Assembly (NCBI RefSeq): GCF_041346925.1
Contig: NZ_CP166840.1
Location: forward strand, 2,785,001-2,849,000
Origin: Agaribacterium sp. ZY112
Lineage (GTDB): Bacteria > Pseudomonadota > Gammaproteobacteria > Pseudomonadales > Cellvibrionaceae
DNA: 64,000 bases
Reading direction: 5' to 3'
The notes under the pieces were generated by a model that had not been told where the DNA came from, did no database searches, and was given only the letters and a program-made list of their open reading frames with translations. Below, piece by piece: positions 1 to 64,000 of this stretch; position 1 is the stretch's first letter, and every line of letters starts with the position of its first letter. The position numbers and the translations under genes are program-made.

Positions 1-737
1 TGGGCATGTTTGGTATTACTTGGGCGTAGATACGTGATGCATGCGTGCATGGTTCGCAGTGTCGATGCTTGCTTGAATGCTTCTGTGAAAAGATCCAATC
101 GTTTCCATTTAAGTAAGGATGCTGACCAAAAAATCTTAGGTGTATTGAATTCTGAATGAGATGGGCTTGGCCAATCGCTGTTATCAATGCCGTTGTCAAA
201 CTGAATTACACGGGGGCCAGCATTTGCCTTTATATCGATGGCTAGCATTGTGATTAGTTTTTTATACTCGCTTTTTAAACAGGCAATAATGTGGGTGTTG
301 TGTAAGAGTATGTGTGAGAGTTTAGATGCGCCGATGGGGCCGTGTACTAGTTGAATAATAGGTATATTCAATAGTTTGGCTGCTAGATACATCGCGGCAT
401 CAATACCAGGCCCAGAAATACCTGTAATACATAAAGGTCGTTTCTTATGCTTAATAATTAGTTTAATTAGGTTTATCAAATAGAGGCAGCTTAGCCACGC
501 TGTTTTTAAATAAAACCCCATTCCGTATTCTTGGTCGATAAAATGCTTAGGTTCATTAAAGCTATTTTTAATATAGCTGTTTTCTTGCCAAGATTCGGGG
601 TCTTGAGTGAATACCTCAATGCTCAAGCCACGTTTATATAGTAACTTTAAGTAGGTTTTGCTGGCAACTTTGGAGCCTCCGAAATAAGGGATGGCATCAA
701 ATACTGAAATATAGTTATGGCTTGTTTCTTTGTTCAT
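1..737 (-). CDS. glycosyltransferase, 3' part beyond window edge
   Basis: The reading frame is open from an ATG at 737 to the left edge, about 245 residues. The N-terminus (FDAIPYFGGSKVAS) has the Gly-rich donor loop seen at the start of GT-B family 4 glycosyltransferases, followed by a Rossmann-like domain with a buried helix near residue 85 and a conserved-looking LVHGPIG. The C-terminal nucleotide-sugar domain lies outside the window. The start is one base after the stop of the 739-3228 gene and its ribosome site (GAGGGA) lies inside that gene's end, so the two are translationally coupled. It probably adds a sugar to the polysaccharide made by this locus. The donor and acceptor cannot be read from the sequence. 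Confidence 0.8.
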   Translation of the reverse strand, partial: MNKETSHNYISVFDAIPYFGGSKVASKTYLKLLYKRGLSIEVFTQDPESWQENSYIKNSFNEPKHFIDQEYGMGFYLKTAWLSCLYLINLIKLIIKHKKRPLCITGISGPGIDAAMYLAAKLLNIPIIQLVHGPIGASKLSHILLHNTHIIACLKSEYKKLITMLAIDIKANAGPRVIQFDNGIDNSDWPSPSHSEFNTPKIFWSASLLKWKRLDLFTEAFKQASTLRTMHACITYLRPSNTKHA

Positions 738-738
738 T

Positions 739-3228
739 TTATCCCTCTAAGAGTCGTGTTAGCTTTAAGTTGATGATGGAGATGAGAGGGCTTAAATAAG
801 TATGTATGCGTTCCACTAGGGATGGCTTTTGGTATTGAGTGTGTAAACTTTTATAGATGACATAAAAGTTTTGGGTGTTGCGTTCTAATGAGAATTGACT
901 AAAACAGCGTGTCTTTGCATAAGTCCCCATTTTTTTTCTAAGAGCGGGGTATCTATGTAGTTTAAGCAAGGAATGGCTTAGCTCTTTATGTGAATTAGGG
1001 GCAACAAGTAAACCGCTTTTGTCGTGTTCAATGACTTCGGCTATGCCACCAACGGCCGGAGCAACTGCTGCAAGACCTGCTGCTCCTGCTTCAGCTAGGA
1101 CTAAGCCAAAAGCCTCGTCACGAGCTCCAGAAGCAAACACATCAATATTTGAACTCAGGATCTGATTGACATCGTTACGCTCGCCTAAGAAGTGTATATA
1201 GGGGGTTAGTTTTAGGGTAGAGCATAGTTTTTTCAGTTTGTTGCTCTCTTCGCCATCGCCAATAATGATTAGTTCAGCGTTTACTTTTTCTTCGGATCTT
1301 AATCTGTAAACGGCTTTTATTAATAGATCAAAACCCTTTCTATGAATAAGAGAGCCAACAGAAGCAATCACAAAGCTATCGTGTTTAATGCCCAGCTTAT
1401 TGCGAATGTTTAATTGACTTGTTTGAGCTTCTGAATACTTAGATAGATCGATTCCGTTGTAAATAACTCGATATTTATTCGTTTTTGTGGACTTTGCTTT
1501 TGAACACCCATTGTCACCTTGATGATTCTTTTTCTCGTACAGTAGTGGCTCTCTTATTTGTGATCCTGATTTTCTATTAAGTGCCTTTGGCCGTTTATAG
1601 GGGGACAGAAAAGGTTCAATGACTGCCTGACTAACCCCCACTATAATATCTGGGTCACGCAATGAAAGGGTGGCTCTATCCCTTGCGATATAGGGTGCAT
1701 GGAGTTGTGTGACTATAGGGGTCGATGTTTTTCGTGCAGCAATAAGCATCCACTGATTTGGTGCACCACCATTGCTATGTACTACGTCAATGCGGTGCTC
1801 TTTAATTAGTATGGCGCCTTGTTTTATTTGTTTAAAGAAACCGCTAAGGTTAAATTTAGGCTTTTCCCAGCCAAGCAGTACGGTAAAGGGCTGCTGAATA
1901 ACACTAATACCTCGCTTGATTAACTCCTTCTTAAGTGTTTTAGAGTTACACCAAACAATCGGGGTGACGTTGTACTTATGAATGCTACTTACTAAATTAA
2001 TTAAGCATACTTCGCTTCCGCGAATCCAATCTTCACCAAAATGAACAAATAAGACGGTTATGCCTTGCTTGCTTTGGTTTGTTGCTGTTGGCATGTTAGC
2101 TATGTCTGGATTAAGGGGCGTGGTCGAGTTTGCAGGATTTAAGAGCTTAATTGCATTTGAACCCTTTGCATTTGAACCCTTAGTTTGTTGAGGCTTAGAT
2201 GCATGCTTATTGAGGCTTACTTGATACTGGGACACATACTGGGGCAGGACTGCCTGCCTTGAATAGTGTTGATAGATACTTTGTATGGCTTGTTTTCTGA
2301 TTTCATCCTTTTGCTGTTGATCAAGTAATAAGGCTTTGTTTAATGTGCTTTTTAATTGGCTAGGGTTTCCTGTTTGTACAATAAAACCGTTGATCTCGTT
2401 TTGTATTACTTTTCCTATTTGTCCTAAGTCGTAACTTATAACAATAATACCCCGAGCCATGGCTTCTAATAAGCACAGTGGCAAACCTTCAAAGCGTGAG
2501 CAAATCACAAGGTATTCTAATCTTTGCCAGTGCTGCTCCATGTTTACATGGCCATGGAGCTGGCAATTGGCACTTAGGTTCTGCTCTAGTGATTCACGCA
2601 GAGGACCATCTCCAAATAGGTCAAACTGATAATCAGGAAACGAAGCGGCTAAGGATACAAATGTTTGAGGCGCTTTCTCTTCACTTAAACGGCCCACAAA
2701 ACCGATCTTGTTTCCACCGCTCGGTTTGACATTATCCACATTAATGAAATTATTGAGCTGATGGCAGGGGCCATAAACACGTCTTGCGATTTCTTCTGAA
2801 ACAGCCGTGCTGTGGGTGTTAAGTCTTGCCGTGACGCGATCGATTAGATCGTAGAGTTTTAGTTTTCCTTTGGGTTTTTCACCTGCGTGATAGGTGGTAA
2901 TACATGGTGTTTGATGCTTTAAACAAGCCATGCGTGAATAGATCCCCGCTTTATAGCCATGTGCGTGGCAAAGCAGTACGGGCAGCGTTTTAATTAATCG
3001 CTTAAGGCTGGAAAAGCGTCCATCTAGTACCTTGTAATCGAGCTGCTCTTTTTCGAGAAAGTCGATTAAAGGATGCGGGCCAACACGCTCACGGTAGTCA
3101 TTTAAAAACACGACCAGTACAGCGATACGATTGGCATTTAGGCCTGATGCTAGCTGAGCGACATGTGCTTCAATTCCGCCGTATCGAGCTGAGTCCAAAA
3201 CAAGGCAAACGGGGTGTGCTGCAGGCAT
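739..3228 (-). CDS. double-domain GT4 glycosyltransferase (fusion of two GT-B units)
   Basis: This 829-residue protein contains two complete GT-B glycosyltransferases in tandem. The first (about 1-340) has GGIEAHV near its start and an E-x7-E motif at 247-255. The second (about 388-829) begins with a GSEVCL loop and has its own E-x7-E in DEAFGLVLAE. A Thr/Asn/Pro-rich linker (about 341-387) with a short KGSNA duplication joins them. Both retain the E-x7-E signature, so both may be active. An upstream in-frame ATG at 3303 exists, but ATG 3228 is preferred: it has AGGAG seven bases upstream, and a sigma54 promoter at 3264-3279 lies inside the longer version. It probably adds two sugars in succession to the syp-like polysaccharide repeat unit. 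Confidence 0.87.
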   Translation of the reverse strand: MPAAHPVCLVLDSARYGGIEAHVAQLASGLNANRIAVLVVFLNDYRERVGPHPLIDFLEKEQLDYKVLDGRFSSLKRLIKTLPVLLCHAHGYKAGIYSRMACLKHQTPCITTYHAGEKPKGKLKLYDLIDRVTARLNTHSTAVSEEIARRVYGPCHQLNNFINVDNVKPSGGNKIGFVGRLSEEKAPQTFVSLAASFPDYQFDLFGDGPLRESLEQNLSANCQLHGHVNMEQHWQRLEYLVICSRFEGLPLCLLEAMARGIIVISYDLGQIGKVIQNEINGFIVQTGNPSQLKSTLNKALLLDQQQKDEIRKQAIQSIYQHYSRQAVLPQYVSQYQVSLNKHASKPQQTKGSNAKGSNAIKLLNPANSTTPLNPDIANMPTATNQSKQGITVLFVHFGEDWIRGSEVCLINLVSSIHKYNVTPIVWCNSKTLKKELIKRGISVIQQPFTVLLGWEKPKFNLSGFFKQIKQGAILIKEHRIDVVHSNGGAPNQWMLIAARKTSTPIVTQLHAPYIARDRATLSLRDPDIIVGVSQAVIEPFLSPYKRPKALNRKSGSQIREPLLYEKKNHQGDNGCSKAKSTKTNKYRVIYNGIDLSKYSEAQTSQLNIRNKLGIKHDSFVIASVGSLIHRKGFDLLIKAVYRLRSEEKVNAELIIIGDGEESNKLKKLCSTLKLTPYIHFLGERNDVNQILSSNIDVFASGARDEAFGLVLAEAGAAGLAAVAPAVGGIAEVIEHDKSGLLVAPNSHKELSHSLLKLHRYPALRKKMGTYAKTRCFSQFSLERNTQNFYVIYKSLHTQYQKPSLVERIHTYLSPLISIINLKLTRLLEG

Positions 3229-3263
3229 GAGCGCTCTCCTAGAGTGTAAGATAACTAGGTAAT

Positions 3264-3279
3264 AGCAAGAGCGGTGCCG
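3264..3279 (-). promoter_or_regulatory. sigma54 (-24/-12) promoter of the glycosyltransferase operon
   Basis: Read on the minus strand, CGGCACCGCTCTTGCT has the invariant GG and GC ten bases apart and matches the GGCAC-N5-TTGC core fully. Transcription would start near 3253, giving a leader of about 25 bases before ATG 3228. Enhancer-like dyads lie about 165-200 bases upstream. The nearby sigma54 activator is the SypG-like protein. Confidence 0.78.
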
Positions 3280-3415
3280 GGTTTGATAGGCCAAGTCAAT
3301 CACGTCTTATGTTTTTTTAAGTGATTGATTTTATTGACTAATTTGGGGATGTTTAGGGCTTGTTAGGGTTTGCCGTATGCTAGTGACGGTGGCTTTAGCA
3401 TTGCTTGAGCGCCTT

Positions 3416-3454
3416 CTTTGCATTTTGCAAATCATGATTCGCATTTTGGCAGAG
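3416..3454 (-). promoter_or_regulatory. paired enhancer-like dyads, candidate SypG-type binding sites
   Basis: Two adjacent copies of one element occur here: CTTTGCATTTTGCAAATC at 3416-3433 and GATTCGCATTTTGGCAGAG at 3436-3454. The core TGCA-TTT-TGCA is a dyad. Nearly the same word stands upstream of the sypA-like gene (20587-20605) and the LruC operon (6659-6721). The site lies between the kinase gene and the glycosyltransferase gene, at a typical enhancer distance from the 3264-3279 promoter. Confidence 0.6.
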
Positions 3455-3471
3455 CTGTACTGTGTTTGATA

Positions 3472-4407
3472 TTAAGGTTGAGGGCCCTCTACCGGCAGGC
3501 TAATGTTGAACTCTGTGCCTTTATTTACCTCACTTTGTATATGAATATCTCCACCTTGTTTTTTGATAATGCTATGCACAATCGATAGGCCCAGACCTGT
3601 GCCATCACCGACTTTTTTGGTAGTGAAAAAGGGATCAAATATTCTACTTTGTATGTCTTTGGGGATACCTGTGCCTGTATCAGTGATTTTGATATTGACG
3701 TACTGATCTATAAACTCAGTTTGGATTGTGATGGTGCCTCGATTTTCAATAGCTTGCGCAGCATTCATTAATAGGTTTAGAATCACTTGCCCCATGTTAC
3801 CAGCTTGCCCTACAACCATGGGCAATTGACCGTATTGAATGTTGATCTCGGCTTTGTATTTTATTTCATTGTTGACCAGTTTTAAGGTGTTATCTATGCA
3901 ATGATTAATGTCGTAAGCTTCACTTTCTTCGGTATCGGGCCGTGCAAAGTCCTTCAGCGATTGCACAATGCTAGCGACTCGTTCCATGCCTTCTAAAGAG
4001 TCATCGAGGATTTCTTTTAAGTCACCCATAATGTAGTCAATGTCGTACTCTTCTTTAAGCTTGACTACTTGTTCGGCCGACGCTTCTTGTTGGCTGCTAA
4101 GCTTTTCTATTTCGACTAAATAGTCTGAGACAGAACATATATAGCGGGTTAAGGAATTGAGGTTGCTCTTGACATAGCCAGCGGGGTTATTAATTTCATG
4201 TGCGACACCCGCACTGAGTTGGCCAATAGATGCTAGTTTTTCTTGATGTAATAATTTGGCATTGGTTTTTTTTAATTTGTCATAAGCTTTGATCAATGTT
4301 TGGTTGGAGTCGTATAGCTCTCTAGATCGGTCTTCTAATAGCTGCTCTGCCTTAATGCGGGCCTCTTTTTGGCGGAGATAGGCTGCTTTGTAGTCTGTAG
4401 ACGACAT
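3472..4407 (-). CDS. hnoK: cytosolic histidine kinase of the H-NOX operon (HnoK-like)
   Basis: This 311-residue kinase has no membrane segment. An N-terminal coiled coil (about 8-55) leads into the H box ([12 protein letters not shown], phospho-His 70), then the N box ([10 protein letters not shown]), G1 (DTGTGIP) and G2 (GTGLGLS). This layout, a short soluble kinase without its own sensor, is typical of kinases controlled in trans by an H-NOX protein, as known for HnoK of Shewanella. It is the last gene of a three-gene operon behind the H-NOX gene, with a 27-base gap and a GGGAG ribosome site. Expected partners are the REC domain of the HD-GYP protein and possibly the N-terminal REC of the SypF-like kinase (inference). 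Confidence 0.87.
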
Positions 4408-4434
4408 AAGTGAGGCTCCCTTCTCGAGATAGGG

Positions 4435-4989
4435 CTAGTGGTTATTATCGATTTTTTGAATCAGAAAACAGCAATGCTCATCCCCCTTATGCATACAGCT
4501 GCTGTGCTCCAAGGATATGGGGGTTTGGTAATGTTCGCTGGCGCCTTGAACAAGCCCCTCTGCAAGGTAGCAAAGTTTTCTGGGTGAACGATATTCAATT
4601 TTTAGCTTATTGGTCGAGATACGATTGCAAGTTAGAGAGGGAAGGGAAGGGTTGTCATACAACTTTCTGACCTCTTTATGAATGACTTTTTCTATGCTAT
4701 CTAAAAACTCAAATAACTCGCTGCATTGTTGCGAAAAAATTGGGTACTTTGTGTTTAGCTCACTAAATAGAAAGTGGCCAAATATCCTCGTTACCTCTGT
4801 TGATGGGCGTTGTAATAGCGCTGATATCTCTTCAACAAATAACTGTACATCGGTATCGGGGTAGTCTTCAGTTGATACATAAACACCACCACATTTTGGT
4901 TCTACTTTGTTGAGTAGAGTTTCCCAAGCTTCTAATCCATATTGGCTTTCAACAAGCTCATTAAGTGCAATAAATACAGCGCCTTTCAT
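4435..4989 (-). CDS. hnoX: H-NOX heme nitric-oxide sensor
   Basis: This 184-residue protein starts MKGAVFIALNELVESQYG, the typical H-NOX opening. The proximal heme ligand is probably His104 (KVIHKEV), and the heme-binding YxSxR motif is Tyr133-Ser135-Arg137. Cys140, His162, Cys165 and Cys173 reproduce the spacing of the zinc/redox site known from Vibrio and Shewanella H-NOX proteins. NO-bound H-NOX normally inhibits the adjacent histidine kinase. Its ATG overlaps the stop of the HD-GYP gene by one base, so the two are coupled. In V. fischeri an H-NOX protein and its kinase feed into syp biofilm control, which makes this neighbourhood meaningful. Identification rests on motifs and context. Confidence 0.92.
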   Translation of the reverse strand: MKGAVFIALNELVESQYGLEAWETLLNKVEPKCGGVYVSTEDYPDTDVQLFVEEISALLQRPSTEVTRIFGHFLFSELNTKYPIFSQQCSELFEFLDSIEKVIHKEVRKLYDNPSLPSLTCNRISTNKLKIEYRSPRKLCYLAEGLVQGASEHYQTPISLEHSSCMHKGDEHCCFLIQKIDNNH

Positions 4990-6326
4990 TATTCGACCCC
5001 AAGGTTTAATGTTTCAGGTATACGGATGGTGATTTCAAATACCTCGCGATAGCTTTGTTCATATTCAATAAGTTTATTAATCTGTGCCTCATTAATCACC
5101 GTGTCTTTTGCTAAAAGTAGGCTGTTATTTTTTGAGTGGATATTTTCACTAAGTATCATGCCTGGTTTTAAGTCATTGGTTGAAAGTACGCAAGTTTGTA
5201 GGGATGTATCACAAAAATCTTCGAGCACTTGCCAAAAAATATCCACTAAGTTCACGTCATGTCGGCGCCCAGCCCATTCTTTTATATAAGTCTTGGCTGC
5301 TTCTACTCCTTGTATGTTCTTGTCTATTTGGCCTGAATAGGCATCATAAAAATCACTCACTAGGCCGACTATTTGTGCTGCTACCGGTATCTCTTTGTCG
5401 CACAATCCATCAGGGTAGCCATTGCCATTAATGTATTCACGGTGGTGGCGAACAATCTTCGCAATGCTTTTTAACTGACTTGCATGGCTAATGCTTCGCT
5501 CCCCCCACAAGGGATATTGTTTATACGTATTCAGCTCCTCTTTAGACAGCGCGTAGATTGGTTTTTTTCTGATTTCATCGGGCAGGGCTAAAAGGCCAAC
5601 TCGATGCATTAAGGCTGCTAAGTGAACGGATTCAACATCCGTATCGCTAAACTGAAGTTGCTTTGCCATCTTTACCGCGTAATGGGTAACAAATTCGCTT
5701 TGTCCATGGGCTCGGCCTTCTTTCCATTCAAGTATCCTGTTTATTACTGATACTGACTCAAATAAGGCTTCGCGTGACTTGTCGTGAGAGATTTGCAGAA
5801 GATTAAGCGCTTGGCTGACCTCCATTGATCGCTCTTTGACTTGTTTGTCTAGCAGCAAAGCAAGCTTGCTTAATTTTATGTTTTTGGTTTTGGTCTGTGC
5901 TTCTGCTTCATCGCGTTCCTTTTCTACGCGTCTGAATTGCAAGGCTTCATCAATGACGCTAACAAGATGCGTTTCATCCCAAGGCTTGGTGAGATAGTTA
6001 TAGACATGGCTGTCATTGATTGCCGAGCCCAAGGTATCCATGTCACTAAACCCTGTGAGTAAGATACGCACGGTTCTTGGGTGTTGCTTTTCAAAGGTTT
6101 GCAAGAGCTCAGCACCACTCATCTCAGGCATTCTCATATCTGAAACGATAAGGTCAAAATCAGTGTCTTCTGCCGATGCTATGGCCTCTGCACCGGAGCC
6201 TTTTACCGTAACATCCCAGTTCTGAGAGCGAGCAAAACGCTCAAGCGATTTTAAAATGGCTCGCTCGTCATCAACAAATAAGATCTTGGGTCGATGAGAT
6301 TGTTCACTCTGTTGCATAGTCGTCAT
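4989..6326 (-). CDS. response regulator with degenerate HD-GYP domain (HnoD-like)
   Basis: An N-terminal REC domain (residues 18-140 counted from the alternative ATG at 6341; phospho-Asp 68 in SDMRMP, Lys119) and a coiled-coil linker precede an HD-GYP fold (about 200-375). The metal ligands are largely lost: the first His is Gln214, the HD pair is His246-Arg247, the HP His is Tyr276, and HHE reads HHR (299-301). The GxGYP loop (306-310) and Asp330 remain. Hydrolysis of cyclic di-GMP is therefore unlikely, and a regulatory role is inferred. This matches HnoD of Shewanella, a degenerate HD-GYP protein that controls a partner phosphodiesterase. The start at 6326 is chosen for its AAGGTG ribosome site. 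First gene of the NO operon. Confidence 0.85.
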   Translation of the reverse strand: MTTMQQSEQSHRPKILFVDDERAILKSLERFARSQNWDVTVKGSGAEAIASAEDTDFDLIVSDMRMPEMSGAELLQTFEKQHPRTVRILLTGFSDMDTLGSAINDSHVYNYLTKPWDETHLVSVIDEALQFRRVEKERDEAEAQTKTKNIKLSKLALLLDKQVKERSMEVSQALNLLQISHDKSREALFESVSVINRILEWKEGRAHGQSEFVTHYAVKMAKQLQFSDTDVESVHLAALMHRVGLLALPDEIRKKPIYALSKEELNTYKQYPLWGERSISHASQLKSIAKIVRHHREYINGNGYPDGLCDKEIPVAAQIVGLVSDFYDAYSGQIDKNIQGVEAAKTYIKEWAGRRHDVNLVDIFWQVLEDFCDTSLQTCVLSTNDLKPGMILSENIHSKNNSLLLAKDTVINEAQINKLIEYEQSYREVFEITIRIPETLNLGVE

Positions 6327-6420
6327 TCCACACCTTGGCATCTCTGTGACTGTCGTTCAGTTCATGCTTGCTTTTTATGAGCAAATATAACCGAATAAAT
6401 AGGGCCGATACCTTTATAAA

Positions 6421-6450
6421 AGTATAGGTAATAAAATAGTACGTGTTGAA
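6421..6450 (-). promoter_or_regulatory. candidate sigma70 promoter of the NO-sensing operon
   Basis: On the minus strand, TTCAAC (-35, 6445-6450) and TATACT (-10, 6421-6426) are separated by 18 bases, upstream of the ATG at 6326. The -10 is a five-of-six match. No sigma54 promoter was seen here, so the NO operon seems to be expressed independently of the SypG-like activator. Confidence 0.45.
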
Positions 6451-6658
6451 CTATCAGTCATGGGGTTTATAACTATTTCCATGGTTTCTAAGTGTTTCAT
6501 TACATTTCATTACATTTCATTTTGGCTCTTTTTCAATAAGCCTATCCTTAGGTATAGCTAATGCATAACTTAAGCCAGTTTCATACCTTGGCCTATAGAT
6601 CAGGGTTTTTAGGGGTATGCTGGTTTTTCTACGTTATGAGTGATGGTGTTTTCTATGA

Positions 6659-6721
6659 TTATTCGCATTATGAAAATGTAACCGTTTAATTTTCATAATG
6701 GTTATTCCCAAAATGCAAATC
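6659..6721 (+). promoter_or_regulatory. enhancer-like sites and 12-bp inverted repeat upstream of the LruC operon
   Basis: ATTCGCATTATGAAAATG at 6661-6678 matches the 3436 and 20587 elements at most positions. A half site GATTTGCATTTTGG lies on the other strand at 6708-6721. Overlapping them is a perfect inverted repeat, CATTATGAAAAT (6666-6677) and ATTTTCATAATG (6689-6700), with an 11-base centre. The rest of the 6327-6821 gap holds the NO-operon promoter, short ATTACATTTC repeats near 6500 and the sigma54 promoter at 6772. Confidence 0.55.
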
Positions 6722-6771
6722 ACTAAGTTGTTATTTTACTTTTATGTAATTAATTCAATAGCTTATAGGTT

Positions 6772-6787
6772 TGGCTTGTCTCGTGCA
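6772..6787 (+). promoter_or_regulatory. sigma54 promoter of the LruC-lipoprotein-galE operon
   Basis: TGGCTTGTCTCGTGCA has GG at 6773-6774 and GC at 6785-6786 with exact -24/-12 spacing. The start of transcription would be near 6798, leaving a leader of about 24 bases that includes the GGAGAG ribosome site. The enhancer-like sites lie about 75-140 bases upstream. Confidence 0.68.
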
Positions 6788-6821
6788 TTGCTCTTCATAG
6801 AATTCAACTTGGAGAGACACC

Positions 6822-8897
6822 ATGCGTTTGTTGGCTTTTATTACGGTTTCATTTTGGGGCTTTGCTCTGTTTACCGATGTTGGTGCGGAGTCTTTTGATG
6901 AATGCCCAAGTAGTGCTTATTTAATTCAAGGCTCTAATGCTCAGATGTATGGTGTTAATCTGGCAACGGGTTTCTATCAAGGCTTATCTGATGATTTAGG
7001 AACGACATCTAAGATCAATGCCATTGGTTTTAATATTCATGATCAATACATTTATGGCTATGGTAGTGGTTGGCGTTCACTCATTCGAATTGATCGACAT
7101 TTCCAAGCCAGTCCGATTACTACGACTAATACACCCGACACTAATTTTTATGTTGGTGATGTCTCCTTAACTCATAACCGGTACTACGCTTATCGCCCAG
7201 GTGCGAGTTATGGCTTGTATTATGTTGATTTAGACCCCAATGCGGATGCTTATTTGCGTTATCAGAGGGTGGTTGACGGTCATACTCTCAATCTGGCTAT
7301 TTACGATTTTGCCTTTCATCCGAGTCAAAATGCCCTCTATTCGGTTGATCGTAATGGTTTTCTGACATCGATTGACCCTGACACAGGCGACTTCACGCGC
7401 ATTAACAATGTCGGTGAGTCGGGCACCTTTGGCGCGGTTTATTTTGATTCCTCCGAATACTTCTACATCAGCAGGAACTCGGATGGCTATATTTTTCGCA
7501 TTGACCTTAAAGCGGAATCACCCTCAGCTGAATTTTTTGCATTTGGACCTCATTCAAACAATAACGATGGTGCCAGATGCGCGATATCAGACATCATCTC
7601 AGAGGAGGACAGCGTAGATTTTGGTAATGCTCCTGCCAGTTATGGTTCTGATATTGAATCTAACGGTGCGCGCCATGAAATCAGTGACCACTTATATCTC
7701 GGCTCCAGTATTGGTGGTGAAGATGATGGTATTGAGTTTGTCACTAATATCGAACCGGGTTTGAATGCTGTTGTTGTAGCGGATGTAGAAGGTGCTGGGG
7801 TCATTAATGCATGGGCCGATTGGAACCAAAATGGCACCTTTGAAGAGTCAGAATTATTTGTCGATGACAAGCCCGCAAGCAGTGGCAGTAACTTTATTCT
7901 TATCGAGGTTCCAAGCAATGCTATAGCCGGTGAAACATGGGTTCGATTTCGTTATTCCAGCTTGGCAAATATTGGAGCTAACGGCGGTGTATCAGATGGG
8001 GAAGTAGAAGACTCCCTCATTGATGTTGTCGAGTCTGGCAGCTCTGTTATGCATTACCCCTCGAAGAAAGGTTTTGTCACCGTAGCCTTTGAAGATAACT
8101 GGCCTGAGCTAGGTGATTACGATATGAATGATGTCGTCATGGCTCTTCAAACAAGCCAGTACAGTAATAGCGAGCAAGATGTAATACGTTATGAAATTCA
8201 TGGTCAGTTATTAGCGCTAGGAGGAGGCTACCATAACGGTTTTGCTATTCAGTTAGACGGTATCAGTAGTGCATCCATTGATCAGTCTGGGTCTGAATTA
8301 TTTATTAATGGCATTAAGACGGAGTTTGTTTCTCTTGAGGATAACGCCCCGTTTGAAGATGCGGTCTTTATTATTTCTAATGACCTAAAAAGCGCTGTTT
8401 CAGTAGAGAGTGGTTGTACTTTCTACCGTACTGAGATGGGCTGCGAGCAGCTAGAAACGAATACTGAATTCAGCTTTGATTTACTTGTTACTTTGCAAGT
8501 ACCTATCGATATATCTCTTGCCCCGAAAGGTGTTTTAAATCCCTTTATTTTTGCAAGCCCCGGTCTTTATCACGGTGATACTTTTGAAACCGCACCTGGG
8601 CGTTCTTTAGAGATTCACCTTAAGAATAAAGGTGTTTCTGCTCGCTTTAATACCGATTTTTGGGGCTTATCTGAAGATCGATCTAACCAAAGTGGTCTGA
8701 GTTTTTTGACCGAAAACGGCTTGCCTTGGGCTTTAGAAATACCAGGGCTTTGGTCACATCCGGTTGAGCGACGAGACTTATTGCAGGCTTACCCCAAGTT
8801 TCAGCAGTTTGTTGAATCCAATGCTGCTGCTTCAAAGGATTGGTATCTAAATACAAGCAGCAATAGCGAACACATTATTGATAATAACTTGGAGTAG
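6822..8897 (+). CDS. secreted LruC/GEVED-domain protein, candidate matrix protein
   Basis: This 691-residue protein has a signal peptide (cleavage probably after DVGA, residue 22 or so). An N-terminal repeat region rich in YGYG and DNTG-like turns resembles DUF6923 beta-propellers (about 25-255). A GEVED domain follows (about 270-405, ending DGEVEDS). The C-terminal LruC domain (about 415-660) carries the hallmark WPELGDYDMNDVV. Such proteins are surface or secreted, and their biochemistry is unknown. The GGAGAG site six bases upstream supports this start. It is the first gene of a sigma54-driven operon, so the inference is a matrix or adhesion protein co-expressed with the polysaccharide, comparable in role to the SypG-controlled Bmp proteins of V. 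fischeri, though not a recognised homologue. Confidence 0.85.
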   Translation: MRLLAFITVSFWGFALFTDVGAESFDECPSSAYLIQGSNAQMYGVNLATGFYQGLSDDLGTTSKINAIGFNIHDQYIYGYGSGWRSLIRIDRHFQASPITTTNTPDTNFYVGDVSLTHNRYYAYRPGASYGLYYVDLDPNADAYLRYQRVVDGHTLNLAIYDFAFHPSQNALYSVDRNGFLTSIDPDTGDFTRINNVGESGTFGAVYFDSSEYFYISRNSDGYIFRIDLKAESPSAEFFAFGPHSNNNDGARCAISDIISEEDSVDFGNAPASYGSDIESNGARHEISDHLYLGSSIGGEDDGIEFVTNIEPGLNAVVVADVEGAGVINAWADWNQNGTFEESELFVDDKPASSGSNFILIEVPSNAIAGETWVRFRYSSLANIGANGGVSDGEVEDSLIDVVESGSSVMHYPSKKGFVTVAFEDNWPELGDYDMNDVVMALQTSQYSNSEQDVIRYEIHGQLLALGGGYHNGFAIQLDGISSASIDQSGSELFINGIKTEFVSLEDNAPFEDAVFIISNDLKSAVSVESGCTFYRTEMGCEQLETNTEFSFDLLVTLQVPIDISLAPKGVLNPFIFASPGLYHGDTFETAPGRSLEIHLKNKGVSARFNTDFWGLSEDRSNQSGLSFLTENGLPWALEIPGLWSHPVERRDLLQAYPKFQQFVESNAAASKDWYLNTSSNSEHIIDNNLE

Positions 8898-8901
8898 AGT
8901 G

Positions 8902-9522
8902 ATGACTAGCTTATTTAAACAGACATTATTAAGTTCTTTATGTTGCTCGTTAATTGCGTGTGGTAGTGGCGGCGGTGGTGAAAGTTCTGATGACTCCGTT
9001 GAACAATCGGCAAATATGAGCTCACGTTCCAACCAAGAGGCTGGGCTAAATACACAAGAACCTGACCTTATTATACCTGAGCCAAATGTCTTACCGAGTG
9101 TGCCAGCAAGTGCTGTTCCTAGTATTACTCCTAGCCCTAGCGCAGTTCCTAGTGTCATACCAACAGTAGCTCCAAGCGCTACGCCAAGCCCCGTGCTGAC
9201 TATCCGCACTAGTGAGTTAAAGTCCAGCGATAGCTTCCTTTTTGAAAACTTTGAGCGTGTAAGCATTCGCTTTGAGCTCTCTAATTCTGAGTCCATGCCG
9301 GATCGAATGAGTGTTTGTTTACCTGAGTCGCCCAGTAATGATTCAGAGACTAACTGTTTGTACTCGGGCCCTATACAGATGACTAATCAAAACTTGAGTT
9401 TATTTGTTCCGAATGAATTCGATGATTTGGAGTTGGTGACTTGGACATTTACTCCAGAGTTGAGCCGTAAGGTTTATCTCTGGAGTCGTTCTAATGGCCC
9501 TACTTGGTATGTCACTTTATAG
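8902..9522 (+). CDS. lipoprotein with Pro/Ser-rich stalk, unknown function
   Basis: This 206-residue protein has a lipoprotein signal (LCCSLIAC, then a Gly-rich run), so it is probably anchored by Cys20 in the outer membrane. Residues about 50-100 are a Pro/Ser/Val/Thr stalk with repeated VPS and PSP units. The C-terminal 105 residues are a small beta-rich domain with two Cys (CLPES and TNCLYSG) that might pair. ATG 8902 is preferred over 8878 because GGAG stands ten bases upstream and the signal peptide starts there. It lies 4 bases after the LruC gene and 10 before galE, so one operon. No family is recognised. Confidence 0.75.
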
Positions 9523-9532
9523 GAGAACACTG

Positions 9533-10543
9533 ATGAATATTTTAGTAACAGGTGGTGCGGGATACATTGGTAGCCATACCTTGGTGGAGCTTCTTAATGA
9601 TGGTCACAAGGTTGTTGTGGTTGATAACTACTCTAACTCATCGGAAGAGCCTTTAAGGAGAGTTGAAAAAATAACTGAAAAAAAGATTACTCGTTACGAA
9701 GTGGACATTCTAGATAAGCAGGCCTTATATAATGTATTTCAACAACATAAATTTGATGCGGTGATTCACTTTGCTGGTTTAAAAGCTGTGGGTGAATCCG
9801 CTGAGTTGCCTCTGAAATATTATATAAATAATATTTCGGGCACATTAACCTTGTGTGAAGTAATGGGTGAAATGAACGTTAAAAGACTGGTTTTTAGCTC
9901 CTCTGCAACGGTTTATGGTGAGCCTCAGCGTGTTCCTATTGATGAGTCTTTTCCTACTTCTGCAACCAATCCCTATGGCCGATCAAAACTTACAGTTGAA
10001 GAAATATTACACGACTTAGGTGCAAGCGATGATAGCTGGAATATTACACTGTTGCGTTATTTTAACCCTGTAGGTGCTCATCCGAGTGGTTTAATAGGGG
10101 AGGACCCAAAAGGCACACCTAATAACTTGATGCCTTATATTTCACAGGTGGCTGTTGGCATAAGAGCACAGCTTGGGGTTTTTGGCGATGACTACAATAC
10201 AAAAGATGGAACGGGTGTGAGGGATTATATTCATGTGGTTGATTTAGCACGAGGGCATGTGAGTGCCATTAATAATAAAAAACATAAGCACGGCGTTTTG
10301 ACACTTAATCTTGGTACCGGCAATGGTTATTCTGTATTGGATATGATTAATACCTTTGAACGTATTAGTGGTAATAAAATACCCTATAAAATCATTGCTA
10401 GAAGGCCTGGAGATGTCGCTGAATGTTATTCAGACCCTAGCAGGGCTTATATTCAAATTGGTTGGAAGGCCAAGCATGGGCTTGATGATATGATTTCCGA
10501 TGGTTGGCGTTGGCAGAGCCAAAATCCACGAGGTTATTGTTAG
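9533..10543 (+). CDS. galE: UDP-glucose 4-epimerase
   Basis: GalE interconverts UDP-glucose and UDP-galactose in the cytosol and supplies donors for polysaccharide. The 336-residue length is usual. The NAD-binding [10 protein letters not shown] sits at the N-terminus, the catalytic Ser-Tyr-Lys set is in SSSATVYG and NPYGRSK, and [12 protein letters not shown] is the substrate loop. The ATG at 9533 has AGGAG eight bases upstream; the longer frame from 9494 would overlap the lipoprotein gene. It closes the sigma54-controlled operon, suggesting that UDP-galactose supply is raised together with matrix production. It may equally serve growth on galactose from agar. Confidence 0.95.
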
Positions 10544-10558
10544 GGCCTGTTAGCCACT

Positions 10559-10606
10559 AAACAGCAGTGGCATAGCGCATATAGCTAATGCCACTGCTGT
10601 TTTTTT
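10559..10606 (+). terminator. Rho-independent terminator after galE, overlapping the sypG-like 3' end
   Basis: AAACAGCAGTGGCAT (10559-10573) pairs with ATGCCACTGCTGTTT, followed by a run of T to 10606. The right arm and T-run lie within the last codons and stop (10585) of the convergent sigma54 activator gene. Confidence 0.9.
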
Positions 10607-12093
10607 CGATAGATTGTCGAGGGGCTAACTTCCAATAACGCGGCAGCTTTGGGAATGTTCCCATCGCAGTGTTGAATGGTTTGTTCGATGGTCTCTCGTT
10701 CAACTTCAGCTAACGGGCGGACGATGAAGTGGGGTTTGTCATGCTCGTTTACCTTAAGGTCAGTCTGTATGTTTTGCTGCTTATTGAGAGCTTGATGGTT
10801 TTCTAGATGATACTCACCTGCTGAATCTGACTCTTGTGATGAAGCTGCGTACTCGGCTGTGGAGCTTGGCAATGGCACAGCCTGATGCTTGCTTGGCTTG
10901 AGCGCTGCTGTGTTGCTGATAGGGCTTAATGGTGGGGGTAGGTGGTTTAGCTCAACGACTTCTGCGTTATTAAGTACCACGACATTACGAATAATGTTTT
11001 GTAATTGACGTACGTTGCCAGGCCAGGCGTAGGTATTCATAAGCTGTTTTACTTCTTGCCCTAGGCGCTTAAACTTTTTTCCATCCTCTTTGGCGTAAAG
11101 TTTGAGAAAGTGTTGGGCTATTTTGACAATGTCTCCATTTCGTTCACGTAAAGCCGGTAGGTGTATTGGCACGACATTGAGGCGGTAGTAGAGGTCTTCT
11201 CTAAACGTACCTTCGGCCACTTGTGTAAGAGGGTCTCTATTGGTTGCACAGATAAAACGCACATTGAGTTTTTCTTCTTTGCTACCTCCGACCTTTTTAA
11301 TCACGCCGGATTGAATAAAGCGCAGTAGTTTGGTTTGCAGATCAAGGTCCATCTCGCCTATTTCATCTAAAAACAGTGTGCCGTTATTCGCAAGTGAAGC
11401 GGCCCCCTTACGGTCACTGGAGGCACCGGTAAAGGCGCCTTTTACATGGCCGAAAATTTCGCTTTCCATTAGATCTTTGGGAATGGCGCCACAATTAAGG
11501 GCGATAAACGCTTCACTCGAGCGCGCACTTTGTTTGTGAATGGCTTCGGCGCAAACCTCTTTACCTGTACCGCTCTCACCGGTGATAAATATGGTGGCTG
11601 AGCTCGATGATGCGGCTTCGATGGTCTTATAGACCGCTTGCATGGGCATGGATGAGCCGATAAAGCCATGGAAGTGATCGCGGTTAAAGTTTTCACTTAA
11701 ATCTGCGACTAGGGATTTAAGTTTGATGTTTTCTAAGCTGTTGTTAACCGTTGTTAATAGGCGCGCAGCGTCGATGGGTTTTTGTAGGAAGTCTTGGGCA
11801 CCTAAGCGCATGAGGTCGACGGCTATATCAACACTGCCGTAAGCGGTAATGATGATAACAACACAGTCATTGTCTATTTTCTTTATGTGGCTGAGTACGT
11901 CTTCGCCTGGCATATCCGGTAGTTTTAAATCCAATAAGACTAGCTGAGGTTGATAGCGCTCGGCCATTTCAATAGCCTCTAAACCACAGGTGGCTGTTAA
12001 TAAGGCTATGTCTTCTTTACTTAAGTACTGTTTATATACTTCAGCTAAGGAGGGCGAGTCTTCAACTAAAAGTACACTGGGCGTTTTACTCAC
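10585..12093 (-). CDS. sypG: sigma54-dependent response regulator (SypG-like)
   Basis: This 502-residue NtrC-type activator has REC at 5-120 (phospho-Asp 55), an AAA+ domain with Walker A GESGTGKE (172-179), the sigma54-contact loop GAFTGA (219-224) and ESEIFG, and a C-terminal Fis-type helix-turn-helix (PKAAALLEVSPSTIYR). A low-complexity insert of about 75 residues separates the AAA+ and DNA-binding parts. It is the last gene of the syp-like operon, 15 bases after the SypE-like gene. SypG of V. fischeri has this architecture and activates syp promoters with sigma54. The three -24/-12 promoters found in this window are its likely targets, including its own operon. Confidence 0.9.
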   Translation of the reverse strand: MSKTPSVLLVEDSPSLAEVYKQYLSKEDIALLTATCGLEAIEMAERYQPQLVLLDLKLPDMPGEDVLSHIKKIDNDCVVIIITAYGSVDIAVDLMRLGAQDFLQKPIDAARLLTTVNNSLENIKLKSLVADLSENFNRDHFHGFIGSSMPMQAVYKTIEAASSSSATIFITGESGTGKEVCAEAIHKQSARSSEAFIALNCGAIPKDLMESEIFGHVKGAFTGASSDRKGAASLANNGTLFLDEIGEMDLDLQTKLLRFIQSGVIKKVGGSKEEKLNVRFICATNRDPLTQVAEGTFREDLYYRLNVVPIHLPALRERNGDIVKIAQHFLKLYAKEDGKKFKRLGQEVKQLMNTYAWPGNVRQLQNIIRNVVVLNNAEVVELNHLPPPLSPISNTAALKPSKHQAVPLPSSTAEYAASSQESDSAGEYHLENHQALNKQQNIQTDLKVNEHDKPHFIVRPLAEVERETIEQTIQHCDGNIPKAAALLEVSPSTIYRKKQQWH

Positions 12094-12108
12094 GCTGTTA
12101 TATCCATG

Positions 12109-13782
12109 TCAGAGCATTGGTTCCAAAAGGACCAGAAGCGTATCGTCAACAAACACATTGTTTCTTGAACGCTTAAGGTGACTAAATGCGGAATCCAGTG
12201 AGCGTTTGATGGGCTGGTCTAAGGAGAGCCTTAGATTAAGCAGTATATTGCTGTACTTATGCTTTTCTTCCGCGTTAGCTTGAGTATAGTCCAAGTCACT
12301 TTTAGTTCCGGTGGATTGGCCATCGCTGTGAGCGTGATTTGCTCCGCCGCATGGTTCTTCAGTAAATAGCCCGTCAGTAAATAGGCCTAAGCGTTCCCCT
12401 TTTTCTAGTTGGTATTCAGCCGATTTGTAGCTTATATCCGGTAGTAGCCCAGGTAGCATGCCTTGGCTTTCAATGGTTATAGCTCGACTGTTTGAGATAA
12501 TGATTGGGGCTGGGTGGCCCGCACACGCTACTTCGATTAGGCCCTCGGCTTGCAGTTTGATCACGCAGCAAGTGCACAGAGATTTGGAAAGAAGCTCGTC
12601 GTTGTAAATGGCATTAGACAGTAGATTGAGAAACTCATACGGAGCGCAATCTGTTGCGCACAGTAAGCCCCGTATATAACCTAAGTAAGCATGAGAAAAA
12701 AACTTAGCTGCGATATCGTGCCCCATCAAATCTGCAACAACAAGTACGGTCTCTCTTTTGTTCTGCTTGACAATAAGTAGGTCTCCACCACCACTTTGAG
12801 GGCCATCTGAACAGGCAGCTAAAGACCAGTTTTCAATTTTTTCTGGTAGCTTAGGGATCAAGCTTTGAGTAATCGACTCGGTGCGAAGCAGGTCGTTTGT
12901 GGCTTTAAGCTGTTTATGCCGCATCAATGTCCTGTTAATGCGAACAATAAGGTCTTTTTTGGATATTGGCTTTGTTAAATAATCATCAATGCCTAGACGC
13001 GATAACACGGCGTTTTCGTCAGCTTTACTATCTGATGAAATAAAAATAAAGGCACAATCTCTAGTGTTCTTATGCTCTAACACACTTTGCCTGAATACTA
13101 TGCCGTTAGCGTTTGGCATGTGAATATCTGAAATAATCAGATCAATGGTTTGTTTATCGAGTACAAGCAGGGCATCTTCCACTGACTCGGCTGCAAAGGT
13201 TGTAAAGTCTTGCTTCAAATACGCCATGTGCAGTTGTAGCAGGGCTCTGTCATCGTCTACTAATAATATTGAGGCCTTTTCTTTTGAGTTTTTAATACTC
13301 CATTCGAGCTTATATCCCTGCTTATACTCTAAGTACTCTGATGGTTTCTTTGATTTTGAACTGTGGGGCGGGCAGGAGGGCGCGTTTTTTTGCTCACAAT
13401 AGCTTATTTTGTCGACAAGTTGGTAAACAATGCTGGCGCCGCGGCCACCACTTCGATCAAGATTAAAAAGAGGATCTTCGTCTTTACTATCTTGAAGTTT
13501 TTTTAGCCAAGCCTTTAGTTCGCTGATACTCTGCTCATGATATTCTTTTCCTATAAATAGAATAAGCTTAGATCCCGACAAAGACAGTGTTATACAGAGT
13601 CGTTTAAGATCCTGCTGGTGTTCAACAAAATTAGAGGCGACTTCGGAGAACGATAGGGATATAGCATTAATCAAACTATGTTCTATGTTCATCTTTTTTA
13701 AGACGGCGGCAAGCATGGATCGGTGTTTACTGATTGCTTCATATGAAGCAGATTCGTTTACCTCGTAAAGAACGTGTCGCAT
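12109..13782 (-). CDS. sypE: RsbW-like kinase / REC / PP2C phosphatase partner-switch regulator (SypE-like)
   Basis: This 557-residue protein has the rare order seen in SypE. It starts with an RsbW-type HATPase (about 1-130; N box SEVASN with Glu47 and Asn51, G box GGRGAS at 112-117). A REC domain follows (about 172-290, Asp219 in SDIHMP). The SpoIIE/PP2C phosphatase is at about 315-557 (metal Asp334 in GGGDLL, Asp351 in ADLMGHD, Asp470 in TDG). Both enzyme halves look intact, so it may phosphorylate and dephosphorylate the STAS protein coded by the first gene of the operon, switched by its central REC. GGGGTG precedes the ATG. It lies 3 bases after the sypF-like gene. Confidence 0.9.
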   Translation of the reverse strand: MRHVLYEVNESASYEAISKHRSMLAAVLKKMNIEHSLINAISLSFSEVASNFVEHQQDLKRLCITLSLSGSKLILFIGKEYHEQSISELKAWLKKLQDSKDEDPLFNLDRSGGRGASIVYQLVDKISYCEQKNAPSCPPHSSKSKKPSEYLEYKQGYKLEWSIKNSKEKASILLVDDDRALLQLHMAYLKQDFTTFAAESVEDALLVLDKQTIDLIISDIHMPNANGIVFRQSVLEHKNTRDCAFIFISSDSKADENAVLSRLGIDDYLTKPISKKDLIVRINRTLMRHKQLKATNDLLRTESITQSLIPKLPEKIENWSLAACSDGPQSGGGDLLIVKQNKRETVLVVADLMGHDIAAKFFSHAYLGYIRGLLCATDCAPYEFLNLLSNAIYNDELLSKSLCTCCVIKLQAEGLIEVACAGHPAPIIISNSRAITIESQGMLPGLLPDISYKSAEYQLEKGERLGLFTDGLFTEEPCGGANHAHSDGQSTGTKSDLDYTQANAEEKHKYSNILLNLRLSLDQPIKRSLDSAFSHLKRSRNNVFVDDTLLVLLEPML

Positions 13783-13785
13783 GGG

Positions 13786-16386
13786 CTACACCCCATTTTT
13801 AACGATCTCACCAAGCTCTTTTAGTGAAGATTCATAATGACTATTAAGTAGGGGCTGTAAACTTTCTATCTCAGTGGTGTCGTCGTCTCTAACGGCCTCT
13901 TCGATTTTTCCTGCAATAATACTAAGTGTTGTTGCGCCAAAACTGCCAGCGCTGCTTTTTAAGGTATGAGCTTGCTCGGCTAAGGCTTGCCAGTCCTTAC
14001 TGGCAAATAACTGGTTCATCAGCGGTAATCTGGCTTTAGTCTCACTTAGAAATATATCAATAATGCTTGGAAGAACCTCTGTCGAAGTGTCTTTTTCAAG
14101 TTGTCTTATAATTTTTAAATCAATGCTTTTTTCTAGCGTATCTTCTACTTCATGTGTTGGAGTATTGTTCGCTTCATCGATTTTTTCTTCTGGATTATCA
14201 TTTTTAGCTTTTTTAATCCAGGTCGTTATTTTTTCTCTGAATAACTTGATATCGATAGGCTTTTGTAAAAAGTCATCCATGCCTGAATTAAAGCATCTGA
14301 TTTTATCGTCAGAATAGGCATTGGCAGTTAAGGCGATAATGGGGGTAGTATGATTGTAAATACTGTCTTTTCGAATGATGGAGGTTGCCGTGATACCGTC
14401 CATCCGTGGCATTGCCATATCCATAAGGATAATGTCGTAGGCTCGTTCGTTGGCTCTGCTAACGGCTTCTTCACCGTTGTTTGCGATATCTACATCAGCA
14501 TCCATGTTTTTCAATATGCTGTTGATAACAGCCTGATTAGAAGGGCTGTCTTCGGCTATTAAAATAGAGGCATTGAGCGAATGGTTTGTCCTGTCTTGGA
14601 CTTGGGGGTTGGACTTACTTGTCCATTGCTTGATTATTTCTTCTTGATTTGGGTTAAAGGTGTTGAGTAAAGGTTTGTTTTCAATGCTAAAGATTAACTG
14701 CTTCAGCAACGAGCATATACGAAAAGGCTTACGTAATATCGTATCAAAGCCATGTGAATAAGTAAGCTTCGATCGCCCTATGCCATCGTTGGCAATTAGG
14801 GCTACCTTAAGGTGTTTTGCTTTATTGTGTAATTCGTTGTCGCTTGTGCTTTCTTTTGAGTTGGCTGCAGGGTAATCACATACGGTATCCGTGTCATAAA
14901 GGATGGCATCGTAGCTGCTATCAACTGTTTCTGGTGTTATTAATTCGTGATCTAAGCGACAGTTAAAGAATGTGAGTTGCTTATTTAAGGTTCTGTGAAG
15001 ATGCTTATTGCTTGAAATTAACAGTAGTTTTCTTGTTGCTCCGCTAAACGCAGGGAAGCTTACTTCTTTTCTTCCTTCAAGAGGAAGTGTTACACAGAAG
15101 TGGCTACCTTGCCCTAGTGTCGATTGCACTTGGATCTCTCCGCCCATTAAGTGGGTGAGTTGACGGCAGATAGAAAGGCCTAAACCTGTACCGCCTTGTG
15201 TGCGAGTATTACCGCTATCAATTTGGGTGAATTCATCAAAAATACTGGTGACATCTTGTTCACTCATGCCTATACCGGAGTCATTGATGCTTATCGATAG
15301 GCTTTGATCGTATTGGATTTCGAGTTCAACACAGCCGGCCTCAGTAAATTTGAGCGCATTTGAAATCAAATTAGTTATGATTTGTCGTATTCGGGTTTCA
15401 TCTCCGTAAACTTCTGTGGGGGTATGGCGATGAATAACAGCAGCCACATCAACAGGTTTATCGATCACTTGGCTGCTTAGTAGCTCGCATGTTTCGTCGA
15501 TGACATCAATAATGTTGAACCAGCTTTCATTGAGCTCTAGCTTGCCAGCGTTAATTTTGCTGAAGTCTAAGATATCACCAATAAGAGACAGTAATATATT
15601 GCCTCCATTAAGGCTTAGGTTAACGAGTTCTCTTTGGTCATCAGTCAGGTCGGATTCAAGCAGCAGTGAGTTTGTCGCAATAATGGAGTTAAGTGGAGTC
15701 CTGATTTCGTGGCTCATGGTGGCTAGGAACTGGCTTTTGGCTATGCTTTCGCGTTCAGCTTCTTGCCGTTCTTTTCGCAGGCGCCGTTCACCTTCATAAG
15801 CACTTTTTAGTTTTTCATTGATTTTCTTTAATTGGGAGTGGCTCTGATTAACAGATTCCTTTAAATGCTGGTTGGCATCTTGTAGTTTTATGTTTTCTTT
15901 TTTAGTAGATTTTTCGAAGTAAAAATCAATGACCCTTGCCCAGTAAATGGCAGAGGCTTCTAATAAAGTGGAGAGCAGTAACTCATCATCCCAAGGCTTA
16001 CTGATGTACCTAAAGATACTTGCATGGTGCAGCACATTTAGGGTGTTACTTATGTCTGTGTAACCGGTAAGAATTACTTTTAAGGTCTCTGGCCAGCGCT
16101 CATCGATCTTGATGAGTAATTCGTCACCAGACATGCTCGGCATTCTCATATCAGAGACAATAATGGCAATATTTTCATCTTCCATAATCTGTAATGCTGT
16201 TTCACCATTAGGAGCACAAAAGATGTTAAAGCCATGTCCTCGCAGTGTTCGTTTCAGGGCTTTTAGATTAAATTCCTCATCATCAACCAATAGCAATCCA
16301 AGCTTGGATGGGATTTCTGTTCCTGAAAACATTACATTGTCCATATCGGGATAACCTTGGTCTAAGAGTAGACTAAATTTCATCAT
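13786..16386 (-). CDS. sypF: REC-HisKA-HATPase-REC-REC-HPt hybrid kinase (SypF-like)
   Basis: This 866-residue soluble protein has an N-terminal REC (28-150; Asp79), a coiled coil, HisKA (SHEIRTPLN, His226) and HATPase (NLISNALKF, GTGLGLS). A degenerate REC follows (about 470-590, acid pair replaced by Ser-Ser-Asn), then an intact REC (about 617-735, Asp656) and an HPt domain (AHTLKSSAGS, His807). SypF of V. fischeri is a hybrid kinase whose HPt passes phosphate to SypG and SypE. Here no membrane segment is visible and a REC stands where a sensor would be. That REC resembles the one in the HD-GYP protein of the NO operon (SDMRMPxMSG, KPWD). The start is uncertain; ATG 16344 is an alternative. 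Confidence 0.87.
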   Translation of the reverse strand: MMKFSLLLDQGYPDMDNVMFSGTEIPSKLGLLLVDDEEFNLKALKRTLRGHGFNIFCAPNGETALQIMEDENIAIIVSDMRMPSMSGDELLIKIDERWPETLKVILTGYTDISNTLNVLHHASIFRYISKPWDDELLLSTLLEASAIYWARVIDFYFEKSTKKENIKLQDANQHLKESVNQSHSQLKKINEKLKSAYEGERRLRKERQEAERESIAKSQFLATMSHEIRTPLNSIIATNSLLLESDLTDDQRELVNLSLNGGNILLSLIGDILDFSKINAGKLELNESWFNIIDVIDETCELLSSQVIDKPVDVAAVIHRHTPTEVYGDETRIRQIITNLISNALKFTEAGCVELEIQYDQSLSISINDSGIGMSEQDVTSIFDEFTQIDSGNTRTQGGTGLGLSICRQLTHLMGGEIQVQSTLGQGSHFCVTLPLEGRKEVSFPAFSGATRKLLLISSNKHLHRTLNKQLTFFNCRLDHELITPETVDSSYDAILYDTDTVCDYPAANSKESTSDNELHNKAKHLKVALIANDGIGRSKLTYSHGFDTILRKPFRICSLLKQLIFSIENKPLLNTFNPNQEEIIKQWTSKSNPQVQDRTNHSLNASILIAEDSPSNQAVINSILKNMDADVDIANNGEEAVSRANERAYDIILMDMAMPRMDGITATSIIRKDSIYNHTTPIIALTANAYSDDKIRCFNSGMDDFLQKPIDIKLFREKITTWIKKAKNDNPEEKIDEANNTPTHEVEDTLEKSIDLKIIRQLEKDTSTEVLPSIIDIFLSETKARLPLMNQLFASKDWQALAEQAHTLKSSAGSFGATTLSIIAGKIEEAVRDDDTTEIESLQPLLNSHYESSLKELGEIVKNGV

Positions 16387-16388
16387 GA

Positions 16389-17126
16389 TCAGTCATCTAT
16401 CGAGAAGAATGCGGTGTGGTCTAGCCACTGGTTTAGTTGCTTTGTATATGTACTGAAGCGAGTAGGAAAAAGGCGCCTGAACTTATCAATTTGGCGCTTT
16501 AATTCATCTTTCAAGCTTGGGTTCATCTTATCGTTTACTACTAATCCAAGTAGGTTTACACCTTGTGCTTCAAGCCTTTTATACGCTTGCTTTAACAGTG
16601 ATTCGGTGGTTATATTTGAGAGGGTGATTAAGATACTGGCTCCACATGCCTTGGCGATGTATTCAGCAGGAAGTTCAAGCTGATCATTATTTAATACAGC
16701 TGGGCTATCAATTAGGATGTAATCAAACTTGGGGGCCCAGGACTGAAAAACGTCTTCTAGCGCGCCTGGTTGTCTTAAGTTTGCTAGCTGGGTCTTACCA
16801 CCGTGTAAGGTCATGCCTGTGAATATGCACTGCTCACCAATAGGCGAAATCAAGTCCGGTGCACCTATATCAGAGTGTGTATCAGAGCGCCGTAGAGGCT
16901 TTGATATATCGGCATTAAGCACATGCTCAACTGCAGGGCTGTTTGCATTGAGATCAATCAGTAATACTGAATAGCCAGAAAGTAATAAGCGCTGGGCGAT
17001 GGAGTGGGTAATGGTGCTGACCCCTTCGTTCGCCGTGGCGGATGTAAAGGATATGCAGCGCTGCGTTTGGGCCTGGATGCAGGAGACAATGTTTTCTATT
17101 TCAGCGCTATACGGAGCAATAATCAT
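16389..17126 (-). CDS. sypD: CpsD/BY-kinase-like chain-length ATPase (SypD-like)
   Basis: This 245-residue cytosolic P-loop protein has the BY-kinase layout: a Walker A region (SATANEGVSTIT, about 29-40), Walker A' (VLLIDLNANSP) and Walker B (YILIDSPAV). The Lys normally before Ser-Thr in Walker A is Val here. No C-terminal tyrosine cluster is present, only one Tyr in the last 40 residues. It may therefore bind nucleotide in a modified way or act mainly as a structural or regulatory partner of the export machinery. It lies between the export gene and the hybrid kinase, as sypD does between sypC and the regulators, with gaps of 9 and 2 bases. Confidence 0.82.
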   Translation of the reverse strand: MIIAPYSAEIENIVSCIQAQTQRCISFTSATANEGVSTITHSIAQRLLLSGYSVLLIDLNANSPAVEHVLNADISKPLRRSDTHSDIGAPDLISPIGEQCIFTGMTLHGGKTQLANLRQPGALEDVFQSWAPKFDYILIDSPAVLNNDQLELPAEYIAKACGASILITLSNITTESLLKQAYKRLEAQGVNLLGLVVNDKMNPSLKDELKRQIDKFRRLFPTRFSTYTKQLNQWLDHTAFFSIDD

Positions 17127-17135
17127 TTTATGCTC

Positions 17136-19265
17136 CTATAGGCCTAGTAGGACGGCAAGCGATACCATCCTAAATGTGTCGCCTAAAATTTTCCTAGCCT
17201 TGCTTCCTTTACTTTCCCTGTGGTTCGGTACGTAGATGGTGTCGCCTTCACGTATAACGGGAAGAGAGTTAAAGTCACCGGTTTTACCAAATTTTAGGAG
17301 GTCAAACTTGCGGGCTTGGTCTTCGCAACAGGATACATTGACAACCAATATACGTTTGACATGAGCGTTTGAGGTAGGGCCTCCAGACTCGGCAAGCAGA
17401 TCCAAAATAGTCATGTTATCTGAGAAGGTGTAGCGCCCCGGTTTATTGACTTCACCTAGTACACGAACTGTTTTTTCTTTTGGTTTTTCTGTCCATTCTC
17501 TTGTTTTCTCTGGGATATAAATTGAGTCTCCGGTTTTAATATCAGGCAGTAATGATTCATCACCGGTTTCAAAGTATTGGGCTAAATTGAGCTTGGAAAC
17601 CTTAGAATAACTTTGATTCCTGTGGGTGATGCGTACGTTATGTATGTCCGCGTCTTGAGTAGGGCCGTCAGCGGCAGCCAATAAGTCTAGGAAGTTCATA
17701 TCATTGGTGAACATATAGCGGCCAGGTGCGCCGACTTGACCAAAAATATAGATCGACTTATCGGATGATTGGCGAACCCACTGAGCCTTATTATCAGAGG
17801 GGTCTTGAGGTAGGTCGTGTACACGTATTGTTGAACCTGCAGAAATAACGGGTAGGGCGCTATCAGCTTTTCCCTGTTTAATAAATTCATCCAAGTTAAA
17901 GACAATCGCTTTGAATTGGCCTTTTTTATCAACACTAATAACTTCAATATTACTTGTATCTGCGCGTGAAACCGGACCACCTACATGAGCGAGAGCATCA
18001 AGTAAGTTCATTTCATCTGACCACTCTATGCGTCCTGGGCGTACGACCTCACCAATGATTCGAATGGCTCTATCAGGTGCTATTTTCAGCCACGACTTCT
18101 CATTCATATCTGTTTTTTCAGGAATGAAGATGGCATCACCTGGTTGGATTGCAGGCATAGAGGAATTACTTAAACCCTCTGTAAATGCTGCTAAGTCAAA
18201 TCGCTGCACGCTGCCATCAATTTTTAACACTCTTATTTGTCGAGTTTCCGCATAGCGAGTAGGGCCGCCAGCATTGGCCAAGATATCTAAAAACGTCACG
18301 CCTTTTGCACTTTCGTAGGCTCCTGGTTCGAAGACTTCGCCCATGACATAGACAGTACTGGCATTTGATTTAACCGCCTCTTCTTGCTTTGGGATAAAAA
18401 TAGTAGAGCCGACATTGATAACAGGAAGTAGTTCACTATTGCCTGTATCAAGGTAATTTTTTAGATCAAAAAGTGTGGGCTCACCATCAGATATAACGCG
18501 AATTCGTTCAACGCCTGCATAGCGTGTGACTCCTCCTGCGCGCATAAGAAGGTCGACGATCGTCATCGAGTCTCTATAGGTAAAACTACCTGGGCTATTG
18601 ACCTCACCAAAGACTTTGATTGCATTCTTGGCATTAGATGCATCGCCGGAATCGGCTATTTTTGCAGGGTCAAATTCAACTTCGACATTACCAATTTTGG
18701 GCGAAGCAGGAACAAACAATATATCGAGAGAACGCAGCTTGGGTAGTTCTGATGTGTCTCCAGAATCTAAATACGCTTTATAGTTAAAGGTTGTTGCTGT
18801 AGTTGCTCTACGTAGTTGCATTTTGTCTAGTTGGGCTCCAGAGCGCATGCCACCAGCAAGCGTTAATATTGACTGTATACTCGAATCAGCAGGGGCATGA
18901 ATTTCACCTGGAGAGACTACATAACCTAGAACAGTGATTAAAATTTTTCGTTCTATGACATAAACATTGAGCGCCGATAGATCTTGGAAAACAGGTGATA
19001 GAGCATTATAGGCGGCATCGGTTAAACTACGTTCTGCTAAACCACTTACTTTTAAAGCCCCCACTTCTGGTAGGTAAATATACCCTCGACGGTCAACAGT
19101 AAAAGACCTGTTTAGACTTTCTTCGCCTGGTAAGGATATTTTTATAACATCGCCTACCTGCACTGTATAAGCTGTTTGTTGATTGCTGCTTTGGCTCTGG
19201 CTATAGGCAAACGAGTGGTTGGCAAAGAAAACAATAAGGGTGAATATAATAAGTGGTTTAAACAC
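17136..19265 (-). CDS. sypC: polysaccharide export protein with six SLBB repeats (SypC-like)
   Basis: This 709-residue exported protein has a signal peptide (about 1-20), a Poly_export (Wza-type) domain (YTVQVGDVIKIS, about 32-115) and then six SLBB repeats, each with a G-x-V-x-x-PG turn and LLxxAGGP. The last repeat ends near residue 690, followed by a short hydrophobic tail (MVSLAVLLGL). Wza has about 380 residues and fewer SLBB domains, so this protein is nearly twice as long. It should form the outer-membrane or periplasmic channel for the polysaccharide. It is 3 bases after the sypB-like gene. No lipobox is seen, unlike Wza. Confidence 0.88.
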   Translation of the reverse strand: MFKPLIIFTLIVFFANHSFAYSQSQSSNQQTAYTVQVGDVIKISLPGEESLNRSFTVDRRGYIYLPEVGALKVSGLAERSLTDAAYNALSPVFQDLSALNVYVIERKILITVLGYVVSPGEIHAPADSSIQSILTLAGGMRSGAQLDKMQLRRATTATTFNYKAYLDSGDTSELPKLRSLDILFVPASPKIGNVEVEFDPAKIADSGDASNAKNAIKVFGEVNSPGSFTYRDSMTIVDLLMRAGGVTRYAGVERIRVISDGEPTLFDLKNYLDTGNSELLPVINVGSTIFIPKQEEAVKSNASTVYVMGEVFEPGAYESAKGVTFLDILANAGGPTRYAETRQIRVLKIDGSVQRFDLAAFTEGLSNSSMPAIQPGDAIFIPEKTDMNEKSWLKIAPDRAIRIIGEVVRPGRIEWSDEMNLLDALAHVGGPVSRADTSNIEVISVDKKGQFKAIVFNLDEFIKQGKADSALPVISAGSTIRVHDLPQDPSDNKAQWVRQSSDKSIYIFGQVGAPGRYMFTNDMNFLDLLAAADGPTQDADIHNVRITHRNQSYSKVSKLNLAQYFETGDESLLPDIKTGDSIYIPEKTREWTEKPKEKTVRVLGEVNKPGRYTFSDNMTILDLLAESGGPTSNAHVKRILVVNVSCCEDQARKFDLLKFGKTGDFNSLPVIREGDTIYVPNHRESKGSKARKILGDTFRMVSLAVLLGL

Positions 19266-19268
19266 GGT

Positions 19269-20039
19269 CTAGCCCTCAATAAGATAGATTCGAACGTTTC
19301 TATTTATGAGTTGAGTCGCTTCAGATTGCCCTTTATAGCTGGGTGATTGCTCACCTGAAGCAAGTATGTCTATTGCCTTAGGGTTAATACCTGCAGTAAC
19401 AAGTAAATCTTGGACACTGCGAGCTCGCTCATAAGACAGCGATAAGTTATGTTGTTCATGGCCGCTCTCATCAGTATGTCCAACAATCAGAATTCGGTAC
19501 TGGCTCAGCTTTAGAAGCTGTTTAGCTGCATGATTTAAATTGTCTTTGTACTTTTTATTAACTTCGCTTGAGTTAATAGCAAATTGGTTGTCGCTATTTA
19601 ATATGTTTAATAAGCTAGCTATATTACCTTCTTTATTGTCTATCGGTGGTTTACAACTAAAGTCATTAATGACTTCTTTTAACTTTATCTCCAGTGTTGT
19701 TAATGCTAATCGCTGTTTGATAATTGAACTCTCTGCACTACCATACAGTTGTCCAGAAAGCTCACGGATTATCCGCTTCTCTAGCTTTTGTGCATCGTCT
19801 ACAGCGGCGGGAAAGCAGTATGTTGCACCTTGTAATTCTAATAAGGCCAACTGATTTTTTAGTAAGCTATAGTCAAATCTAAGGCCATGCTTTGACGTTA
19901 TTTGTTGTTGATGCTCAACGCTAATTAGTTGGTCTGTATGATATTCAGCAAAACCGCCTTCACCTTCTTCAGGCCAAGAAGTACACGCCAGTAATAAGCT
20001 GCTTGAGCTTAGAGTCAAAAGAATGTGTAAGGGATTCAT
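19269..20039 (-). CDS. sypB: OmpA-family lipoprotein (SypB-like)
   Basis: This 256-residue protein has a lipoprotein signal (SSLLLAC, Cys19). A helical middle part (about 60-165) precedes a C-terminal OmpA domain (about 155-256) with the peptidoglycan-binding pattern GHTDESG and LSYERARSVQDLL, ending NRNVRIYLIEG. It likely anchors the export complex to the cell wall. Its ATG overlaps the sypA-like stop by four bases (ATGA), so the two are coupled. OmpA-like SypB holds the same place in the V. fischeri operon. Confidence 0.88.
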   Translation of the reverse strand: MNPLHILLTLSSSSLLLACTSWPEEGEGGFAEYHTDQLISVEHQQQITSKHGLRFDYSLLKNQLALLELQGATYCFPAAVDDAQKLEKRIIRELSGQLYGSAESSIIKQRLALTTLEIKLKEVINDFSCKPPIDNKEGNIASLLNILNSDNQFAINSSEVNKKYKDNLNHAAKQLLKLSQYRILIVGHTDESGHEQHNLSLSYERARSVQDLLVTAGINPKAIDILASGEQSPSYKGQSEATQLINRNVRIYLIEG

Positions 20040-20395
20040 GACTGAGCTTCCATTTGGCTATTTCCAAGGTTTTGAGCCCACTCAACATGGATAGCTTTAT
20101 CAACTCGTAATAAGGTAATAAGCTCTTTAGGTTGGCCGTGAACATTCTTTAGTTTTACTCCTCCATTATTTTCTAGCATCCTTTTATAAAGAAAAACGAT
20201 GGCGCCAATGCCCGACGAGTCGATAAAACTAACTTGGGACAAATCCAATTCGAGCTCTTTACCTACGTGATCACTGACGAGTTGCTCAAGCTCTTTTCGG
20301 ATTTCTTTACAGCCTCCAGCATCAAATTCACCTGATAGCTTAATATGTACGTAGCGTTGAGCACTTGTTTCTGGTTTTAAAATGCAAATATTCAT
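20036..20395 (-). CDS. sypA: STAS-domain anti-sigma-antagonist-like protein (SypA-like)
   Basis: This 119-residue single STAS domain resembles RsbV/SpoIIAA. The motif SFIDSSGIGAI places the phospho-acceptor serine at 60 or 61, and KLSGEFD is the usual first strand. ATG 20395 is chosen over 20467 because GAGGTGGGA stands six bases upstream and the STAS fold starts there. It opens the operon behind a sigma54 promoter. By analogy with V. fischeri, its phosphorylation state is set by the SypE-like kinase/phosphatase, and the dephosphorylated form promotes biofilm. No sigma factor or RsbW-only partner lies nearby. Confidence 0.9.
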   Translation of the reverse strand: MNICILKPETSAQRYVHIKLSGEFDAGGCKEIRKELEQLVSDHVGKELELDLSQVSFIDSSGIGAIVFLYKRMLENNGGVKLKNVHGQPKELITLLRVDKAIHVEWAQNLGNSQMEAQS

Positions 20396-20496
20396 ATTCC
20401 CACCTCTGCTTAACTTTGTTCTGAGCCCATCTATTGCGCCTGAGACTATTTCTGTATCGGGCGGCAAGGGCTATTGATACCTACACTGGGTATCGT

Positions 20497-20512
20497 TGCT
20501 AGAACTGAGCCA
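20497..20512 (-). promoter_or_regulatory. sigma54 promoter of the syp-like operon
   Basis: On the minus strand TGGCTCAGTTCTAGCA has GG and GC at exact -24/-12 spacing. Transcription would start near 20486, about 90 bases before the sypA-like ATG. A short stem (GATACC with GGTATC) lies in the leader just after the start. Confidence 0.68.
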
Positions 20513-20586
20513 TTGTATGAAAAGTCAATTAAAACAGTGGCTTATGGGTTTTTATTTGGTTTTTTTCCAGCGTGCGTTTGAAATAT

Positions 20587-20647
20587 GATTCGCATTTTGC
20601 AAATCGCAAAGGCCCAGCGTTTCTGGGGCATGCAAAGTGCAAACGGT
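20587..20647 (-). promoter_or_regulatory. enhancer-like dyads upstream of the syp-like operon
   Basis: GATTCGCATTTTGCAAATC (20587-20605) is the clearest copy of the dyad shared by three promoters. A weaker second copy is CATGCAAAGTGCAAACGG at 20629-20646. They lie about 100-160 bases upstream of the predicted start near 20486. In the rest of the gap to 20948 I see nothing beyond a short GTCGCGG inverted repeat near 20910-20940. Confidence 0.6.
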
Positions 20648-20948
20648 TTCTTTAAATGCGTTTTATTGCCGATCTATAGCTGCATTGTCGTTGCAATATG
20701 ATCTCTGTTTTTTGAGTTATGAAAACGGGGCGCGTCATCAGGTGGGAGCTAAAATGATCGAACACGAAGTTAATGCTAAGCGCGCAAAGGCTTATTTATA
20801 AGAGTGTAAGTGAGGTGGATAGCGGGAAATAAACTTCGAGCTTAAGGCCTAGGGAGGGATAAAAGTAGGGCGCACGCAGGGACGTATCTTAAGTCATCTA
20901 GGCTAAGAGACAGCCGCGACACATACTGGCTATGTCGCGGTGCTGCTA

Positions 20949-21374
20949 CTAAATACTAGGATCATTAGGATGGGCTTGGCCTTTTCCTGTTTCTAAGTAT
21001 TGCTTTAAGCTAACGGTAAAAAAGAAACCCCATTTAGCATTGCAGTGTTTATAGAAATCATCTGCTTCTTGCCAGCCGTGATGCGCAAAATCGAGACAAG
21101 AGCCACGCTCGTGTTCGGTGATTGAAAAAATAAACTCTCCTTTGTCAGCCCAGGGGCCAGAGATGCACTGCCAGATAATTTCTTGACCAGGAATAGATGA
21201 AAGGACCTGCATTTGCACTTGGTGTTCATCATTGGGGCCAAAAAAGATGCTCACTTGCTCTGCATTAATGTTTGTTTTAGACCACCATTTAGATAGGCCT
21301 TTTTCGCTGCTGATGGCTTGGAAGAGTTCATCTGTTGACGCTTCAATCACAATTTTATGAAGTATACTGTGCAT
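20949..21374 (-). CDS. SRPBCC (AHSA1-like) domain protein
   Basis: This 141-residue START/SRPBCC fold begins HKIVIEASTDELFQAISSEKGLSKWW and has the typical late strand FSITEHERGSCLDFAHHGW. Such proteins bind small hydrophobic ligands in a helix-grip pocket; the ligand here is unknown. ATG 21374 has AGGAAAG eight bases upstream and is preferred over 21398. Its promoter region carries the same 11-base word (ATAGTACACCA on the minus strand) as the arsR promoter at 22276, which suggests control by that ArsR repressor although it is a separate transcript. Confidence 0.8.
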   Translation of the reverse strand: MHSILHKIVIEASTDELFQAISSEKGLSKWWSKTNINAEQVSIFFGPNDEHQVQMQVLSSIPGQEIIWQCISGPWADKGEFIFSITEHERGSCLDFAHHGWQEADDFYKHCNAKWGFFFTVSLKQYLETGKGQAHPNDPSI

Positions 21375-21390
21375 GTTGTCTTTCCTGTTT

Positions 21391-21408
21391 GTACACAAGT
21401 TGGTGTAC
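21391..21408 (-). promoter_or_regulatory. candidate ArsR operator (GTACAC-N6-GTGTAC)
   Basis: A perfect 6-bp inverted repeat with a 6-base spacer lies 17 bases upstream of ATG 21374. The flanking TGGTGTACTAT also occurs at 22275-22285 directly upstream of the arsR-type gene. Confidence 0.5.
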
Positions 21409-21476
21409 TATTGGTTTAAATAAAAAGACCTATAAAGCCTTTTTATTTGATTACTCTCTTAGCTGTTTTCTTCGTG

Positions 21477-21938
21477 CTAGGGCCTGTTAAGTAACTTTTC
21501 TAGGCCGTTAAAGCTACTTGTCCAACCAAAGCGGTGACCGTTTAGCGCTGCCTGATTTGGCAGTTTTTCATGTTTTAGTTTTAATAGGGTTTGTTGCTGC
21601 TGAGTGCTTAATGTTATTTCAACTACGGTAAGTGCGTTTTGGCCCTTGCTACCACTGCAAGATTGGTCTTCTAACATCCATGTGAAAATTAATTGTTCTG
21701 GCCTGTTAACCTCAAGGTACTCACCAAAGTGTTTAATTGTATTATTGTCTGGGGAGTTGAGGGTAATACTGTATTTTCCTTGAGGCCGACAATCTATTTC
21801 TGATTCAACAACATGAAAACCTTCAGGGCCAAACCACTTTGCTATTAATTTTGCTTGAGTCCAAGCGTCAAAGACTTTCTCTATACTGGCATTAAATAAG
21901 CGTTCTATTTCCAGTGTTTCAGTGATGGGCTCGGCCAC
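21477..21938 (-). CDS. SRPBCC (AHSA1-like) domain protein of the ArsR operon
   Basis: This 153-residue protein has the AHSA1 signature IERLFNASIEKVFDAWTQAKLIAKWFGPEGF and the later GEYLEVNRPEQLIFTW and FGWTSSFNGLEKLL. It lies five bases after the ArsR gene, the common arsR-SRPBCC pair in which the SRPBCC protein may bind the inducer or its product. The ligand is unknown. Confidence 0.88.
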   Translation of the reverse strand: MAEPITETLEIERLFNASIEKVFDAWTQAKLIAKWFGPEGFHVVESEIDCRPQGKYSITLNSPDNNTIKHFGEYLEVNRPEQLIFTWMLEDQSCSGSKGQNALTVVEITLSTQQQQTLLKLKHEKLPNQAALNGHRFGWTSSFNGLEKLLNRP

Positions 21939-21943
21939 GCTCT

Positions 21944-22273
21944 TTACTCTTGTTCGTTTAAAAAATCATCTAGGGCATCTAGTTTCTTATTCCAGAATAC
22001 CTTGTAGAAACGCATCCACTGTGAAGCATGATCTAGAGGCTCTGGGTTGAACTTGCAGTAGTGTGTTCTTCCATGAATGCTTCGTTGCAGTAACTTGGCA
22101 TTCTCAAGCACTTTGACATGTTTGGTTATAGCCGATTTTGTCATATCAAAAGGTTCAGCCAGTTCTGCTACTGGCATCTCTTTATCACCTAAGCGCTTTA
22201 ACATAGCCCTTCGAGTTGGGTCGGATAAAGCCGAGAAGATGATTGTCAGTTGTTCATCTTTATAGTTAACCAT
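21944..22273 (-). CDS. ArsR-family winged-helix repressor
   Basis: This 109-residue protein starts with the typical FSALSDPTRRAMLKRLGD and has the recognition helix in MTKSAITKHVKVLENAKLL and the wing in RSIHGRTHYCKFN. It lacks the ArsR metal Cys motif, as expected for the SRPBCC-linked subgroup. No ribosome site is visible, and a promoter at 22281-22310 would start the transcript at or next to the ATG, so the mRNA may be leaderless. The shared GGTGTACTAT word overlaps the -10, consistent with autorepression. Confidence 0.9.
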   Translation of the reverse strand: MVNYKDEQLTIIFSALSDPTRRAMLKRLGDKEMPVAELAEPFDMTKSAITKHVKVLENAKLLQRSIHGRTHYCKFNPEPLDHASQWMRFYKVFWNKKLDALDDFLNEQE

Positions 22274-22275
22274 GT

Positions 22276-22310
22276 GGTGTACTATGGGGGGGGGTAATTT
22301 ATAGTGTCAA
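22276..22310 (-). promoter_or_regulatory. arsR promoter with a nine-G tract inside the -35/-10 spacer
   Basis: On the minus strand TTGACA (22305-22310) and CATAGT (22281-22286) are 18 bases apart. Eight of the nine C (nine G on the plus strand, 22286-22294) fill the spacer. The putative operator GGTGTACTAT (22276-22285) overlaps the -10. Slippage in the tract would change promoter spacing. Confidence 0.5.
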
Positions 22311-22488
22311 GCTTGGGATTTAAATTGCAAGGGAGTTAGTTGACAGAATAGGGCCAAAGATTTAATAATTGTTTCAGGCTTATTGGGCGCCTACCTCGCA
22401 AAAACGCAAGTGCCAAATACAATTCAGCAAGCATATGCTTGCATATCATCTCAGGTCGATAGCGAGTAGACCGGTGTTTGGAGGCGAT

Positions 22489-22971
22489 ATGCACAATGAT
22501 AAAACATCTCAATCTAATACAAGGTCTGAAGCCTTTTCCGCATTTGAATCTAGCTTTGAAGCTGAATCTAATGTGATTGAACTTTTGTTAAAAGAAGCTA
22601 AAAAACTTCATAAATCCCTTAAATCCGAGTCTATATCGGTATTTTTACCGGTCTTAAGACGCTTAATTGCTACTAAAACTCTTAAAAATATTGGTCTTCC
22701 AGAGCTTTGTCGTAATAAAGCTATGGTTCAGCGTAAGCATATATTGCAGATGCTGGCATACGAAATGGCTTATGACTCGTGGGCTCAATGCCGTAAAGCA
22801 CTGAGTCGTGCTCAGTCTGATCAGCAAGTGCATTACTGTTTAGCCTTGCGTCGATCGGGTTACCCGAATCATTGGTTCAGCTCAATGCACGATGCTGAGC
22901 TCTACACCCGTGAACATGGCGGTAAGCCTGTCTTGGTGGGGTCTCAAGCGGTTGTTGTGCCGAAAAAATAG
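22489..22971 (+). CDS. conserved-looking hypothetical protein
   Basis: I do not recognise this 160-residue protein. It is probably cytosolic: no signal or membrane segment. It has a helical first half (about 15-65), a middle with ATKTLKNIGLPELCR, and a compact C-terminus (YCLALRRSGYPNHWFSSMHDAELYTREHGGKPVLVGSQAVVV) rich in His, Tyr and Trp. ATG 22489 has GGAGG five bases upstream and is preferred over 22369. It stands alone between the divergent arsR gene and a terminator-like hairpin. Confidence 0.65.
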   Translation: MHNDKTSQSNTRSEAFSAFESSFEAESNVIELLLKEAKKLHKSLKSESISVFLPVLRRLIATKTLKNIGLPELCRNKAMVQRKHILQMLAYEMAYDSWAQCRKALSRAQSDQQVHYCLALRRSGYPNHWFSSMHDAELYTREHGGKPVLVGSQAVVVPKK

Positions 22972-22976
22972 CTCTG

Positions 22977-23011
22977 TAGGCTTTATAACCGTCAGCGGTC
23001 TATAAAGCCTA
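22977..23011 (+). terminator. stem-loop after the 160-residue hypothetical gene
   Basis: TAGGCTTTATA (22977-22987) pairs with TATAAAGCCTA (23001-23011), with an inner ACCG/CGGT stem. It is followed by AGTCTTATTCTT, a weak T-rich tail. Confidence 0.6.
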
Positions 23012-23175
23012 AGTCTTATTCTTATCAGCTTGTTATGGGTTTACCTGAGTAAATATGAGCATTCTCTTTTTACGTATTCGTTGTGTATATTGACTTGTGT
23101 TATTTTAAGCCTTTCTGTTATCGCACAGATTAAGCGTGTTAAATACATAATAAAATTAGGGAAATAGGAAAAAAT

Positions 23176-24051
23176 ATGAATGTTCAGAAGCTACTAACAC
23201 CGGCAAGCGCACTTAAGCTCCTGCCTCTTGTTTTAATAGTGATTGCTGTAATGAGTTCTTATTACATCGTAGTCGAGGGGCATGTTGGTGTGATTAAACG
23301 CTTTGGTGAGGCTAAAGATCAAGAAAACCCTGGTTTGCATTTTAAAATTCCTTTTATTGAAACGGTAGAAATGATCGAAGTTAGAACTAGAAAAAATGCC
23401 GAAAAAATGGCCTCAAGCACTAAAGAACAAATGCCTGTGACCATAGAAGTGTCGGTTAACTGGACCGTAAATAAAGAAGCTGCTCTTGACCTGTTTAAAC
23501 GATACGGTGGTTTAAATCAGTTTGAACAAAGAATATTGGACCCGCGTTTTCGTTCAGCAACAAAAGATACGATTCCGCAATTTGAAGCGGAGCAGTTGAT
23601 ACAAGATCGCGCCTCTGCCATTCAGGGAATCGAACGCAGGCTTACAGAAGAAATGGAAGGCTTTCCAGTGGTGGTAGATAATATTCAGATTGAAAACATT
23701 CTATTACCCCAAAAGTACATCAACTCAATTGAAATTAAGCAAACTGAAAAGAACCTCGCTGCGGCCGAAGAGCACAAGCTTGAAAGGCAGCGGCTTGAAG
23801 CTCTAAGAGCTGTGAACACTGCCGATGCTAAAGCTAAAGGTATCTTGAAAGTTGCTGAGGCAGAGGCACAGTCAATTTTGTTAAAAGGTAAGGCGGAGGC
23901 TCAAGCGATTGAAGCCAAGGCTAAGGCACTTAAAAATAACCCATTAATTGTAAAGCTAACCGAAGCTCAAGCATGGGATGGAAAGTTGCCTACAACCATG
24001 ATGGGCGAGGGGGTAATGCCGATTATGGATGTTCGTTCAGTTAAAAAGTAG
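23176..24051 (+). CDS. prohibitin-like SPFH (band 7) membrane protein
   Basis: This 291-residue protein has one N-terminal membrane segment (about 15-33), then an SPFH domain (VVEGHVGVIKRFGEAKDQENPGLHF). A long helical coiled-coil region rich in Ala/Glu/Lys follows (about 190-265: EEHKLERQRLEALRAV and AKAKGILKVAEAEAQ). SPFH proteins form ring-shaped membrane scaffolds, often around proteases. No hflK/hflC partner or NfeD protein lies next to it, so it is closer to stand-alone prohibitin-type proteins. AGGAAA precedes the ATG. Confidence 0.87.
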   Translation: MNVQKLLTPASALKLLPLVLIVIAVMSSYYIVVEGHVGVIKRFGEAKDQENPGLHFKIPFIETVEMIEVRTRKNAEKMASSTKEQMPVTIEVSVNWTVNKEAALDLFKRYGGLNQFEQRILDPRFRSATKDTIPQFEAEQLIQDRASAIQGIERRLTEEMEGFPVVVDNIQIENILLPQKYINSIEIKQTEKNLAAAEEHKLERQRLEALRAVNTADAKAKGILKVAEAEAQSILLKGKAEAQAIEAKAKALKNNPLIVKLTEAQAWDGKLPTTMMGEGVMPIMDVRSVKK

Positions 24052-24061
24052 TGAGCGCGAA

Positions 24062-24092
24062 GGCATAGATACATAGGTTATGCATCTATGCC
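24062..24092. other. stem-loop between the SPFH gene and the PaiB-like gene
   Basis: GGCATAGAT (24062-24070) pairs with ATCTATGCC (24084-24092). No T-run follows, so it could be an attenuator or RNA-stability element rather than a terminator. Confidence 0.4.
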
Positions 24093-24132
24093 CGCACCTA
24101 ATGTACAAGTGTTAATGCTAACAGGAGGTTTT

Positions 24133-24717
24133 ATGTATATCCCCAGTGCTTTTGAAATAACAGACAGAATGCAGGCACTTGATTTTGTTAGTGCCAATGC
24201 TTTTGCTCAGTTGATATCGACAGTTGAAGGTCGACTGTTTTCGACACATGTCCCGTTTATATTGTCAGAGGATAAACGTTTCTTGCTTGGCCATTTAGCC
24301 TTACAAAACCCACAGTATAATGATATCGATGGGCAGGAAGTCCTTGTTAGCTTTGAAGGTGAACACGGTTATATTTCCCCTTCGTGGTATATCGATTCTG
24401 GGGTGCCAACATGGAATTACCAAGCTGCGCATATTTATGGGCAGTGTAAGACCTTCCGAAACCCTGAAAGGCTAGAGCACTTGTTGTGTACTTTAAGCAA
24501 TAAATACGAAGCGGATTTTGAGCAGCCTTGGCAAGTAGACGTTAACCCTAGGTTATTAAACGCGATTGTTGGTGTGGAAATAGAAATCAGTGACATTCAA
24601 TGCAAGTATAAGCTGAGCCAGAACCGCTCAAAAGAGGATCGGTTTGCAGTTATAAAGCAGTTAAAGAACCAAGGGGCTTTGGGCTTGGCAGAAGTTATGG
24701 AGAAAAATGAAACTTAG
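24133..24717 (+). CDS. PaiB-family FMN-binding protein
   Basis: This 194-residue protein has the PaiB/split-barrel pattern: MYIPSAFEITD at the start, FSTHVPFIL, GHLALQNPQ, SPSWYIDSGVPTWNYQAAHIYG and a C-terminal IVGVEIEISDIQCKYKLSQNRSKEDR. Members bind FMN, and PaiB of Bacillus was described as a negative regulator of sporulation and protease genes; the actual reaction is unclear. ATG 24133 has AGGAGG eight bases upstream and fits the family start, so the longer frame from 24088 is rejected. Confidence 0.9.
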   Translation: MYIPSAFEITDRMQALDFVSANAFAQLISTVEGRLFSTHVPFILSEDKRFLLGHLALQNPQYNDIDGQEVLVSFEGEHGYISPSWYIDSGVPTWNYQAAHIYGQCKTFRNPERLEHLLCTLSNKYEADFEQPWQVDVNPRLLNAIVGVEIEISDIQCKYKLSQNRSKEDRFAVIKQLKNQGALGLAEVMEKNET

Positions 24718-24851
24718 GCTATTGCTGAATAGAGTGCTCATTTCAATTATGTTTATCTAGTTAATAATTTGTGTAATACAAGCAGCTTGAGCGGAGACTA
24801 CTTCATACCCTAATGATGAGTACCTTAAGCTGTATAAATAAGAAGGAAGCT

Positions 24852-25178
24852 ATGAAATATTTACTGTGTACGTTTGCTTTAATCTCGGGGCATGTTTGGG
24901 CATCGGAAACACCACCTGAGTTGTGGTCATGGATAAAGGATCTAAACAAATCTAAAGAGGCGTGTGATATTCAGAGTTCTTATGTGCTGCAAGCGATTAA
25001 ACTGGAAAACCAACAAGAGAGTGCTTACGGTATCTACGGTAATGTTAAATCCAACCGTGTGGTAGTTAAATGCATAGAGATATCTAAGCAGCATAGCAAG
25101 TTGCTGGTTGCGGTCGCAGGGAATGATAAAGATTCAGTTGAACTTGTAAGAAACCACATTGTGAGCGCGATTAACTAA
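24852..25178 (+). CDS. small exported hypothetical protein
   Basis: This 108-residue protein has a signal peptide (MKYLLCTFALISGHVWASE, cleavage probably after WAS). The mature part is about 90 residues with two Cys (EACDIQSSYV and VVKCIEIS) that may form a disulfide. I recognise no family. AAGGAAG precedes ATG 24852; the frame from 24813 adds a stretch without a signal peptide. It may be cotranscribed with the methyltransferase 85 bases downstream. Confidence 0.6.
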   Translation: MKYLLCTFALISGHVWASETPPELWSWIKDLNKSKEACDIQSSYVLQAIKLENQQESAYGIYGNVKSNRVVVKCIEISKQHSKLLVAVAGNDKDSVELVRNHIVSAIN

Positions 25179-25263
25179 TACGGTTAATACGATAAGGAAG
25201 CCTTAAGTTGCTTATTGAAACCTTATTTGTACTTTGTATTCAATTAAGACGTTTGGAGAAAAG

Positions 25264-25944
25264 ATGGAAAAGGGATGTTTAGAGGGCTTGCATGAATATG
25301 TGCAGAGCACATCGCTACGCGAGTCTCAGGTATTAAAGGAGCTGAGGTTTGAAACGGATAAAGACCCTTCATCCATTATGCAGATACCGGCTACCCAAGG
25401 GCAGTTTATGAGCCTGCTGGTTAAGCTTATTGGTGCCAAGCGCAGCATAGAGATAGGTGTTTATACTGGCTACAGTGCTTTATGTGTTGCTGAGGCTATG
25501 CCGGATGATAGTTATACGGTTGCTTGTGATGTTGACGAGCAGTGGGCTGAAAAAGCGAAAGCTTTTTGGAAGAAGGCGGGAGTTGATTATAAAATCGACT
25601 TTAGGCTTGCTCCAGCGATAGAAACACTAGAGTCTTTATTGCAAGATGGACAAGCAGGTTCTTATGACTTCATATTTATTGATGCAGACAAAGATAACTA
25701 CGATACTTATTACGAGTTGTCCTTACGCCTGTTGCGAAAAGGAGGGCTAATCGCAATCGATAATGTGTTGTTATTTGGCTCCGTCGTTGATTACAACGCT
25801 TTAAGTGAGGCGATGAAAGATATGCTTCCTGAAAGTAGTGTTCAAGCTGTTCGTGATTTAAATGAAAAGATTCACAACGATAGTCGTGTGGATATGAGCA
25901 TGCTGCAAATTGCAGATGGCCTTAGTTTGATCAGAAAAATTTAA
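25264..25944 (+). CDS. SAM-dependent O-methyltransferase (CCoAOMT-like family 3)
   Basis: This 226-residue class I methyltransferase has motif I IEIGVYTGYSALCVAEA, the acidic VACDVDEQWAEKAKAFW, the metal/active-site segment DFIFIDADKDNYDTYYEL, and RKGGLIAIDNVLLFGSV. These are the hallmarks of the cation-dependent caffeoyl-CoA/catechol O-methyltransferase family. The bacterial substrate is unknown. ATG 25264 follows GGAG by six bases and is preferred over 25234. Confidence 0.9.
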   Translation: MEKGCLEGLHEYVQSTSLRESQVLKELRFETDKDPSSIMQIPATQGQFMSLLVKLIGAKRSIEIGVYTGYSALCVAEAMPDDSYTVACDVDEQWAEKAKAFWKKAGVDYKIDFRLAPAIETLESLLQDGQAGSYDFIFIDADKDNYDTYYELSLRLLRKGGLIAIDNVLLFGSVVDYNALSEAMKDMLPESSVQAVRDLNEKIHNDSRVDMSMLQIADGLSLIRKI

Positions 25945-26006
25945 AGACGTTATTGTTCTAATATCTATATATTTGTTTCCTCTGTATTGTTTTTTATTCG
26001 TAGTAA

Positions 26007-26039
26007 ACAAGCCAAGCTGAGGGATCTACTTGGCTTGTT
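26007..26039. other. 11-bp hairpin downstream of the methyltransferase; rest of 25945-26430 empty
   Basis: AACAAGCCAAG (26007-26017) pairs with CTTGGCTTGTT (26029-26039). It lacks a strong T-run on either side but probably limits readthrough. In the remaining bases up to 26430 I see no convincing gene; a 64-codon frame on the minus strand (26094-26288) lacks a ribosome site and recognisable features. Confidence 0.45.
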
Positions 26040-26430
26040 CTCACTAATGATTCAGTTTTTTCAAGTATCTTGCGAGTAAGTTTCTGCAGGCCATCAAATT
26101 CTACAACTTAATTGAGCATCAATGCTGACGGTCTCTGTATCGCCTTCACAACCCTCCGAATTTGTTGTTATATCAATGAGCATCTCAAGTATTTCGTGCT
26201 CAGCTGCGTTCTGACAGAGCCAGAGTAAGAAGCACTGAAGCTGCCATCTATCTTTAGGCGCCCTAAGTGCTTTTATTTTACAGAGCAAGGTTTAAGTTAC
26301 ACCTAAGTGGTGTTGTTTAAAAAAAGAGCATAATGCATAATTGCATGCTGTTGCCTGATTTTTCAATGGCATGATCTAGCTCGTCGATAGTGTATTTATC
26401 AGTTTATTTAGCGCATTGTTTGGAAATAAT

Positions 26431-27783
26431 ATGGATGTATTTTGCCGTTCTCGTTTGAGAAAAATACTCGTGGCCGGTTTCTCGTTTTTACTTCTTGTAA
26501 GTTGCGGAGGAGACTCTGGTTCGTCATCATCGCCATCGCCATCGCCATCGCCATCGCCATCGCCATCGCCATCGCCATCGCCATCGCCATCGCCATCGCC
26601 ATCGCCATCGCCAATCTTTGACATCAGTCTTTCTCAAAAGCGCACGAATTATTGTGGCATTACAAGGCCTTTTAGCACTTTTGAGCTTATTCAGTACGAT
26701 CACTCCGGTAATATTCTTCAGCGAGATCATGCCGATGAAGCAGGTCTTGCAACTGCTGATCTAGGGGAGGCAGTACACACCTTAGTGATTGTTGAAAATG
26801 ACAACGGAGCTATCCATGCCAATATTATTGTTAATCCCCAGGCCGGAGATTACGGTGTATGGAATAGCTATAGCAGCAGTACCGATGGCTGTGATTGTGA
26901 AAGCTATCACGTAGAGGTAAGGCCAAGTCATCACAGCGGCAAAAAAATTAACCTGTCTTATTCATCTAATTCAGTGACGTCAGAAGTGGCGACCTTTGAA
27001 GAGACCCTTGTGTGTTTGAACGAACATGGGAAGGAGAGTGTACTTGTGGCTTACGATTTTGATCGTAGTTCGAACATGTTAAATTACCATGTTATTGACA
27101 CACCTTCGCAATCAGCAGATGACGAAAAACGTATTTATATTCATGTAGCAGATGCAGGAGAAGCCTTTTTAATACCACCGTCTTCTACTATTAACAATAA
27201 TATCCACTATGTTTCTGATTCACGCCATACATTTAGCGCTACTGCATCTCAAGAAAGCGGTGCATCAATATTGGTGCATGAGGCAGTACGCCCCCATTAT
27301 TTTTCATCTTATTTAGCGCTCGACGCTGCTGGTCGAGGGGTGCCTGTTCGTTTTTGGGAGGTAGTCGTACCGCTTACCGGTCACTCACGGTCTGTTGAAT
27401 ACATAGAACCAGATTTAGATCCAAATACCGTACTTGAACTGCATAGCGGAACAAATAACACTTATGATTATGCTTTTACTGGACAAGATGTATTGGTTAG
27501 ATACGAATCATGGGAAGACGGCTTTGATAAGATATCGACACGAAACTATGTTTTGCCGTTGGCTGGAGTGATACCGAATATTGTGCTTCCCATAGAATAT
27601 CGCAATGAAGAGCAAACCCTTAGATATTATGAAACGACACTTATTGATATTGAAGATGTTTCTAGTTACGAGCACGTATTGAGCCCTGAAATCTACAATG
27701 AAATATTCTATAAAATTGATAGAGCAGCGCCACTGAATAACAGCTACACAACGGTGGGCCTTGTCGATTGGGTATATAACTAA
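26431..27783 (+). CDS. surface lipoprotein with a (Ser-Pro)14 linker
   Basis: This 450-residue protein has a lipoprotein signal (FSFLLLVSCGG, Cys25 or so). A Ser-Pro dipeptide repeat (about 14 copies) coded by a hexanucleotide repeat then spaces off a mature domain of about 390 residues. That domain is beta-rich with several Cys (NYCGITRPF, DGCDCESYHV, TLVCLN) and has no family I recognise. The Ser-Pro stalk should be an extended linker across the outer-membrane surface. ATG 26431 with GGAA upstream is preferred over 26416. It has no obvious operon partner. Confidence 0.75.
   Translation: MDVFCRSRLRKILVAGFSFLLLVSCGGDSGSSSSPSPSPSPSPSPSPSPSPSPSPSPSPSPIFDISLSQKRTNYCGITRPFSTFELIQYDHSGNILQRDHADEAGLATADLGEAVHTLVIVENDNGAIHANIIVNPQAGDYGVWNSYSSSTDGCDCESYHVEVRPSHHSGKKINLSYSSNSVTSEVATFEETLVCLNEHGKESVLVAYDFDRSSNMLNYHVIDTPSQSADDEKRIYIHVADAGEAFLIPPSSTINNNIHYVSDSRHTFSATASQESGASILVHEAVRPHYFSSYLALDAAGRGVPVRFWEVVVPLTGHSRSVEYIEPDLDPNTVLELHSGTNNTYDYAFTGQDVLVRYESWEDGFDKISTRNYVLPLAGVIPNIVLPIEYRNEEQTLRYYETTLIDIEDVSSYEHVLSPEIYNEIFYKIDRAAPLNNSYTTVGLVDWVYN
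26533..26610 (+). repeat. hexanucleotide tandem repeat CCATCG, 13 perfect copies
   Basis: Thirteen uninterrupted copies of CCATCG, preceded by a partial copy at 26528-26532. Each unit codes Ser-Pro in frame, so copy-number change would alter linker length without breaking the frame. Confidence 0.95.
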
Positions 27784-28049
27784 GTTCTCTAGTCAATTAT
27801 GCCTATCTGTGCAGGTTGTTCTGAACTAATTTGATTCTATAAAAACTGGGCTTACATCTTTAGTTGTGTAATTAAAGCTGGAGTGTGAGAAAACACCAAG
27901 GCTATTGCCGTTAATATGAGCGGGCGCGCTAGAATTTGTGAAGCCTATTACTCAGGCTGTAGCTGCGTAGCAAGCGCAGTAAGAAGGAAATGTAATTGAT
28001 AACGACGTTAATTGCTTAACAATAAGTTAAAAGGAAGAGTCAGAAGAAA

Positions 28050-28088
28050 AAGCTTAGGCAGGTTGATTGCTTCGGCCTGCCTAAGCTT
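28050..28088 (-). terminator. Rho-independent terminator of the nrfA-cytochrome b561 operon
   Basis: A 13-bp stem (AAGCTTAGGCAGG with CCTGCCTAAGCTT) closes a 13-base loop. On the minus strand it is followed by TTTCTTCT, just past the cytochrome b561 stop at 28097. The 27784-28096 stretch has nothing else recognisable. Confidence 0.87.
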
Positions 28089-28096
28089 ATTGATAC

Positions 28097-28627
28097 TTAA
28101 CCGGTTTTACCCCACATGCGTCTCATTGTGTCGTCCTTCAAAATGAAGTGATGGAACATAGACGCACCAACATGAGCAAGTAATAATAGATAGCAGACAT
28201 ATTCTAAGAATGAATGCACATCTAACATCATTAGGTACATCTGCATATTTCGCTCTTCAAAGCCTGGAATGGTAAATAGGCCAAAGACTGAGGTATCTAA
28301 GGCGCGAGTCACATTGACTAACAAGCCCGTCAGAGGCATTAATAACAAGATACCATACAAGGCTAGATGGGCCATATGCGCCATAAATTTTTCTAGCTGG
28401 GTGCCGAGTGCCTCTGGTTTTCCAAACCAAGCCATCAACACAATACGGCCAAAATACAAAAAGAATACAACCATACCAAAAGATTGGTGAAGCTTCATCG
28501 CATCCGATGAGCCAAAGTATTTGTCGTAAGCCATTAGTAATAGAGCACCTATAAACATAAATGCAGATAGGTGGTGTACAACACGGTTGGTTGCACTAAA
28601 TTCCTTTACGGGGATCCACGTTTTCAT
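28097..28627 (-). CDS. cytochrome b561-family membrane protein, likely electron donor to NrfA
   Basis: This 176-residue protein has four membrane helices (about 20-35, 50-68, 85-105 and 137-160). Conserved His residues that can ligate two hemes sit in RVVHHLSAF, KLHQSFGMV, HMAHLALYG and LAHVGASMFHH. The family passes electrons from quinol to periplasmic acceptors. The gene follows nrfA with a 65-base gap and ends at a strong terminator, so it probably replaces NrfH or NrfBCD as quinol oxidase for nitrite reduction. That role is inferred from position only. Confidence 0.85.
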   Translation of the reverse strand: MKTWIPVKEFSATNRVVHHLSAFMFIGALLLMAYDKYFGSSDAMKLHQSFGMVVFFLYFGRIVLMAWFGKPEALGTQLEKFMAHMAHLALYGILLLMPLTGLLVNVTRALDTSVFGLFTIPGFEERNMQMYLMMLDVHSFLEYVCYLLLLAHVGASMFHHFILKDDTMRRMWGKTG

Positions 28628-28692
28628 AATTTTTATCTCAATGATGCGGGTCAGAGGTAAGTTCCTGACCCGTCAATTAATTGGTTAACAAA

Positions 28693-30234
28693 TTAACGTT
28701 CGCATTGATTATCTGCTTGCATCGTAATTGGCGGAGGCTCCGAGCCAACAATGTTGCCCGGATGCAGAACCGGTGGTGCTACTGGGATCGCACCTTTCGA
28801 GGTTAACCTAAAGCTAATGCCGTATTTATTGGCCGCTTCGTTTAATTTAATCTGGCCTTCTCGTGCTTGTTTTTCAGCGTCATCGAGTATGCGCCACGCT
28901 TCTCTGGGGCTATGAATGCCTGTTGAGTTCTCTGCGCCTACAAAGTCCCAGCGCATCGATGCGCGACGATGCATGTCTAGGGCGGGTTCTATTGCTTTAG
29001 AAATAGCTGCATCACGCTCGGTTTGGTCTTGAATGGATCTAAAATCTTTATGTAAAGCCAGTTCTTGGCGTACGGTTTTGATATCGCCTATTAATGCCAG
29101 TATGGCAACTTCTGCACGATTTAGCTCACCCGAGGTGTGGCGCTGAACATCTTGCACCATCTTCCTGATGTCGCTTTCGTTTTGCGAGCTATGGCACGAT
29201 TTACATGCCACTAAGTCATTGAGAGGCGAGTCTAAATTGTGGTCGGTCACTTCTTCGCCATTCATTATCTTCTTGGGCATATGACAATCCACGCAGGCAA
29301 CGCCATCGCGAGTGTGGCGGCCCGATGAGGTCATCTCAGCTTCAGGGTGTTGCATCTTGAGCATGGGCGCTTTGGTGGTGCTATGTGTCCAGTCTTTTGC
29401 AAACTCGCCGCTGGCTGCCACTCTGTCGTAATAAGCTTCCATCATTTCTATTTTGAAAGGGCGATCTTTAGGCCACTGGTCCCAGGGGAAGGTCAGCAGC
29501 TTGTCTTTACCTTTGAAGTAATATTCAACATGACATTGCTCACATACGTGATTGCGCATTTCTGCCTGAGTGGCTTTAATGCCATAGCGCTCATCGGCTT
29601 CATAACCACGCGACATCATCGCATTGATATAAGCTGGGCGAGTGACACGTAGGCTCATATCATCTGGGGTATGGCAATCGGCACAGGTGCTACCCATTTC
29701 TGAGCCGTTTATGCCTTTGCCGTGCTTGGATTCAAGATGTGCAACGGTGTCCCAATAAGGAGTGCGGTTAAAATCTTCCCAGCCCATTTCTCGAACTAAC
29801 TCAGGAACCCAACCGCTGTGACAATTCATGCAAGCACCGGGTTGGCCTTTAAATTTCTTCAAACCCACACCGTTTAAAAACTCGCGGTTGTTACGTCCGG
29901 TTTCGTATTGGTCTATCTGGGAGTAGTAGTGGCCACGCTCTTCATTGAAGTCGTGGGCAAAAGCATAACCGCCCCATAGTTCGGTGAGCTGAGGAAAGCG
30001 GATCAATTTACTGTAAGGAACATTACCACCAAACTCGGTGGGTTTACTGGTGTCTTTCATCTCCAAATACATCTCTAGGTGGTCTGGGTATTCCTCTGCC
30101 CATGCCTCTAAAGTTGGATTGGAATCACTTCGCTCGTATTGTTTTTTATCGTCTGCGTTAGATATCGAGCTTAGCAACAACAGCGAACTGAGCGCTGTTG
30201 CGGCAATACCTAACTGTTTTATTTTTATATCCAT
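28693..30234 (-). CDS. nrfA: pentaheme cytochrome c nitrite reductase (ammonia-forming)
   Basis: NrfA reduces nitrite to ammonium with six electrons in the periplasm. The 513-residue protein has a signal peptide (to about 26) and five heme sites, all CxxCH: Cys135, 184, 231, 314 and 344. The active-site heme therefore uses CxxCH, not the CxxCK of E. coli NrfA. Likely catalytic residues are Arg199 (TRPAY), Tyr238 (CHVEYYF) and His296 (QHPEAE). NrfA can also reduce NO, which may matter for an organism with an H-NOX sensor. ATG 30234 is preferred over 30279 because the signal peptide begins there. First gene of a two-gene operon. Confidence 0.95.
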   Translation of the reverse strand: MDIKIKQLGIAATALSSLLLLSSISNADDKKQYERSDSNPTLEAWAEEYPDHLEMYLEMKDTSKPTEFGGNVPYSKLIRFPQLTELWGGYAFAHDFNEERGHYYSQIDQYETGRNNREFLNGVGLKKFKGQPGACMNCHSGWVPELVREMGWEDFNRTPYWDTVAHLESKHGKGINGSEMGSTCADCHTPDDMSLRVTRPAYINAMMSRGYEADERYGIKATQAEMRNHVCEQCHVEYYFKGKDKLLTFPWDQWPKDRPFKIEMMEAYYDRVAASGEFAKDWTHSTTKAPMLKMQHPEAEMTSSGRHTRDGVACVDCHMPKKIMNGEEVTDHNLDSPLNDLVACKSCHSSQNESDIRKMVQDVQRHTSGELNRAEVAILALIGDIKTVRQELALHKDFRSIQDQTERDAAISKAIEPALDMHRRASMRWDFVGAENSTGIHSPREAWRILDDAEKQAREGQIKLNEAANKYGISFRLTSKGAIPVAPPVLHPGNIVGSEPPPITMQADNQCER

Positions 30235-30314
30235 CTCTAACAGCCGCCTCTTGTGATTTGCCTTTGTTATCATAATCACATCTTGCAGTAGGCTAAGTGC
30301 TTACAAGCGTCTGC

Positions 30315-30328
30315 TTGCTATAGATCAA
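30315..30328 (-). promoter_or_regulatory. FNR/Anr-like box upstream of nrfA
   Basis: On the minus strand TTGATCTATAGCAA matches TTGAT-N4-ATCAA at nine of ten fixed positions. The centre lies about 87 bases before ATG 30234, compatible with activation from about -41 under low oxygen. Confidence 0.55.
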
Positions 30329-30476
30329 TAAAATTTATAGCTGTGTTGGGAACTTCTTTCAGTGGCTGTCGGGTTTGTTGATTTACCATGCCTCAAACAT
30401 GCTTCTACGGTCATTCAGAATTAAGGTATTTGAGCAGCAGGTGTCGTTTATCAACCTTAGGGAAATAGGGATGCCG

Positions 30477-30869
30477 CTAAGAGTGTGAATCGCTCATAAT
30501 GATTTGTAATTTACGTTGAGCTTGTTTTTTGTTTTTTAAGTCTGCGTCTTCGAGCATTTCACACTCGTCGTTATGCATTTCTTCTATATTGCTTGGATAA
30601 AGCCTGCAGTCTTCTGGTCTGTCATGGTAAATACTGCAACCATATTTGCTTAGGCTTGTGCTGTTCGTGTTTGGCTCTATAGCCACTAAAAAAGGACAGC
30701 GCTTGAGTTCTTTCCCTGTGTTTGGATCGAACCAAATGAGCCCATCTTTTACATAGTCCATTATGTCTGGGCGCAGTAAGTCCCACATTGCTATATCTTG
30801 CTCACTCGCAGATAGGCGGCCGTTACTGTATTTAATACAGCATTTTCCACATTGATTGCACTCTTTCAT
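30477..30869 (-). CDS. YkgJ-family cysteine cluster protein
   Basis: This 130-residue protein has the N-terminal CNQCGKCCIKY cluster and further Cys in KRCPFL, YGCSIYHDRPEDCRLYP, the pattern of the YkgJ/UPF0153 family thought to bind a zinc or iron-sulfur centre. The function is unknown. It stands alone; a convergent or readthrough relation to neighbours is not evident. Confidence 0.9.
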   Translation of the reverse strand: MKECNQCGKCCIKYSNGRLSASEQDIAMWDLLRPDIMDYVKDGLIWFDPNTGKELKRCPFLVAIEPNTNSTSLSKYGCSIYHDRPEDCRLYPSNIEEMHNDECEMLEDADLKNKKQAQRKLQIIMSDSHS

Positions 30870-30961
30870 GGTTTCTGGCCGGGTTGAGTTGTGGGCTAGA
30901 GTAGGTGCAATATCTAGCTAAAGCAAGCAGGCCTAGTATGGTATAGCTGATCGGCAGGCAT

Positions 30962-30991
30962 AAAAAAACCTAACACTGTTCGTGTTAGGTT
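30962..30991 (-). terminator. Rho-independent terminator of the GH16 agarase gene
   Basis: AACCTAACAC (30967-30976) pairs with GTGTTAGGTT (30982-30991). On the minus strand it is followed by TTTTT, 30 bases past the agarase stop. Confidence 0.88.
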
Positions 30992-31020
30992 TCTATAGTG
31001 CGTATTAAGCTAGAAGGTGT

Positions 31021-32436
31021 TTATTCAAACTTAAAGTACTGATTTGCAGAGTTACTACACGTCCACTGCTCTAGTTTTGCACCGTTAGCGTTAGAAGAGC
31101 TTTTAACTTGTAAGCATTTATTGCTTTGGCGATTTTTTAACTGGTACCAGTTGTTACCTTTATTTACAGGTGTGAATTGGAATAAGTTGCCACCAAAACA
31201 ATCCCACTGTAGAGCAGCTGCGCCATTGGCTGTTGAGCCACCTGCGATACCGACACACTTGTTGTGCTTAGTTTTCATCTCAAACCAGTTGCCGCCTTTG
31301 GCAACAAAGTTAAAGTCTTGGTTGCTGTTGTTTGAATTACAAGACCACTGCTGAATGGCTGCACCATTAGCACTTGAACCTGCTGCTAAATCTACGCAGC
31401 GGTTACTGTTTTGAATACGTAGAGAAGTAGCGCCTGCTGGTGGAACAGTGGTTGAAGGTGGTGGGGTTGTTGCATTAACGGGTTTGTATACTCGCAGCCA
31501 GTCAACTTTCATGGTGTGGTTGGCTGTGTTGGTAATTTCTGCGTTAGTTGGTTGGCGACCAGCAGCTGCATTCCAGTTCTGGTCTTCCATGTTGATAATA
31601 ATATCCATGGCCTTGTTCAAACCAGTACCGTTAGTGTAATTAAGCGGGTCAATACCGTCTTTACCGTTAACAGTTTGTAGATTGTCCATTACCTTAACTA
31701 GTTGGCCGTCTACATAGTATTCAAGGCGGGTAGGGCTAACCCAGTTCACACCAATACGAATCCATGAATCAGTCCAGTAACGCTTTGTAGGGCCTGTGTA
31801 CCAAGTACTGGCATCTTTAGGTTGATAATCTTGAAAGGGCGAGCGAATAAACACGTGGTGACTTAAGTGTAAACGCTGTGCAAACCAGTCGTTACGGGCT
31901 TGTTTACCACCGTAGGCTTCAAGGATATCGATTTCTTGTGTGTCGTCTGGGCTCAGTAGCCAGATATCAGAAGCCATAACCGCGTTAGCAATTTTTACAC
32001 GTGCTTCCACAAATACTGGATATTGAACACGTGTTGTTGACGTAATACAGCCTGCACGTGTTGCCGGTGTTGTATGAGTCTCCACAACGCCATCTAAGTC
32101 TAGGTCAACTTCAAAGCTTTTGGTCTCACCAGGAACACGTGTTGCTTTAAGTTGTAAATTACCACCTGCTACTGAGGTGTTTTCACGGCGCCAGCGAGTG
32201 GGCCCAGGGCCTTCCCATGCATTGTGGTAAAAATTGGTCCATTTTCCGCCAAAGGTTGCGGCGTTGGAGGTTGCATTAAAGTTGTAATTAAATTCATCTG
32301 ATTGAGGTTGTAACTGCCACACCTTTCCTGCGCCGGCATTTGCCGGCACTGGATAGGCGTCCCAGTCGGCTGCCATGAGTGAGGCCGGTGCGCAAGAAAT
32401 TGCTATTGCAGCAATAGTTCTATGGAATGTTTTCAT
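31021..32436 (-). CDS. secreted GH16 beta-agarase with C-terminal CBM13 (ricin-type) module
   Basis: This 471-residue enzyme has a signal peptide (about 1-22), a GH16 catalytic domain (about 24-315) and a Thr/Pro linker (about 320-335). A beta-trefoil CBM13 with three QxW-type repeats (IQQWSC, ALQWDC, LEQWTC) ends the protein. The catalytic set is TQEIDILE: nucleophile Glu168, Asp170, acid/base Glu173. The WEGPGPTRWRRENTSV stretch fits beta-agarases rather than laminarinases or carrageenases, but specificity is inference. It would cut agarose outside the cell to neoagarooligosaccharides, which the GH117 enzyme at 43547 finishes. ATG 32436 has GGAG seven bases upstream. Confidence 0.92.
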   Translation of the reverse strand: MKTFHRTIAAIAISCAPASLMAADWDAYPVPANAGAGKVWQLQPQSDEFNYNFNATSNAATFGGKWTNFYHNAWEGPGPTRWRRENTSVAGGNLQLKATRVPGETKSFEVDLDLDGVVETHTTPATRAGCITSTTRVQYPVFVEARVKIANAVMASDIWLLSPDDTQEIDILEAYGGKQARNDWFAQRLHLSHHVFIRSPFQDYQPKDASTWYTGPTKRYWTDSWIRIGVNWVSPTRLEYYVDGQLVKVMDNLQTVNGKDGIDPLNYTNGTGLNKAMDIIINMEDQNWNAAAGRQPTNAEITNTANHTMKVDWLRVYKPVNATTPPPSTTVPPAGATSLRIQNSNRCVDLAAGSSANGAAIQQWSCNSNNSNQDFNFVAKGGNWFEMKTKHNKCVGIAGGSTANGAAALQWDCFGGNLFQFTPVNKGNNWYQLKNRQSNKCLQVKSSSNANGAKLEQWTCSNSANQYFKFE

Positions 32437-33140
32437 TGCGTAACTCCGAGAGTTATTTTCGTTATTTTTATTTGTTTGCAACTACTTAATACAAAACAAG
32501 TTACTTCCCAGTTAAAGACCGGGTCATAAAAATATAAAAATCCAAACAAAAAACAGCATGGCTTTGACTTTTTGTTTCTGTGAGGTGTTTATTGGACAAA
32601 CGCCTGATGCAAATAGTTTTAATTATTATATTTTTTAAGGGCTTAATTCTAAGGCGCGTAAATTAGCAAGCGCCTAGTTAATAGCCTTTAAGTATGTAAT
32701 CACAAATTTTGTGCTGCGGCTAATAAAAAATTAAAAACACTTAATCTTTGTCTGTTTTTAATTTTTGGTTTTTAGGGAGGTAGGGTTTATATCTGATACT
32801 TTTTTAGCTTTATTGTTGGGTTTTTATGATCTTGTTTGTCTGGCGGTTGGGGGAGGGTGTAGCCCTGTAAAAAACTCTAAATATGTCTAGAGTATTGAAA
32901 GGGTGGTGTTAGCTCGATATGTGCCAATTTGTGGGTGCTAATTAGATGTTTGATGTCTAGGAGCGTGGTTGTTGGGTGATCCGGGCTCGATAATTTATTT
33001 AGGTTTACCTTAAGTTTTGTTTTATGCGCTGTGTGTCGACTTAATAGGCCGTGTTGGTGTGAGAAACTATAGAAAGTTTTTTATTGAAAGGCGGTCTTAA
33101 TTTCAAATCTGCAAAGTTATTGGTTTTTCTCTGTGTTTAT
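32437..33140. other. AT-rich intergenic region upstream of the agarase gene
   Basis: About 700 bases with no gene. It should hold the agarase promoter, but no confident -35/-10 pair or operator was found. T-rich tracts and short repeats such as TTTTTAATTTTT dominate. No sigma54 promoter or enhancer dyad of the 3436 type is present. Confidence 0.5.
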
Positions 33141-34565
33141 CTACTGAAGTGATTTTTTTAGTTGTTCGTGTTCGTCAGTACTGAGTTCAGTTAATGACTC
33201 GACTATAGATCGTGCCTGTTCGGGGTTTGTTCTGTTTATGTGGCTGACGGTTTGTTTGATTAACAAGAATCGTTCATTTTGAGATTGAATGGTGTCAGCC
33301 AGCTTTAGCGCGCCGTTCCAATCATTTGTTAAGATGTTTTCACCAATTATTCGTTTGGCGTAATCCGATGCTGCATTAAATGGTAGTGAGTTAACCCATT
33401 CGATGGCTGTATTGGCGTTCCTTTCATACATCTTTTGAGCAAGGATGCCACTTACCTTGGTTTGAGTCGCATCAGGGAATTGTGTCATTCTATCTGCGAT
33501 TAAATTTGGGTTTTTCGCTGCTATTTGTAAACTTAGATCGATAACTAGCTTATCACGTAAAGCCTTATCCTTTTGTGCTAAGGCGATATCTAAAGCGAGG
33601 GTCTGGTATTCACTATCTTGAACTGCGAGCTCTAATATTGGCAGGATGGCGGCTCTATAAGTGCTGTGGTCATTTAAATTTTCAGACCAGATGATAGCGT
33701 GTTTGATGTCTTGTGTTGCCAGCTGGTGAGCGTAATGAATAACAAGGCGTGACTTACTTTCGGTTTCTGCAAGGTTGTTAAGGTAATCGCCAGCTTTTTG
33801 TGCGTCTTGTTGAATGAGTAATAAAAATAAACTTGTTTTAATGTCTGAGTAGAAATCAGGGCGCGGTTGTCTGTCTATCCACTGGATGGCAAGATCCGCA
33901 TTCTTATTTGCCCATGTTTCGAGTATGTTGTCGATGACATGGCTTTTAAGATCATGATTTTTTAACTGTTCAGCATAATAGATGGCCTGCTCTGGATCGT
34001 CATAAGCAAGAGCATTATAAATGCTTGTGACAGCGTCAATGTAAATGTCACGTTCAAAGTGTTGATCTTCTAACCAAGACAGTGTTGCTTCAAAATCGAT
34101 AGTGCTGGCACCTTTAAGTATCCAGCTTAGTAAGTAATCTCGGTGTTCAACATCAAGGCTTAGCAAGTAGTTAAGGCTGGCTTGTAAATCGACGTTAAGC
34201 CAATGTGTAAATAGAGTACGAAGGTTGCTTAGTTCCTTGTTTTCACCAGATAGAACCACAAGGTCGTTAGCGCATTGTTCAAAGTCATCGTTGTTACTAA
34301 ATGTGTGCAGTTGTTCCAAACACAGTAAGTCTAGATTACTTTCAGTTTGCTGGGGCCCAACTTCTTTTATAGAAGCCCGAATCGGGGGCGCTAGCTTGTT
34401 TTTCTTGTTAAACGTTAAGCTAGATTCTTTATGGTTTTTTGTGTCTTTCTTTGTCGCTTCTTGGGTGTTTAAATTTTGTTCATTGTTATTAAAAAAGAGC
34501 TGTATTGCCAATAAAATAAGCGCTAAAGCAGATAAAGATAAAACTATAAGGCGTCGATATTTCAT
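33141..34565 (-). CDS. membrane-anchored helical-repeat protein, unknown function
   Basis: This 474-residue protein has an uncleaved-looking N-terminal membrane segment (about 6-24) and a charged spacer (30-75). About ten degenerate helix-pair repeats of 30-40 residues follow, each with an Ala-Trp or Leu-Trp pattern (ATLSWLEDQ, LAIQWIDRQ, HAIIWSENL, TAIEWVNSL), resembling HEAT/TPR-like superhelices. Such scaffolds bind proteins. I recognise no named family, and neighbours give no clue. Confidence 0.65.
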   Translation of the reverse strand: MKYRRLIVLSLSALALILLAIQLFFNNNEQNLNTQEATKKDTKNHKESSLTFNKKNKLAPPIRASIKEVGPQQTESNLDLLCLEQLHTFSNNDDFEQCANDLVVLSGENKELSNLRTLFTHWLNVDLQASLNYLLSLDVEHRDYLLSWILKGASTIDFEATLSWLEDQHFERDIYIDAVTSIYNALAYDDPEQAIYYAEQLKNHDLKSHVIDNILETWANKNADLAIQWIDRQPRPDFYSDIKTSLFLLLIQQDAQKAGDYLNNLAETESKSRLVIHYAHQLATQDIKHAIIWSENLNDHSTYRAAILPILELAVQDSEYQTLALDIALAQKDKALRDKLVIDLSLQIAAKNPNLIADRMTQFPDATQTKVSGILAQKMYERNANTAIEWVNSLPFNAASDYAKRIIGENILTNDWNGALKLADTIQSQNERFLLIKQTVSHINRTNPEQARSIVESLTELSTDEHEQLKKSLQ

Positions 34566-34638
34566 TATTATAAGTATCTATATACGTTCTATATTAAAGA
34601 GAGCTTGTTATTCGTATTTATGCAGAATATAAGCATTG

Positions 34639-35412
34639 TCATTGGTGGTTTTTTTGTAATAACAGCGCTGATTTGTAGGCCTCTACAATAGGTTTTACTT
34701 TGTTGTTACCACTGAGATTAAGTCGACGTTGGTGATGATCGAGTAGCTTTTCTAGGTAGTTCACTTTGTCTTCACAATAGTCTTGCCAGATTTTGTCACC
34801 AATGATGCTGGGTAGCTGCTTATTTTCAGTGTCGTGTATTTTATTAGGGTGAAAGCGTAAATGCATATGTTCGTGATGCCGGCCATAGACACAAATAAAC
34901 GCTTCGTTTAATAATTCAAAATGGCCGTTACGAAGAAATTCTCGTAGTTCAACAATACGCGAATTAGGGCTTAAAATAATCTCTAAGTCTAATTCACTAA
35001 GTTGGTTGTTCTCTAAGGCTTGTTGATAGATGTTTTGCACTATTTCAATAGCTGTACCACCTCCAATACCCGCTAAGATAAATAAGTGGCGACCGTGTGT
35101 TGGTAGTGTTAGCTTGCTGGCATCTTGGCAGCTTACATTAAGTCGTTGGTCTATCAGTGATGCGTAGTGTGAGTGAATCGCATCGATAATTGAAGGAACG
35201 CAATCAACAAGGTGTATGTTTGTTGTTTGTCCATGCGTGGCCCTGTGCAGGTGTAGGCCTAGTCGACCGTGATCACAACAAATATCCCAAATGCTATGAA
35301 AAGCCTGTTCACTATTTGAGTGAGCTGAAAGGGCCCACTCAAATAAGTGTTGTAAGCGTGCATCTAAGGCGCGAACAGTTGAGGTTTTTATTGGATTTTT
35401 TGTTTGCATCAT
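34639..35412 (-). CDS. TrmK-family tRNA adenine-N1 methyltransferase-like protein
   Basis: This 257-residue SAM-dependent methyltransferase has motif I DICCDHGRLGLHL, the acidic loop HLVDCVPSIIDAI, LFILAGIGGGTAIEIV and a late LEIILSPNSRIVELREFL, the pattern of TrmK enzymes that methylate A22 of tRNA. Proteobacterial members are less studied, so the substrate is inferred. ATG 35412 is chosen because it follows the upstream stop by four bases; longer starts overlap the preceding gene. Confidence 0.8.
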   Translation of the reverse strand: MMQTKNPIKTSTVRALDARLQHLFEWALSAHSNSEQAFHSIWDICCDHGRLGLHLHRATHGQTTNIHLVDCVPSIIDAIHSHYASLIDQRLNVSCQDASKLTLPTHGRHLFILAGIGGGTAIEIVQNIYQQALENNQLSELDLEIILSPNSRIVELREFLRNGHFELLNEAFICVYGRHHEHMHLRFHPNKIHDTENKQLPSIIGDKIWQDYCEDKVNYLEKLLDHHQRRLNLSGNNKVKPIVEAYKSALLLQKNHQ

Positions 35413-35416
35413 TTTT

Positions 35417-35929
35417 TTACCAGCGGGCCTTGTGCCACATTTCTGGGTTGGCCCAAAAGCGAGGGTTGTTCCAGGTTCGTACATGGTTATAGCTATCTAA
35501 GCTGTAGCTATAAAGAGCAAGTTGCGTGTTGTCGCCGCTGTTATTTTCACTAAGTTCAACTTGTTTAAAACCCATGCTAATAAAATCATTAAATTGCCAA
35601 GCCGAACTGTCAGTCGCAGATGGTTTAATTAGGATGGCAATTTGTCTGGTGCCGTAGTTTCTTAGTAGGCCAATAAGCTCTTGCCCTTGGTGTTTGTCGA
35701 GTAACTCAAGTGTACGGCTTATTAGAGCAAGCCCATAGGTCTGGCTAGGGGGCTGCTGTGCAAGCTGTGCGAGTGTAAAATGATGAGTCTGGCAGCGAGG
35801 GTGCTCGTTTTTCCAAGCATTGGCAACCTGTAGGGCATCGTCGCCAAAGCTGGCGATGCTGTGGGGCTGACAGCTTTCTATAATGCCTGCGAATACTTTT
35901 TGTGCTGTTCTCATAGCGTTATTTTTCAT
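35417..35929 (-). CDS. DUF6231-family protein
   Basis: This 170-residue protein has a methyltransferase-like fold remnant (HSIASFGDDALQVANAW, GLALISRTLELLDKHQGQELIGLLRNYG) without a Gly-rich SAM motif, and a Trp-rich tail (TWNNPRFWANPEMWHKARW). This matches my memory of DUF6231, and its function is unknown. Its ATG shares base 35929 with the longest divergent esterase frame. It precedes the TrmK-like gene by four bases, so the two are probably one operon. Confidence 0.7.
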   Translation of the reverse strand: MKNNAMRTAQKVFAGIIESCQPHSIASFGDDALQVANAWKNEHPRCQTHHFTLAQLAQQPPSQTYGLALISRTLELLDKHQGQELIGLLRNYGTRQIAILIKPSATDSSAWQFNDFISMGFKQVELSENNSGDNTQLALYSYSLDSYNHVRTWNNPRFWANPEMWHKARW

Positions 35930-36009
35930 TGAAGAGTGACTTGTTTACGAGCGTTTTGCATACTGAGTCCTTATACCGCAAACACTCACTCAAACTCAGG
36001 TTGTTAAAG

Positions 36010-36672
36010 ATGTCTATTAAAGAGCGTATTCATGGTGAAGGCAAACCAAGCCATGCGGTCATTTGGTTGCATGGTCTTGGGGCTTCAGCCGATGATTTTT
36101 ATCCTGTATTGCCTTATTTGAATCTAGAGGCTTCGCCGTGTATTCGTTTTATCTTTCCTCAGGCGCCCGATCGCCACATCACCATAAATGGCGGTTATGT
36201 GATGCCTGGCTGGTATGACATTAAAGGCAGTGAGATTACCGATAAAGAAGACCTTATTGGTATGAGCGAGTCTCAGCAAACGTTAGAGTCATTAATCCGT
36301 GTAGAAATTGAGCGTGGCATTCCGAGTGAAAACATTGTTCTAGCTGGTTTTTCCCAGGGAGGGGCCGTGGCGTATTACACCGCGCTTCGTTCGCAGCACA
36401 AAGTGGCAGGGGTATTAGCCTTATCGACCTACTTACCTTTTGCCTCACGTCTAGAGCAAGAGCACAGCGCTATCAATATACAGACACCCATAATGTCTAT
36501 GCATGGCCTTCAGGACGATGTTGTGCCTTTGGCAACAGGAAAACTGGCGCCAGAGCAGCTTATGGCCTTGGGGTATCAGGTTGTATGGAAGGAGTATGCC
36601 ATGCAGCACAATGTGATTCCTGAACAGCTTCAAGATATTGGCTTTTGGTTTAATCAGTTATTTGCAGGTTAG
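36010..36672 (+). CDS. alpha/beta-hydrolase carboxylesterase (YpfH/Est-like)
   Basis: This 220-residue cytosolic esterase of the carboxylesterase/phospholipase family has the oxyanion loop WLHGLGASADDF, nucleophile Ser in GFSQGG, acid Asp in GLQDDVVP and base His in AMQHNVIPEQL. ATG 36010 gives the usual family length; the frame from 35929 adds 27 unrelated residues. It hydrolyses short acyl esters or acts as an acyl-protein thioesterase in known relatives. Confidence 0.9.
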   Translation: MSIKERIHGEGKPSHAVIWLHGLGASADDFYPVLPYLNLEASPCIRFIFPQAPDRHITINGGYVMPGWYDIKGSEITDKEDLIGMSESQQTLESLIRVEIERGIPSENIVLAGFSQGGAVAYYTALRSQHKVAGVLALSTYLPFASRLEQEHSAINIQTPIMSMHGLQDDVVPLATGKLAPEQLMALGYQVVWKEYAMQHNVIPEQLQDIGFWFNQLFAG

Positions 36673-36804
36673 AAGGGGGCAAGTATTAGAAGTTGAGGTA
36701 GGTAGTGGTGTTCTAGTCGTAGTTGCGATAGGTGTTTGAGAAAGAGCTGTTTGCTGCGCTGTGCAGCCACAGCGTTTAGCTGCAGCTGCTCAAGATAAAG
36801 CCGT

Positions 36805-37383
36805 TTATTGGCGAATACCTTCAATATGTAATTCAAGCTCTACATGAGTCGAGGCAGGTCCTAAACGCTCAACCATGCCAAACTCTTTTAGGCCAATGGT
36901 CGTTGTGCCAGAAAAGCCAACACGGTAGCCACCCCAAGGGTCTTTACCTTCACCGATTTTAACTGCATCAATGGTAATGCTTTTGGTGACGCCGTGAAGA
37001 CTTAAATCACCGATGACTTCGAGCTTGCCTTCGCCTTTATCTGTGATCTTGGTACTGACAAATTTAGCCGTAGCGTATTTTTTAACATCTAAAAAATCAC
37101 TACTTTTTATGTGTTTGTCTCGCTCTGCATGATTTGAATCGATGCTACTTGGGTCAATGTTCACCATGATTTTAGAGGCTTCGGGCTTTTTCTCATCGTA
37201 GCTAAAGCTACCGTCAAAGCTGTTAAAGCGACCTGTTAGCCACGAATAGCCTAAGTGCTGAATTTTAAAATTAATAGATGCATGAGCGCCTTTGGTGTCG
37301 ATAGTGTAGTCGGCGGCAGTAGCGCTCAGTGTAGCGAAGCTTAACGCGGCACCGGTAGCTAAAGTAGCAAGTAGTTTTTTCAT
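36805..37383 (-). CDS. YceI-family periplasmic lipid-binding protein
   Basis: This 192-residue protein has a signal peptide (about 1-23) and the YceI lipocalin-like barrel (YTIDTKGAHASINFKIQHLGYSWLTGRF, then FLDVKKYATAKF, DLSLHGVTKSI, RVGFSGTTTIGLKEFGM). YceI proteins bind isoprenoids such as ubiquinone. GGAGATGAG precedes the ATG. It lies 39 bases behind a cytochrome b561 gene, a common pairing that suggests joint quinone/redox work in the periplasm. Confidence 0.92.
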   Translation of the reverse strand: MKKLLATLATGAALSFATLSATAADYTIDTKGAHASINFKIQHLGYSWLTGRFNSFDGSFSYDEKKPEASKIMVNIDPSSIDSNHAERDKHIKSSDFLDVKKYATAKFVSTKITDKGEGKLEVIGDLSLHGVTKSITIDAVKIGEGKDPWGGYRVGFSGTTTIGLKEFGMVERLGPASTHVELELHIEGIRQ

Positions 37384-37422
37384 CTCTCATCTCCGTTTGT
37401 GTTTTTACGTGGTCAGTAAAGG

Positions 37423-37959
37423 CTAAAGCATGCGTTTGAGCGTGCTGTCCTTGTCTATAAAGTGATGTTTGAGTGCGCCAAGCACATGCAAGGCAATCAA
37501 ACTTATTAAGCTGTAAGCGAGGTATCGGTGAATATCACCGGCGACATCTTCTTGGTTTTCTATAAACGAGCCTAGAGCTGGTATTTCAAACCAGTTAAAG
37601 ACTTGAATGCTACGTCCGTCGGCTGTTGAAATAAGGTAGCCTGAAACAAAAATCATAAACATCAAAAGGTAAAGAGCGATATGGACAAGGTGAGCAGCCT
37701 TTTGTTCCAAAACTTTATGGCTGCTTAAAGGTTGAACCTTGGGGTTGACGTAGCGCCAAAGCACACGAAATAGCAATACCAGCGCGAGTAGGGCGCCAAC
37801 ACTCTTGTGGTAATGCGGGGCGAGCTGATACCAGCTGTCGTAATAGCCCAGCTCTACCATCCAAAGCCCTACTGTAAATAGTCCAAACACCGTAAGCGCA
37901 ACCAGCCAGTGCAGTGTTTTGCTAACAAGGCCGTAGGCCTGTTCAGAATTCTTAAGCAT
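37423..37959 (-). CDS. cytochrome b561-family protein paired with YceI
   Basis: This 178-residue protein has four membrane helices and heme-ligand His residues in KTLHWLVALT, HYHKSVGAL, AHLVHIALYLLM and IALHVLGALKHHF. It belongs to the YodB/CybB type of diheme b cytochromes and probably oxidises quinol or reduces a periplasmic partner. It is first in a two-gene operon with the YceI gene and differs clearly from the b561 protein beside nrfA. Confidence 0.9.
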   Translation of the reverse strand: MLKNSEQAYGLVSKTLHWLVALTVFGLFTVGLWMVELGYYDSWYQLAPHYHKSVGALLALVLLFRVLWRYVNPKVQPLSSHKVLEQKAAHLVHIALYLLMFMIFVSGYLISTADGRSIQVFNWFEIPALGSFIENQEDVAGDIHRYLAYSLISLIALHVLGALKHHFIDKDSTLKRML

Positions 37960-38200
37960 AAGGGTTCTTATCCGTGGCTTGTACTTTGCGGGTATTCAGT
38001 GGAGGATGTTTTGGTGTCCACTGCCTGGTAGCTTGCTTCTTACTACGTGCTGTTTAACTGTTCGGTTCTTAGGTTCCTACTATGCTCGCAAATATCATTC
38101 ATTGATAATTAGTGTTTTTACGGTATCTTAATAACTTTAATGTGATGATGTTTGTGTTGAGCTGTTTGTTATTAGTGGGTGCGACTTGGTGGGGTATTGA

Positions 38201-39091
38201 GTGACCTTAGAACAATTTAGGATTTTTAAAGCGGTGGTTGAAGCCGGTGGTGTGAATGCTGCGGCTAAGCAAATTCATAAAACTCAGCCTGCCATCAGTA
38301 ATGCGATTCGGCGTTTAGAAGAGGAATTGGCCGTTAAGCTGTTTACTCGCGAGGGTTATCGTTTAGATCTAAGTACAGATGGGGCAGCACTTTTTAGTCA
38401 AGTAGATAGAATCTTACAAAATATCGAAACACTTGAAACAACAGCCAAGCATTTAGCAACAGGTAATGAGCCAGAGTTAAAAATCAGTATGGAGGTGTTA
38501 ACCCCCCTTCGGTTTATTTCACAGTTTTTAGCGCAGCTTGGTGAGCAATTCCCCTCCACATGCTTTTCTCTTAGCTCAGATGTGATGCGCGGTGCAATGG
38601 AAAAGCTAATTGATGCAGAGGTTGATTTAGTGCTTGGCCCTAAGCTAGTGGTCCAGCCTGATATCATCTCTTTGTTTCTTGCCACCATTGATTGTGTGCC
38701 TGTCGCCGCGCCTGGTTTTATTCAGACTGTAGAAGGAAAAGCCTTGAGCAAGGCTGATATGAGCCATTATTCTCGTATTGTTATCCCCGAAAACACCAAA
38801 CAGACTCAAGCCATAAAGCTGATGGCTGCTAATGGTTCGCGGGAAATAATGGCTGCTGATTTTGCGATGAAGAAACACCTTATTCTCGAGGGGCTTGGTT
38901 GGGGGTATATGCCCGTCCACCTTGTTGATAGTGCCTTAGCTGAGCAGCGTCTACTGCAATTAAACATTAGTGATATGCAGCCTCAGAAAATTGATATTCA
39001 CGCGTTTAGAACAAGCCACAGACCCATGGGGCCTGTGTTAAGTCGCTTGTGGCATTTGTTTGAAGAGGCAGAGTTCGACAGTGCGCTTTAG
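38201..39091 (+). CDS. LysR-family transcriptional regulator
   Basis: This 296-residue protein has an N-terminal winged helix (FRIFKAVVEAGGVNAAAKQIHKTQPAISNAIRRLEEEL) and a substrate-binding domain (about 90-290). The start is GTG 38201, with TGGGG eight bases upstream. It is divergent from the cytochrome b561-YceI operon across 240 bases, so that operon is its most likely target (inference). The inducer is unknown. Confidence 0.92.
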   Translation: MTLEQFRIFKAVVEAGGVNAAAKQIHKTQPAISNAIRRLEEELAVKLFTREGYRLDLSTDGAALFSQVDRILQNIETLETTAKHLATGNEPELKISMEVLTPLRFISQFLAQLGEQFPSTCFSLSSDVMRGAMEKLIDAEVDLVLGPKLVVQPDIISLFLATIDCVPVAAPGFIQTVEGKALSKADMSHYSRIVIPENTKQTQAIKLMAANGSREIMAADFAMKKHLILEGLGWGYMPVHLVDSALAEQRLLQLNISDMQPQKIDIHAFRTSHRPMGPVLSRLWHLFEEAEFDSAL

Positions 39092-39122
39092 CTCCTTGTA
39101 TGCCGCTAGCTAGTGCTTCATT

Positions 39123-39899
39123 TTAAGCTGCGACGCTCAGTTCTCTTTTTATTTGTTTTCTTGCTTTTTTGAAGCTTGGGCGCAAATACGCTTTAAGTTG
39201 GGCGCAGGCCTCTTTATCGCTAATATTTTTATGGTGAGCAAATAAAGCCAAGCAATAAATGCTCTCATCTTCACTGAGTGCGGCACTGCGATTCGCTTGC
39301 GGGTCATAACATCTCGCACAGCTACCACGAAACGTATAAGCACTGTTGGCGATAAAAATACCAAAACCCATCATGATCGCAAGCATCTCTGCACAGGCAT
39401 CAAAGCTCTCTGGGCCGCTTGGTGGAACAAGCTGTGATTGAAATAATACGTGTTGGGCGATGTTTTTACTCATACTGCCGACTAAATCCATCGGCTTTTT
39501 CATCATCGCGCTGCTGTATGAAATATCTAAATTGGGCAGAAAGCTATCGATACTCTTGTTTGCGCTCAGTGCTTGCGCGGTTATTTGTGCTTGTTGGCGG
39601 CTTTGTACATTGAGTTGAAGTAGAGCAGGTTGCTTGGGCGTATAAAGCTGAGGTGGAACTAGGTAAAAGGGCCAATGAGCTAAGCCTGCATAACTGATTA
39701 TTCGGGCGCTTAAGGCTTGAGCCATGTCGAGCTCATTATCGGCTCTATCTGGGAAAAAGCTGCGAATAGGCTGAATCAACTGGGTGTGTTGATCAAAGTA
39801 GTTGTGATCAAAGTGATCTAATAGCCATTGAAAACAGTGTTGTAGCTGTTCGGCGTCGCTTGAGTCTAGCAGTCGAGCTTTGGGGAAAAAAGAAAACAT
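39123..39899 (-). CDS. hypothetical protein
   Basis: I do not recognise this 258-residue protein. It is mostly helical and has no signal peptide. Two Cys in GSCARCYDP near residue 195 could bind metal. It opens with a Phe-rich start and ends in a basic tail (FKKARKQIKREL). It converges with the LysR gene, leaving 31 bases between stops. Confidence 0.6.
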   Translation of the reverse strand: MFSFFPKARLLDSSDAEQLQHCFQWLLDHFDHNYFDQHTQLIQPIRSFFPDRADNELDMAQALSARIISYAGLAHWPFYLVPPQLYTPKQPALLQLNVQSRQQAQITAQALSANKSIDSFLPNLDISYSSAMMKKPMDLVGSMSKNIAQHVLFQSQLVPPSGPESFDACAEMLAIMMGFGIFIANSAYTFRGSCARCYDPQANRSAALSEDESIYCLALFAHHKNISDKEACAQLKAYLRPSFKKARKQIKRELSVAA

Positions 39900-40043
39900 A
39901 GCAATGAGTCTTGATAACGAGCTGTGATCATAAGTGCCTTGCCTCTGGGCTGCAATATCAGAGCCCTGTTGTGCTTAAAGGTGTGAATGATTCGAGCTAT
40001 AGAGGCGCTTTGTGGGCAATAATTAGGCTTCTTGAGTTCTAGT

Positions 40044-41009
40044 TTATTGAGCTGCTTTGGTGCCAAGATTAATATAGGGCCAGTTTTCCACTTCTTTGGG
40101 GTAATAACCTGCCTGGCTTAGCATTTTTTTTAACTCACCGTTTTTACGTAATAAGGAGATGCCACGGTTGAGGGCTTCGAGGATCTGCTTGGATTGAGGG
40201 TGCTGCTTGGATACAGCAAAGACACGCTCATCGAGTAGGCCAACTTTCATATTCGGTATGGCTTGAATAATGGTGCCAAAGTGGTTGTGGCGGAAGTCTG
40301 GCTCACCAAAAAACTCAACCAAACCGACGTCGGCTCGGCCTCGTTTAAGAACGCGTATCATTGCTTCAAAGCTATCCACTTTTTGCAGGGCTATAGGGTT
40401 GTAAGCTTCAATTGTGTTTATATCTGCATGCCAAGTTTTTACTGTTACGTGCTTGAGCTTACGAACATCATCGAGGTTTTTGGCTGCTAAGGCTTTGTGA
40501 TTATTTTCATAAGTAAAAAGACCAACCTGTGTTTCACCTTGTTTGAGTACGGCTTCGCTTAACCAAAAAACACTGTGATCAATATTCGGGGAGTCTACCC
40601 AGTAACTTTCGACGCTAAGGTCAATTTGATTTTGAGCTGCTTGGCGGCTGGTACGAGCCCAATTAGGGCTAGGAATCAGTTCGTAGTTAAAATTAAAACC
40701 TGCGGCCTCTAGGGCTCTGACTTGAATAAGAAACTCAGCCGTTAAACGGCTAACTGGTTGTGCGCCTTGCTTGAGTTGGCCGTTATCACTGTTTTTATTT
40801 ATCCACTTTTGAATGTGTTCAAGCTTGGCCTGCTCACCGCTAAAGCGAAGGCTTGAGTGCTCATCAGCGAAGCTTAAACCTGTGCCTAGCAGTGCTATGA
40901 GATTGCCGATACATACGAGTGTGATACCCAGTAACTTGGCTCTTACTTTGCTAAAGATGTGTAGCCGATGTGTGACTTCAATGTTAAAAAATAGGGCGCT
41001 GATCTGCAT
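40044..41009 (-). CDS. periplasmic substrate-binding protein (SBP family 3), orphan
   Basis: This 321-residue protein has a hydrophobic signal segment at about 25-48 and the type II periplasmic fold of amino-acid-type binding proteins (LIPSPNWARTSRQAAQNQIDLSVESYWV, GRADVGLVEFFGEP, SKQHPQSKQILEALNRGISLLRKNGEL). No ABC permease or ATPase gene is adjacent, so it may be a stray transporter part or a sensor-like protein. The long pre-signal region suggests the true start could be further inside. Confidence 0.8.
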   Translation of the reverse strand: MQISALFFNIEVTHRLHIFSKVRAKLLGITLVCIGNLIALLGTGLSFADEHSSLRFSGEQAKLEHIQKWINKNSDNGQLKQGAQPVSRLTAEFLIQVRALEAAGFNFNYELIPSPNWARTSRQAAQNQIDLSVESYWVDSPNIDHSVFWLSEAVLKQGETQVGLFTYENNHKALAAKNLDDVRKLKHVTVKTWHADINTIEAYNPIALQKVDSFEAMIRVLKRGRADVGLVEFFGEPDFRHNHFGTIIQAIPNMKVGLLDERVFAVSKQHPQSKQILEALNRGISLLRKNGELKKMLSQAGYYPKEVENWPYINLGTKAAQ

Positions 41010-41156
41010 GGCATATATCTTGGTTTATGTATCCTATGGGAGCAAGCAGAGTGCGCTACATCTTAAAGCTCGGCAGTGCATAGGACTTATTATTTTGTAA
41101 TTATTATAGTGTTGCAGGGGGGGATCGCAAGTACCGAAGCTTGTGCCTTAAAAGGC

Positions 41157-41640
41157 TTATAGGGGCTTTGGTCTTAGCGTACTTTCTGATTGTGCTAATC
41201 CTATGTAGTCTGTTGTCGAAAGCTTTGGTATGAGTTTGGCTACATTTGAGCAAGCTGTTCGTTGGTGTGGCCATAGTTCATCAGTGACAGCTGGTAGCAT
41301 GTCTAGATAATATAGCGGAACCATCAGCCCCTTTATTAAAGGCATCAATCATATAACTGTCGTCGTATATGATGGCGTTTTTTTTAGTAAACTCGATAAC
41401 AAGATGCATATTCGTCGGTAGTTAAATCAACATGGTCTTCGCCAAAAAGCGTAACGTAATATCGAGTATGTCTGCAGTTTGTTGTGGTGTGATGCCGTCA
41501 GGCCTTCTGAGCCGGTTGGAAAGCGCTAAGACCATGCTGGCAATATGCAGTCTTTGACGGCTGCCGCACTGACGAAAGGTGGCGCGGAAATGGCCAAAGT
41601 CCGTGCTGCAATTAATGGGGAGCCTTAAGTGTTATGTTTA
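41157..41640 (-). pseudogene. possible decayed coding sequence; region 41010-41859 otherwise empty
   Basis: On the minus strand several neighbouring frames read like broken protein: a 60-codon open stretch around 41640-41435 (with MVLALSNRLRRPDG then TADILDITLRFLAK), a piece reading VTLFGEDHVDLTTDEY overlapping it in another frame, and one reading YDDSYMIDAFNKGADGS further down. None has a start and ribosome site, and frames change between them. On the plus strand a fragment TKGGAEMAKVRAAINGEP ends at a stop near 41629. I cannot name the parent gene. The call is tentative. Confidence 0.3.
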
Positions 41641-41859
41641 TATTTCCTTAGTGGTAACGATGGGTTCGCGTATATGGTCGCCATTTTTTGAGCGCTTAAG
41701 AGGGGACTGAAACTATATCATTTCAGATCAAAAGATTTGTTGCTTGAGGGCTTAAAGTTAATTATATAGTCGTAATGATGTAATTAGCGTCAATGCCATC
41801 ATTCAAAAATACTCCGCTTTGTTTTTGCTCTTATAAGTGTGTATTGCACGATTTAATAC

Positions 41860-42672
41860 TTAGAAAGTAAAAGCCCAGCCAAAGGCCGGTCCACTTTGAG
41901 TGAATTTTACGTGAGCTTCACTGTTTTCATTGTCTATGTCGTTACCGATGACTAGGTGGCGCCATCCAAGCCATACATTGTTTAGTTTACTTATGCGGTA
42001 GATTGCAAATGCTTGGCCGTTAAAATCTTGGTCATTGTCACCGTCAAGGCCTATATCGGCCCCACCAGTCACACCCCAGTCATCATTAAACCAGTGATCG
42101 GCTGCAAAGCCAAAAATCCAGTCGAACATATCTTGATCTTCTAAAATAATGTGTTTTTCAGTGGATATACCGTCAGTAAGTGGTTCAAAATTAATCTCAA
42201 TTTTTGTGTGAAAGTGGCGTAGCCCAGTGGTTAACCTGATGGAAGGGTGGACGCGGTAGCGAAGTGTCAGGTCATTCGTGCCCATATGCACGGTGTTGGT
42301 GATTCGGTGTTTGGCAATGATGGGCTTGCCATTAATGGGGTTATTAAAGCCTTGAGTTTCACTTTCTGTTTTTACCCGCATGTAGTTGGTATTAAGGCCT
42401 AGCCCCCAGTCGCCTTTAGCTACAGCTAGGCTGCCCATTAACCCTGCGTTTAAATTTTTCAATATATCTTCAAAGGCAATATTGATATCAATGTTATCAC
42501 CGTGTTCAAATTCAACTTGACCATCAATGCTTGGCATCCAGACGACAGGAAAGGCGACGGCAAACCGCCAGCTGTCATCATCAGAAGATAAGAGGTTTGT
42601 GGGGCTTGCTAGGCATTGAGCTCCAATAAGTAGACTGCTTATAAAAGTAAAAAAAAGCTTGTACATAAGCAT
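41860..42672 (-). CDS. outer-membrane beta-barrel protein
   Basis: This 270-residue protein has a signal peptide (about 1-22), alternating amphipathic strands (WGLGLNTNYMRV, NDLTLRYRVHP, IRLTTGLRHFHTKIEI, NVWLGWRHLVIGND) and a C-terminal Phe (AFGWAFTF), the signature of outer-membrane barrels. It resembles OmpW/YfaZ-size proteins, but I cannot assign a family. It is a single gene. Confidence 0.7.
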   Translation of the reverse strand: MLMYKLFFTFISSLLIGAQCLASPTNLLSSDDDSWRFAVAFPVVWMPSIDGQVEFEHGDNIDINIAFEDILKNLNAGLMGSLAVAKGDWGLGLNTNYMRVKTESETQGFNNPINGKPIIAKHRITNTVHMGTNDLTLRYRVHPSIRLTTGLRHFHTKIEINFEPLTDGISTEKHIILEDQDMFDWIFGFAADHWFNDDWGVTGGADIGLDGDNDQDFNGQAFAIYRISKLNNVWLGWRHLVIGNDIDNENSEAHVKFTQSGPAFGWAFTF

Positions 42673-42842
42673 GCTTGTTGTGTGGTGGTGTGACTATTGT
42701 AGTACTCATGATTTCACAAAACCACATGTATAACTTGAACTTATGTGTTTAGCTTGAGCAGAGTGCTCTATGGCCTAAGGTTTAAAACGTGGCGCTAAAC
42801 TGTACGTTAATAAGAATATAATGGCCCTTGAAATGAGTAGGC

Positions 42843-43419
42843 ATGTTTATGTCGCGAACGCTGATTATCTCGGGAGCGTTAATTACATTTTTTATCGGCC
42901 CTGATTTTATACTGGCCAAGAATTTATGCGGTTTTTTTCGCCTTTGGTGGCAGGGGGATTTATTGGGCCTCGTCTTGGTTCGTGTTTTTATGGCGTCTGC
43001 AGTTAGGCAATATCAGCTACAAGCATGCCAGCCTGCCTTTTTGTGTCCGTGTATGACTCTACCTTTTTTTATCTGGTTTTTTGGCATGCTTATTGATAAA
43101 AATATCGTAGTGTGACTCTGTGTTTTGCGCTTGTTTTTCTTTTGACCGCTAATGCGGTTTGGGCTTTTTTAAAGTATTTCCATCAGTTGCAAGGCGAGGC
43201 TGTGCCTTTAATCTTAAATATATACCATTTTAGTTATGGTTCGGTTCTAAGTGACGAGTGTGTATTTTCCCTAGTTTATTGCTGATGGCCTTGTGGGGGA
43301 TGTTCCCATTTACTGAGTTTTTAAATGTTTTGCATCTATCGGTTGGCTATATTGGCATTGCTTTTTTTATTGCGGTGATAGTCAAGTATGCAAAGAATTT
43401 AGTGTTTGAAAACAAGTAG
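42843..43419 (+). pseudogene. three overlapping short membrane ORFs, likely a frameshifted gene or a mini-operon
   Basis: Three frames follow each other: 42843-43115 (90 residues), 43112-43285 (GTG start) and 43285-43419 (44 residues). The joins are GTGA and TGATG overlaps. All three contain hydrophobic helices (ISGALITFFIGP, FALVFLLTANAVWAFL, VGYIGIAFFIAVIV). Either one polytopic membrane protein has suffered two frameshifts, or these are coupled small genes. A strong hairpin follows at 43428. The parent family is not recognised. Upstream 42673-42842 holds nothing clear. Confidence 0.35.
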
Positions 43420-43427
43420 GTCGCTAT

Positions 43428-43462
43428 AACAATACCTAAGCAGAATATGCTTAGGTATTGTT
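43428..43462. terminator. 15-bp perfect stem-loop between convergent units
   Basis: AACAATACCTAAGCA (43428-43442) pairs fully with TGCTTAGGTATTGTT (43448-43462). There is no T-run, so intrinsic termination is uncertain, but its position between convergent frames fits a bidirectional stop. Confidence 0.55.
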
Positions 43463-43546
43463 GATCGAAAAGGGAGCCTGCTTAGCCCGTTTTTTTAGAG
43501 CTGCTTAGTTTGGTATTACTTGAAATACTGCGTGTAATCAGTCGTA

Positions 43547-44710
43547 TTAGTTTTTATAACGCTTGCTCTTTTGTGGTTGACGGCTGTCAAAGCGGCGGAT
43601 GGTTTGCTCGTTCCAATCTTTGTAACCGTGGGTGAGGCCCCAGTCAAAAATTTTAAAGGGCTCGCTGCTGTTGTCGTTTTTTCGTACTAGGCCCATTGCG
43701 TGAGGCGCTTTGCGTATGGCTGCTAGAATTTCAAAATTGATGCCGTCTTGGGCCCACTGTACGGTATTTCGTTCGGGACCATCAGTGGTTATCAGCGAGC
43801 CGATACCGCCATTGTAGTGCCAGATAACCACTTCATGACCGCTATTAGAAATAGGGTTGTATTTAGATTTTACAAAAGGCCCAAAAGGGCTGTCTGATGT
43901 GGCGACACCGTGGCGTATCTCTCGGCCGCCAAAAGTGATTTTCTCACCCATGCGTTCGCCTTTGTAATACAGGTGAAACTTGCCATTAAAAAAGGTGAGG
44001 TAGGGGTCGTGTACTTTATGGCTGTCGAAATCACCCTGTACTTCGGCGGCTAGGGAGTAGCTGCCTTCTTCTAGCCACTTGCCATTATCTGCAGGGCTTA
44101 AGATGGGCTTGTCGTGCTTAATCCAAGGGCCGTAGGGAGAATCAGCATAAGCAATGCCGACCTGGTTTTTTACTTGATGAATATAGGGGTGTTTAACGGT
44201 CTGATAGACAAGATAATAACGCCCTTCATGTTTCAATACTTCTGGGGTAAATACCGATCTATCATCAAAGCTGCCGGCTTTACCACGTACAACGGCCGGT
44301 TTTTTGTCTTCTTTCCATCTGATACCGTCTTTTGAGCTGGCATGCCAAATGTCTGATTTATCCCATGGATATACTTTATTCTTTATGGGGTTAGAGAAGC
44401 CTTCGGTAGGGCCTGTGCTTTTGGTGTACCAAGTATGGTAGAGCTCATCTTCATAAAGTACTGAGCTGGGGTCGCGCCTTACAATACCTTTCTGGTAGGC
44501 AAAATCACCTTTCAGGTCCGTTTCGCGGAACTCACCATACCAATCATTACTTAGTTTGGGCCATTCTAAGGCCCGCTTAGATGCGGCGCTCAAGTGTTTT
44601 GCATCACTTATGGCAAGGCGTTCTAGCTGTTCGCTGGTTTGGGCGATTGTTACGCCGGTTCCAAGGCTTAAAGAAAGGGCGCCGGTGAACATCCATATTC
44701 TTGCTTTCAT
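43547..44710 (-). CDS. GH117 alpha-1,3-L-neoagarooligosaccharide hydrolase
   Basis: This 387-residue enzyme has a signal peptide (cleavage near TIAQ, residue 24). An N-terminal helical segment (EQLERLAISDAKHLSAASKRALEW), used for dimerisation in known members, precedes a five-bladed propeller with GIVRRDPSSVLYEDELYHTWYT, FDDRSVFTPEVL, KVHDPYLTFFNGKFHLYYKGE and NSGHEVVIWHYNGG. The family removes 3,6-anhydro-L-galactose from the non-reducing end of neoagarooligosaccharides, the step after GH16 agarase. It is probably periplasmic. It lies four bases after a DUF2489 gene. Confidence 0.92.
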   Translation of the reverse strand: MKARIWMFTGALSLSLGTGVTIAQTSEQLERLAISDAKHLSAASKRALEWPKLSNDWYGEFRETDLKGDFAYQKGIVRRDPSSVLYEDELYHTWYTKSTGPTEGFSNPIKNKVYPWDKSDIWHASSKDGIRWKEDKKPAVVRGKAGSFDDRSVFTPEVLKHEGRYYLVYQTVKHPYIHQVKNQVGIAYADSPYGPWIKHDKPILSPADNGKWLEEGSYSLAAEVQGDFDSHKVHDPYLTFFNGKFHLYYKGERMGEKITFGGREIRHGVATSDSPFGPFVKSKYNPISNSGHEVVIWHYNGGIGSLITTDGPERNTVQWAQDGINFEILAAIRKAPHAMGLVRKNDNSSEPFKIFDWGLTHGYKDWNEQTIRRFDSRQPQKSKRYKN

Positions 44711-44714
44711 ACTG

Positions 44715-45176
44715 TTATTGCCTTTGTTTCAGGTCCACAATCTGTTGAGCTGAGATTTTTGCGTTATCAGTGTGCAGCTCTTCTAGCTGCTTAAAGGTGC
44801 GCTGGTGGGCCGCTTTGTCTTTTTTGCTTAATTGCTTCCATTGCTTATGAGTTGGAATGTTGGCAATGGTTGAGGCGACCTCGTTGAACACTTGATAATG
44901 CGTTTGCTGCTGCTCATCTAGTTCTAAGTATTGAGCAAGCTTGCTGATTCGCAAACTGACTTCAGCTAATTCAACCTGCTCATTTATGTAAGCAAGAGCT
45001 AAAAAACCAATATCTTTACGGGCGCTGAGTTGTTTTTCAGTGATTTGTTTGGCGACATCTTGTTCGGTTTTTTGAATCTCTTTTTGACGTTTGTGCAGCT
45101 TTAAATGAAGTGAGATGGCGTAAGCGGCTAAAGCGATGATGATTAGAGTTGCAAGACTTAGAGCAAAAAAGTGCAC
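44715..45176 (-). CDS. DUF2489 membrane-anchored protein
   Basis: This 153-residue protein has one N-terminal membrane helix (about 3-22) and a long helical cytoplasmic part (KLHKRQKEIQKTEQDVAKQITEKQLSARKDIGFLALAYINEQVELAEVSLRI), as in DUF2489 proteins of unknown function. The start is GTG 45176. It precedes the GH117 gene by four bases, but DUF2489 is usually linked to unrelated core genes, so a role in agar use is not implied. Confidence 0.75.
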   Translation of the reverse strand: MHFFALSLATLIIIALAAYAISLHLKLHKRQKEIQKTEQDVAKQITEKQLSARKDIGFLALAYINEQVELAEVSLRISKLAQYLELDEQQQTHYQVFNEVASTIANIPTHKQWKQLSKKDKAAHQRTFKQLEELHTDNAKISAQQIVDLKQRQ

Positions 45177-45291
45177 AAGGTATCCGTTAGTGGTGGTTGT
45201 TTGAGGGTAGTTTAACGTAAGTAATAAGGAGCTTGGTAGGTGGGCTGGGAGCGTGTTGAAAATCTATGTTGAGTGGAAGGGCTTGGGTCTT

Positions 45292-45606
45292 TTGGCAATT
45301 GCTTCTGTATTGCTCTAACTCTTATATTCATATTGGGTGTCCCGGCAAATTTGTGAACCCGCGTATTGATTCAACACCGCATGAAAGGCGAATATAAACT
45401 TATTCTTGGGGCAGCCAAGGGTTTTGAGGTATGTACGTTGGGCGTGAGGGAGTTGACTCGGCTCTTTCGGCAATTACTCCTGCATTGCTCTACCACCGGC
45501 ATCCATGACGGCGCGTGAGCCTCGGTGCTGCGTACCGCCGTCGCAAGCGACGTCCAAATTTACTCCTAGTAAATTTGTGAGTTGAAGTCATCGGAATGAC
45601 GGATAT
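45292..45606. repeat. two degenerate copies of an intergenic repeat with small palindromes
   Basis: The word GGCAATTGCTTCTGTATTGC at 45295-45314 recurs as GGCAATTACTCCTGCATTGC at 45470-45489, and AAATTTGTGA follows each at 45348 and 45572. The second copy also contains AAATTTACT/AGTAAATTT (45556-45576) and a GTCGC/GCGAC hairpin near 45540-45551. It looks like a short palindromic intergenic element present twice, the first copy shorter. No coding sequence is seen in 45177-45605. Confidence 0.4.
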
Positions 45607-45640
45607 AAAAAAACCCCGCATCTTGCGATGCGGGGTTTTA
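45606..45640 (-). terminator. Rho-independent terminator of the tRNA unit
   Basis: AAACCCCGCATC pairs with GATGCGGGGTTT around a four-base loop, followed on the minus strand by TTTTTTTA. It lies seven bases past the tRNA-Asp CCA end. Confidence 0.92.
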
Positions 45641-45646
45641 TTTATA

Positions 45647-45723
45647 TGGCGATCCGGAAGGGACTTGAACCCTCGACCTCCGGCGTGACAGGCCGGCATT
45701 CTAACCAACTGAACTACCGGACC
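45647..45723 (-). tRNA. tRNA-Asp (anticodon GTC)
   Basis: A 77-base cloverleaf with acceptor GGTCCGG/CCGGATC, D arm with AGTTCAGTTGG, anticodon loop CTGTCAC (GTC), T arm GAGGGTTCAAGTCCCTT, and an encoded CCA end. It is cotranscribed with tRNA-Val, 33 bases upstream. Confidence 0.97.
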
Positions 45724-45756
45724 GCGGTAGTCACAACTCGTATCGTGAGTTAAACG

Positions 45757-45832
45757 TGGTGGGTGGTACAGGAGTCGAACCTGTGACCTACGCCTTGTAA
45801 GGGCGCCGCTCTACCAACTGAGCTAACCACCC
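45757..45832 (-). tRNA. tRNA-Val (anticodon TAC)
   Basis: A 76-base cloverleaf with acceptor GGGTGGT/ACCACCC, D arm AGCTCAGTTGGTAGAGC, anticodon loop CTTACAA (TAC), T arm ACAGGTTCGACTCCTGT, and an encoded CCA end. Confidence 0.97.
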
Positions 45833-46038
45833 GAGGACGCGCAATTTAATGAAACTCTTTGTTTGGGTCAACTACTTTTTTATAAAAAGTTTTATTTGGA
45901 ATGAACTTTGTTCGATGTGGTTGAAAGTTGGGCGTGAGTGCATGGTTTTTAATCTAAAGGCGTTTTGCTTGGGGGGCTTTGCTAGCGTCGAGGCTGAAGC
46001 TGGTTATAATGCGGCATCTTTGTTTTTGAGTATGTCCG

Positions 46039-46539
46039 ATGAAACGCGTTCAAACCCTGTTAGTGCTGTTGCTGGCCCTTACTGCTCCTATTAGCTTGCA
46101 TGCAGAACCAGAGAATAAAGATCTCTATGCTTTTGATAGTACCCATCAGCGTGACATCTTTAATAATTTGAATGCGGGTTTACGTTGCCCTAAATGTCAG
46201 AACCAGAACCTTGCAGATTCGAACTCTGAAATTGCTAAGACGATGCGTGATGTGATTGCTGAAGAAATTCTTCAGGGGCAGAACGAAGAAGAGATTAAGC
46301 AGTTGATGGTCGATCGCTATGGCAATTTTGTTTTGTATGAGCCTCCTAAGCAAAAAGAGACAGCCATTTTATGGTTGGGACCTCCTATCTTATTTACCCT
46401 ATTACTGGTTGTGTTTTTTGCTGTGCTGCGTGGGCGTAGTCAGCGTATAGCTGAAGCAGGAAAAGGGCAAAACAAAGCCGATAGGCAAGCAACACAACAG
46501 CATGATGATTCAGACCTAAGTGGCGAGCGTAGCGAATAA
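46039..46539 (+). CDS. ccmH: cytochrome c maturation protein CcmH
   Basis: CcmH (CycL type) keeps apocytochrome CxxCH thiols reduced for heme attachment in the periplasm. The 166-residue protein has a signal peptide (to about 22), the redox motif RCPKCQNQ (Cys50 and Cys53) with LADSNSEIAKTMRD, and a C-terminal membrane helix (about 110-130). Its stop overlaps the start of ccmI by one base. The rest of the ccm system is not in this window. The products needed here include pentaheme NrfA. Confidence 0.95.
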   Translation: MKRVQTLLVLLLALTAPISLHAEPENKDLYAFDSTHQRDIFNNLNAGLRCPKCQNQNLADSNSEIAKTMRDVIAEEILQGQNEEEIKQLMVDRYGNFVLYEPPKQKETAILWLGPPILFTLLLVVFFAVLRGRSQRIAEAGKGQNKADRQATQQHDDSDLSGERSE

Positions 46540-47726
46540 TGGCTTTTTGGCAGGTTTTTTTAGTATTTTCAGTATTGGCAGCCTTGAGTCTGGCTTGGCC
46601 TTTTGTGCGTCATTTTACGGCTTTGCGCCGAGGGCTTAAGGCTCAGGCAAAGCGTGACGCAGATGGTTCGAATGATACGGCGGCAAGTATCAAGCTCGAC
46701 TTTCATACCTTAGATGCGGTGCCTCCTAGTGTGGTGCCTGGACGTTTCACCCGTCGTATTTTCTTAGTGATGTGCGTACTTCTCCCTATTTGTGCCTTAG
46801 TGCTTTATGGGCAGTTAGGAGCGAAAGAAGATTGGAATATCACACAGATGAGCCGGGCAATGTTTATGTCGTCTACGCCTGCAACACGTGAGGAAAGGCA
46901 AGTTTTAGTTGATCGTTTACAGGCGCGTTTACAACAACGCCCAGAAAATGGTCAGCTTTGGTTTATGTTGGGCGCAGCAGCTACCGATCTTGGTGATTTT
47001 GAATTGGCGGTACAGGCTTATATGGAGTTGCTTGTTTTGTATCCCGATTCGTCTCGTGTTCGTGCTGAGTTGGCGCAGTCTCTGTTTATGCGTGCAGGCA
47101 ATACGGTGACGCCTGAGGTGCGCAAGCAGACAGCCAAGGCATTGGAGATTGACCCTCAAATGCCGACCGCACTCGGCTTGGCTGGTATTGATGCTTTTCA
47201 GTCTGGTAAATATGAGCAGGCTATTGGCCTTTGGCAAGCGGCGGTGCAACAGCTTGACCCTAATTCATCTGCGGCTCGGGTTCTCAGTGGTGGTATAGCT
47301 AGTGCTAAAGAAGCATTGGCCAAAAATGGATTACGCCCAAGTAAAAAAGCAGTGCAAAAGCCTGCAAGCGATGATGCTAAGGCAGACTTACTTATTCATG
47401 TTTCACTAGGAGAAGAGGTTACGGGCTTGACCGGAAATGAGACGGTTTTTGTATATGCTCGCGCTTGGCAGGGCAGCAAAATGCCTTTGGCTATTCAGCG
47501 TATTCAAGTTTCTGAGCTACCTAAGATCGTACGTTTAAACAGTGATACCGCTATGGCTCAGGGCATGGACATTCATTCGGCGCCAGAATTAGAAGCCGTC
47601 GCAAGGGTTTCTTTACAAGGATCAGCCTCACCGCAAGCGGGTGATTGGACGATAAGTAAAGGGCCTATTGTTTTGGCTAAAGACAGTGCTGCCGTAGAGT
47701 TGATTATCAGTGAGCAGTTGCGCTAA
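46539..47726 (+). CDS. ccmI: cytochrome c biogenesis protein CcmI
   Basis: This 395-residue protein has two membrane helices (about 2-22 and 72-92) with a cytoplasmic loop. The periplasmic TPR region (about 125-255: GQLWFMLGAAATDLGDFELAVQAYMELLVLYP) presents apocytochromes to the heme ligation complex. A C-terminal beta-rich domain (about 285-395: VSLGEEVTGLTGNETVFVYARAWQG) is typical of the longer CcmI form. Confidence 0.92.
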   Translation: MAFWQVFLVFSVLAALSLAWPFVRHFTALRRGLKAQAKRDADGSNDTAASIKLDFHTLDAVPPSVVPGRFTRRIFLVMCVLLPICALVLYGQLGAKEDWNITQMSRAMFMSSTPATREERQVLVDRLQARLQQRPENGQLWFMLGAAATDLGDFELAVQAYMELLVLYPDSSRVRAELAQSLFMRAGNTVTPEVRKQTAKALEIDPQMPTALGLAGIDAFQSGKYEQAIGLWQAAVQQLDPNSSAARVLSGGIASAKEALAKNGLRPSKKAVQKPASDDAKADLLIHVSLGEEVTGLTGNETVFVYARAWQGSKMPLAIQRIQVSELPKIVRLNSDTAMAQGMDIHSAPELEAVARVSLQGSASPQAGDWTISKGPIVLAKDSAAVELIISEQLR

Positions 47727-47890
47727 TAGGGCTTATGGGGACAGTGGTTCTGCTTGCTATCAATTCTGTTTGAAATGTGTAGAATCTGACCCTTGGATTT
47801 GAGCAAGCTAAGAGGGCTTGCTTATATGGCGTTCGGCTAAAAACAAACAATAGTTCCGCGCTTGAAATACCTTAGGATAAAAACAGCAGT

Positions 47891-50800
47891 ATGCGTTTAA
47901 AGACCATTAAACTCGCGGGGTTTAAGAGCTTCGTCGATCCCACTTCGGTGAATTTACCGAGCAATATGTGTGCGGTCGTAGGCCCCAATGGCTGTGGCAA
48001 GTCGAATATTATCGATGCTGTACGTTGGGTGATGGGTGAAAGCTCAGCCAAAAACCTGCGCGGCGAAGCCATGACGGATGTTATTTTTAACGGCTCTAAC
48101 TCCCGTAAGCCAGTTGGTCAGGCATCCATCGAACTGGTGTTTGATAACAGTGATGGCACGATCACCGGTGAATACGCAGGTTACGCTGAAATCAGTGTAA
48201 AGCGCCGGGTGACACGTGATGCTCAAAACCTTTATTATCTAAACGGCAACCGCTGTCGTCGTCGTGATATTACCGACATCTTCTTGGGCACAGGTCTAGG
48301 CCCGCGCAGTTACGCGATTATTGAGCAGGGCATGATCAGTCGTTTGATTGACGCTAAGCCTGAAGATTTGCGTGTCTATATTGAAGAAGCTGCCGGCATC
48401 TCTAAATATAAAGAGCGCCGTAAAGATACCGAAAGTCGCATGCGTCGTACGCATGAGAACCTAGAGCGCTTAACCGATATTCGTGAAGAGTTAGAGCGTC
48501 AGCTCGCTCGCCTTGAGCGCCAAGCCAAAGCTGCTGAGAAATACTCCATTCTTAAAAAGGATGAGCGTGATTTTAGTGCCAAGCTACAAGGCTTGCGTTA
48601 CAGCGTCTTAAAAAATAAAGGTGATGTGCTTCGAAAAGAGATCACCGAAGCCGAGTTGGGGGTTGAGGCTTCCGTTACCCAGCGCGTGAAATTTGATTCA
48701 GCGATTGAAAAATACCGTACCGATTTCAGTGAAAAATCCGATTTATTTAATCAGGTTCAAGGCAAGTTTTACGCCTTGGGAGCTGATATTGCTCGTATTG
48801 AGCAAAGCATCAAGCACACTCAAGAGCGTGAGCGCACCTTGCGCCTCGATCTTGAACAAACTGAGCGCGATGTGCGTGATGCCAGCGAACATTTGAATCT
48901 TGACCAAGAAAAAGTTGAAGGTTGGGAAGCTGAATTACTTGAGCTTGGCCCCGAGATCGAGATGCTTGAAGAGGCTCAAGAGCTTGCCCATGAAACCTTG
49001 CAGGGCAGCGAAGAGTCTATGCATGCTTGGCAACAAGACTGGGATTCATTTAACCAAAAAGCTGCTGAGCCTAAGCAAGCGGCTGAAGTTCAGCAGAGTC
49101 GCATTCAATACCTAGAACAAGTTCAGCAGCGTTTATTGCAGCGAAAAGAAAAAATTGAGGCGGAAAACGCCGATACAGATCACGGCATTGATGCTGAAGA
49201 GCTTGAGTTACAAGAAGAACAGCTGGCCGAGCTTGAGCTTGAAATAGAGCAGCTCGGTGAAAAGAGTGGCGAGTTCTCTGAGCGCATTGCCGAGCTACGC
49301 GACAGTCATGCCGACACGGCCGAGCAGCGCAACCAAGTATTAAGTAGCTTGCAAAGTGATAAAGGTCGCTTAGCCTCACTTGAAGCCTTGCAGGCCGCCG
49401 CGCTTGGTAAAGAAGGCGGTGATGCTCAAGCTTGGATGGACAGCCAAGGCTTGGATGCCGAACAGCGTTTAGCTGAAAAACTGAAGGTCGACAGCGGTTG
49501 GGAAAGCGCTTTAGAAGTTGTATTGGGTTCGTCCTTGCAAGCCGTGTGCGCCGATACTGAAATTGACGCCTTATTGGGCGATTTAAGTGCGCTTGATATC
49601 AGCTTGGACGTCGTGGCTAAAGCTGCTTCAATTAGTGCTGAAGCCGATACCTTGGCCTCTAAAGTTCAGTGTGATTACAGTATCCCTGCGCAGCTTAACA
49701 ACATTTTCTGTGTTGACGATTTAGCTCAAGCTCAGGCGCGCTTGGCATCCTTAAGCGCTGATCAAAGCATCGTGACTAAAGATGGTTATTGGTTAAGCCT
49801 TAATTGGTTGCGTGTGACACGTCGCAGTGACAGTGAAGCCGGTGTGATTGCGCGCACCGCTGAGATCGAGACGCTCAGTGCCAGTGTTGCCGAGAAAAGT
49901 GAACAGATTGATGAACTTGCTGATCAAATATCAGCAAGTAAAGAGGCATTAAAGCAGGCTGAAAGCGACGCAGAGCAAACGCGCCGCGAGCAAGAACATA
50001 AGCGCCGTGAAAGCAATAGCTTACGTGACAGCTTAAATCTGCAAAAGAGTAAAATTGAGAAAGCTTTACAGGCTCAACAGCGTGCAAAGCAAGACCTTGG
50101 TGAAATCGCTCAGCAGCTCGATTTAGAGACTGAAAATCTAGCAGAGGCTCGTGCCTTGTTAGAAGAAGCCATTATGGCGATTGAAAGTGATACTGAAGAG
50201 CGTGAAACGCTGTTAGCTCGGCGTGATGACCTGCGTTCGACCTTGGATGATGCCCGCCAGAAAGCTCGCCATGCTCAAGATAAGCGCCACGAGCTGGCTA
50301 TGCGTCAGCGTTCAGCTCAAGGTCAACTTGAATCCATGCGCTCAGGTATTCAGCGTTTAAACGAACAAATTGCGCGAATGACCGAGCGCCGCGAGCAGTT
50401 GCGTGAGTCACTTGAAGAAGCTGTTAACCCTGAAGAGGAAAGCCAGCTAGAGCTTGAAGATTTACTTGAGCGTCGAGTGAGCCTCGAGAAGAAACTTGGT
50501 GAGGCTCGAGCAGAGCTTGAAGAGACTGAACACGCTTTGCGCGATACTGAAAGTCAGCGAGATAACGCAGAGAAAACTGTGGCAGAGCAGCGCGGTAAGT
50601 TGGAATCTTCGCGCCTTGATTTGCAAACTTTGGAAGTGAAAGCGCAGAACATTGAACAGTTGCTTAAAGAACAAGAGTTGGATCTTGATTTTGTGCTTGC
50701 CAGTATTGCCGAAGATGATAGCGAACAAGCGCTAGAGCAAGAGCTGCAAGCCATTGCTAATCGAATTCAGCGTTTAGGCGCCATTAATCTTGCTGCGATT

Positions 50801-51388
50801 GATGAATATAAAACAGAAAGTGAACGTAAACTCTATCTTGATGAGCAAAACGATGACTTATGCGAAGCGCTAGAAACACTTGAGGCAGCTATTCGTAAAA
50901 TTGATAAAGAAACACGTACGCGATTTAAAGAAACCTACGATCAAGTGAACAGTGGTTTCAAGGGCTTGTTCCCGCGTTTGTTTGGTGGCGGTCATGCTTA
51001 CCTCGAGTTAACTGGTGATGACTTGTTAAATACCGGTGTTGCCATTATGGCAAGACCTCCTGGTAAGAAAAACTCAACCATTCACTTACTTTCAGGTGGT
51101 GAAAAAGCGTTGACGGCGATTGCTTTAGTATTTTCTATCTTTCAACTTAATCCTGCGCCGTTTTGTATGCTTGATGAGGTTGATGCGCCATTGGATGATG
51201 CGAACGTTGGACGCTATGCAAACATCGTTGAGGCGATGTCTGAGCATGTTCAGTTTATTTATATTACGCATAATAAAATCGCCATGGAAAAAGCGCATCA
51301 CCTACTTGGTGTAACTATGCAAGAAGCGGGGGTCAGCCGTATGGTGACCGTAGATGTTGAGGAAGCTGCAGAACTTGCAGCATTGTAA
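47891..51388 (+). CDS. smc: chromosome segregation ATPase SMC
   Basis: This 1165-residue SMC has Walker A GPNGCGKSN (about 32-40), two long coiled coils (about 170-500 and 660-1000) separated by a hinge (about 505-650). The C-terminal ATPase half carries the signature LLSGGEKALTAIAL and Walker B FCMLDEVDAPLDD. Many gammaproteobacteria use MukB instead; this line keeps SMC. It leads an smc-zipA-ligA order usual in Pseudomonas-type genomes. Confidence 0.98.
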   Translation: MRLKTIKLAGFKSFVDPTSVNLPSNMCAVVGPNGCGKSNIIDAVRWVMGESSAKNLRGEAMTDVIFNGSNSRKPVGQASIELVFDNSDGTITGEYAGYAEISVKRRVTRDAQNLYYLNGNRCRRRDITDIFLGTGLGPRSYAIIEQGMISRLIDAKPEDLRVYIEEAAGISKYKERRKDTESRMRRTHENLERLTDIREELERQLARLERQAKAAEKYSILKKDERDFSAKLQGLRYSVLKNKGDVLRKEITEAELGVEASVTQRVKFDSAIEKYRTDFSEKSDLFNQVQGKFYALGADIARIEQSIKHTQERERTLRLDLEQTERDVRDASEHLNLDQEKVEGWEAELLELGPEIEMLEEAQELAHETLQGSEESMHAWQQDWDSFNQKAAEPKQAAEVQQSRIQYLEQVQQRLLQRKEKIEAENADTDHGIDAEELELQEEQLAELELEIEQLGEKSGEFSERIAELRDSHADTAEQRNQVLSSLQSDKGRLASLEALQAAALGKEGGDAQAWMDSQGLDAEQRLAEKLKVDSGWESALEVVLGSSLQAVCADTEIDALLGDLSALDISLDVVAKAASISAEADTLASKVQCDYSIPAQLNNIFCVDDLAQAQARLASLSADQSIVTKDGYWLSLNWLRVTRRSDSEAGVIARTAEIETLSASVAEKSEQIDELADQISASKEALKQAESDAEQTRREQEHKRRESNSLRDSLNLQKSKIEKALQAQQRAKQDLGEIAQQLDLETENLAEARALLEEAIMAIESDTEERETLLARRDDLRSTLDDARQKARHAQDKRHELAMRQRSAQGQLESMRSGIQRLNEQIARMTERREQLRESLEEAVNPEEESQLELEDLLERRVSLEKKLGEARAELEETEHALRDTESQRDNAEKTVAEQRGKLESSRLDLQTLEVKAQNIEQLLKEQELDLDFVLASIAEDDSEQALEQELQAIANRIQRLGAINLAAIDEYKTESERKLYLDEQNDDLCEALETLEAAIRKIDKETRTRFKETYDQVNSGFKGLFPRLFGGGHAYLELTGDDLLNTGVAIMARPPGKKNSTIHLLSGGEKALTAIALVFSIFQLNPAPFCMLDEVDAPLDDANVGRYANIVEAMSEHVQFIYITHNKIAMEKAHHLLGVTMQEAGVSRMVTVDVEEAAELAAL

Positions 51389-51405
51389 TTAAGGAGAGGG
51401 CTGTT

Positions 51406-52401
51406 GTGAGCGATACCGTGTCGGTCATTATTGTCATATTGATTATTGCCATTGTTCTTGATGGTATTCGTCGCGCGCGTAAAGGTCGCGGCGAAAAAGT
51501 TAAACTAAGCGCAAATGCGCGTCGTGCTGACAAGCTTTTTGGAGAGCAAGATTCGTCTGAGGCAACATCCATTGTTAGCCCAGCACGTAAAAAGCCGTCT
51601 TCAGAGGCTGCTGAGTCAGTTGTGCATAAGCAGAAAATCAGCGCAGAGCCTGTGCAAAATCAACTGGACCTTGATGAGCCTGTGCCGATGTTAATGGACA
51701 GTGTGGTTCAGGAAGAATCCGAGCCAAAATTGGGTGAGTTAAGTGATCTTGATGAGATTCTTGGTGTTGACCAAGTAAGCACGAGTTCATCCACTGATGA
51801 TCTTGAGAGCTCGCTGGGTTTACATTCTGCGGCAGCTGTTCAGGAGGGGGCTCAAGCGGATAGGCTGGTCACGGAAAAGAGAAACAGTAAAAAGGAAGAA
51901 AAGAAAAAAGAATCTTTATTTTCTTCCTTTTCAAGTAAATCAGATGAAAAGAGTGAGCCTGTTCCTACTCAACCTGAAGAGCTATTGATTATTAATGTTA
52001 TGTCACCGAAAGGCTTGATCTTTAATGGCGACGCCTTATTAGCGGCATTAACTGACGTTAATATGAAATTTGGTCAGCGCGGTATTTTTAATCGACACTT
52101 AGATAATGACGCTGACGGTGCAGTTCTTTATAGCGCTGCCAATATGATAGAGCCGGGTAATTTTGACTTAAGTTCGATGAACGAAAGTCAAACACCTGGT
52201 ATTTGCCTGTTTTTAACTTTGCCATGTGCCGGTGAAGGGGTGCAGGCTTATGACGATTTAGTACGCACCGCAAAAAGTATTGCAGAGCAGCTTGGTGGTG
52301 AGTTAAAAGATGAAAATCGCAGTACCTTAACCAATCAAAGCATTGAGCATGGTCGCCAGCGCGTGATTGAGTTTGAACGCAAACAAAAGCTTTATAAATG
52401 A
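51406..52401 (+). CDS. zipA: cell division protein ZipA
   Basis: ZipA tethers FtsZ to the membrane. The 331-residue protein has an N-terminal membrane helix (about 3-18), a basic patch, a long acidic Pro/Ser/Glu linker (about 45-190) and the FtsZ-binding domain (about 193-325: ELLIINVMSPKGLIFNGDALL, FNRHLDNDADGAVLYSAANMIEPGNFDL). The start is GTG 51406 with AAGGAGAGGG upstream. It lies 17 bases after smc. Confidence 0.95.
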   Translation: MSDTVSVIIVILIIAIVLDGIRRARKGRGEKVKLSANARRADKLFGEQDSSEATSIVSPARKKPSSEAAESVVHKQKISAEPVQNQLDLDEPVPMLMDSVVQEESEPKLGELSDLDEILGVDQVSTSSSTDDLESSLGLHSAAAVQEGAQADRLVTEKRNSKKEEKKKESLFSSFSSKSDEKSEPVPTQPEELLIINVMSPKGLIFNGDALLAALTDVNMKFGQRGIFNRHLDNDADGAVLYSAANMIEPGNFDLSSMNESQTPGICLFLTLPCAGEGVQAYDDLVRTAKSIAEQLGGELKDENRSTLTNQSIEHGRQRVIEFERKQKLYK

Positions 52402-52415
52402 GTGCTAGCAGTTAA

Positions 52416-55092
<2,677 letters not shown>

Positions 55093-55121
55093 AATAATTG
55101 ATTAAATCAATGGTTATATAA

Positions 55122-55538
55122 ATGAAACGTGAGTCCGTTGTTTACGGCTATATCAAAGATCAGAGCATTGCCAAAGAGCTTGATCAACGCAGCCATCAAA
55201 ATAGCGATGTAACAGGTAATTTGCCGAACATCGATGAGTTTATGCACCTGAATAAAGATATGTTTTCTAAACCTATTAGCCAGGGTTTGGTTGAAGGTTT
55301 TGATAGTTATCTTATTCCTTTTGGAGCTTGCTATGATGGCGTCGAATATGAATGGGATTCTTGGCTTGAGTCTTTTGAAACCATGCTTAAAGGCATGTAT
55401 TGGGTCAGTGCAGTGGTGCATCTTGAAACTGAGATCAACGGCAAGCACAGTTTTACTTGGGAGCTTGATGATGGTGAGCACAGGCCTGGTGATGAAGTTG
55501 AACGCAGGCATCTAGAATGGGTTCACGATAGGCTGTAA
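55122..55538 (+). CDS. hypothetical protein
   Basis: This 138-residue acidic cytosolic protein has a compact C-terminal half ([61 protein letters not shown], read in parts). A first half resembles a metal- or dimer-binding helix bundle. I considered RraB-like proteins but see no clear match. It sits in a short run of genes after the SLT lipoprotein. Confidence 0.6.
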
Positions 55539-55540
55539 CA

Positions 55541-55759
55541 GTGAAAAAAGTTGCTTTTAAATTTAATCGCCGCCACACAATGTACACAACTCTAATTGCA
55601 TGTGCGGTTGGCTTGTGGATGATGCTTACCCGTTTTGGCTTAAGCAAAGAAATATTCTTAAGTTACTTACTGCTCACCTTTGTTTTTGTTGGTGGTTTAA
55701 TTGCTATTGCTGCCTTAATCGGTTTTATCCTGCGTAAACTGCAAGAGCGGTCCGAATAA
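55541..55759 (+). CDS. small two-helix membrane protein
   Basis: This 72-residue protein starts at GTG 55541, two bases after the previous stop. It has two hydrophobic helices (about 15-32 and 38-64), a basic N-terminus (KKVAFKFNRRH) and a basic C-terminus (RKLQERSE). Function unknown. Tight spacing supports cotranscription with 55122-55538. Nothing clear lies between it and 55980. Confidence 0.6.
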   Translation: MKKVAFKFNRRHTMYTTLIACAVGLWMMLTRFGLSKEIFLSYLLLTFVFVGGLIAIAALIGFILRKLQERSE

Positions 55760-55980
55760 GCGCTTTCTCGGCGGATTTGTAGCTTTTCGTATATATCGCC
55801 GCTATCCACCAGCCTTTATACCGGTTTGATGTGTTAGCTCCATTGTTTTGAGCTTCACGCTTCTATTCTTTCTCTCTTCTTTGCTATATCGCTAAGCCTT
55901 TACCCTGATTGATATGTTCTACACTTTAACTAGGAGCGTATTGCTTTTCGCCGCTCGCTATCTTGGCAAAAGGGGAATGT

Positions 55981-57762
55981 ATGACGGATTACAAGGCTCG
56001 TCTAAGGGATTTAGAATTTGTATTGCTTGAGCTACTTGCTTATGAACCGCATTACCAGAGTTTAGGTATGGGCGATGAATTGGCTGCGGACATGCTCAAA
56101 GCCATATTGGAAGAGGCTGCAAAGTTTTGTGAGCAAGTGATTGCGCCGCTGAACCAAGTTGGCGATAGAGAGGGTTGTCAGTGGCGAGATGGGCAGGTAA
56201 CGACCCCAACAGGTTTTAAAGAAGCCTATCGGAAATATGTGGAGGCAGGCTGGCCTTCCATGTCGCACGATGTGAATTATGGCGGCCAAGGTTTACCTGA
56301 ATCTTTGGGGACTATGGTCAGTGAATTAGTTGGCACTGCTAATTGGGCTTGGGCGATGTACCCAGGTTTAAGTCATGGCGCCATGCGAACCTTGTCCATG
56401 CATGGTACTGAGCAGCAACGCGAGCTCTACCTTAGTAAACTTATTGAGGGGCGCTGGACAGGTACAATGTGTTTAACCGAACCCCACTGTGGTACTGATC
56501 TAGGCATGCTGAAAACAAAGGCGTCTCCACGCGAGGATGGCTCTTACAGTATTAGCGGCACTAAAATCTTTATTTCTGCGGGTGAGCACGATTTAAGTGA
56601 CAATATTGTACATATCGTATTGGCCCGCTTACCTGATGCGCCAGAAGGCACTAAAGGCATATCTTTATTTATTGTGCCCAAGTACCTACCAGAAGGAAGT
56701 GAAGTAGGGGCTCGCAATGGCGTTAACTGTGGCTCGCTAGAGCATAAAATGGGCATTCACGGTAATGCCACTGCTTTATTAAATTTTGATGAGGCTCAGG
56801 GGTGGTTAATCGGCCCAGCGAATAAAGGTTTGAACTGCATGTTTACCTTTATGAATACAGCGCGAGTGGGCACCGCTTTGCAGGGCTTGGCACATGCTGA
56901 GTTGGGTTATCAAAAGTCTTTAGCTTATTGCAAGGAGCGTTTGCAAGGGCGAGCGCTCAGTGGGGCAAAAAACAAAGAAGGCCCCGCCGATCCAATCATT
57001 GTGCACTCTGATGTTAGGCGTATGTTACTGACGCAAAAAGCTTTTGCTGAAGGTGGGCGTATGCTTATTTATTACATCTGTAAACAGGTGGATATTGAGC
57101 AAATAAGCACTGATAAAGACGAAAAGAAAAAAGCTTCAGATCTTCTTGCTTTATTAACACCTATTGCTAAAGCATTTTTAACAGAGACAGGCTTAGAGTC
57201 GGCTAACCTTGCGATGCAGTGCTTTGGTGGCCACGGTTATATCGCTGAGTGGGGCATGGAGCAAAATGTGCGTGATGCTCGTATTAGCACGCTATATGAG
57301 GGAACCACGGGTGTACAGGCGCTTGATTTACTTGGCCGTAAAGTTTTAATGACTCAAGGCGAGTTATTAAAGGTATTTACAAAAGAAATTCATCTTTATT
57401 GCAAGGCTCGTGAGGGGCAGGCAGGCTTAAGTGAATTTATTAGCCCGCTGGCCCAATTAAACAAACAGTGGGGCGGGCTGGCTACCCATGTTGGGCTGGC
57501 TGCAATAGAAGATGCCGAAGAAGTCAGCGCTGCATGTGTCGACTTTTTAATGTATTCAGGGTACGTTTGTCTCGCCTATTTTTGGGCTCAGGCTGCCGAG
57601 CTGGCACTGAAAAATACGGATCAATCGGATCCTATCTACAGTTCTAAGCTTAAAACAGCCCGTTTTTATTACTCACGAGTGCTGCCTCGTAGTCTTGCTT
57701 TAGCTGAAACGATTAAGGCAGGTGCTAAAGATTTGCAGGACTTTGAAATGGATGAGTTTTAA
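55981..57762 (+). CDS. acyl-CoA dehydrogenase (long form, about 590 residues)
   Basis: This 593-residue flavoprotein has the acyl-CoA dehydrogenase signatures TGTMCLTEPHCGTDLG (about 157-172), ISGTKIFISAGEHD, QCFGGHGYIAEWGMEQ and VRDARISTLYEGTTGVQALDLLGRK, plus the C-terminal extension of the DmdC/AidB-like long forms. It oxidises acyl-CoA to enoyl-CoA in beta-oxidation or related routes. The ATG 55981 has GGGGA upstream; a longer TTG frame is rejected. It pairs with the acyl-CoA ligase that follows. Confidence 0.92.
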   Translation: MTDYKARLRDLEFVLLELLAYEPHYQSLGMGDELAADMLKAILEEAAKFCEQVIAPLNQVGDREGCQWRDGQVTTPTGFKEAYRKYVEAGWPSMSHDVNYGGQGLPESLGTMVSELVGTANWAWAMYPGLSHGAMRTLSMHGTEQQRELYLSKLIEGRWTGTMCLTEPHCGTDLGMLKTKASPREDGSYSISGTKIFISAGEHDLSDNIVHIVLARLPDAPEGTKGISLFIVPKYLPEGSEVGARNGVNCGSLEHKMGIHGNATALLNFDEAQGWLIGPANKGLNCMFTFMNTARVGTALQGLAHAELGYQKSLAYCKERLQGRALSGAKNKEGPADPIIVHSDVRRMLLTQKAFAEGGRMLIYYICKQVDIEQISTDKDEKKKASDLLALLTPIAKAFLTETGLESANLAMQCFGGHGYIAEWGMEQNVRDARISTLYEGTTGVQALDLLGRKVLMTQGELLKVFTKEIHLYCKAREGQAGLSEFISPLAQLNKQWGGLATHVGLAAIEDAEEVSAACVDFLMYSGYVCLAYFWAQAAELALKNTDQSDPIYSSKLKTARFYYSRVLPRSLALAETIKAGAKDLQDFEMDEF

Positions 57763-57811
57763 TTAGTGCTTAGATGCATCATAGATATTATTGTTTAAAA
57801 GAGGTTGTGCT

Positions 57812-59413
57812 TTGACTCAGCGCTACGAAACCATCAATGAACTTATTGAGCATGCGTTTACAGCGTATGCGAACTTGCCGGCTTTTACTTGCATGGGGCA
57901 TAGTTTAAGTTATGAGCAGCTAGATCAATTAAGTGCCCGCTTTGCGAGTTATCTACGCCATGACTTAGGTTTAAAACAAGGCGATAGAATAGCCATTCAA
58001 TTGCCCAATATATTGCAATACCCGGTTGCTATGTATGGCGCTATTCGTGCTGGTTTAATCGTTGTTAACGTCAACCCTTTATACAGCGCACGCGAGATTA
58101 AAATTCAATTGCTTGATAGTGGGGCTCGAGCTTTAGTGGTACTGGCGAATGTGGCCAAAGCTGCAAGTGAGGTGGTTCAGCAAACAAAGCTTGAACATGT
58201 GATCGTGACTGAGCTTGGCGATATGCATCCGGGCTTAAAGCGCCCTTTAATTAACTTTGTAGTGAAGCATGTTAAGAAGTTAGTGCCGGCGTTTACCTTT
58301 GAGCGTTCGCTGCCATTTCGTCAGTGCTTGGCAAAGCCTGCTCAGCCGTTTTCTATAAAGCCTGTTGCGCAGAGCGATATTGCGGTTCTTCAATATACCG
58401 GTGGTACCACGGGTGTCAGTAAAGGCGCGATGCTGACGCATAAAAATTTATGTGCCAATGTTTGGCAGATGGTCAGCCATATGCCAGTGGCTTTTGTTGA
58501 AGGTAAAGAAACCTTTGTGGCGTGCTTGCCGCTTTACCATATTTATGCTTTTAACTTGCACGGCCTTGCGGCATTTGCAAATGGCTGCCACAACCTATTG
58601 ATCCCTAATCCAAGAGATTTGGATAGTTTTATTGCTACCTTGCGTAAGACTAGATTTACGATTTTTGTCGGTATTAATACCCTGTTTAGGGCTTTGGTTA
58701 GGCATAAATCCTTAGCCTTAATTGATTTCTCTGCCCTTAAGGTGAGCTCTGCTGGTGGTATGGCGCTAACAGAAGATACCGCACATGATTGGAAGCGCTT
58801 AACGGGCTGTGATGTGCTTGAAGGTTATGGTCTTACAGAGACATCTCCAGTACTAACGGGTAATCCCTATGGCGATATACGCCTAGGCACGATTGGTACA
58901 GCGTTGCCAGAGACTGATATACGCATCCTCGATGATGACGGGCAGGAGCTCAAGCTGGGCGAGGTTGGTGAGCTTTGCGCCAAAGGTCCGCAGGTTATGC
59001 CTGGTTATTGGCGGCGAGATGAAGAAACTGCACAGGTATTTAGTCAAGATGGTTATTTCCGCACGGGTGATATGGCGGTTTGTTTAGAGGACGGTTATTA
59101 CAAAATAGTTGATCGCAAGAAAGATATGATTTTGGTGTCGGGCTTTAATGTATACCCCAATGAAATCGAAGATGTTCTGACTAGCCACCCAGATATTCTG
59201 GAAGCTGCGGCAGTTGGCGTTGCCGATGATGATTGCGGTGAGATTGTTAAAGTCTTTGTCGTGCGTGAAAGTGATGAGTTAAGCGAGCGCGAAATCGTTG
59301 AGTTCTGTCGTTCAAATTTAACTCGCTACAAAGTGCCGAAATTGGTCGAGTTTCGTGATGAGTTGCCCAAGACGAATGTCGGTAAAATTTTGCGTCGAGA
59401 GTTAAAAGACTAA
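57812..59413 (+). CDS. fadD: long-chain fatty acid-CoA ligase
   Basis: This 533-residue AMP-forming ligase has the P-loop YTGGTTGVSKGAMLTH (about 195-210), VLEGYGLTETSPV, TGDMAVCLEDGYYKIVDRKKDMILVSGFNVYPNEIE and the late Lys in LPKTNVGKILRR. It activates fatty acids for the dehydrogenase encoded just upstream. The start is probably TTG 57812 with AGAGG eight bases upstream; TTG 57791 is an alternative. Confidence 0.93.
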   Translation: MTQRYETINELIEHAFTAYANLPAFTCMGHSLSYEQLDQLSARFASYLRHDLGLKQGDRIAIQLPNILQYPVAMYGAIRAGLIVVNVNPLYSAREIKIQLLDSGARALVVLANVAKAASEVVQQTKLEHVIVTELGDMHPGLKRPLINFVVKHVKKLVPAFTFERSLPFRQCLAKPAQPFSIKPVAQSDIAVLQYTGGTTGVSKGAMLTHKNLCANVWQMVSHMPVAFVEGKETFVACLPLYHIYAFNLHGLAAFANGCHNLLIPNPRDLDSFIATLRKTRFTIFVGINTLFRALVRHKSLALIDFSALKVSSAGGMALTEDTAHDWKRLTGCDVLEGYGLTETSPVLTGNPYGDIRLGTIGTALPETDIRILDDDGQELKLGEVGELCAKGPQVMPGYWRRDEETAQVFSQDGYFRTGDMAVCLEDGYYKIVDRKKDMILVSGFNVYPNEIEDVLTSHPDILEAAAVGVADDDCGEIVKVFVVRESDELSEREIVEFCRSNLTRYKVPKLVEFRDELPKTNVGKILRRELKD

Positions 59414-59498
59414 ACTCGCTGGAGCTGGTTTGAGTGCTGCGTAAGTGTTGAGTGTCTACCACCTCTGTCGTATTAAATAAGGCAAGAAGAGGCTTTTT

Positions 59499-60641
59499 AT
59501 GTCTGCGAATGCACTGATTCTTTCTGGGGGAGGTGCAAGAGCTGCTTATCAGGTAGGCGTCTTACTTGGGGTGAGCGATATCATTCCTCACGTTAAAAAC
59601 CCTTTTCAGATTATCTCAGGTACCTCAGCTGGAGCAATTAATGCTGCCGCTATTGCTGCCCACCCAGGAAGCTTCCATCGTTCGGCTCACGACCTTGCTA
59701 ATATTTGGCGAGAGCTCGAAATTCATCAGATTTTTCACAGTGATTGGCCGTCTTTGTTTGGTGGTGGTTTTAAGTTCGCTTTCAGCTTATTGAGGCAGGG
59801 TTCAAGAGGGGAGAAGCCGATTGCTCTGCTGGATAATTCGCCTCTTCGCGATACATTAAATTCGATGATCGAGTTTAGGAATATTCAGAGGCGCATTGAT
59901 AAAGGTTTATTGACAGCCTTGAGTGTGACAGCACTAGGCTACAGCAGCGGGGAGTCGGTTAACTTCTTTCAAGGTCGTCCAGAGCTTAAAGGTTGGCGTC
60001 GTTATCGCCGTGTTGGAACCCCAGCTTTAATCACGGTTGATCATTTATTGGCATCTTCAGCCATCCCTGCGGTTTTCCCAACTCAAAAGCTAAGTATGGA
60101 GTACTTTGGTGATGGCGCTATGCGCCAGATGGCGCCAATTAGCTCGGCGCTGCACTTGGGGGCAGAAAAAGTATTTGTTATTGGCGTTTCAGGTAATCGT
60201 GCAGTCGGGTCTTGGGGGCAAACAGGTAAGTTTGTGAGACCAAGCCGTTCGCCTTCACTGGCTCAGATCTTGGGGCAAATGATGAATGCCGCCTTTATTG
60301 ACTCATTAGAAGGAGACATAGAGCACTTGGAGCGAGTGAATGAGTTGCTGCGCTTAATCCCCAAGGACTCCGGGGCTGAGACTGGTGGGCTAAGAGAGGT
60401 CGATACCTTAATCATATCGCCCACTAAGCGCTTAGATCGCTTGGCCGCAAGACGCATCTCTAGTTTACCCAAGGCTCTGAGGTTTTTTCTAAGCACAAGT
60501 GGTGCAACAGCAAAAGAAGGCGGGGCAGGGGCGGCCAGTTATTTACTGTTCACCCATGCTTATTGTCGTGAGCTTATTGAGCTTGGTTACAAAGACGCGA
60601 TGTGGGAGCGGGACAAAATAGAACGTTTTTTTGCGCCTTAG
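59499..60641 (+). CDS. patatin-like phospholipase
   Basis: This 380-residue protein has the oxyanion loop GGGARAAYQVGVL at the N-terminus, nucleophile Ser in GTSAG (about 43-47) and the Asp of the dyad in GDGAMRQ (about 206), the pattern of bacterial patatins. No transmembrane barrel is present. It probably hydrolyses membrane phospholipids or lipid intermediates, and it follows fatty-acid genes. Confidence 0.92.
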   Translation: MSANALILSGGGARAAYQVGVLLGVSDIIPHVKNPFQIISGTSAGAINAAAIAAHPGSFHRSAHDLANIWRELEIHQIFHSDWPSLFGGGFKFAFSLLRQGSRGEKPIALLDNSPLRDTLNSMIEFRNIQRRIDKGLLTALSVTALGYSSGESVNFFQGRPELKGWRRYRRVGTPALITVDHLLASSAIPAVFPTQKLSMEYFGDGAMRQMAPISSALHLGAEKVFVIGVSGNRAVGSWGQTGKFVRPSRSPSLAQILGQMMNAAFIDSLEGDIEHLERVNELLRLIPKDSGAETGGLREVDTLIISPTKRLDRLAARRISSLPKALRFFLSTSGATAKEGGAGAASYLLFTHAYCRELIELGYKDAMWERDKIERFFAP

Positions 60642-60673
60642 TTTTTTGTCTCTCAATTTGGGGCTTTACTTTA

Positions 60674-60943
60674 TTAGGCTTTTTCGTTTTTTAGTGCGGC
60701 TTCAGTAATGTGGTGATAGAGCTCAATCGCTTTGGTCGCTAACTCTTGATATTCAGGGTGAGCTTCAATTTTGGCATGAATGAGTGAAGCGTCATCTAAA
60801 ACCTCTTTCATGAACGTCAGGTCGTAATCTGATAGTCGTTCACCATTGTCGACACTTTCTTTTATGGCCTGTAGGCGTGGCAGGCGTGTATCCACAAAGC
60901 GCTTTAGTATCGCTTCGGCGATGACTTCTTCCTTAATGTTCAT
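60674..60943 (-). CDS. small helical hypothetical protein
   Basis: This 89-residue acidic protein is almost wholly helical (IKEEVIAEAILKRFVDTRLPRL, LTFMKEVLDDASLIHAKIEAHPE). No cysteine or membrane segment. Function unknown. It converges with the patatin gene. Confidence 0.6.
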   Translation of the reverse strand: MNIKEEVIAEAILKRFVDTRLPRLQAIKESVDNGERLSDYDLTFMKEVLDDASLIHAKIEAHPEYQELATKAIELYHHITEAALKNEKA

Positions 60944-61226
60944 GTGAATTCCTTGAATGGGTTTATTTGTAATGACTATAAAACGTTTGCTAGTTAATTG
61001 TCGATACCACTAGATAAAAGTAGGGTGTTTTTTTAATTTATTTCTTTTAAAACATATATTTGTGGCTTCTTTTTAATTTTTTTTATAGGTTTTTCTGGGT
61101 TTGTGAGCTGATAGTAAATGTACTTTATTAGTTGCTTTTTTGTGCTGAATGTCGGTTTTATCGGCTTGACTCGCTGTTTATGCCTGCCTAAGGTATGGCC
61201 TTCAAAAGACAAAGGATTTTGTTGAG

Positions 61227-61499
61227 ATGAGCTGGACGTTTAGAAAAGCCAAGTTGTTGGTTCACAGCGATGGACATCAGATTGAATTGAAAGCAGGTAC
61301 TTGGGCTGAGCCTTTTGATATCCAACCAAAGATTGCAAGAGGTACCCCAGCTGTAGAGACCGCACGTTTAATTCGTGAGGGCATGAGTTACGCCTCAACA
61401 AACTCATCTCGCCCTCAGATGTCTAGTCAGCACAGCCCTAAGGTTGAAGCTGCAAAGGCTTATCTTGATAGATCGGATAAGCCCCGTGTGCCTGCATAG
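61227..61499 (+). CDS. small hypothetical protein
   Basis: This 90-residue protein starts MSWTFRKAKLLVHSDGHQIELKAGTWAEPFDIQPK, a short beta-rich beginning, and ends in a Ser/Pro-rich tail. A possible promoter TTGACT-N17-TAAGGT lies about 35-75 bases upstream. Function unknown. The 60944-61226 stretch before it is AT-rich without other signals. Confidence 0.6.
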   Translation: MSWTFRKAKLLVHSDGHQIELKAGTWAEPFDIQPKIARGTPAVETARLIREGMSYASTNSSRPQMSSQHSPKVEAAKAYLDRSDKPRVPA

Positions 61500-61521
61500 C
61501 CTTCATTTTGCTTCTTAGTTA

Positions 61522-61554
61522 ACTAAAAAAGACCCTAATAAGGGCCTTTTTTAG
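61522..61554. terminator. bidirectional Rho-independent terminator
   Basis: CTAAAAAAGACCCT pairs with AGGGCCTTTTTTAG around AATA, with T-runs on both strands. It serves the 61227-61499 gene and the hpf-like gene. Confidence 0.9.
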
Positions 61555-61569
61555 TGTCGATATTGGGGC

Positions 61570-61947
61570 TTATATCGCTTCGTCGTACTCAGCGTAGGTA
61601 TCTTCTACATCGCTGGTTTCTTGGGTTTCTTTCTGCCAATTGCTCTCACTGTTGTCATGGCGCCTTGCTTTGTTGTGCTCCTTTTGTCGCGATAAGGCCT
61701 CGTGCAGTTTAGGGCTGGCTGATGCAATGGCGGCGTACATGTTTTTACCACTGGCTTTAACGCTTAAGTGTTTACCTAAATAGAGTGTGTCGAGTTCAAT
61801 TTGGTGCTGGTTCTTATCAACTTTGAGCTTGGCATTCACACGACCAACGTTGGGGAAGTGTTTATTTATTCGCTCTAGTTTTCGGCCGATTGCTTCACGT
61901 AAGGCTTCAGTCGCTTGAATGTGGTGGCCAGAAACTTCAACTCTCAT
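61570..61947 (-). CDS. hpf: ribosome hibernation promoting factor (HPF/RaiA family)
   Basis: This 125-residue protein has the HPF fold (VEVSGHHIQATEALREAIGRKLERINKHFPNVGRVNAKLKV) and the basic surface that lies in the ribosomal decoding site. A Gln/Glu-rich tail of about 25 residues follows the core, longer than E. coli HPF (95) and RaiA (113). It is not next to rpoN here, unlike the usual hpf gene, so it may be a second paralogue. Confidence 0.9.
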   Translation of the reverse strand: MRVEVSGHHIQATEALREAIGRKLERINKHFPNVGRVNAKLKVDKNQHQIELDTLYLGKHLSVKASGKNMYAAIASASPKLHEALSRQKEHNKARRHDNSESNWQKETQETSDVEDTYAEYDEAI

Positions 61948-62208
61948 AGTTCACTCCTAACAGTGCTTTTTTAGTTGCTGTATTAATGTGACAGCAACAA
62001 CAGCGCCATAGTTTCATCTTTATCAAAAAAAATGCATAAGTCAGCTAACAAGAGGGGTTTCAGAGTCTGTGATGCTTGGTTTGGTTGGTTTTAATGCAAA
62101 TATATGCAGGTTTTTATGGACGCTGCTGGTGCAAAAAGCTAAGCCAAGTTTTGTTTTGGGGCGAATTAGAGGCTTGTACTAACTTAAAGGCTGTTTAGAG
62201 GGCGGGGG

Positions 62209-62232
62209 AGGCTGAGAAAGAGTTCTCAGCCT
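62209..62232. other. perfect 10-bp stem-loop downstream of the FKBP gene
   Basis: AGGCTGAGAA (62209-62218) pairs with TTCTCAGCCT (62223-62232) around AGAG. No T-run follows on either strand. The 61948-62208 stretch has no other recognisable element. Confidence 0.5.
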
Positions 62233-62242
62233 TGAGGCAAGC

Positions 62243-62860
62243 TTAGCCTACGATCTCGAGAAGCTCGACATCAAATATTAGGGCAGCATAAGGAGCGATT
62301 TGTGCACCGGCACCACGCTCGCCATAGGCAAGCTCGTGAGGAACGTACAAACGGTACTTGGCGCCAACAGGCATAAGTTGAAGTGCTTCAGTCCAACCTG
62401 CAATAACACCGCTTACTGGGAATTCAGCCGGCTCACCACGATCTACAGAGCTGTCGAACACAGTGCCATCAACTAGTGTGCCGTGGTAATGTGTTTTAAC
62501 GGTTGATTGGGCAGTTGGCTTGTCGCCGCTACCTTCATTAATGATTTCGTACTGTAAGCCAGACTCAAGTACGGTAACACCTTCTTTTTTGGCGTTTTCT
62601 GCAAGGAAAGCTTCGCCTTCAGCAGAAGCTACTTTGGCTTGCTCTTCTTTCTGTGCAGCCATGCGCTCGCTAATGACTTTAAATGCAGCGTCTAGCTCTT
62701 CGTGAGGAACAGCGAGTTCTGCGCCATTGAAGATATCTTTGATACCTTGGCCAACGGCATCTAGGTCTACGCCTTCAAAAGGGTTTGAAGCCAATTGTTG
62801 GCCCATTTGTAGGCCAATGCCGTAGCTGACCTTTTTTTCTACAGTGCTGTAGTCGCTCAT
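62243..62860 (-). CDS. fklB: FKBP-type peptidyl-prolyl isomerase
   Basis: This 205-residue protein has the FKBP N-terminal dimerisation region (about 1-90: VSYGIGLQMGQQL) and a C-terminal FKBP domain (about 110-205) with the usual VKTHYHGTLVDGTVFDSS, GWTEALQLMPVGAKYRLYVPHELAYGERGAG and IFDVELLEI. No signal peptide, so it is cytosolic like E. coli FklB. Confidence 0.92.
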   Translation of the reverse strand: MSDYSTVEKKVSYGIGLQMGQQLASNPFEGVDLDAVGQGIKDIFNGAELAVPHEELDAAFKVISERMAAQKEEQAKVASAEGEAFLAENAKKEGVTVLESGLQYEIINEGSGDKPTAQSTVKTHYHGTLVDGTVFDSSVDRGEPAEFPVSGVIAGWTEALQLMPVGAKYRLYVPHELAYGERGAGAQIAPYAALIFDVELLEIVG

Positions 62861-62986
62861 AGTTGATCTCTTAAGCGGGGGATGAATGAAGCGCGCGAGT
62901 CTAGCACTTTTATAGGTAGCTTATAAGCACTGCGCGTTGCCGTTTCCTTTCTATACTTCAAAGGCAATGGGCAAGGAGGGCTGTGC

Positions 62987-64000
62987 ATGAGCACACCGAT
63001 AGATAACTTTCTTAAAATTCTCTCTCAGAAAGACGGTTCTGATCTTTATCTAAGTACGGGAGCGCCACCGTGTGCAAAGTTTCAAGGGACGCTAAAACCC
63101 CTGTCACAAACTAAATATCAGGCCGGTGAGATAGAAGCGATCGCCGAAGCGATTATGGATGATGAGCAGCGTGAGGCTTTCACTCATGAGTTAGAGATGA
63201 ATTTGGCTGTGTCGATTCCTGGTGTTGGACGTTTTCGCATCAACATTTTTAAACAGCGAAATGAGGTCAGTATTGTTGCGAGGAATATCAATACCGAGAT
63301 CCCTAAGTTTGATGACTTAGGTCTGCCAGTTGTTCTTAAAGAAGTCATCCTTAACAAAAGGGGCTTGGTGTTGTTTGTTGGTGGTACCGGCTCGGGTAAG
63401 TCGACATCGTTAGCTGCGTTGATTGATCATCGCAATAGCACCACGGGCGGTCATATTATTACTATTGAAGACCCTGTGGAGTATGTTCATCGCCATAAGA
63501 AAAGCATCATCAACCAGCGGGAGGTTGGTGTTGATACTCGCAGCTTTAGAAACGCGCTTAAAAATACATTAAGGCAGGCCCCTGATGTCATACTCATCGG
63601 TGAGATTCGCGATAGAGAAACCATGGAGCACGCTTTAGAGTTTGCGGAAACCGGTCACTTAGCTATTTCTACCCTGCACGCCAATAATGCTAATCAGGCA
63701 CTTGAGCGTATTATTAACTTCTTTCCTGAAGAGCGCAGACCGCAGCTTTTGTTATCACTGTCTCAGAATTTAAGGGCCTTTGTATCCCAGAGATTGATAC
63801 CCACCGTGGATGGAAAGCGCTGCGCGGCTGTTGAGGTTTTATTAGGCACCAAGACAATTCAAGAGCTTGTGCTTAAGGCTCGTCTCGAGGACATTAAAGA
63901 AATTATGGAGAAGAGTGAAAATTTAGGCATGCAAACCTTTGACGGTGCTTTATTTCACCTTTATAGGGAGGGGCGTACAGGGTATGACGATACCATCGCT
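62987..64000 (+). CDS. pilU: type IV pilus retraction ATPase PilU (3' end beyond window)
   Basis: Open from ATG 62987 (AAGGAGG upstream) to the right edge, 338 residues visible. The N-terminal PAS-like part (DGSDLYLSTGAPP) precedes Walker A GGTGSGKST (about 127-135), an Asp box (ITIEDPVEYVH), Walker B (PDVILIGEIRDRETM) and the His box (HLAISTLHANNA). INFFPEERRPQLLLSLSQNL fits PilU rather than PilT. It powers pilus retraction at the inner membrane. Confidence 0.93.
   Translation, partial: MSTPIDNFLKILSQKDGSDLYLSTGAPPCAKFQGTLKPLSQTKYQAGEIEAIAEAIMDDEQREAFTHELEMNLAVSIPGVGRFRINIFKQRNEVSIVARNINTEIPKFDDLGLPVVLKEVILNKRGLVLFVGGTGSGKSTSLAALIDHRNSTTGGHIITIEDPVEYVHRHKKSIINQREVGVDTRSFRNALKNTLRQAPDVILIGEIRDRETMEHALEFAETGHLAISTLHANNANQALERIINFFPEERRPQLLLSLSQNLRAFVSQRLIPTVDGKRCAAVEVLLGTKTIQELVLKARLEDIKEIMEKSENLGMQTFDGALFHLYREGRTGYDDTIA

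Follow-up and report, generated by a model that had tools for sequence, protein, structure and literature searches.

The seven genes at positions 10585-20395 of the window (the whole stretch of 64,000 nucleotides of Agaribacterium sp. ZY112 DNA that was analysed) make up the half responsible for control and export in a locus related to syp of Vibrio fischeri, here carried by a different marine bacterium. An operon of a NosR-like regulator, an H-NOX (haem NO-binding) protein and a histidine kinase (3472-6341) sits within this locus. The new element here is this nitric-oxide (NO) operon inside a syp locus; syp loci outside Vibrio were already known, and the F-E gene order is not peculiar to the window. 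The arrangement suggests that NO may control syp-type biofilm polysaccharide outside the squid symbionts too. In V. fischeri, according to the available part of PMC12369376, NO reduces syp-dependent biofilm via HnoX, and NO from the squid acts as a specificity factor. Should members of another order of marine bacteria indeed keep an NO sensor in the syp locus, NO gating would be wider than the squid symbiosis, and simple cultures would suffice to test it. Natural variants are also found among the relatives, with a receiver in place of the SypF membrane sensor, a SypE without kinase motif and a syp-linked LruC protein.

Extent and gene order of the locus

Seven minus-strand ORFs are present in this region, as the initial annotation claimed, and the gaps between them, given there as 15 bases or less, were measured as -4, 3, 9, 2, 3 and 15 bp. 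Their assignment to SypA-G holds for all seven genes, which are reciprocal best matches when the window locus is compared, locus against locus, with the 17 ORFs of the Aliivibrio fischeri syp locus (L032). Identity in this comparison is 44% for SypA, 38% for SypB, 60% for SypC, 31% for SypD, 32% for SypE, 39% over 251 aa for SypF and 56% for SypG. The genes form a syp-type control and export operon and did not come together by chance. The order A-B-C-D-F-E-G, with E and F exchanged relative to V. fischeri, was also borne out. F-before-E recurs in seven other syp loci among those compared; gene order was examined in 31 of 80 loci (L029-L059), L060-L108, with little match outside the receiver domain, being left out.

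The location of such a locus outside Vibrio had been read correctly, but it is no novelty, as syp/scv loci have been described from 28 genera, among them Vibrio, Agaribacterium and Marinagarivorans, and from 148 species in all (Liu 2022, PMC8941931, in the part available). The scv loci of A. haliotis and M. algicola described there belong to the same locus family as that of the window. Similarly, the seven genes do form the control and export half of a syp locus, but the rest of it had been overlooked. With homologues of all genes A-R, the locus spans C1:2773334-2805395, C1 being the contig that contains the window. It runs as A-B-C-D-F-E-G, a plus-strand LruC/lipoprotein/galE block, the NO operon and HI-J-K-L-glmS-M-N-O-P-Q-R. 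The minus-strand gene sypHI (739-3228; ORF open to 3303, likely ATG at 3228) and the 5' part of sypJ (1-737, minus strand) lie in the window. The strand is the same for what comes beyond its left edge, namely the rest of sypJ and K, L, glmS, M, N, O, P, Q and R (C1:2773334-2785737). It was mostly because of this edge that the initial annotation missed the biosynthetic genes, the embedded H-NOX operon, the linkage of the LruC gene to syp, the lack of a membrane sensor in SypF and that of the kinase G1 motif in SypE, and the DNA to the left of it rules out an operon for regulation alone, without biosynthetic genes. For twelve genes (A-G, H, I, J, K, L) the best match in the V. fischeri locus is reciprocal, and M-R were assigned through matches to other syp loci. 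The letters O-R, given after family annotation and the V. fischeri gene order, presumably apply.

The likeness to V. fischeri syp (18 genes in four SypG/sigma-54 operons) thus covers sypA-L by reciprocal best match and M-R as homologues, but collinearity from A to R is not kept. In the window F precedes E, H and I are fused, glmS is added, and two foreign blocks, LruC/galE and the H-NOX operon, lie between G and HI. SypHI consists of fused glycosyltransferases with two GT4 units, whose halves pair with V. fischeri SypH and SypI by reciprocal best match; the H/I (scvF/scvG) fusion has been described in A. haliotis in the accessible text of PMC8941931. In A. haliotis the genes for biosynthesis stand upstream of sypA, in the window downstream of sypG. 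The syp locus abuts an integron-like cassette array.

Regulatory proteins and promoter candidates

All genes of the control and export half lie on the minus strand. The first, sypA (20036-20395; ORF open to 20467, ATG at 20395), encodes a STAS protein (Pfam STAS) whose Ser60 aligns with the V. fischeri phosphosite Ser56, serine being conserved in all 22 SypA rows of the alignment. It is followed by sypB (19269-20039; Pfam OmpA, E 8.6e-17), sypC (17136-19265; SLBB polysaccharide export protein with Pfam Poly_export and repeated SLBB domains, 73-74% identical to that of A. haliotis) and sypD (16389-17126). SypD matches CpsD/ParA-type ATPases weakly, under the Pfam cut-offs and also under that of TIGR01007 (E 4.8e-15). 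The last gene, sypG (10585-12093), encodes a sigma-54 response regulator (Pfam REC-Sigma54_activat-HTH_8) that is LuxO-like, with 630 bits to the LuxO model, under its cut-off of 800.

SypE (12109-13782) has an RsbW-like HATPase, a REC and a PP2C domain (HATPase_c_2 with 28.8 bits, cut-off 27.4; REC; SpoIIE). In the alignment its kinase G1 motif Asp-x-Gly is absent, in contrast to V. fischeri, but the N-box, the G2 box and the phosphatase Asp residues are conserved. The Asn equivalent to N52, which is required in V. fischeri SypE (PMC3610818, as far as available), is retained. A plasmid search gave two partial SypE-like matches, on Plesiomonas plasmids.

SypF (13786-16386) was rightly annotated as a hybrid kinase with HPt, but its architecture departs from that in V. 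fischeri. Here a NosR-type REC (residues about 29-150) precedes HisKA, HATPase, REC and HPt. The transmembrane scan (rows L030 and L052 left out) found no segment in it; an additional N-terminal receiver stands where the membrane sensor is expected. Besides A. haliotis SypF, its closest relatives among the receivers compared are those adjoining H-NOX genes (35-46%, 92-113 bits), a comparison biased because the loci had been chosen for H-NOX. The NosR-like receiver of the window itself ranks with the less similar ones (38%).

Enhancer-like sites of the LuxO/SypG type accompany sigma-54 promoter candidates before sypA, sypHI and glmS-sypM, as at the corresponding operons A, H/I and M in V. fischeri; the sites near sypP are imperfect. 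For sypA the promoter candidate TGGCTCAGTTCTAGCA lies at 20497-20512 and the enhancer-like sites at 20586-20642, both on the minus strand. For sypHI, also on the minus strand, the candidate CGGCACCGCTCTTGCT lies at 3264-3279 and the sites at 3414-3451, one of them (at 3418) a perfect TTGCAWWWTGCAA, the motif given in PMC10162802. The window sites differ from those of V. fischeri in that they come closer to this LuxO form than to the SypG form as published, TTCTCANNNTGMDWN. At up to 3 mismatches the motif, which was derived from the same sites that were later counted, occurs at 11 sites, some overlapping, in 81 kb, versus 0, 0, 3, 1, 1 and 0 in six Markov-1 controls. Nine of the 11 fall in the syp region and two at 51-54 kb of the window. 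At up to 4 mismatches there was no excess (18 versus 12-24 in ten controls). Genome-wide, two combined enhancer-plus-promoter patterns, designed on the sites they recovered, gave 1 match each versus 1 in each reversed control. The looser pattern search alone was too unspecific (117 matches versus 44 in the control).

The NO operon and its history

The operon lies on the minus strand. Its first gene (4989-6341) encodes a NosR-family response regulator of REC-HD-GYP type (Pfam) that passes the NF053512 model with 417.1 bits (cut-off 400), but its catalytic HD reads HR, as in G002 and G009. HD is kept in three regulators of the genus Marinagarivorans, and other letters stand in L120, L128 and L133. 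Because of this loss, a plain role as phosphodiesterase is unlikely for the window protein. The H-NOX protein (4435-4989; PF07700, E 1.3e-39), the single H-NOX match in the genome, has the haem-ligand His and YxSxR. The adjoining histidine kinase (3472-4407; HATPase_c, E 2.3e-25) had no segment in the transmembrane scan.

Two known systems resemble this operon. In V. fischeri HnoX-HahK, H-NOX likewise stands beside a histidine kinase, and genetics links the pair to syp in that species. There the H-NOX is 25% identical and the kinase ORF has 575 aa, versus 311 aa in the window, where H-NOX is preceded by a NosR-like regulator. In Shewanella oneidensis and V. cholerae, the H-NOX/kinase/c-di-GMP pathway shares the H-NOX, the adjacent kinase and an apparently inactive response regulator; this regulator, HnoD, has an inactive DGC domain instead of HD-GYP (both from the part of PMC8738867 available). 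The main text of PMC8941931 mentions neither H-NOX, HnoX, nitric oxide nor LruC.

Among 144 genomes of the family, SypC was found in five, from 2 of 32 genera. In four of these five the NO operon lies inside the syp locus (three genomes) or directly at its end (one genome, G013, where it only adjoins the locus at a contig end). In two genomes of the genus Marinagarivorans, to which the genome with mere adjacency also belongs, it interrupts the locus at another position than in the window, and both position and orientation differ between the two genera. H-NOX genes on a contig other than that of the syp locus were seen in six further genomes of syp type; in the V. fischeri genome examined, hnoX is so placed. 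AU tests rejected one clade of the four for the regulator (p 8.25e-05) and for H-NOX (p 0.0048); they were post hoc, made after the trees had been inspected, and long branches were flagged in the HD-GYP sequence set.

A single ancient linkage is a fair possibility, though less likely than not. In this history the NO operon already stood in the syp locus of the family ancestor; most genera then lost syp, while G002, G009 and others retained the operon. The operon trees group congeners together, as under vertical descent. A monophyletic SypC for the five genomes of the family was not rejected (AU p 0.232), and the SypG tree groups them weakly (57/73). Against it stand the restriction of SypC to those five genomes and two genera and the differing position and orientation of the operon. 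The SypC and SypG trees lack the resolution for a clear verdict on one versus several syp acquisitions in the family. The ancient-linkage reading concerns history and is compatible with the explanation given below.

Proposed control by NO

The explanation that we favour, and think probable though far from certain, is a syp-type exopolysaccharide locus driven by SypG and sigma-54, in which the H-NOX operon feeds the SypF relay and NO lowers polysaccharide output. Phospho-SypG would activate the sigma-54 promoters before sypA, sypHI, glmS-sypM and perhaps the LruC gene. SypC, SypB and SypD would export what is probably an amino-sugar polymer, and SypA, switched by SypE, would gate production post-transcriptionally. 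NO-bound H-NOX would restrain the adjacent kinase, which, via the NosR-like regulator and the SypF relay, would set the phosphorylation of SypG and SypE. NO would thus mean less polysaccharide, as in V. fischeri, but with the sensor within the locus. There, HnoX inhibits HahK, which works via SypF on SypG (PMC12369376, available part). We infer the signalling steps, the polymer identity and the direction of the NO effect from what is directly seen, namely the genes and their homology, sequences that resemble promoters and enhancers, and the recurrence of operon and locus at one place.

Several observations count against this explanation. The NosR-type receiver of SypF does not go together with the NO operon: it occurs in A. 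haliotis, which lacks the operon, whereas M. algicola has the operon, with no recognisable N-terminal receiver in SypF. Also against it are the H-NOX genes on other contigs in six syp-type genomes, H-NOX beside a similar kinase in nine family genomes without SypC, the weak promoter-like match before the NO operon, and the genome-wide patterns with no more matches than their reversed controls. A fuller version of NO control appears unlikely as a whole. It would have the H-NOX/kinase/NosR operon recruited into the locus at least twice, the SypF membrane sensor replaced in Agaribacterium by a NosR-type receiver that the H-NOX-controlled kinase phosphorylates, and SypE turned into a partner switch of SypA that is only a phosphatase (or is driven from outside).

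The operon may also be a neighbour without functional tie, serving c-di-GMP signalling in general or some other pathway, its place being due to chance or to an insertion hot spot, which we consider rather unlikely. Nine family genomes without SypC have H-NOX beside a similar kinase, the syp loci are rearranged, and that of the window borders on the cassette array. Moreover, the operon has no clear SypG-type promoter: 5' of it we found only a weak sigma-54-like match (-236) and sites common to the divergent NosR-like/LruC gap (6659-6787, plus strand; candidate enhancer-like sites at 6659-6722 with 3-4 mismatches, weak sigma-54-like match at 6772-6787). However, the distinct positions in the two genera, the rejection of one clade for 2 of 3 proteins, the feeding of H-NOX signalling into syp in V. 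fischeri (PMC12369376, same part) and the lost HD motif, with which a plain phosphodiesterase is hard to reconcile, speak for a tie. A generic exopolysaccharide locus instead of syp is very improbable, since the pass of SypC in the XrtA/PEP-CTERM export model TIGR03027 (206 bits, cut-off 180) and the fall of SypD under all cut-offs are opposed by 12 reciprocal best matches to one V. fischeri locus and by a SypE with the same three-domain architecture. Other polysaccharide loci (C1 about 2.41-2.43 Mb and C1 2.53 Mb) were rejected as partners, having weak matches to syp genes, and neither combined enhancer/promoter pattern matched there.

The plus-strand block between sypG and the NO operon begins with a gene for an LruC-domain protein (6822-8897; TIGR04456, E 1.7e-69). 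Directly 3' of it lies the gene of a predicted lipoprotein (8902-9522; ORF open from 8878, leader ending in SLIAC), and then galE for UDP-glucose 4-epimerase (9494-10543; TIGR01179, 452 bits, cut-off 262). V. fischeri also has an LruC gene and then a lipoprotein gene beside its locus, an arrangement seen in G090 as well; BLAST found no match between the window lipoprotein and these two counterparts. The LruC protein is 41% identical to that encoded beside V. fischeri sypA. With one Marinagarivorans genome, the LruC gene is syp-linked in three genera in total; its product is a candidate surface or matrix protein.

Seven control and export genes within a syp-type locus

All seven minus-strand ORFs described at 10585-20395 in the initial annotation are present, spaced -4 to 15 bp apart. 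Pfam assigned them STAS; OmpA; Poly_export/SLBB; a CpsD-type ATPase (weakly); a hybrid kinase with two receivers and an HPt; HATPase-REC-SpoIIE; and REC-sigma54-HTH domains. Their identification as SypA to SypG held in a between-loci comparison with the 17 ORFs of the Aliivibrio fischeri syp stretch (L032), where seven of seven were reciprocal best hits, and their order is indeed A-B-C-D-F-E-G. The observation of a seven-gene syp-like operon is confirmed.

We examined gene order in 31 of the 80 loci from one SypE-alignment scan, namely those matching SypE beyond its receiver domain. The order seen here was also detected in Agaribacterium haliotis, Marinagarivorans algicola, Motilimonas eburnea, Photobacterium lipolyticum (where an additional ORF is present), and a MAG bearing the label Pseudomonas synxantha (with a weak SypB match). 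Two further instances are G090 and G092, other genomes of the genus Marinagarivorans. Because the F/E order recurs in these seven other loci, it is not peculiar to the window. The A-B-C-D-E-F-G order belongs to six Vibrionaceae loci (L029, L030, L031, L032, L035, and L037; F is split in L029). Each remaining locus has an interrupted series or lacks at least one of the seven genes in the stretch covered. A syp locus outside Vibrio is already known: PMC8941931 reports scv/syp loci across eight orders (148 species in 28 genera), with Agaribacterium and Marinagarivorans among the genera named. What is new in the window locus is an embedded nitric-oxide (NO) operon together with altered SypF and SypE.

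The window lies at 2785001-2849000 of contig C1, the single 4.28 Mb contig of a genome assigned to the same genus as the A. haliotis sequence. On the syp strand, fused sypHI, J, K, L, glmS, M, N, O, P, Q, and R occupy its first 3.3 kb and continue leftward to C1:2773334. The genes H to L and their V. fischeri counterparts are each other's best hits, glmS scores 733 bits to TIGR01135, and M to R were assigned by match to other syp loci. Since the L032 stretch ends in sypL, the letters O to R rest on family annotation and on the V. fischeri order. The H/I fusion is known in A. haliotis (PMC8941931). In that species the biosynthetic genes lie upstream of sypA, as J-K-L-glmS-M-N-O-P-Q-R-A-B-C-D-F-E-G, and in the window genome they lie downstream of sypG, so that syp gene order is permuted within one genus.

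Several other arrangements were also recorded. Upstream of sypA on the same strand (20949-22273) are two AHSA1-family genes and an ArsR-type regulator. Left of sypR, an integron-like cassette array (C1:2753001-2773300) adjoins the syp locus at its 3′ end; the array's many small same-strand ORFs are spaced by repeated attC-like elements ending GGCGTTA, with repeat families of up to 12 copies, and two 316-aa minus-strand ORFs have an identical 300-nt stretch in common. A second polysaccharide locus (C1:2413059-2432890) has its own initiating transferase and export protein. In MAGs labelled alphaproteobacteria a SypE-like gene is directly followed by its own STAS gene (L040, 9878-11940; L042, 5641-7492; L049, 9011-11057), and the L042 pair adjoins a syp C/D/G cluster that has a further sypA. 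Vibrio sp. Of7-15 and Pseudoalteromonas loci (L053, L054, L056, and L057) have sypQ and sypR fused and place N-O-P-QR upstream of sypA; SypC of the first three forms a distinct branch in the SypC tree, and L057 is outside that tree.

The NO operon

Between sypG and sypHI, on the syp strand (3472-6341), lie genes for a NosR-family REC-HD-GYP regulator, an H-NOX protein (PF07700, E 1.3e-39; the sole H-NOX match in the genome), and a histidine kinase. The regulator has HR for HD, as in G002 and G009, and HD is kept in three HD-GYP proteins of the Marinagarivorans genus. Among the matches listed from the open-licence literature, no title or abstract opening described H-NOX inside a syp locus.

SypC was detected in 5 of 144 Cellvibrionaceae genomes (2 of 32 genera); a sample of 369 genomes from the class contained 4 with SypC, the window genome counted. 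Four of the five family genomes carry the three-gene NO operon at the syp locus. In three of them it is internal to the locus: the window genome, and G090 and G092, in both of which it occupies the opposite strand between sypM and sypL. In M. algicola it immediately adjoins sypM, and the contig stops after the kinase gene. In the fifth genome, A. haliotis, an H-NOX gene with a longer kinase is located elsewhere. H-NOX beside a window-like kinase was also found in nine family genomes without SypC (L120, L122, L124, L127-L130, L133, and L137), and the closest full operon (56/58/62% identity) is that of G002, from the same genus. Of 19 genomes with syp-type genes searched, eight, G090 and G092 among them, have an H-NOX gene; with these two set aside it lies on the syp contig in 0 of 6, though in a draft genome placement on another contig gives no distance.

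A single clade of the four syp-linked operons was rejected for the regulator (AU p 8.25e-05) and H-NOX (p 0.0048), the two proteins tested, in tests run once the trees had been seen. Two histories would fit: the operon may have entered syp on two occasions, or an old linkage may have been rearranged, with syp lost elsewhere. The SypC and SypG trees do not decide between them.

Altered SypF and SypE

In V. fischeri, HahK is inhibited by HnoX and signals to SypG by way of SypF; SypE, when unphosphorylated, inhibits via SypA (PMC12369376). V. fischeri SypF has two transmembrane segments and a HAMP domain, whereas a hydropathy scan of the window SypF found no transmembrane segment and its N-terminus is a receiver. 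Among the receivers compared, this one is closest to that of A. haliotis SypF (75%, 214 bits). The next nearest are encoded beside H-NOX genes (35-46%, 92-113 bits, in an H-NOX-biased sample), and three more at 72-79 bits are also from H-NOX loci, the following one scoring 65 bits. Several receivers are nearer than the NosR-like one of the window itself (38%). The NO operon may act through SypF, but two cases speak against a simple relay to the SypF receiver: A. haliotis has the receiver without this operon, and M. algicola has the operon without a recognisable SypF receiver.

Of 30 SypE rows in the alignment, nine lack the kinase G1 motif (Asp-x-Gly): those of the window and A. haliotis, plus seven from databases. 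This shared absence makes a sequencing slip unlikely. Twenty rows keep the Asp; three of these (Pseudoalteromonas, Glaciecola, and genome G509) lack the Gly. Motilimonas has HDG at this position. In the window SypE (12109-13782) the N-box retains its Glu/Asn, and the G2 box and phosphatase Asp residues are also retained. Inhibition in V. fischeri depends on Asn52 of the N-box (PMC3610818).

The LruC block and candidate promoters

The plus-strand block that separates sypG from the NO operon starts with a gene for an LruC-domain protein. The protein is 41% identical to the LruC protein encoded directly beside sypA in L032, and G090 has such a gene near sypG (43%). A predicted lipoprotein gene follows in all three; the L032 and G090 lipoproteins match each other (30%), and the window lipoprotein gave no BLAST match to either. 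No LruC gene was detected in the stretches covered of M. algicola, G092, and A. haliotis. Enhancer-like sites precede the LruC gene in the window and G090. Among the publications listed on the LruC domain in Vibrio, none was found that ties LruC to syp.

In PMC10162802 the LuxO enhancer reads TTGCAWWWTGCAA and the SypG enhancer TTCTCANNNTGMDWN; at qrr1, SypG acts at sites overlapping LuxO sites, and syp promoters respond to SypG, not LuxO. In the window genome, candidate sigma-54 promoters and LuxO-form sites precede sypA (20497-20512; sites 20586-20642), sypHI (3264-3279; sites 3414-3451, one perfect), and glmS-sypM (C1:2781446-2781461; site C1:2781533). Of 19 regions upstream of sypA, a sigma-54-type match is present in 12 (once inside the called ORF) and 11 have a LuxO-form site at ≤1 mismatch, a level reached in 1-2% of mononucleotide shuffles of seven regions; V. 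fischeri has only 2-mismatch sites there. An extended motif occurred 11 times in 81 kb at ≤3 mismatches versus 0-3 in six Markov controls, nine of the 11 within the syp region; it was built from the very sites it counts, and at ≤4 mismatches it gave no excess over controls. Genome-wide enhancer-plus-promoter patterns gave one match each, sypA and glmS-sypM, as many as the reversed controls. V. fischeri has four syp operons, beginning with sypA, I, M, and P (PMC10804989). The fourth may have its counterparts here in two enhancer-like sites within sypO and an imperfect sigma-54 match preceding sypP.
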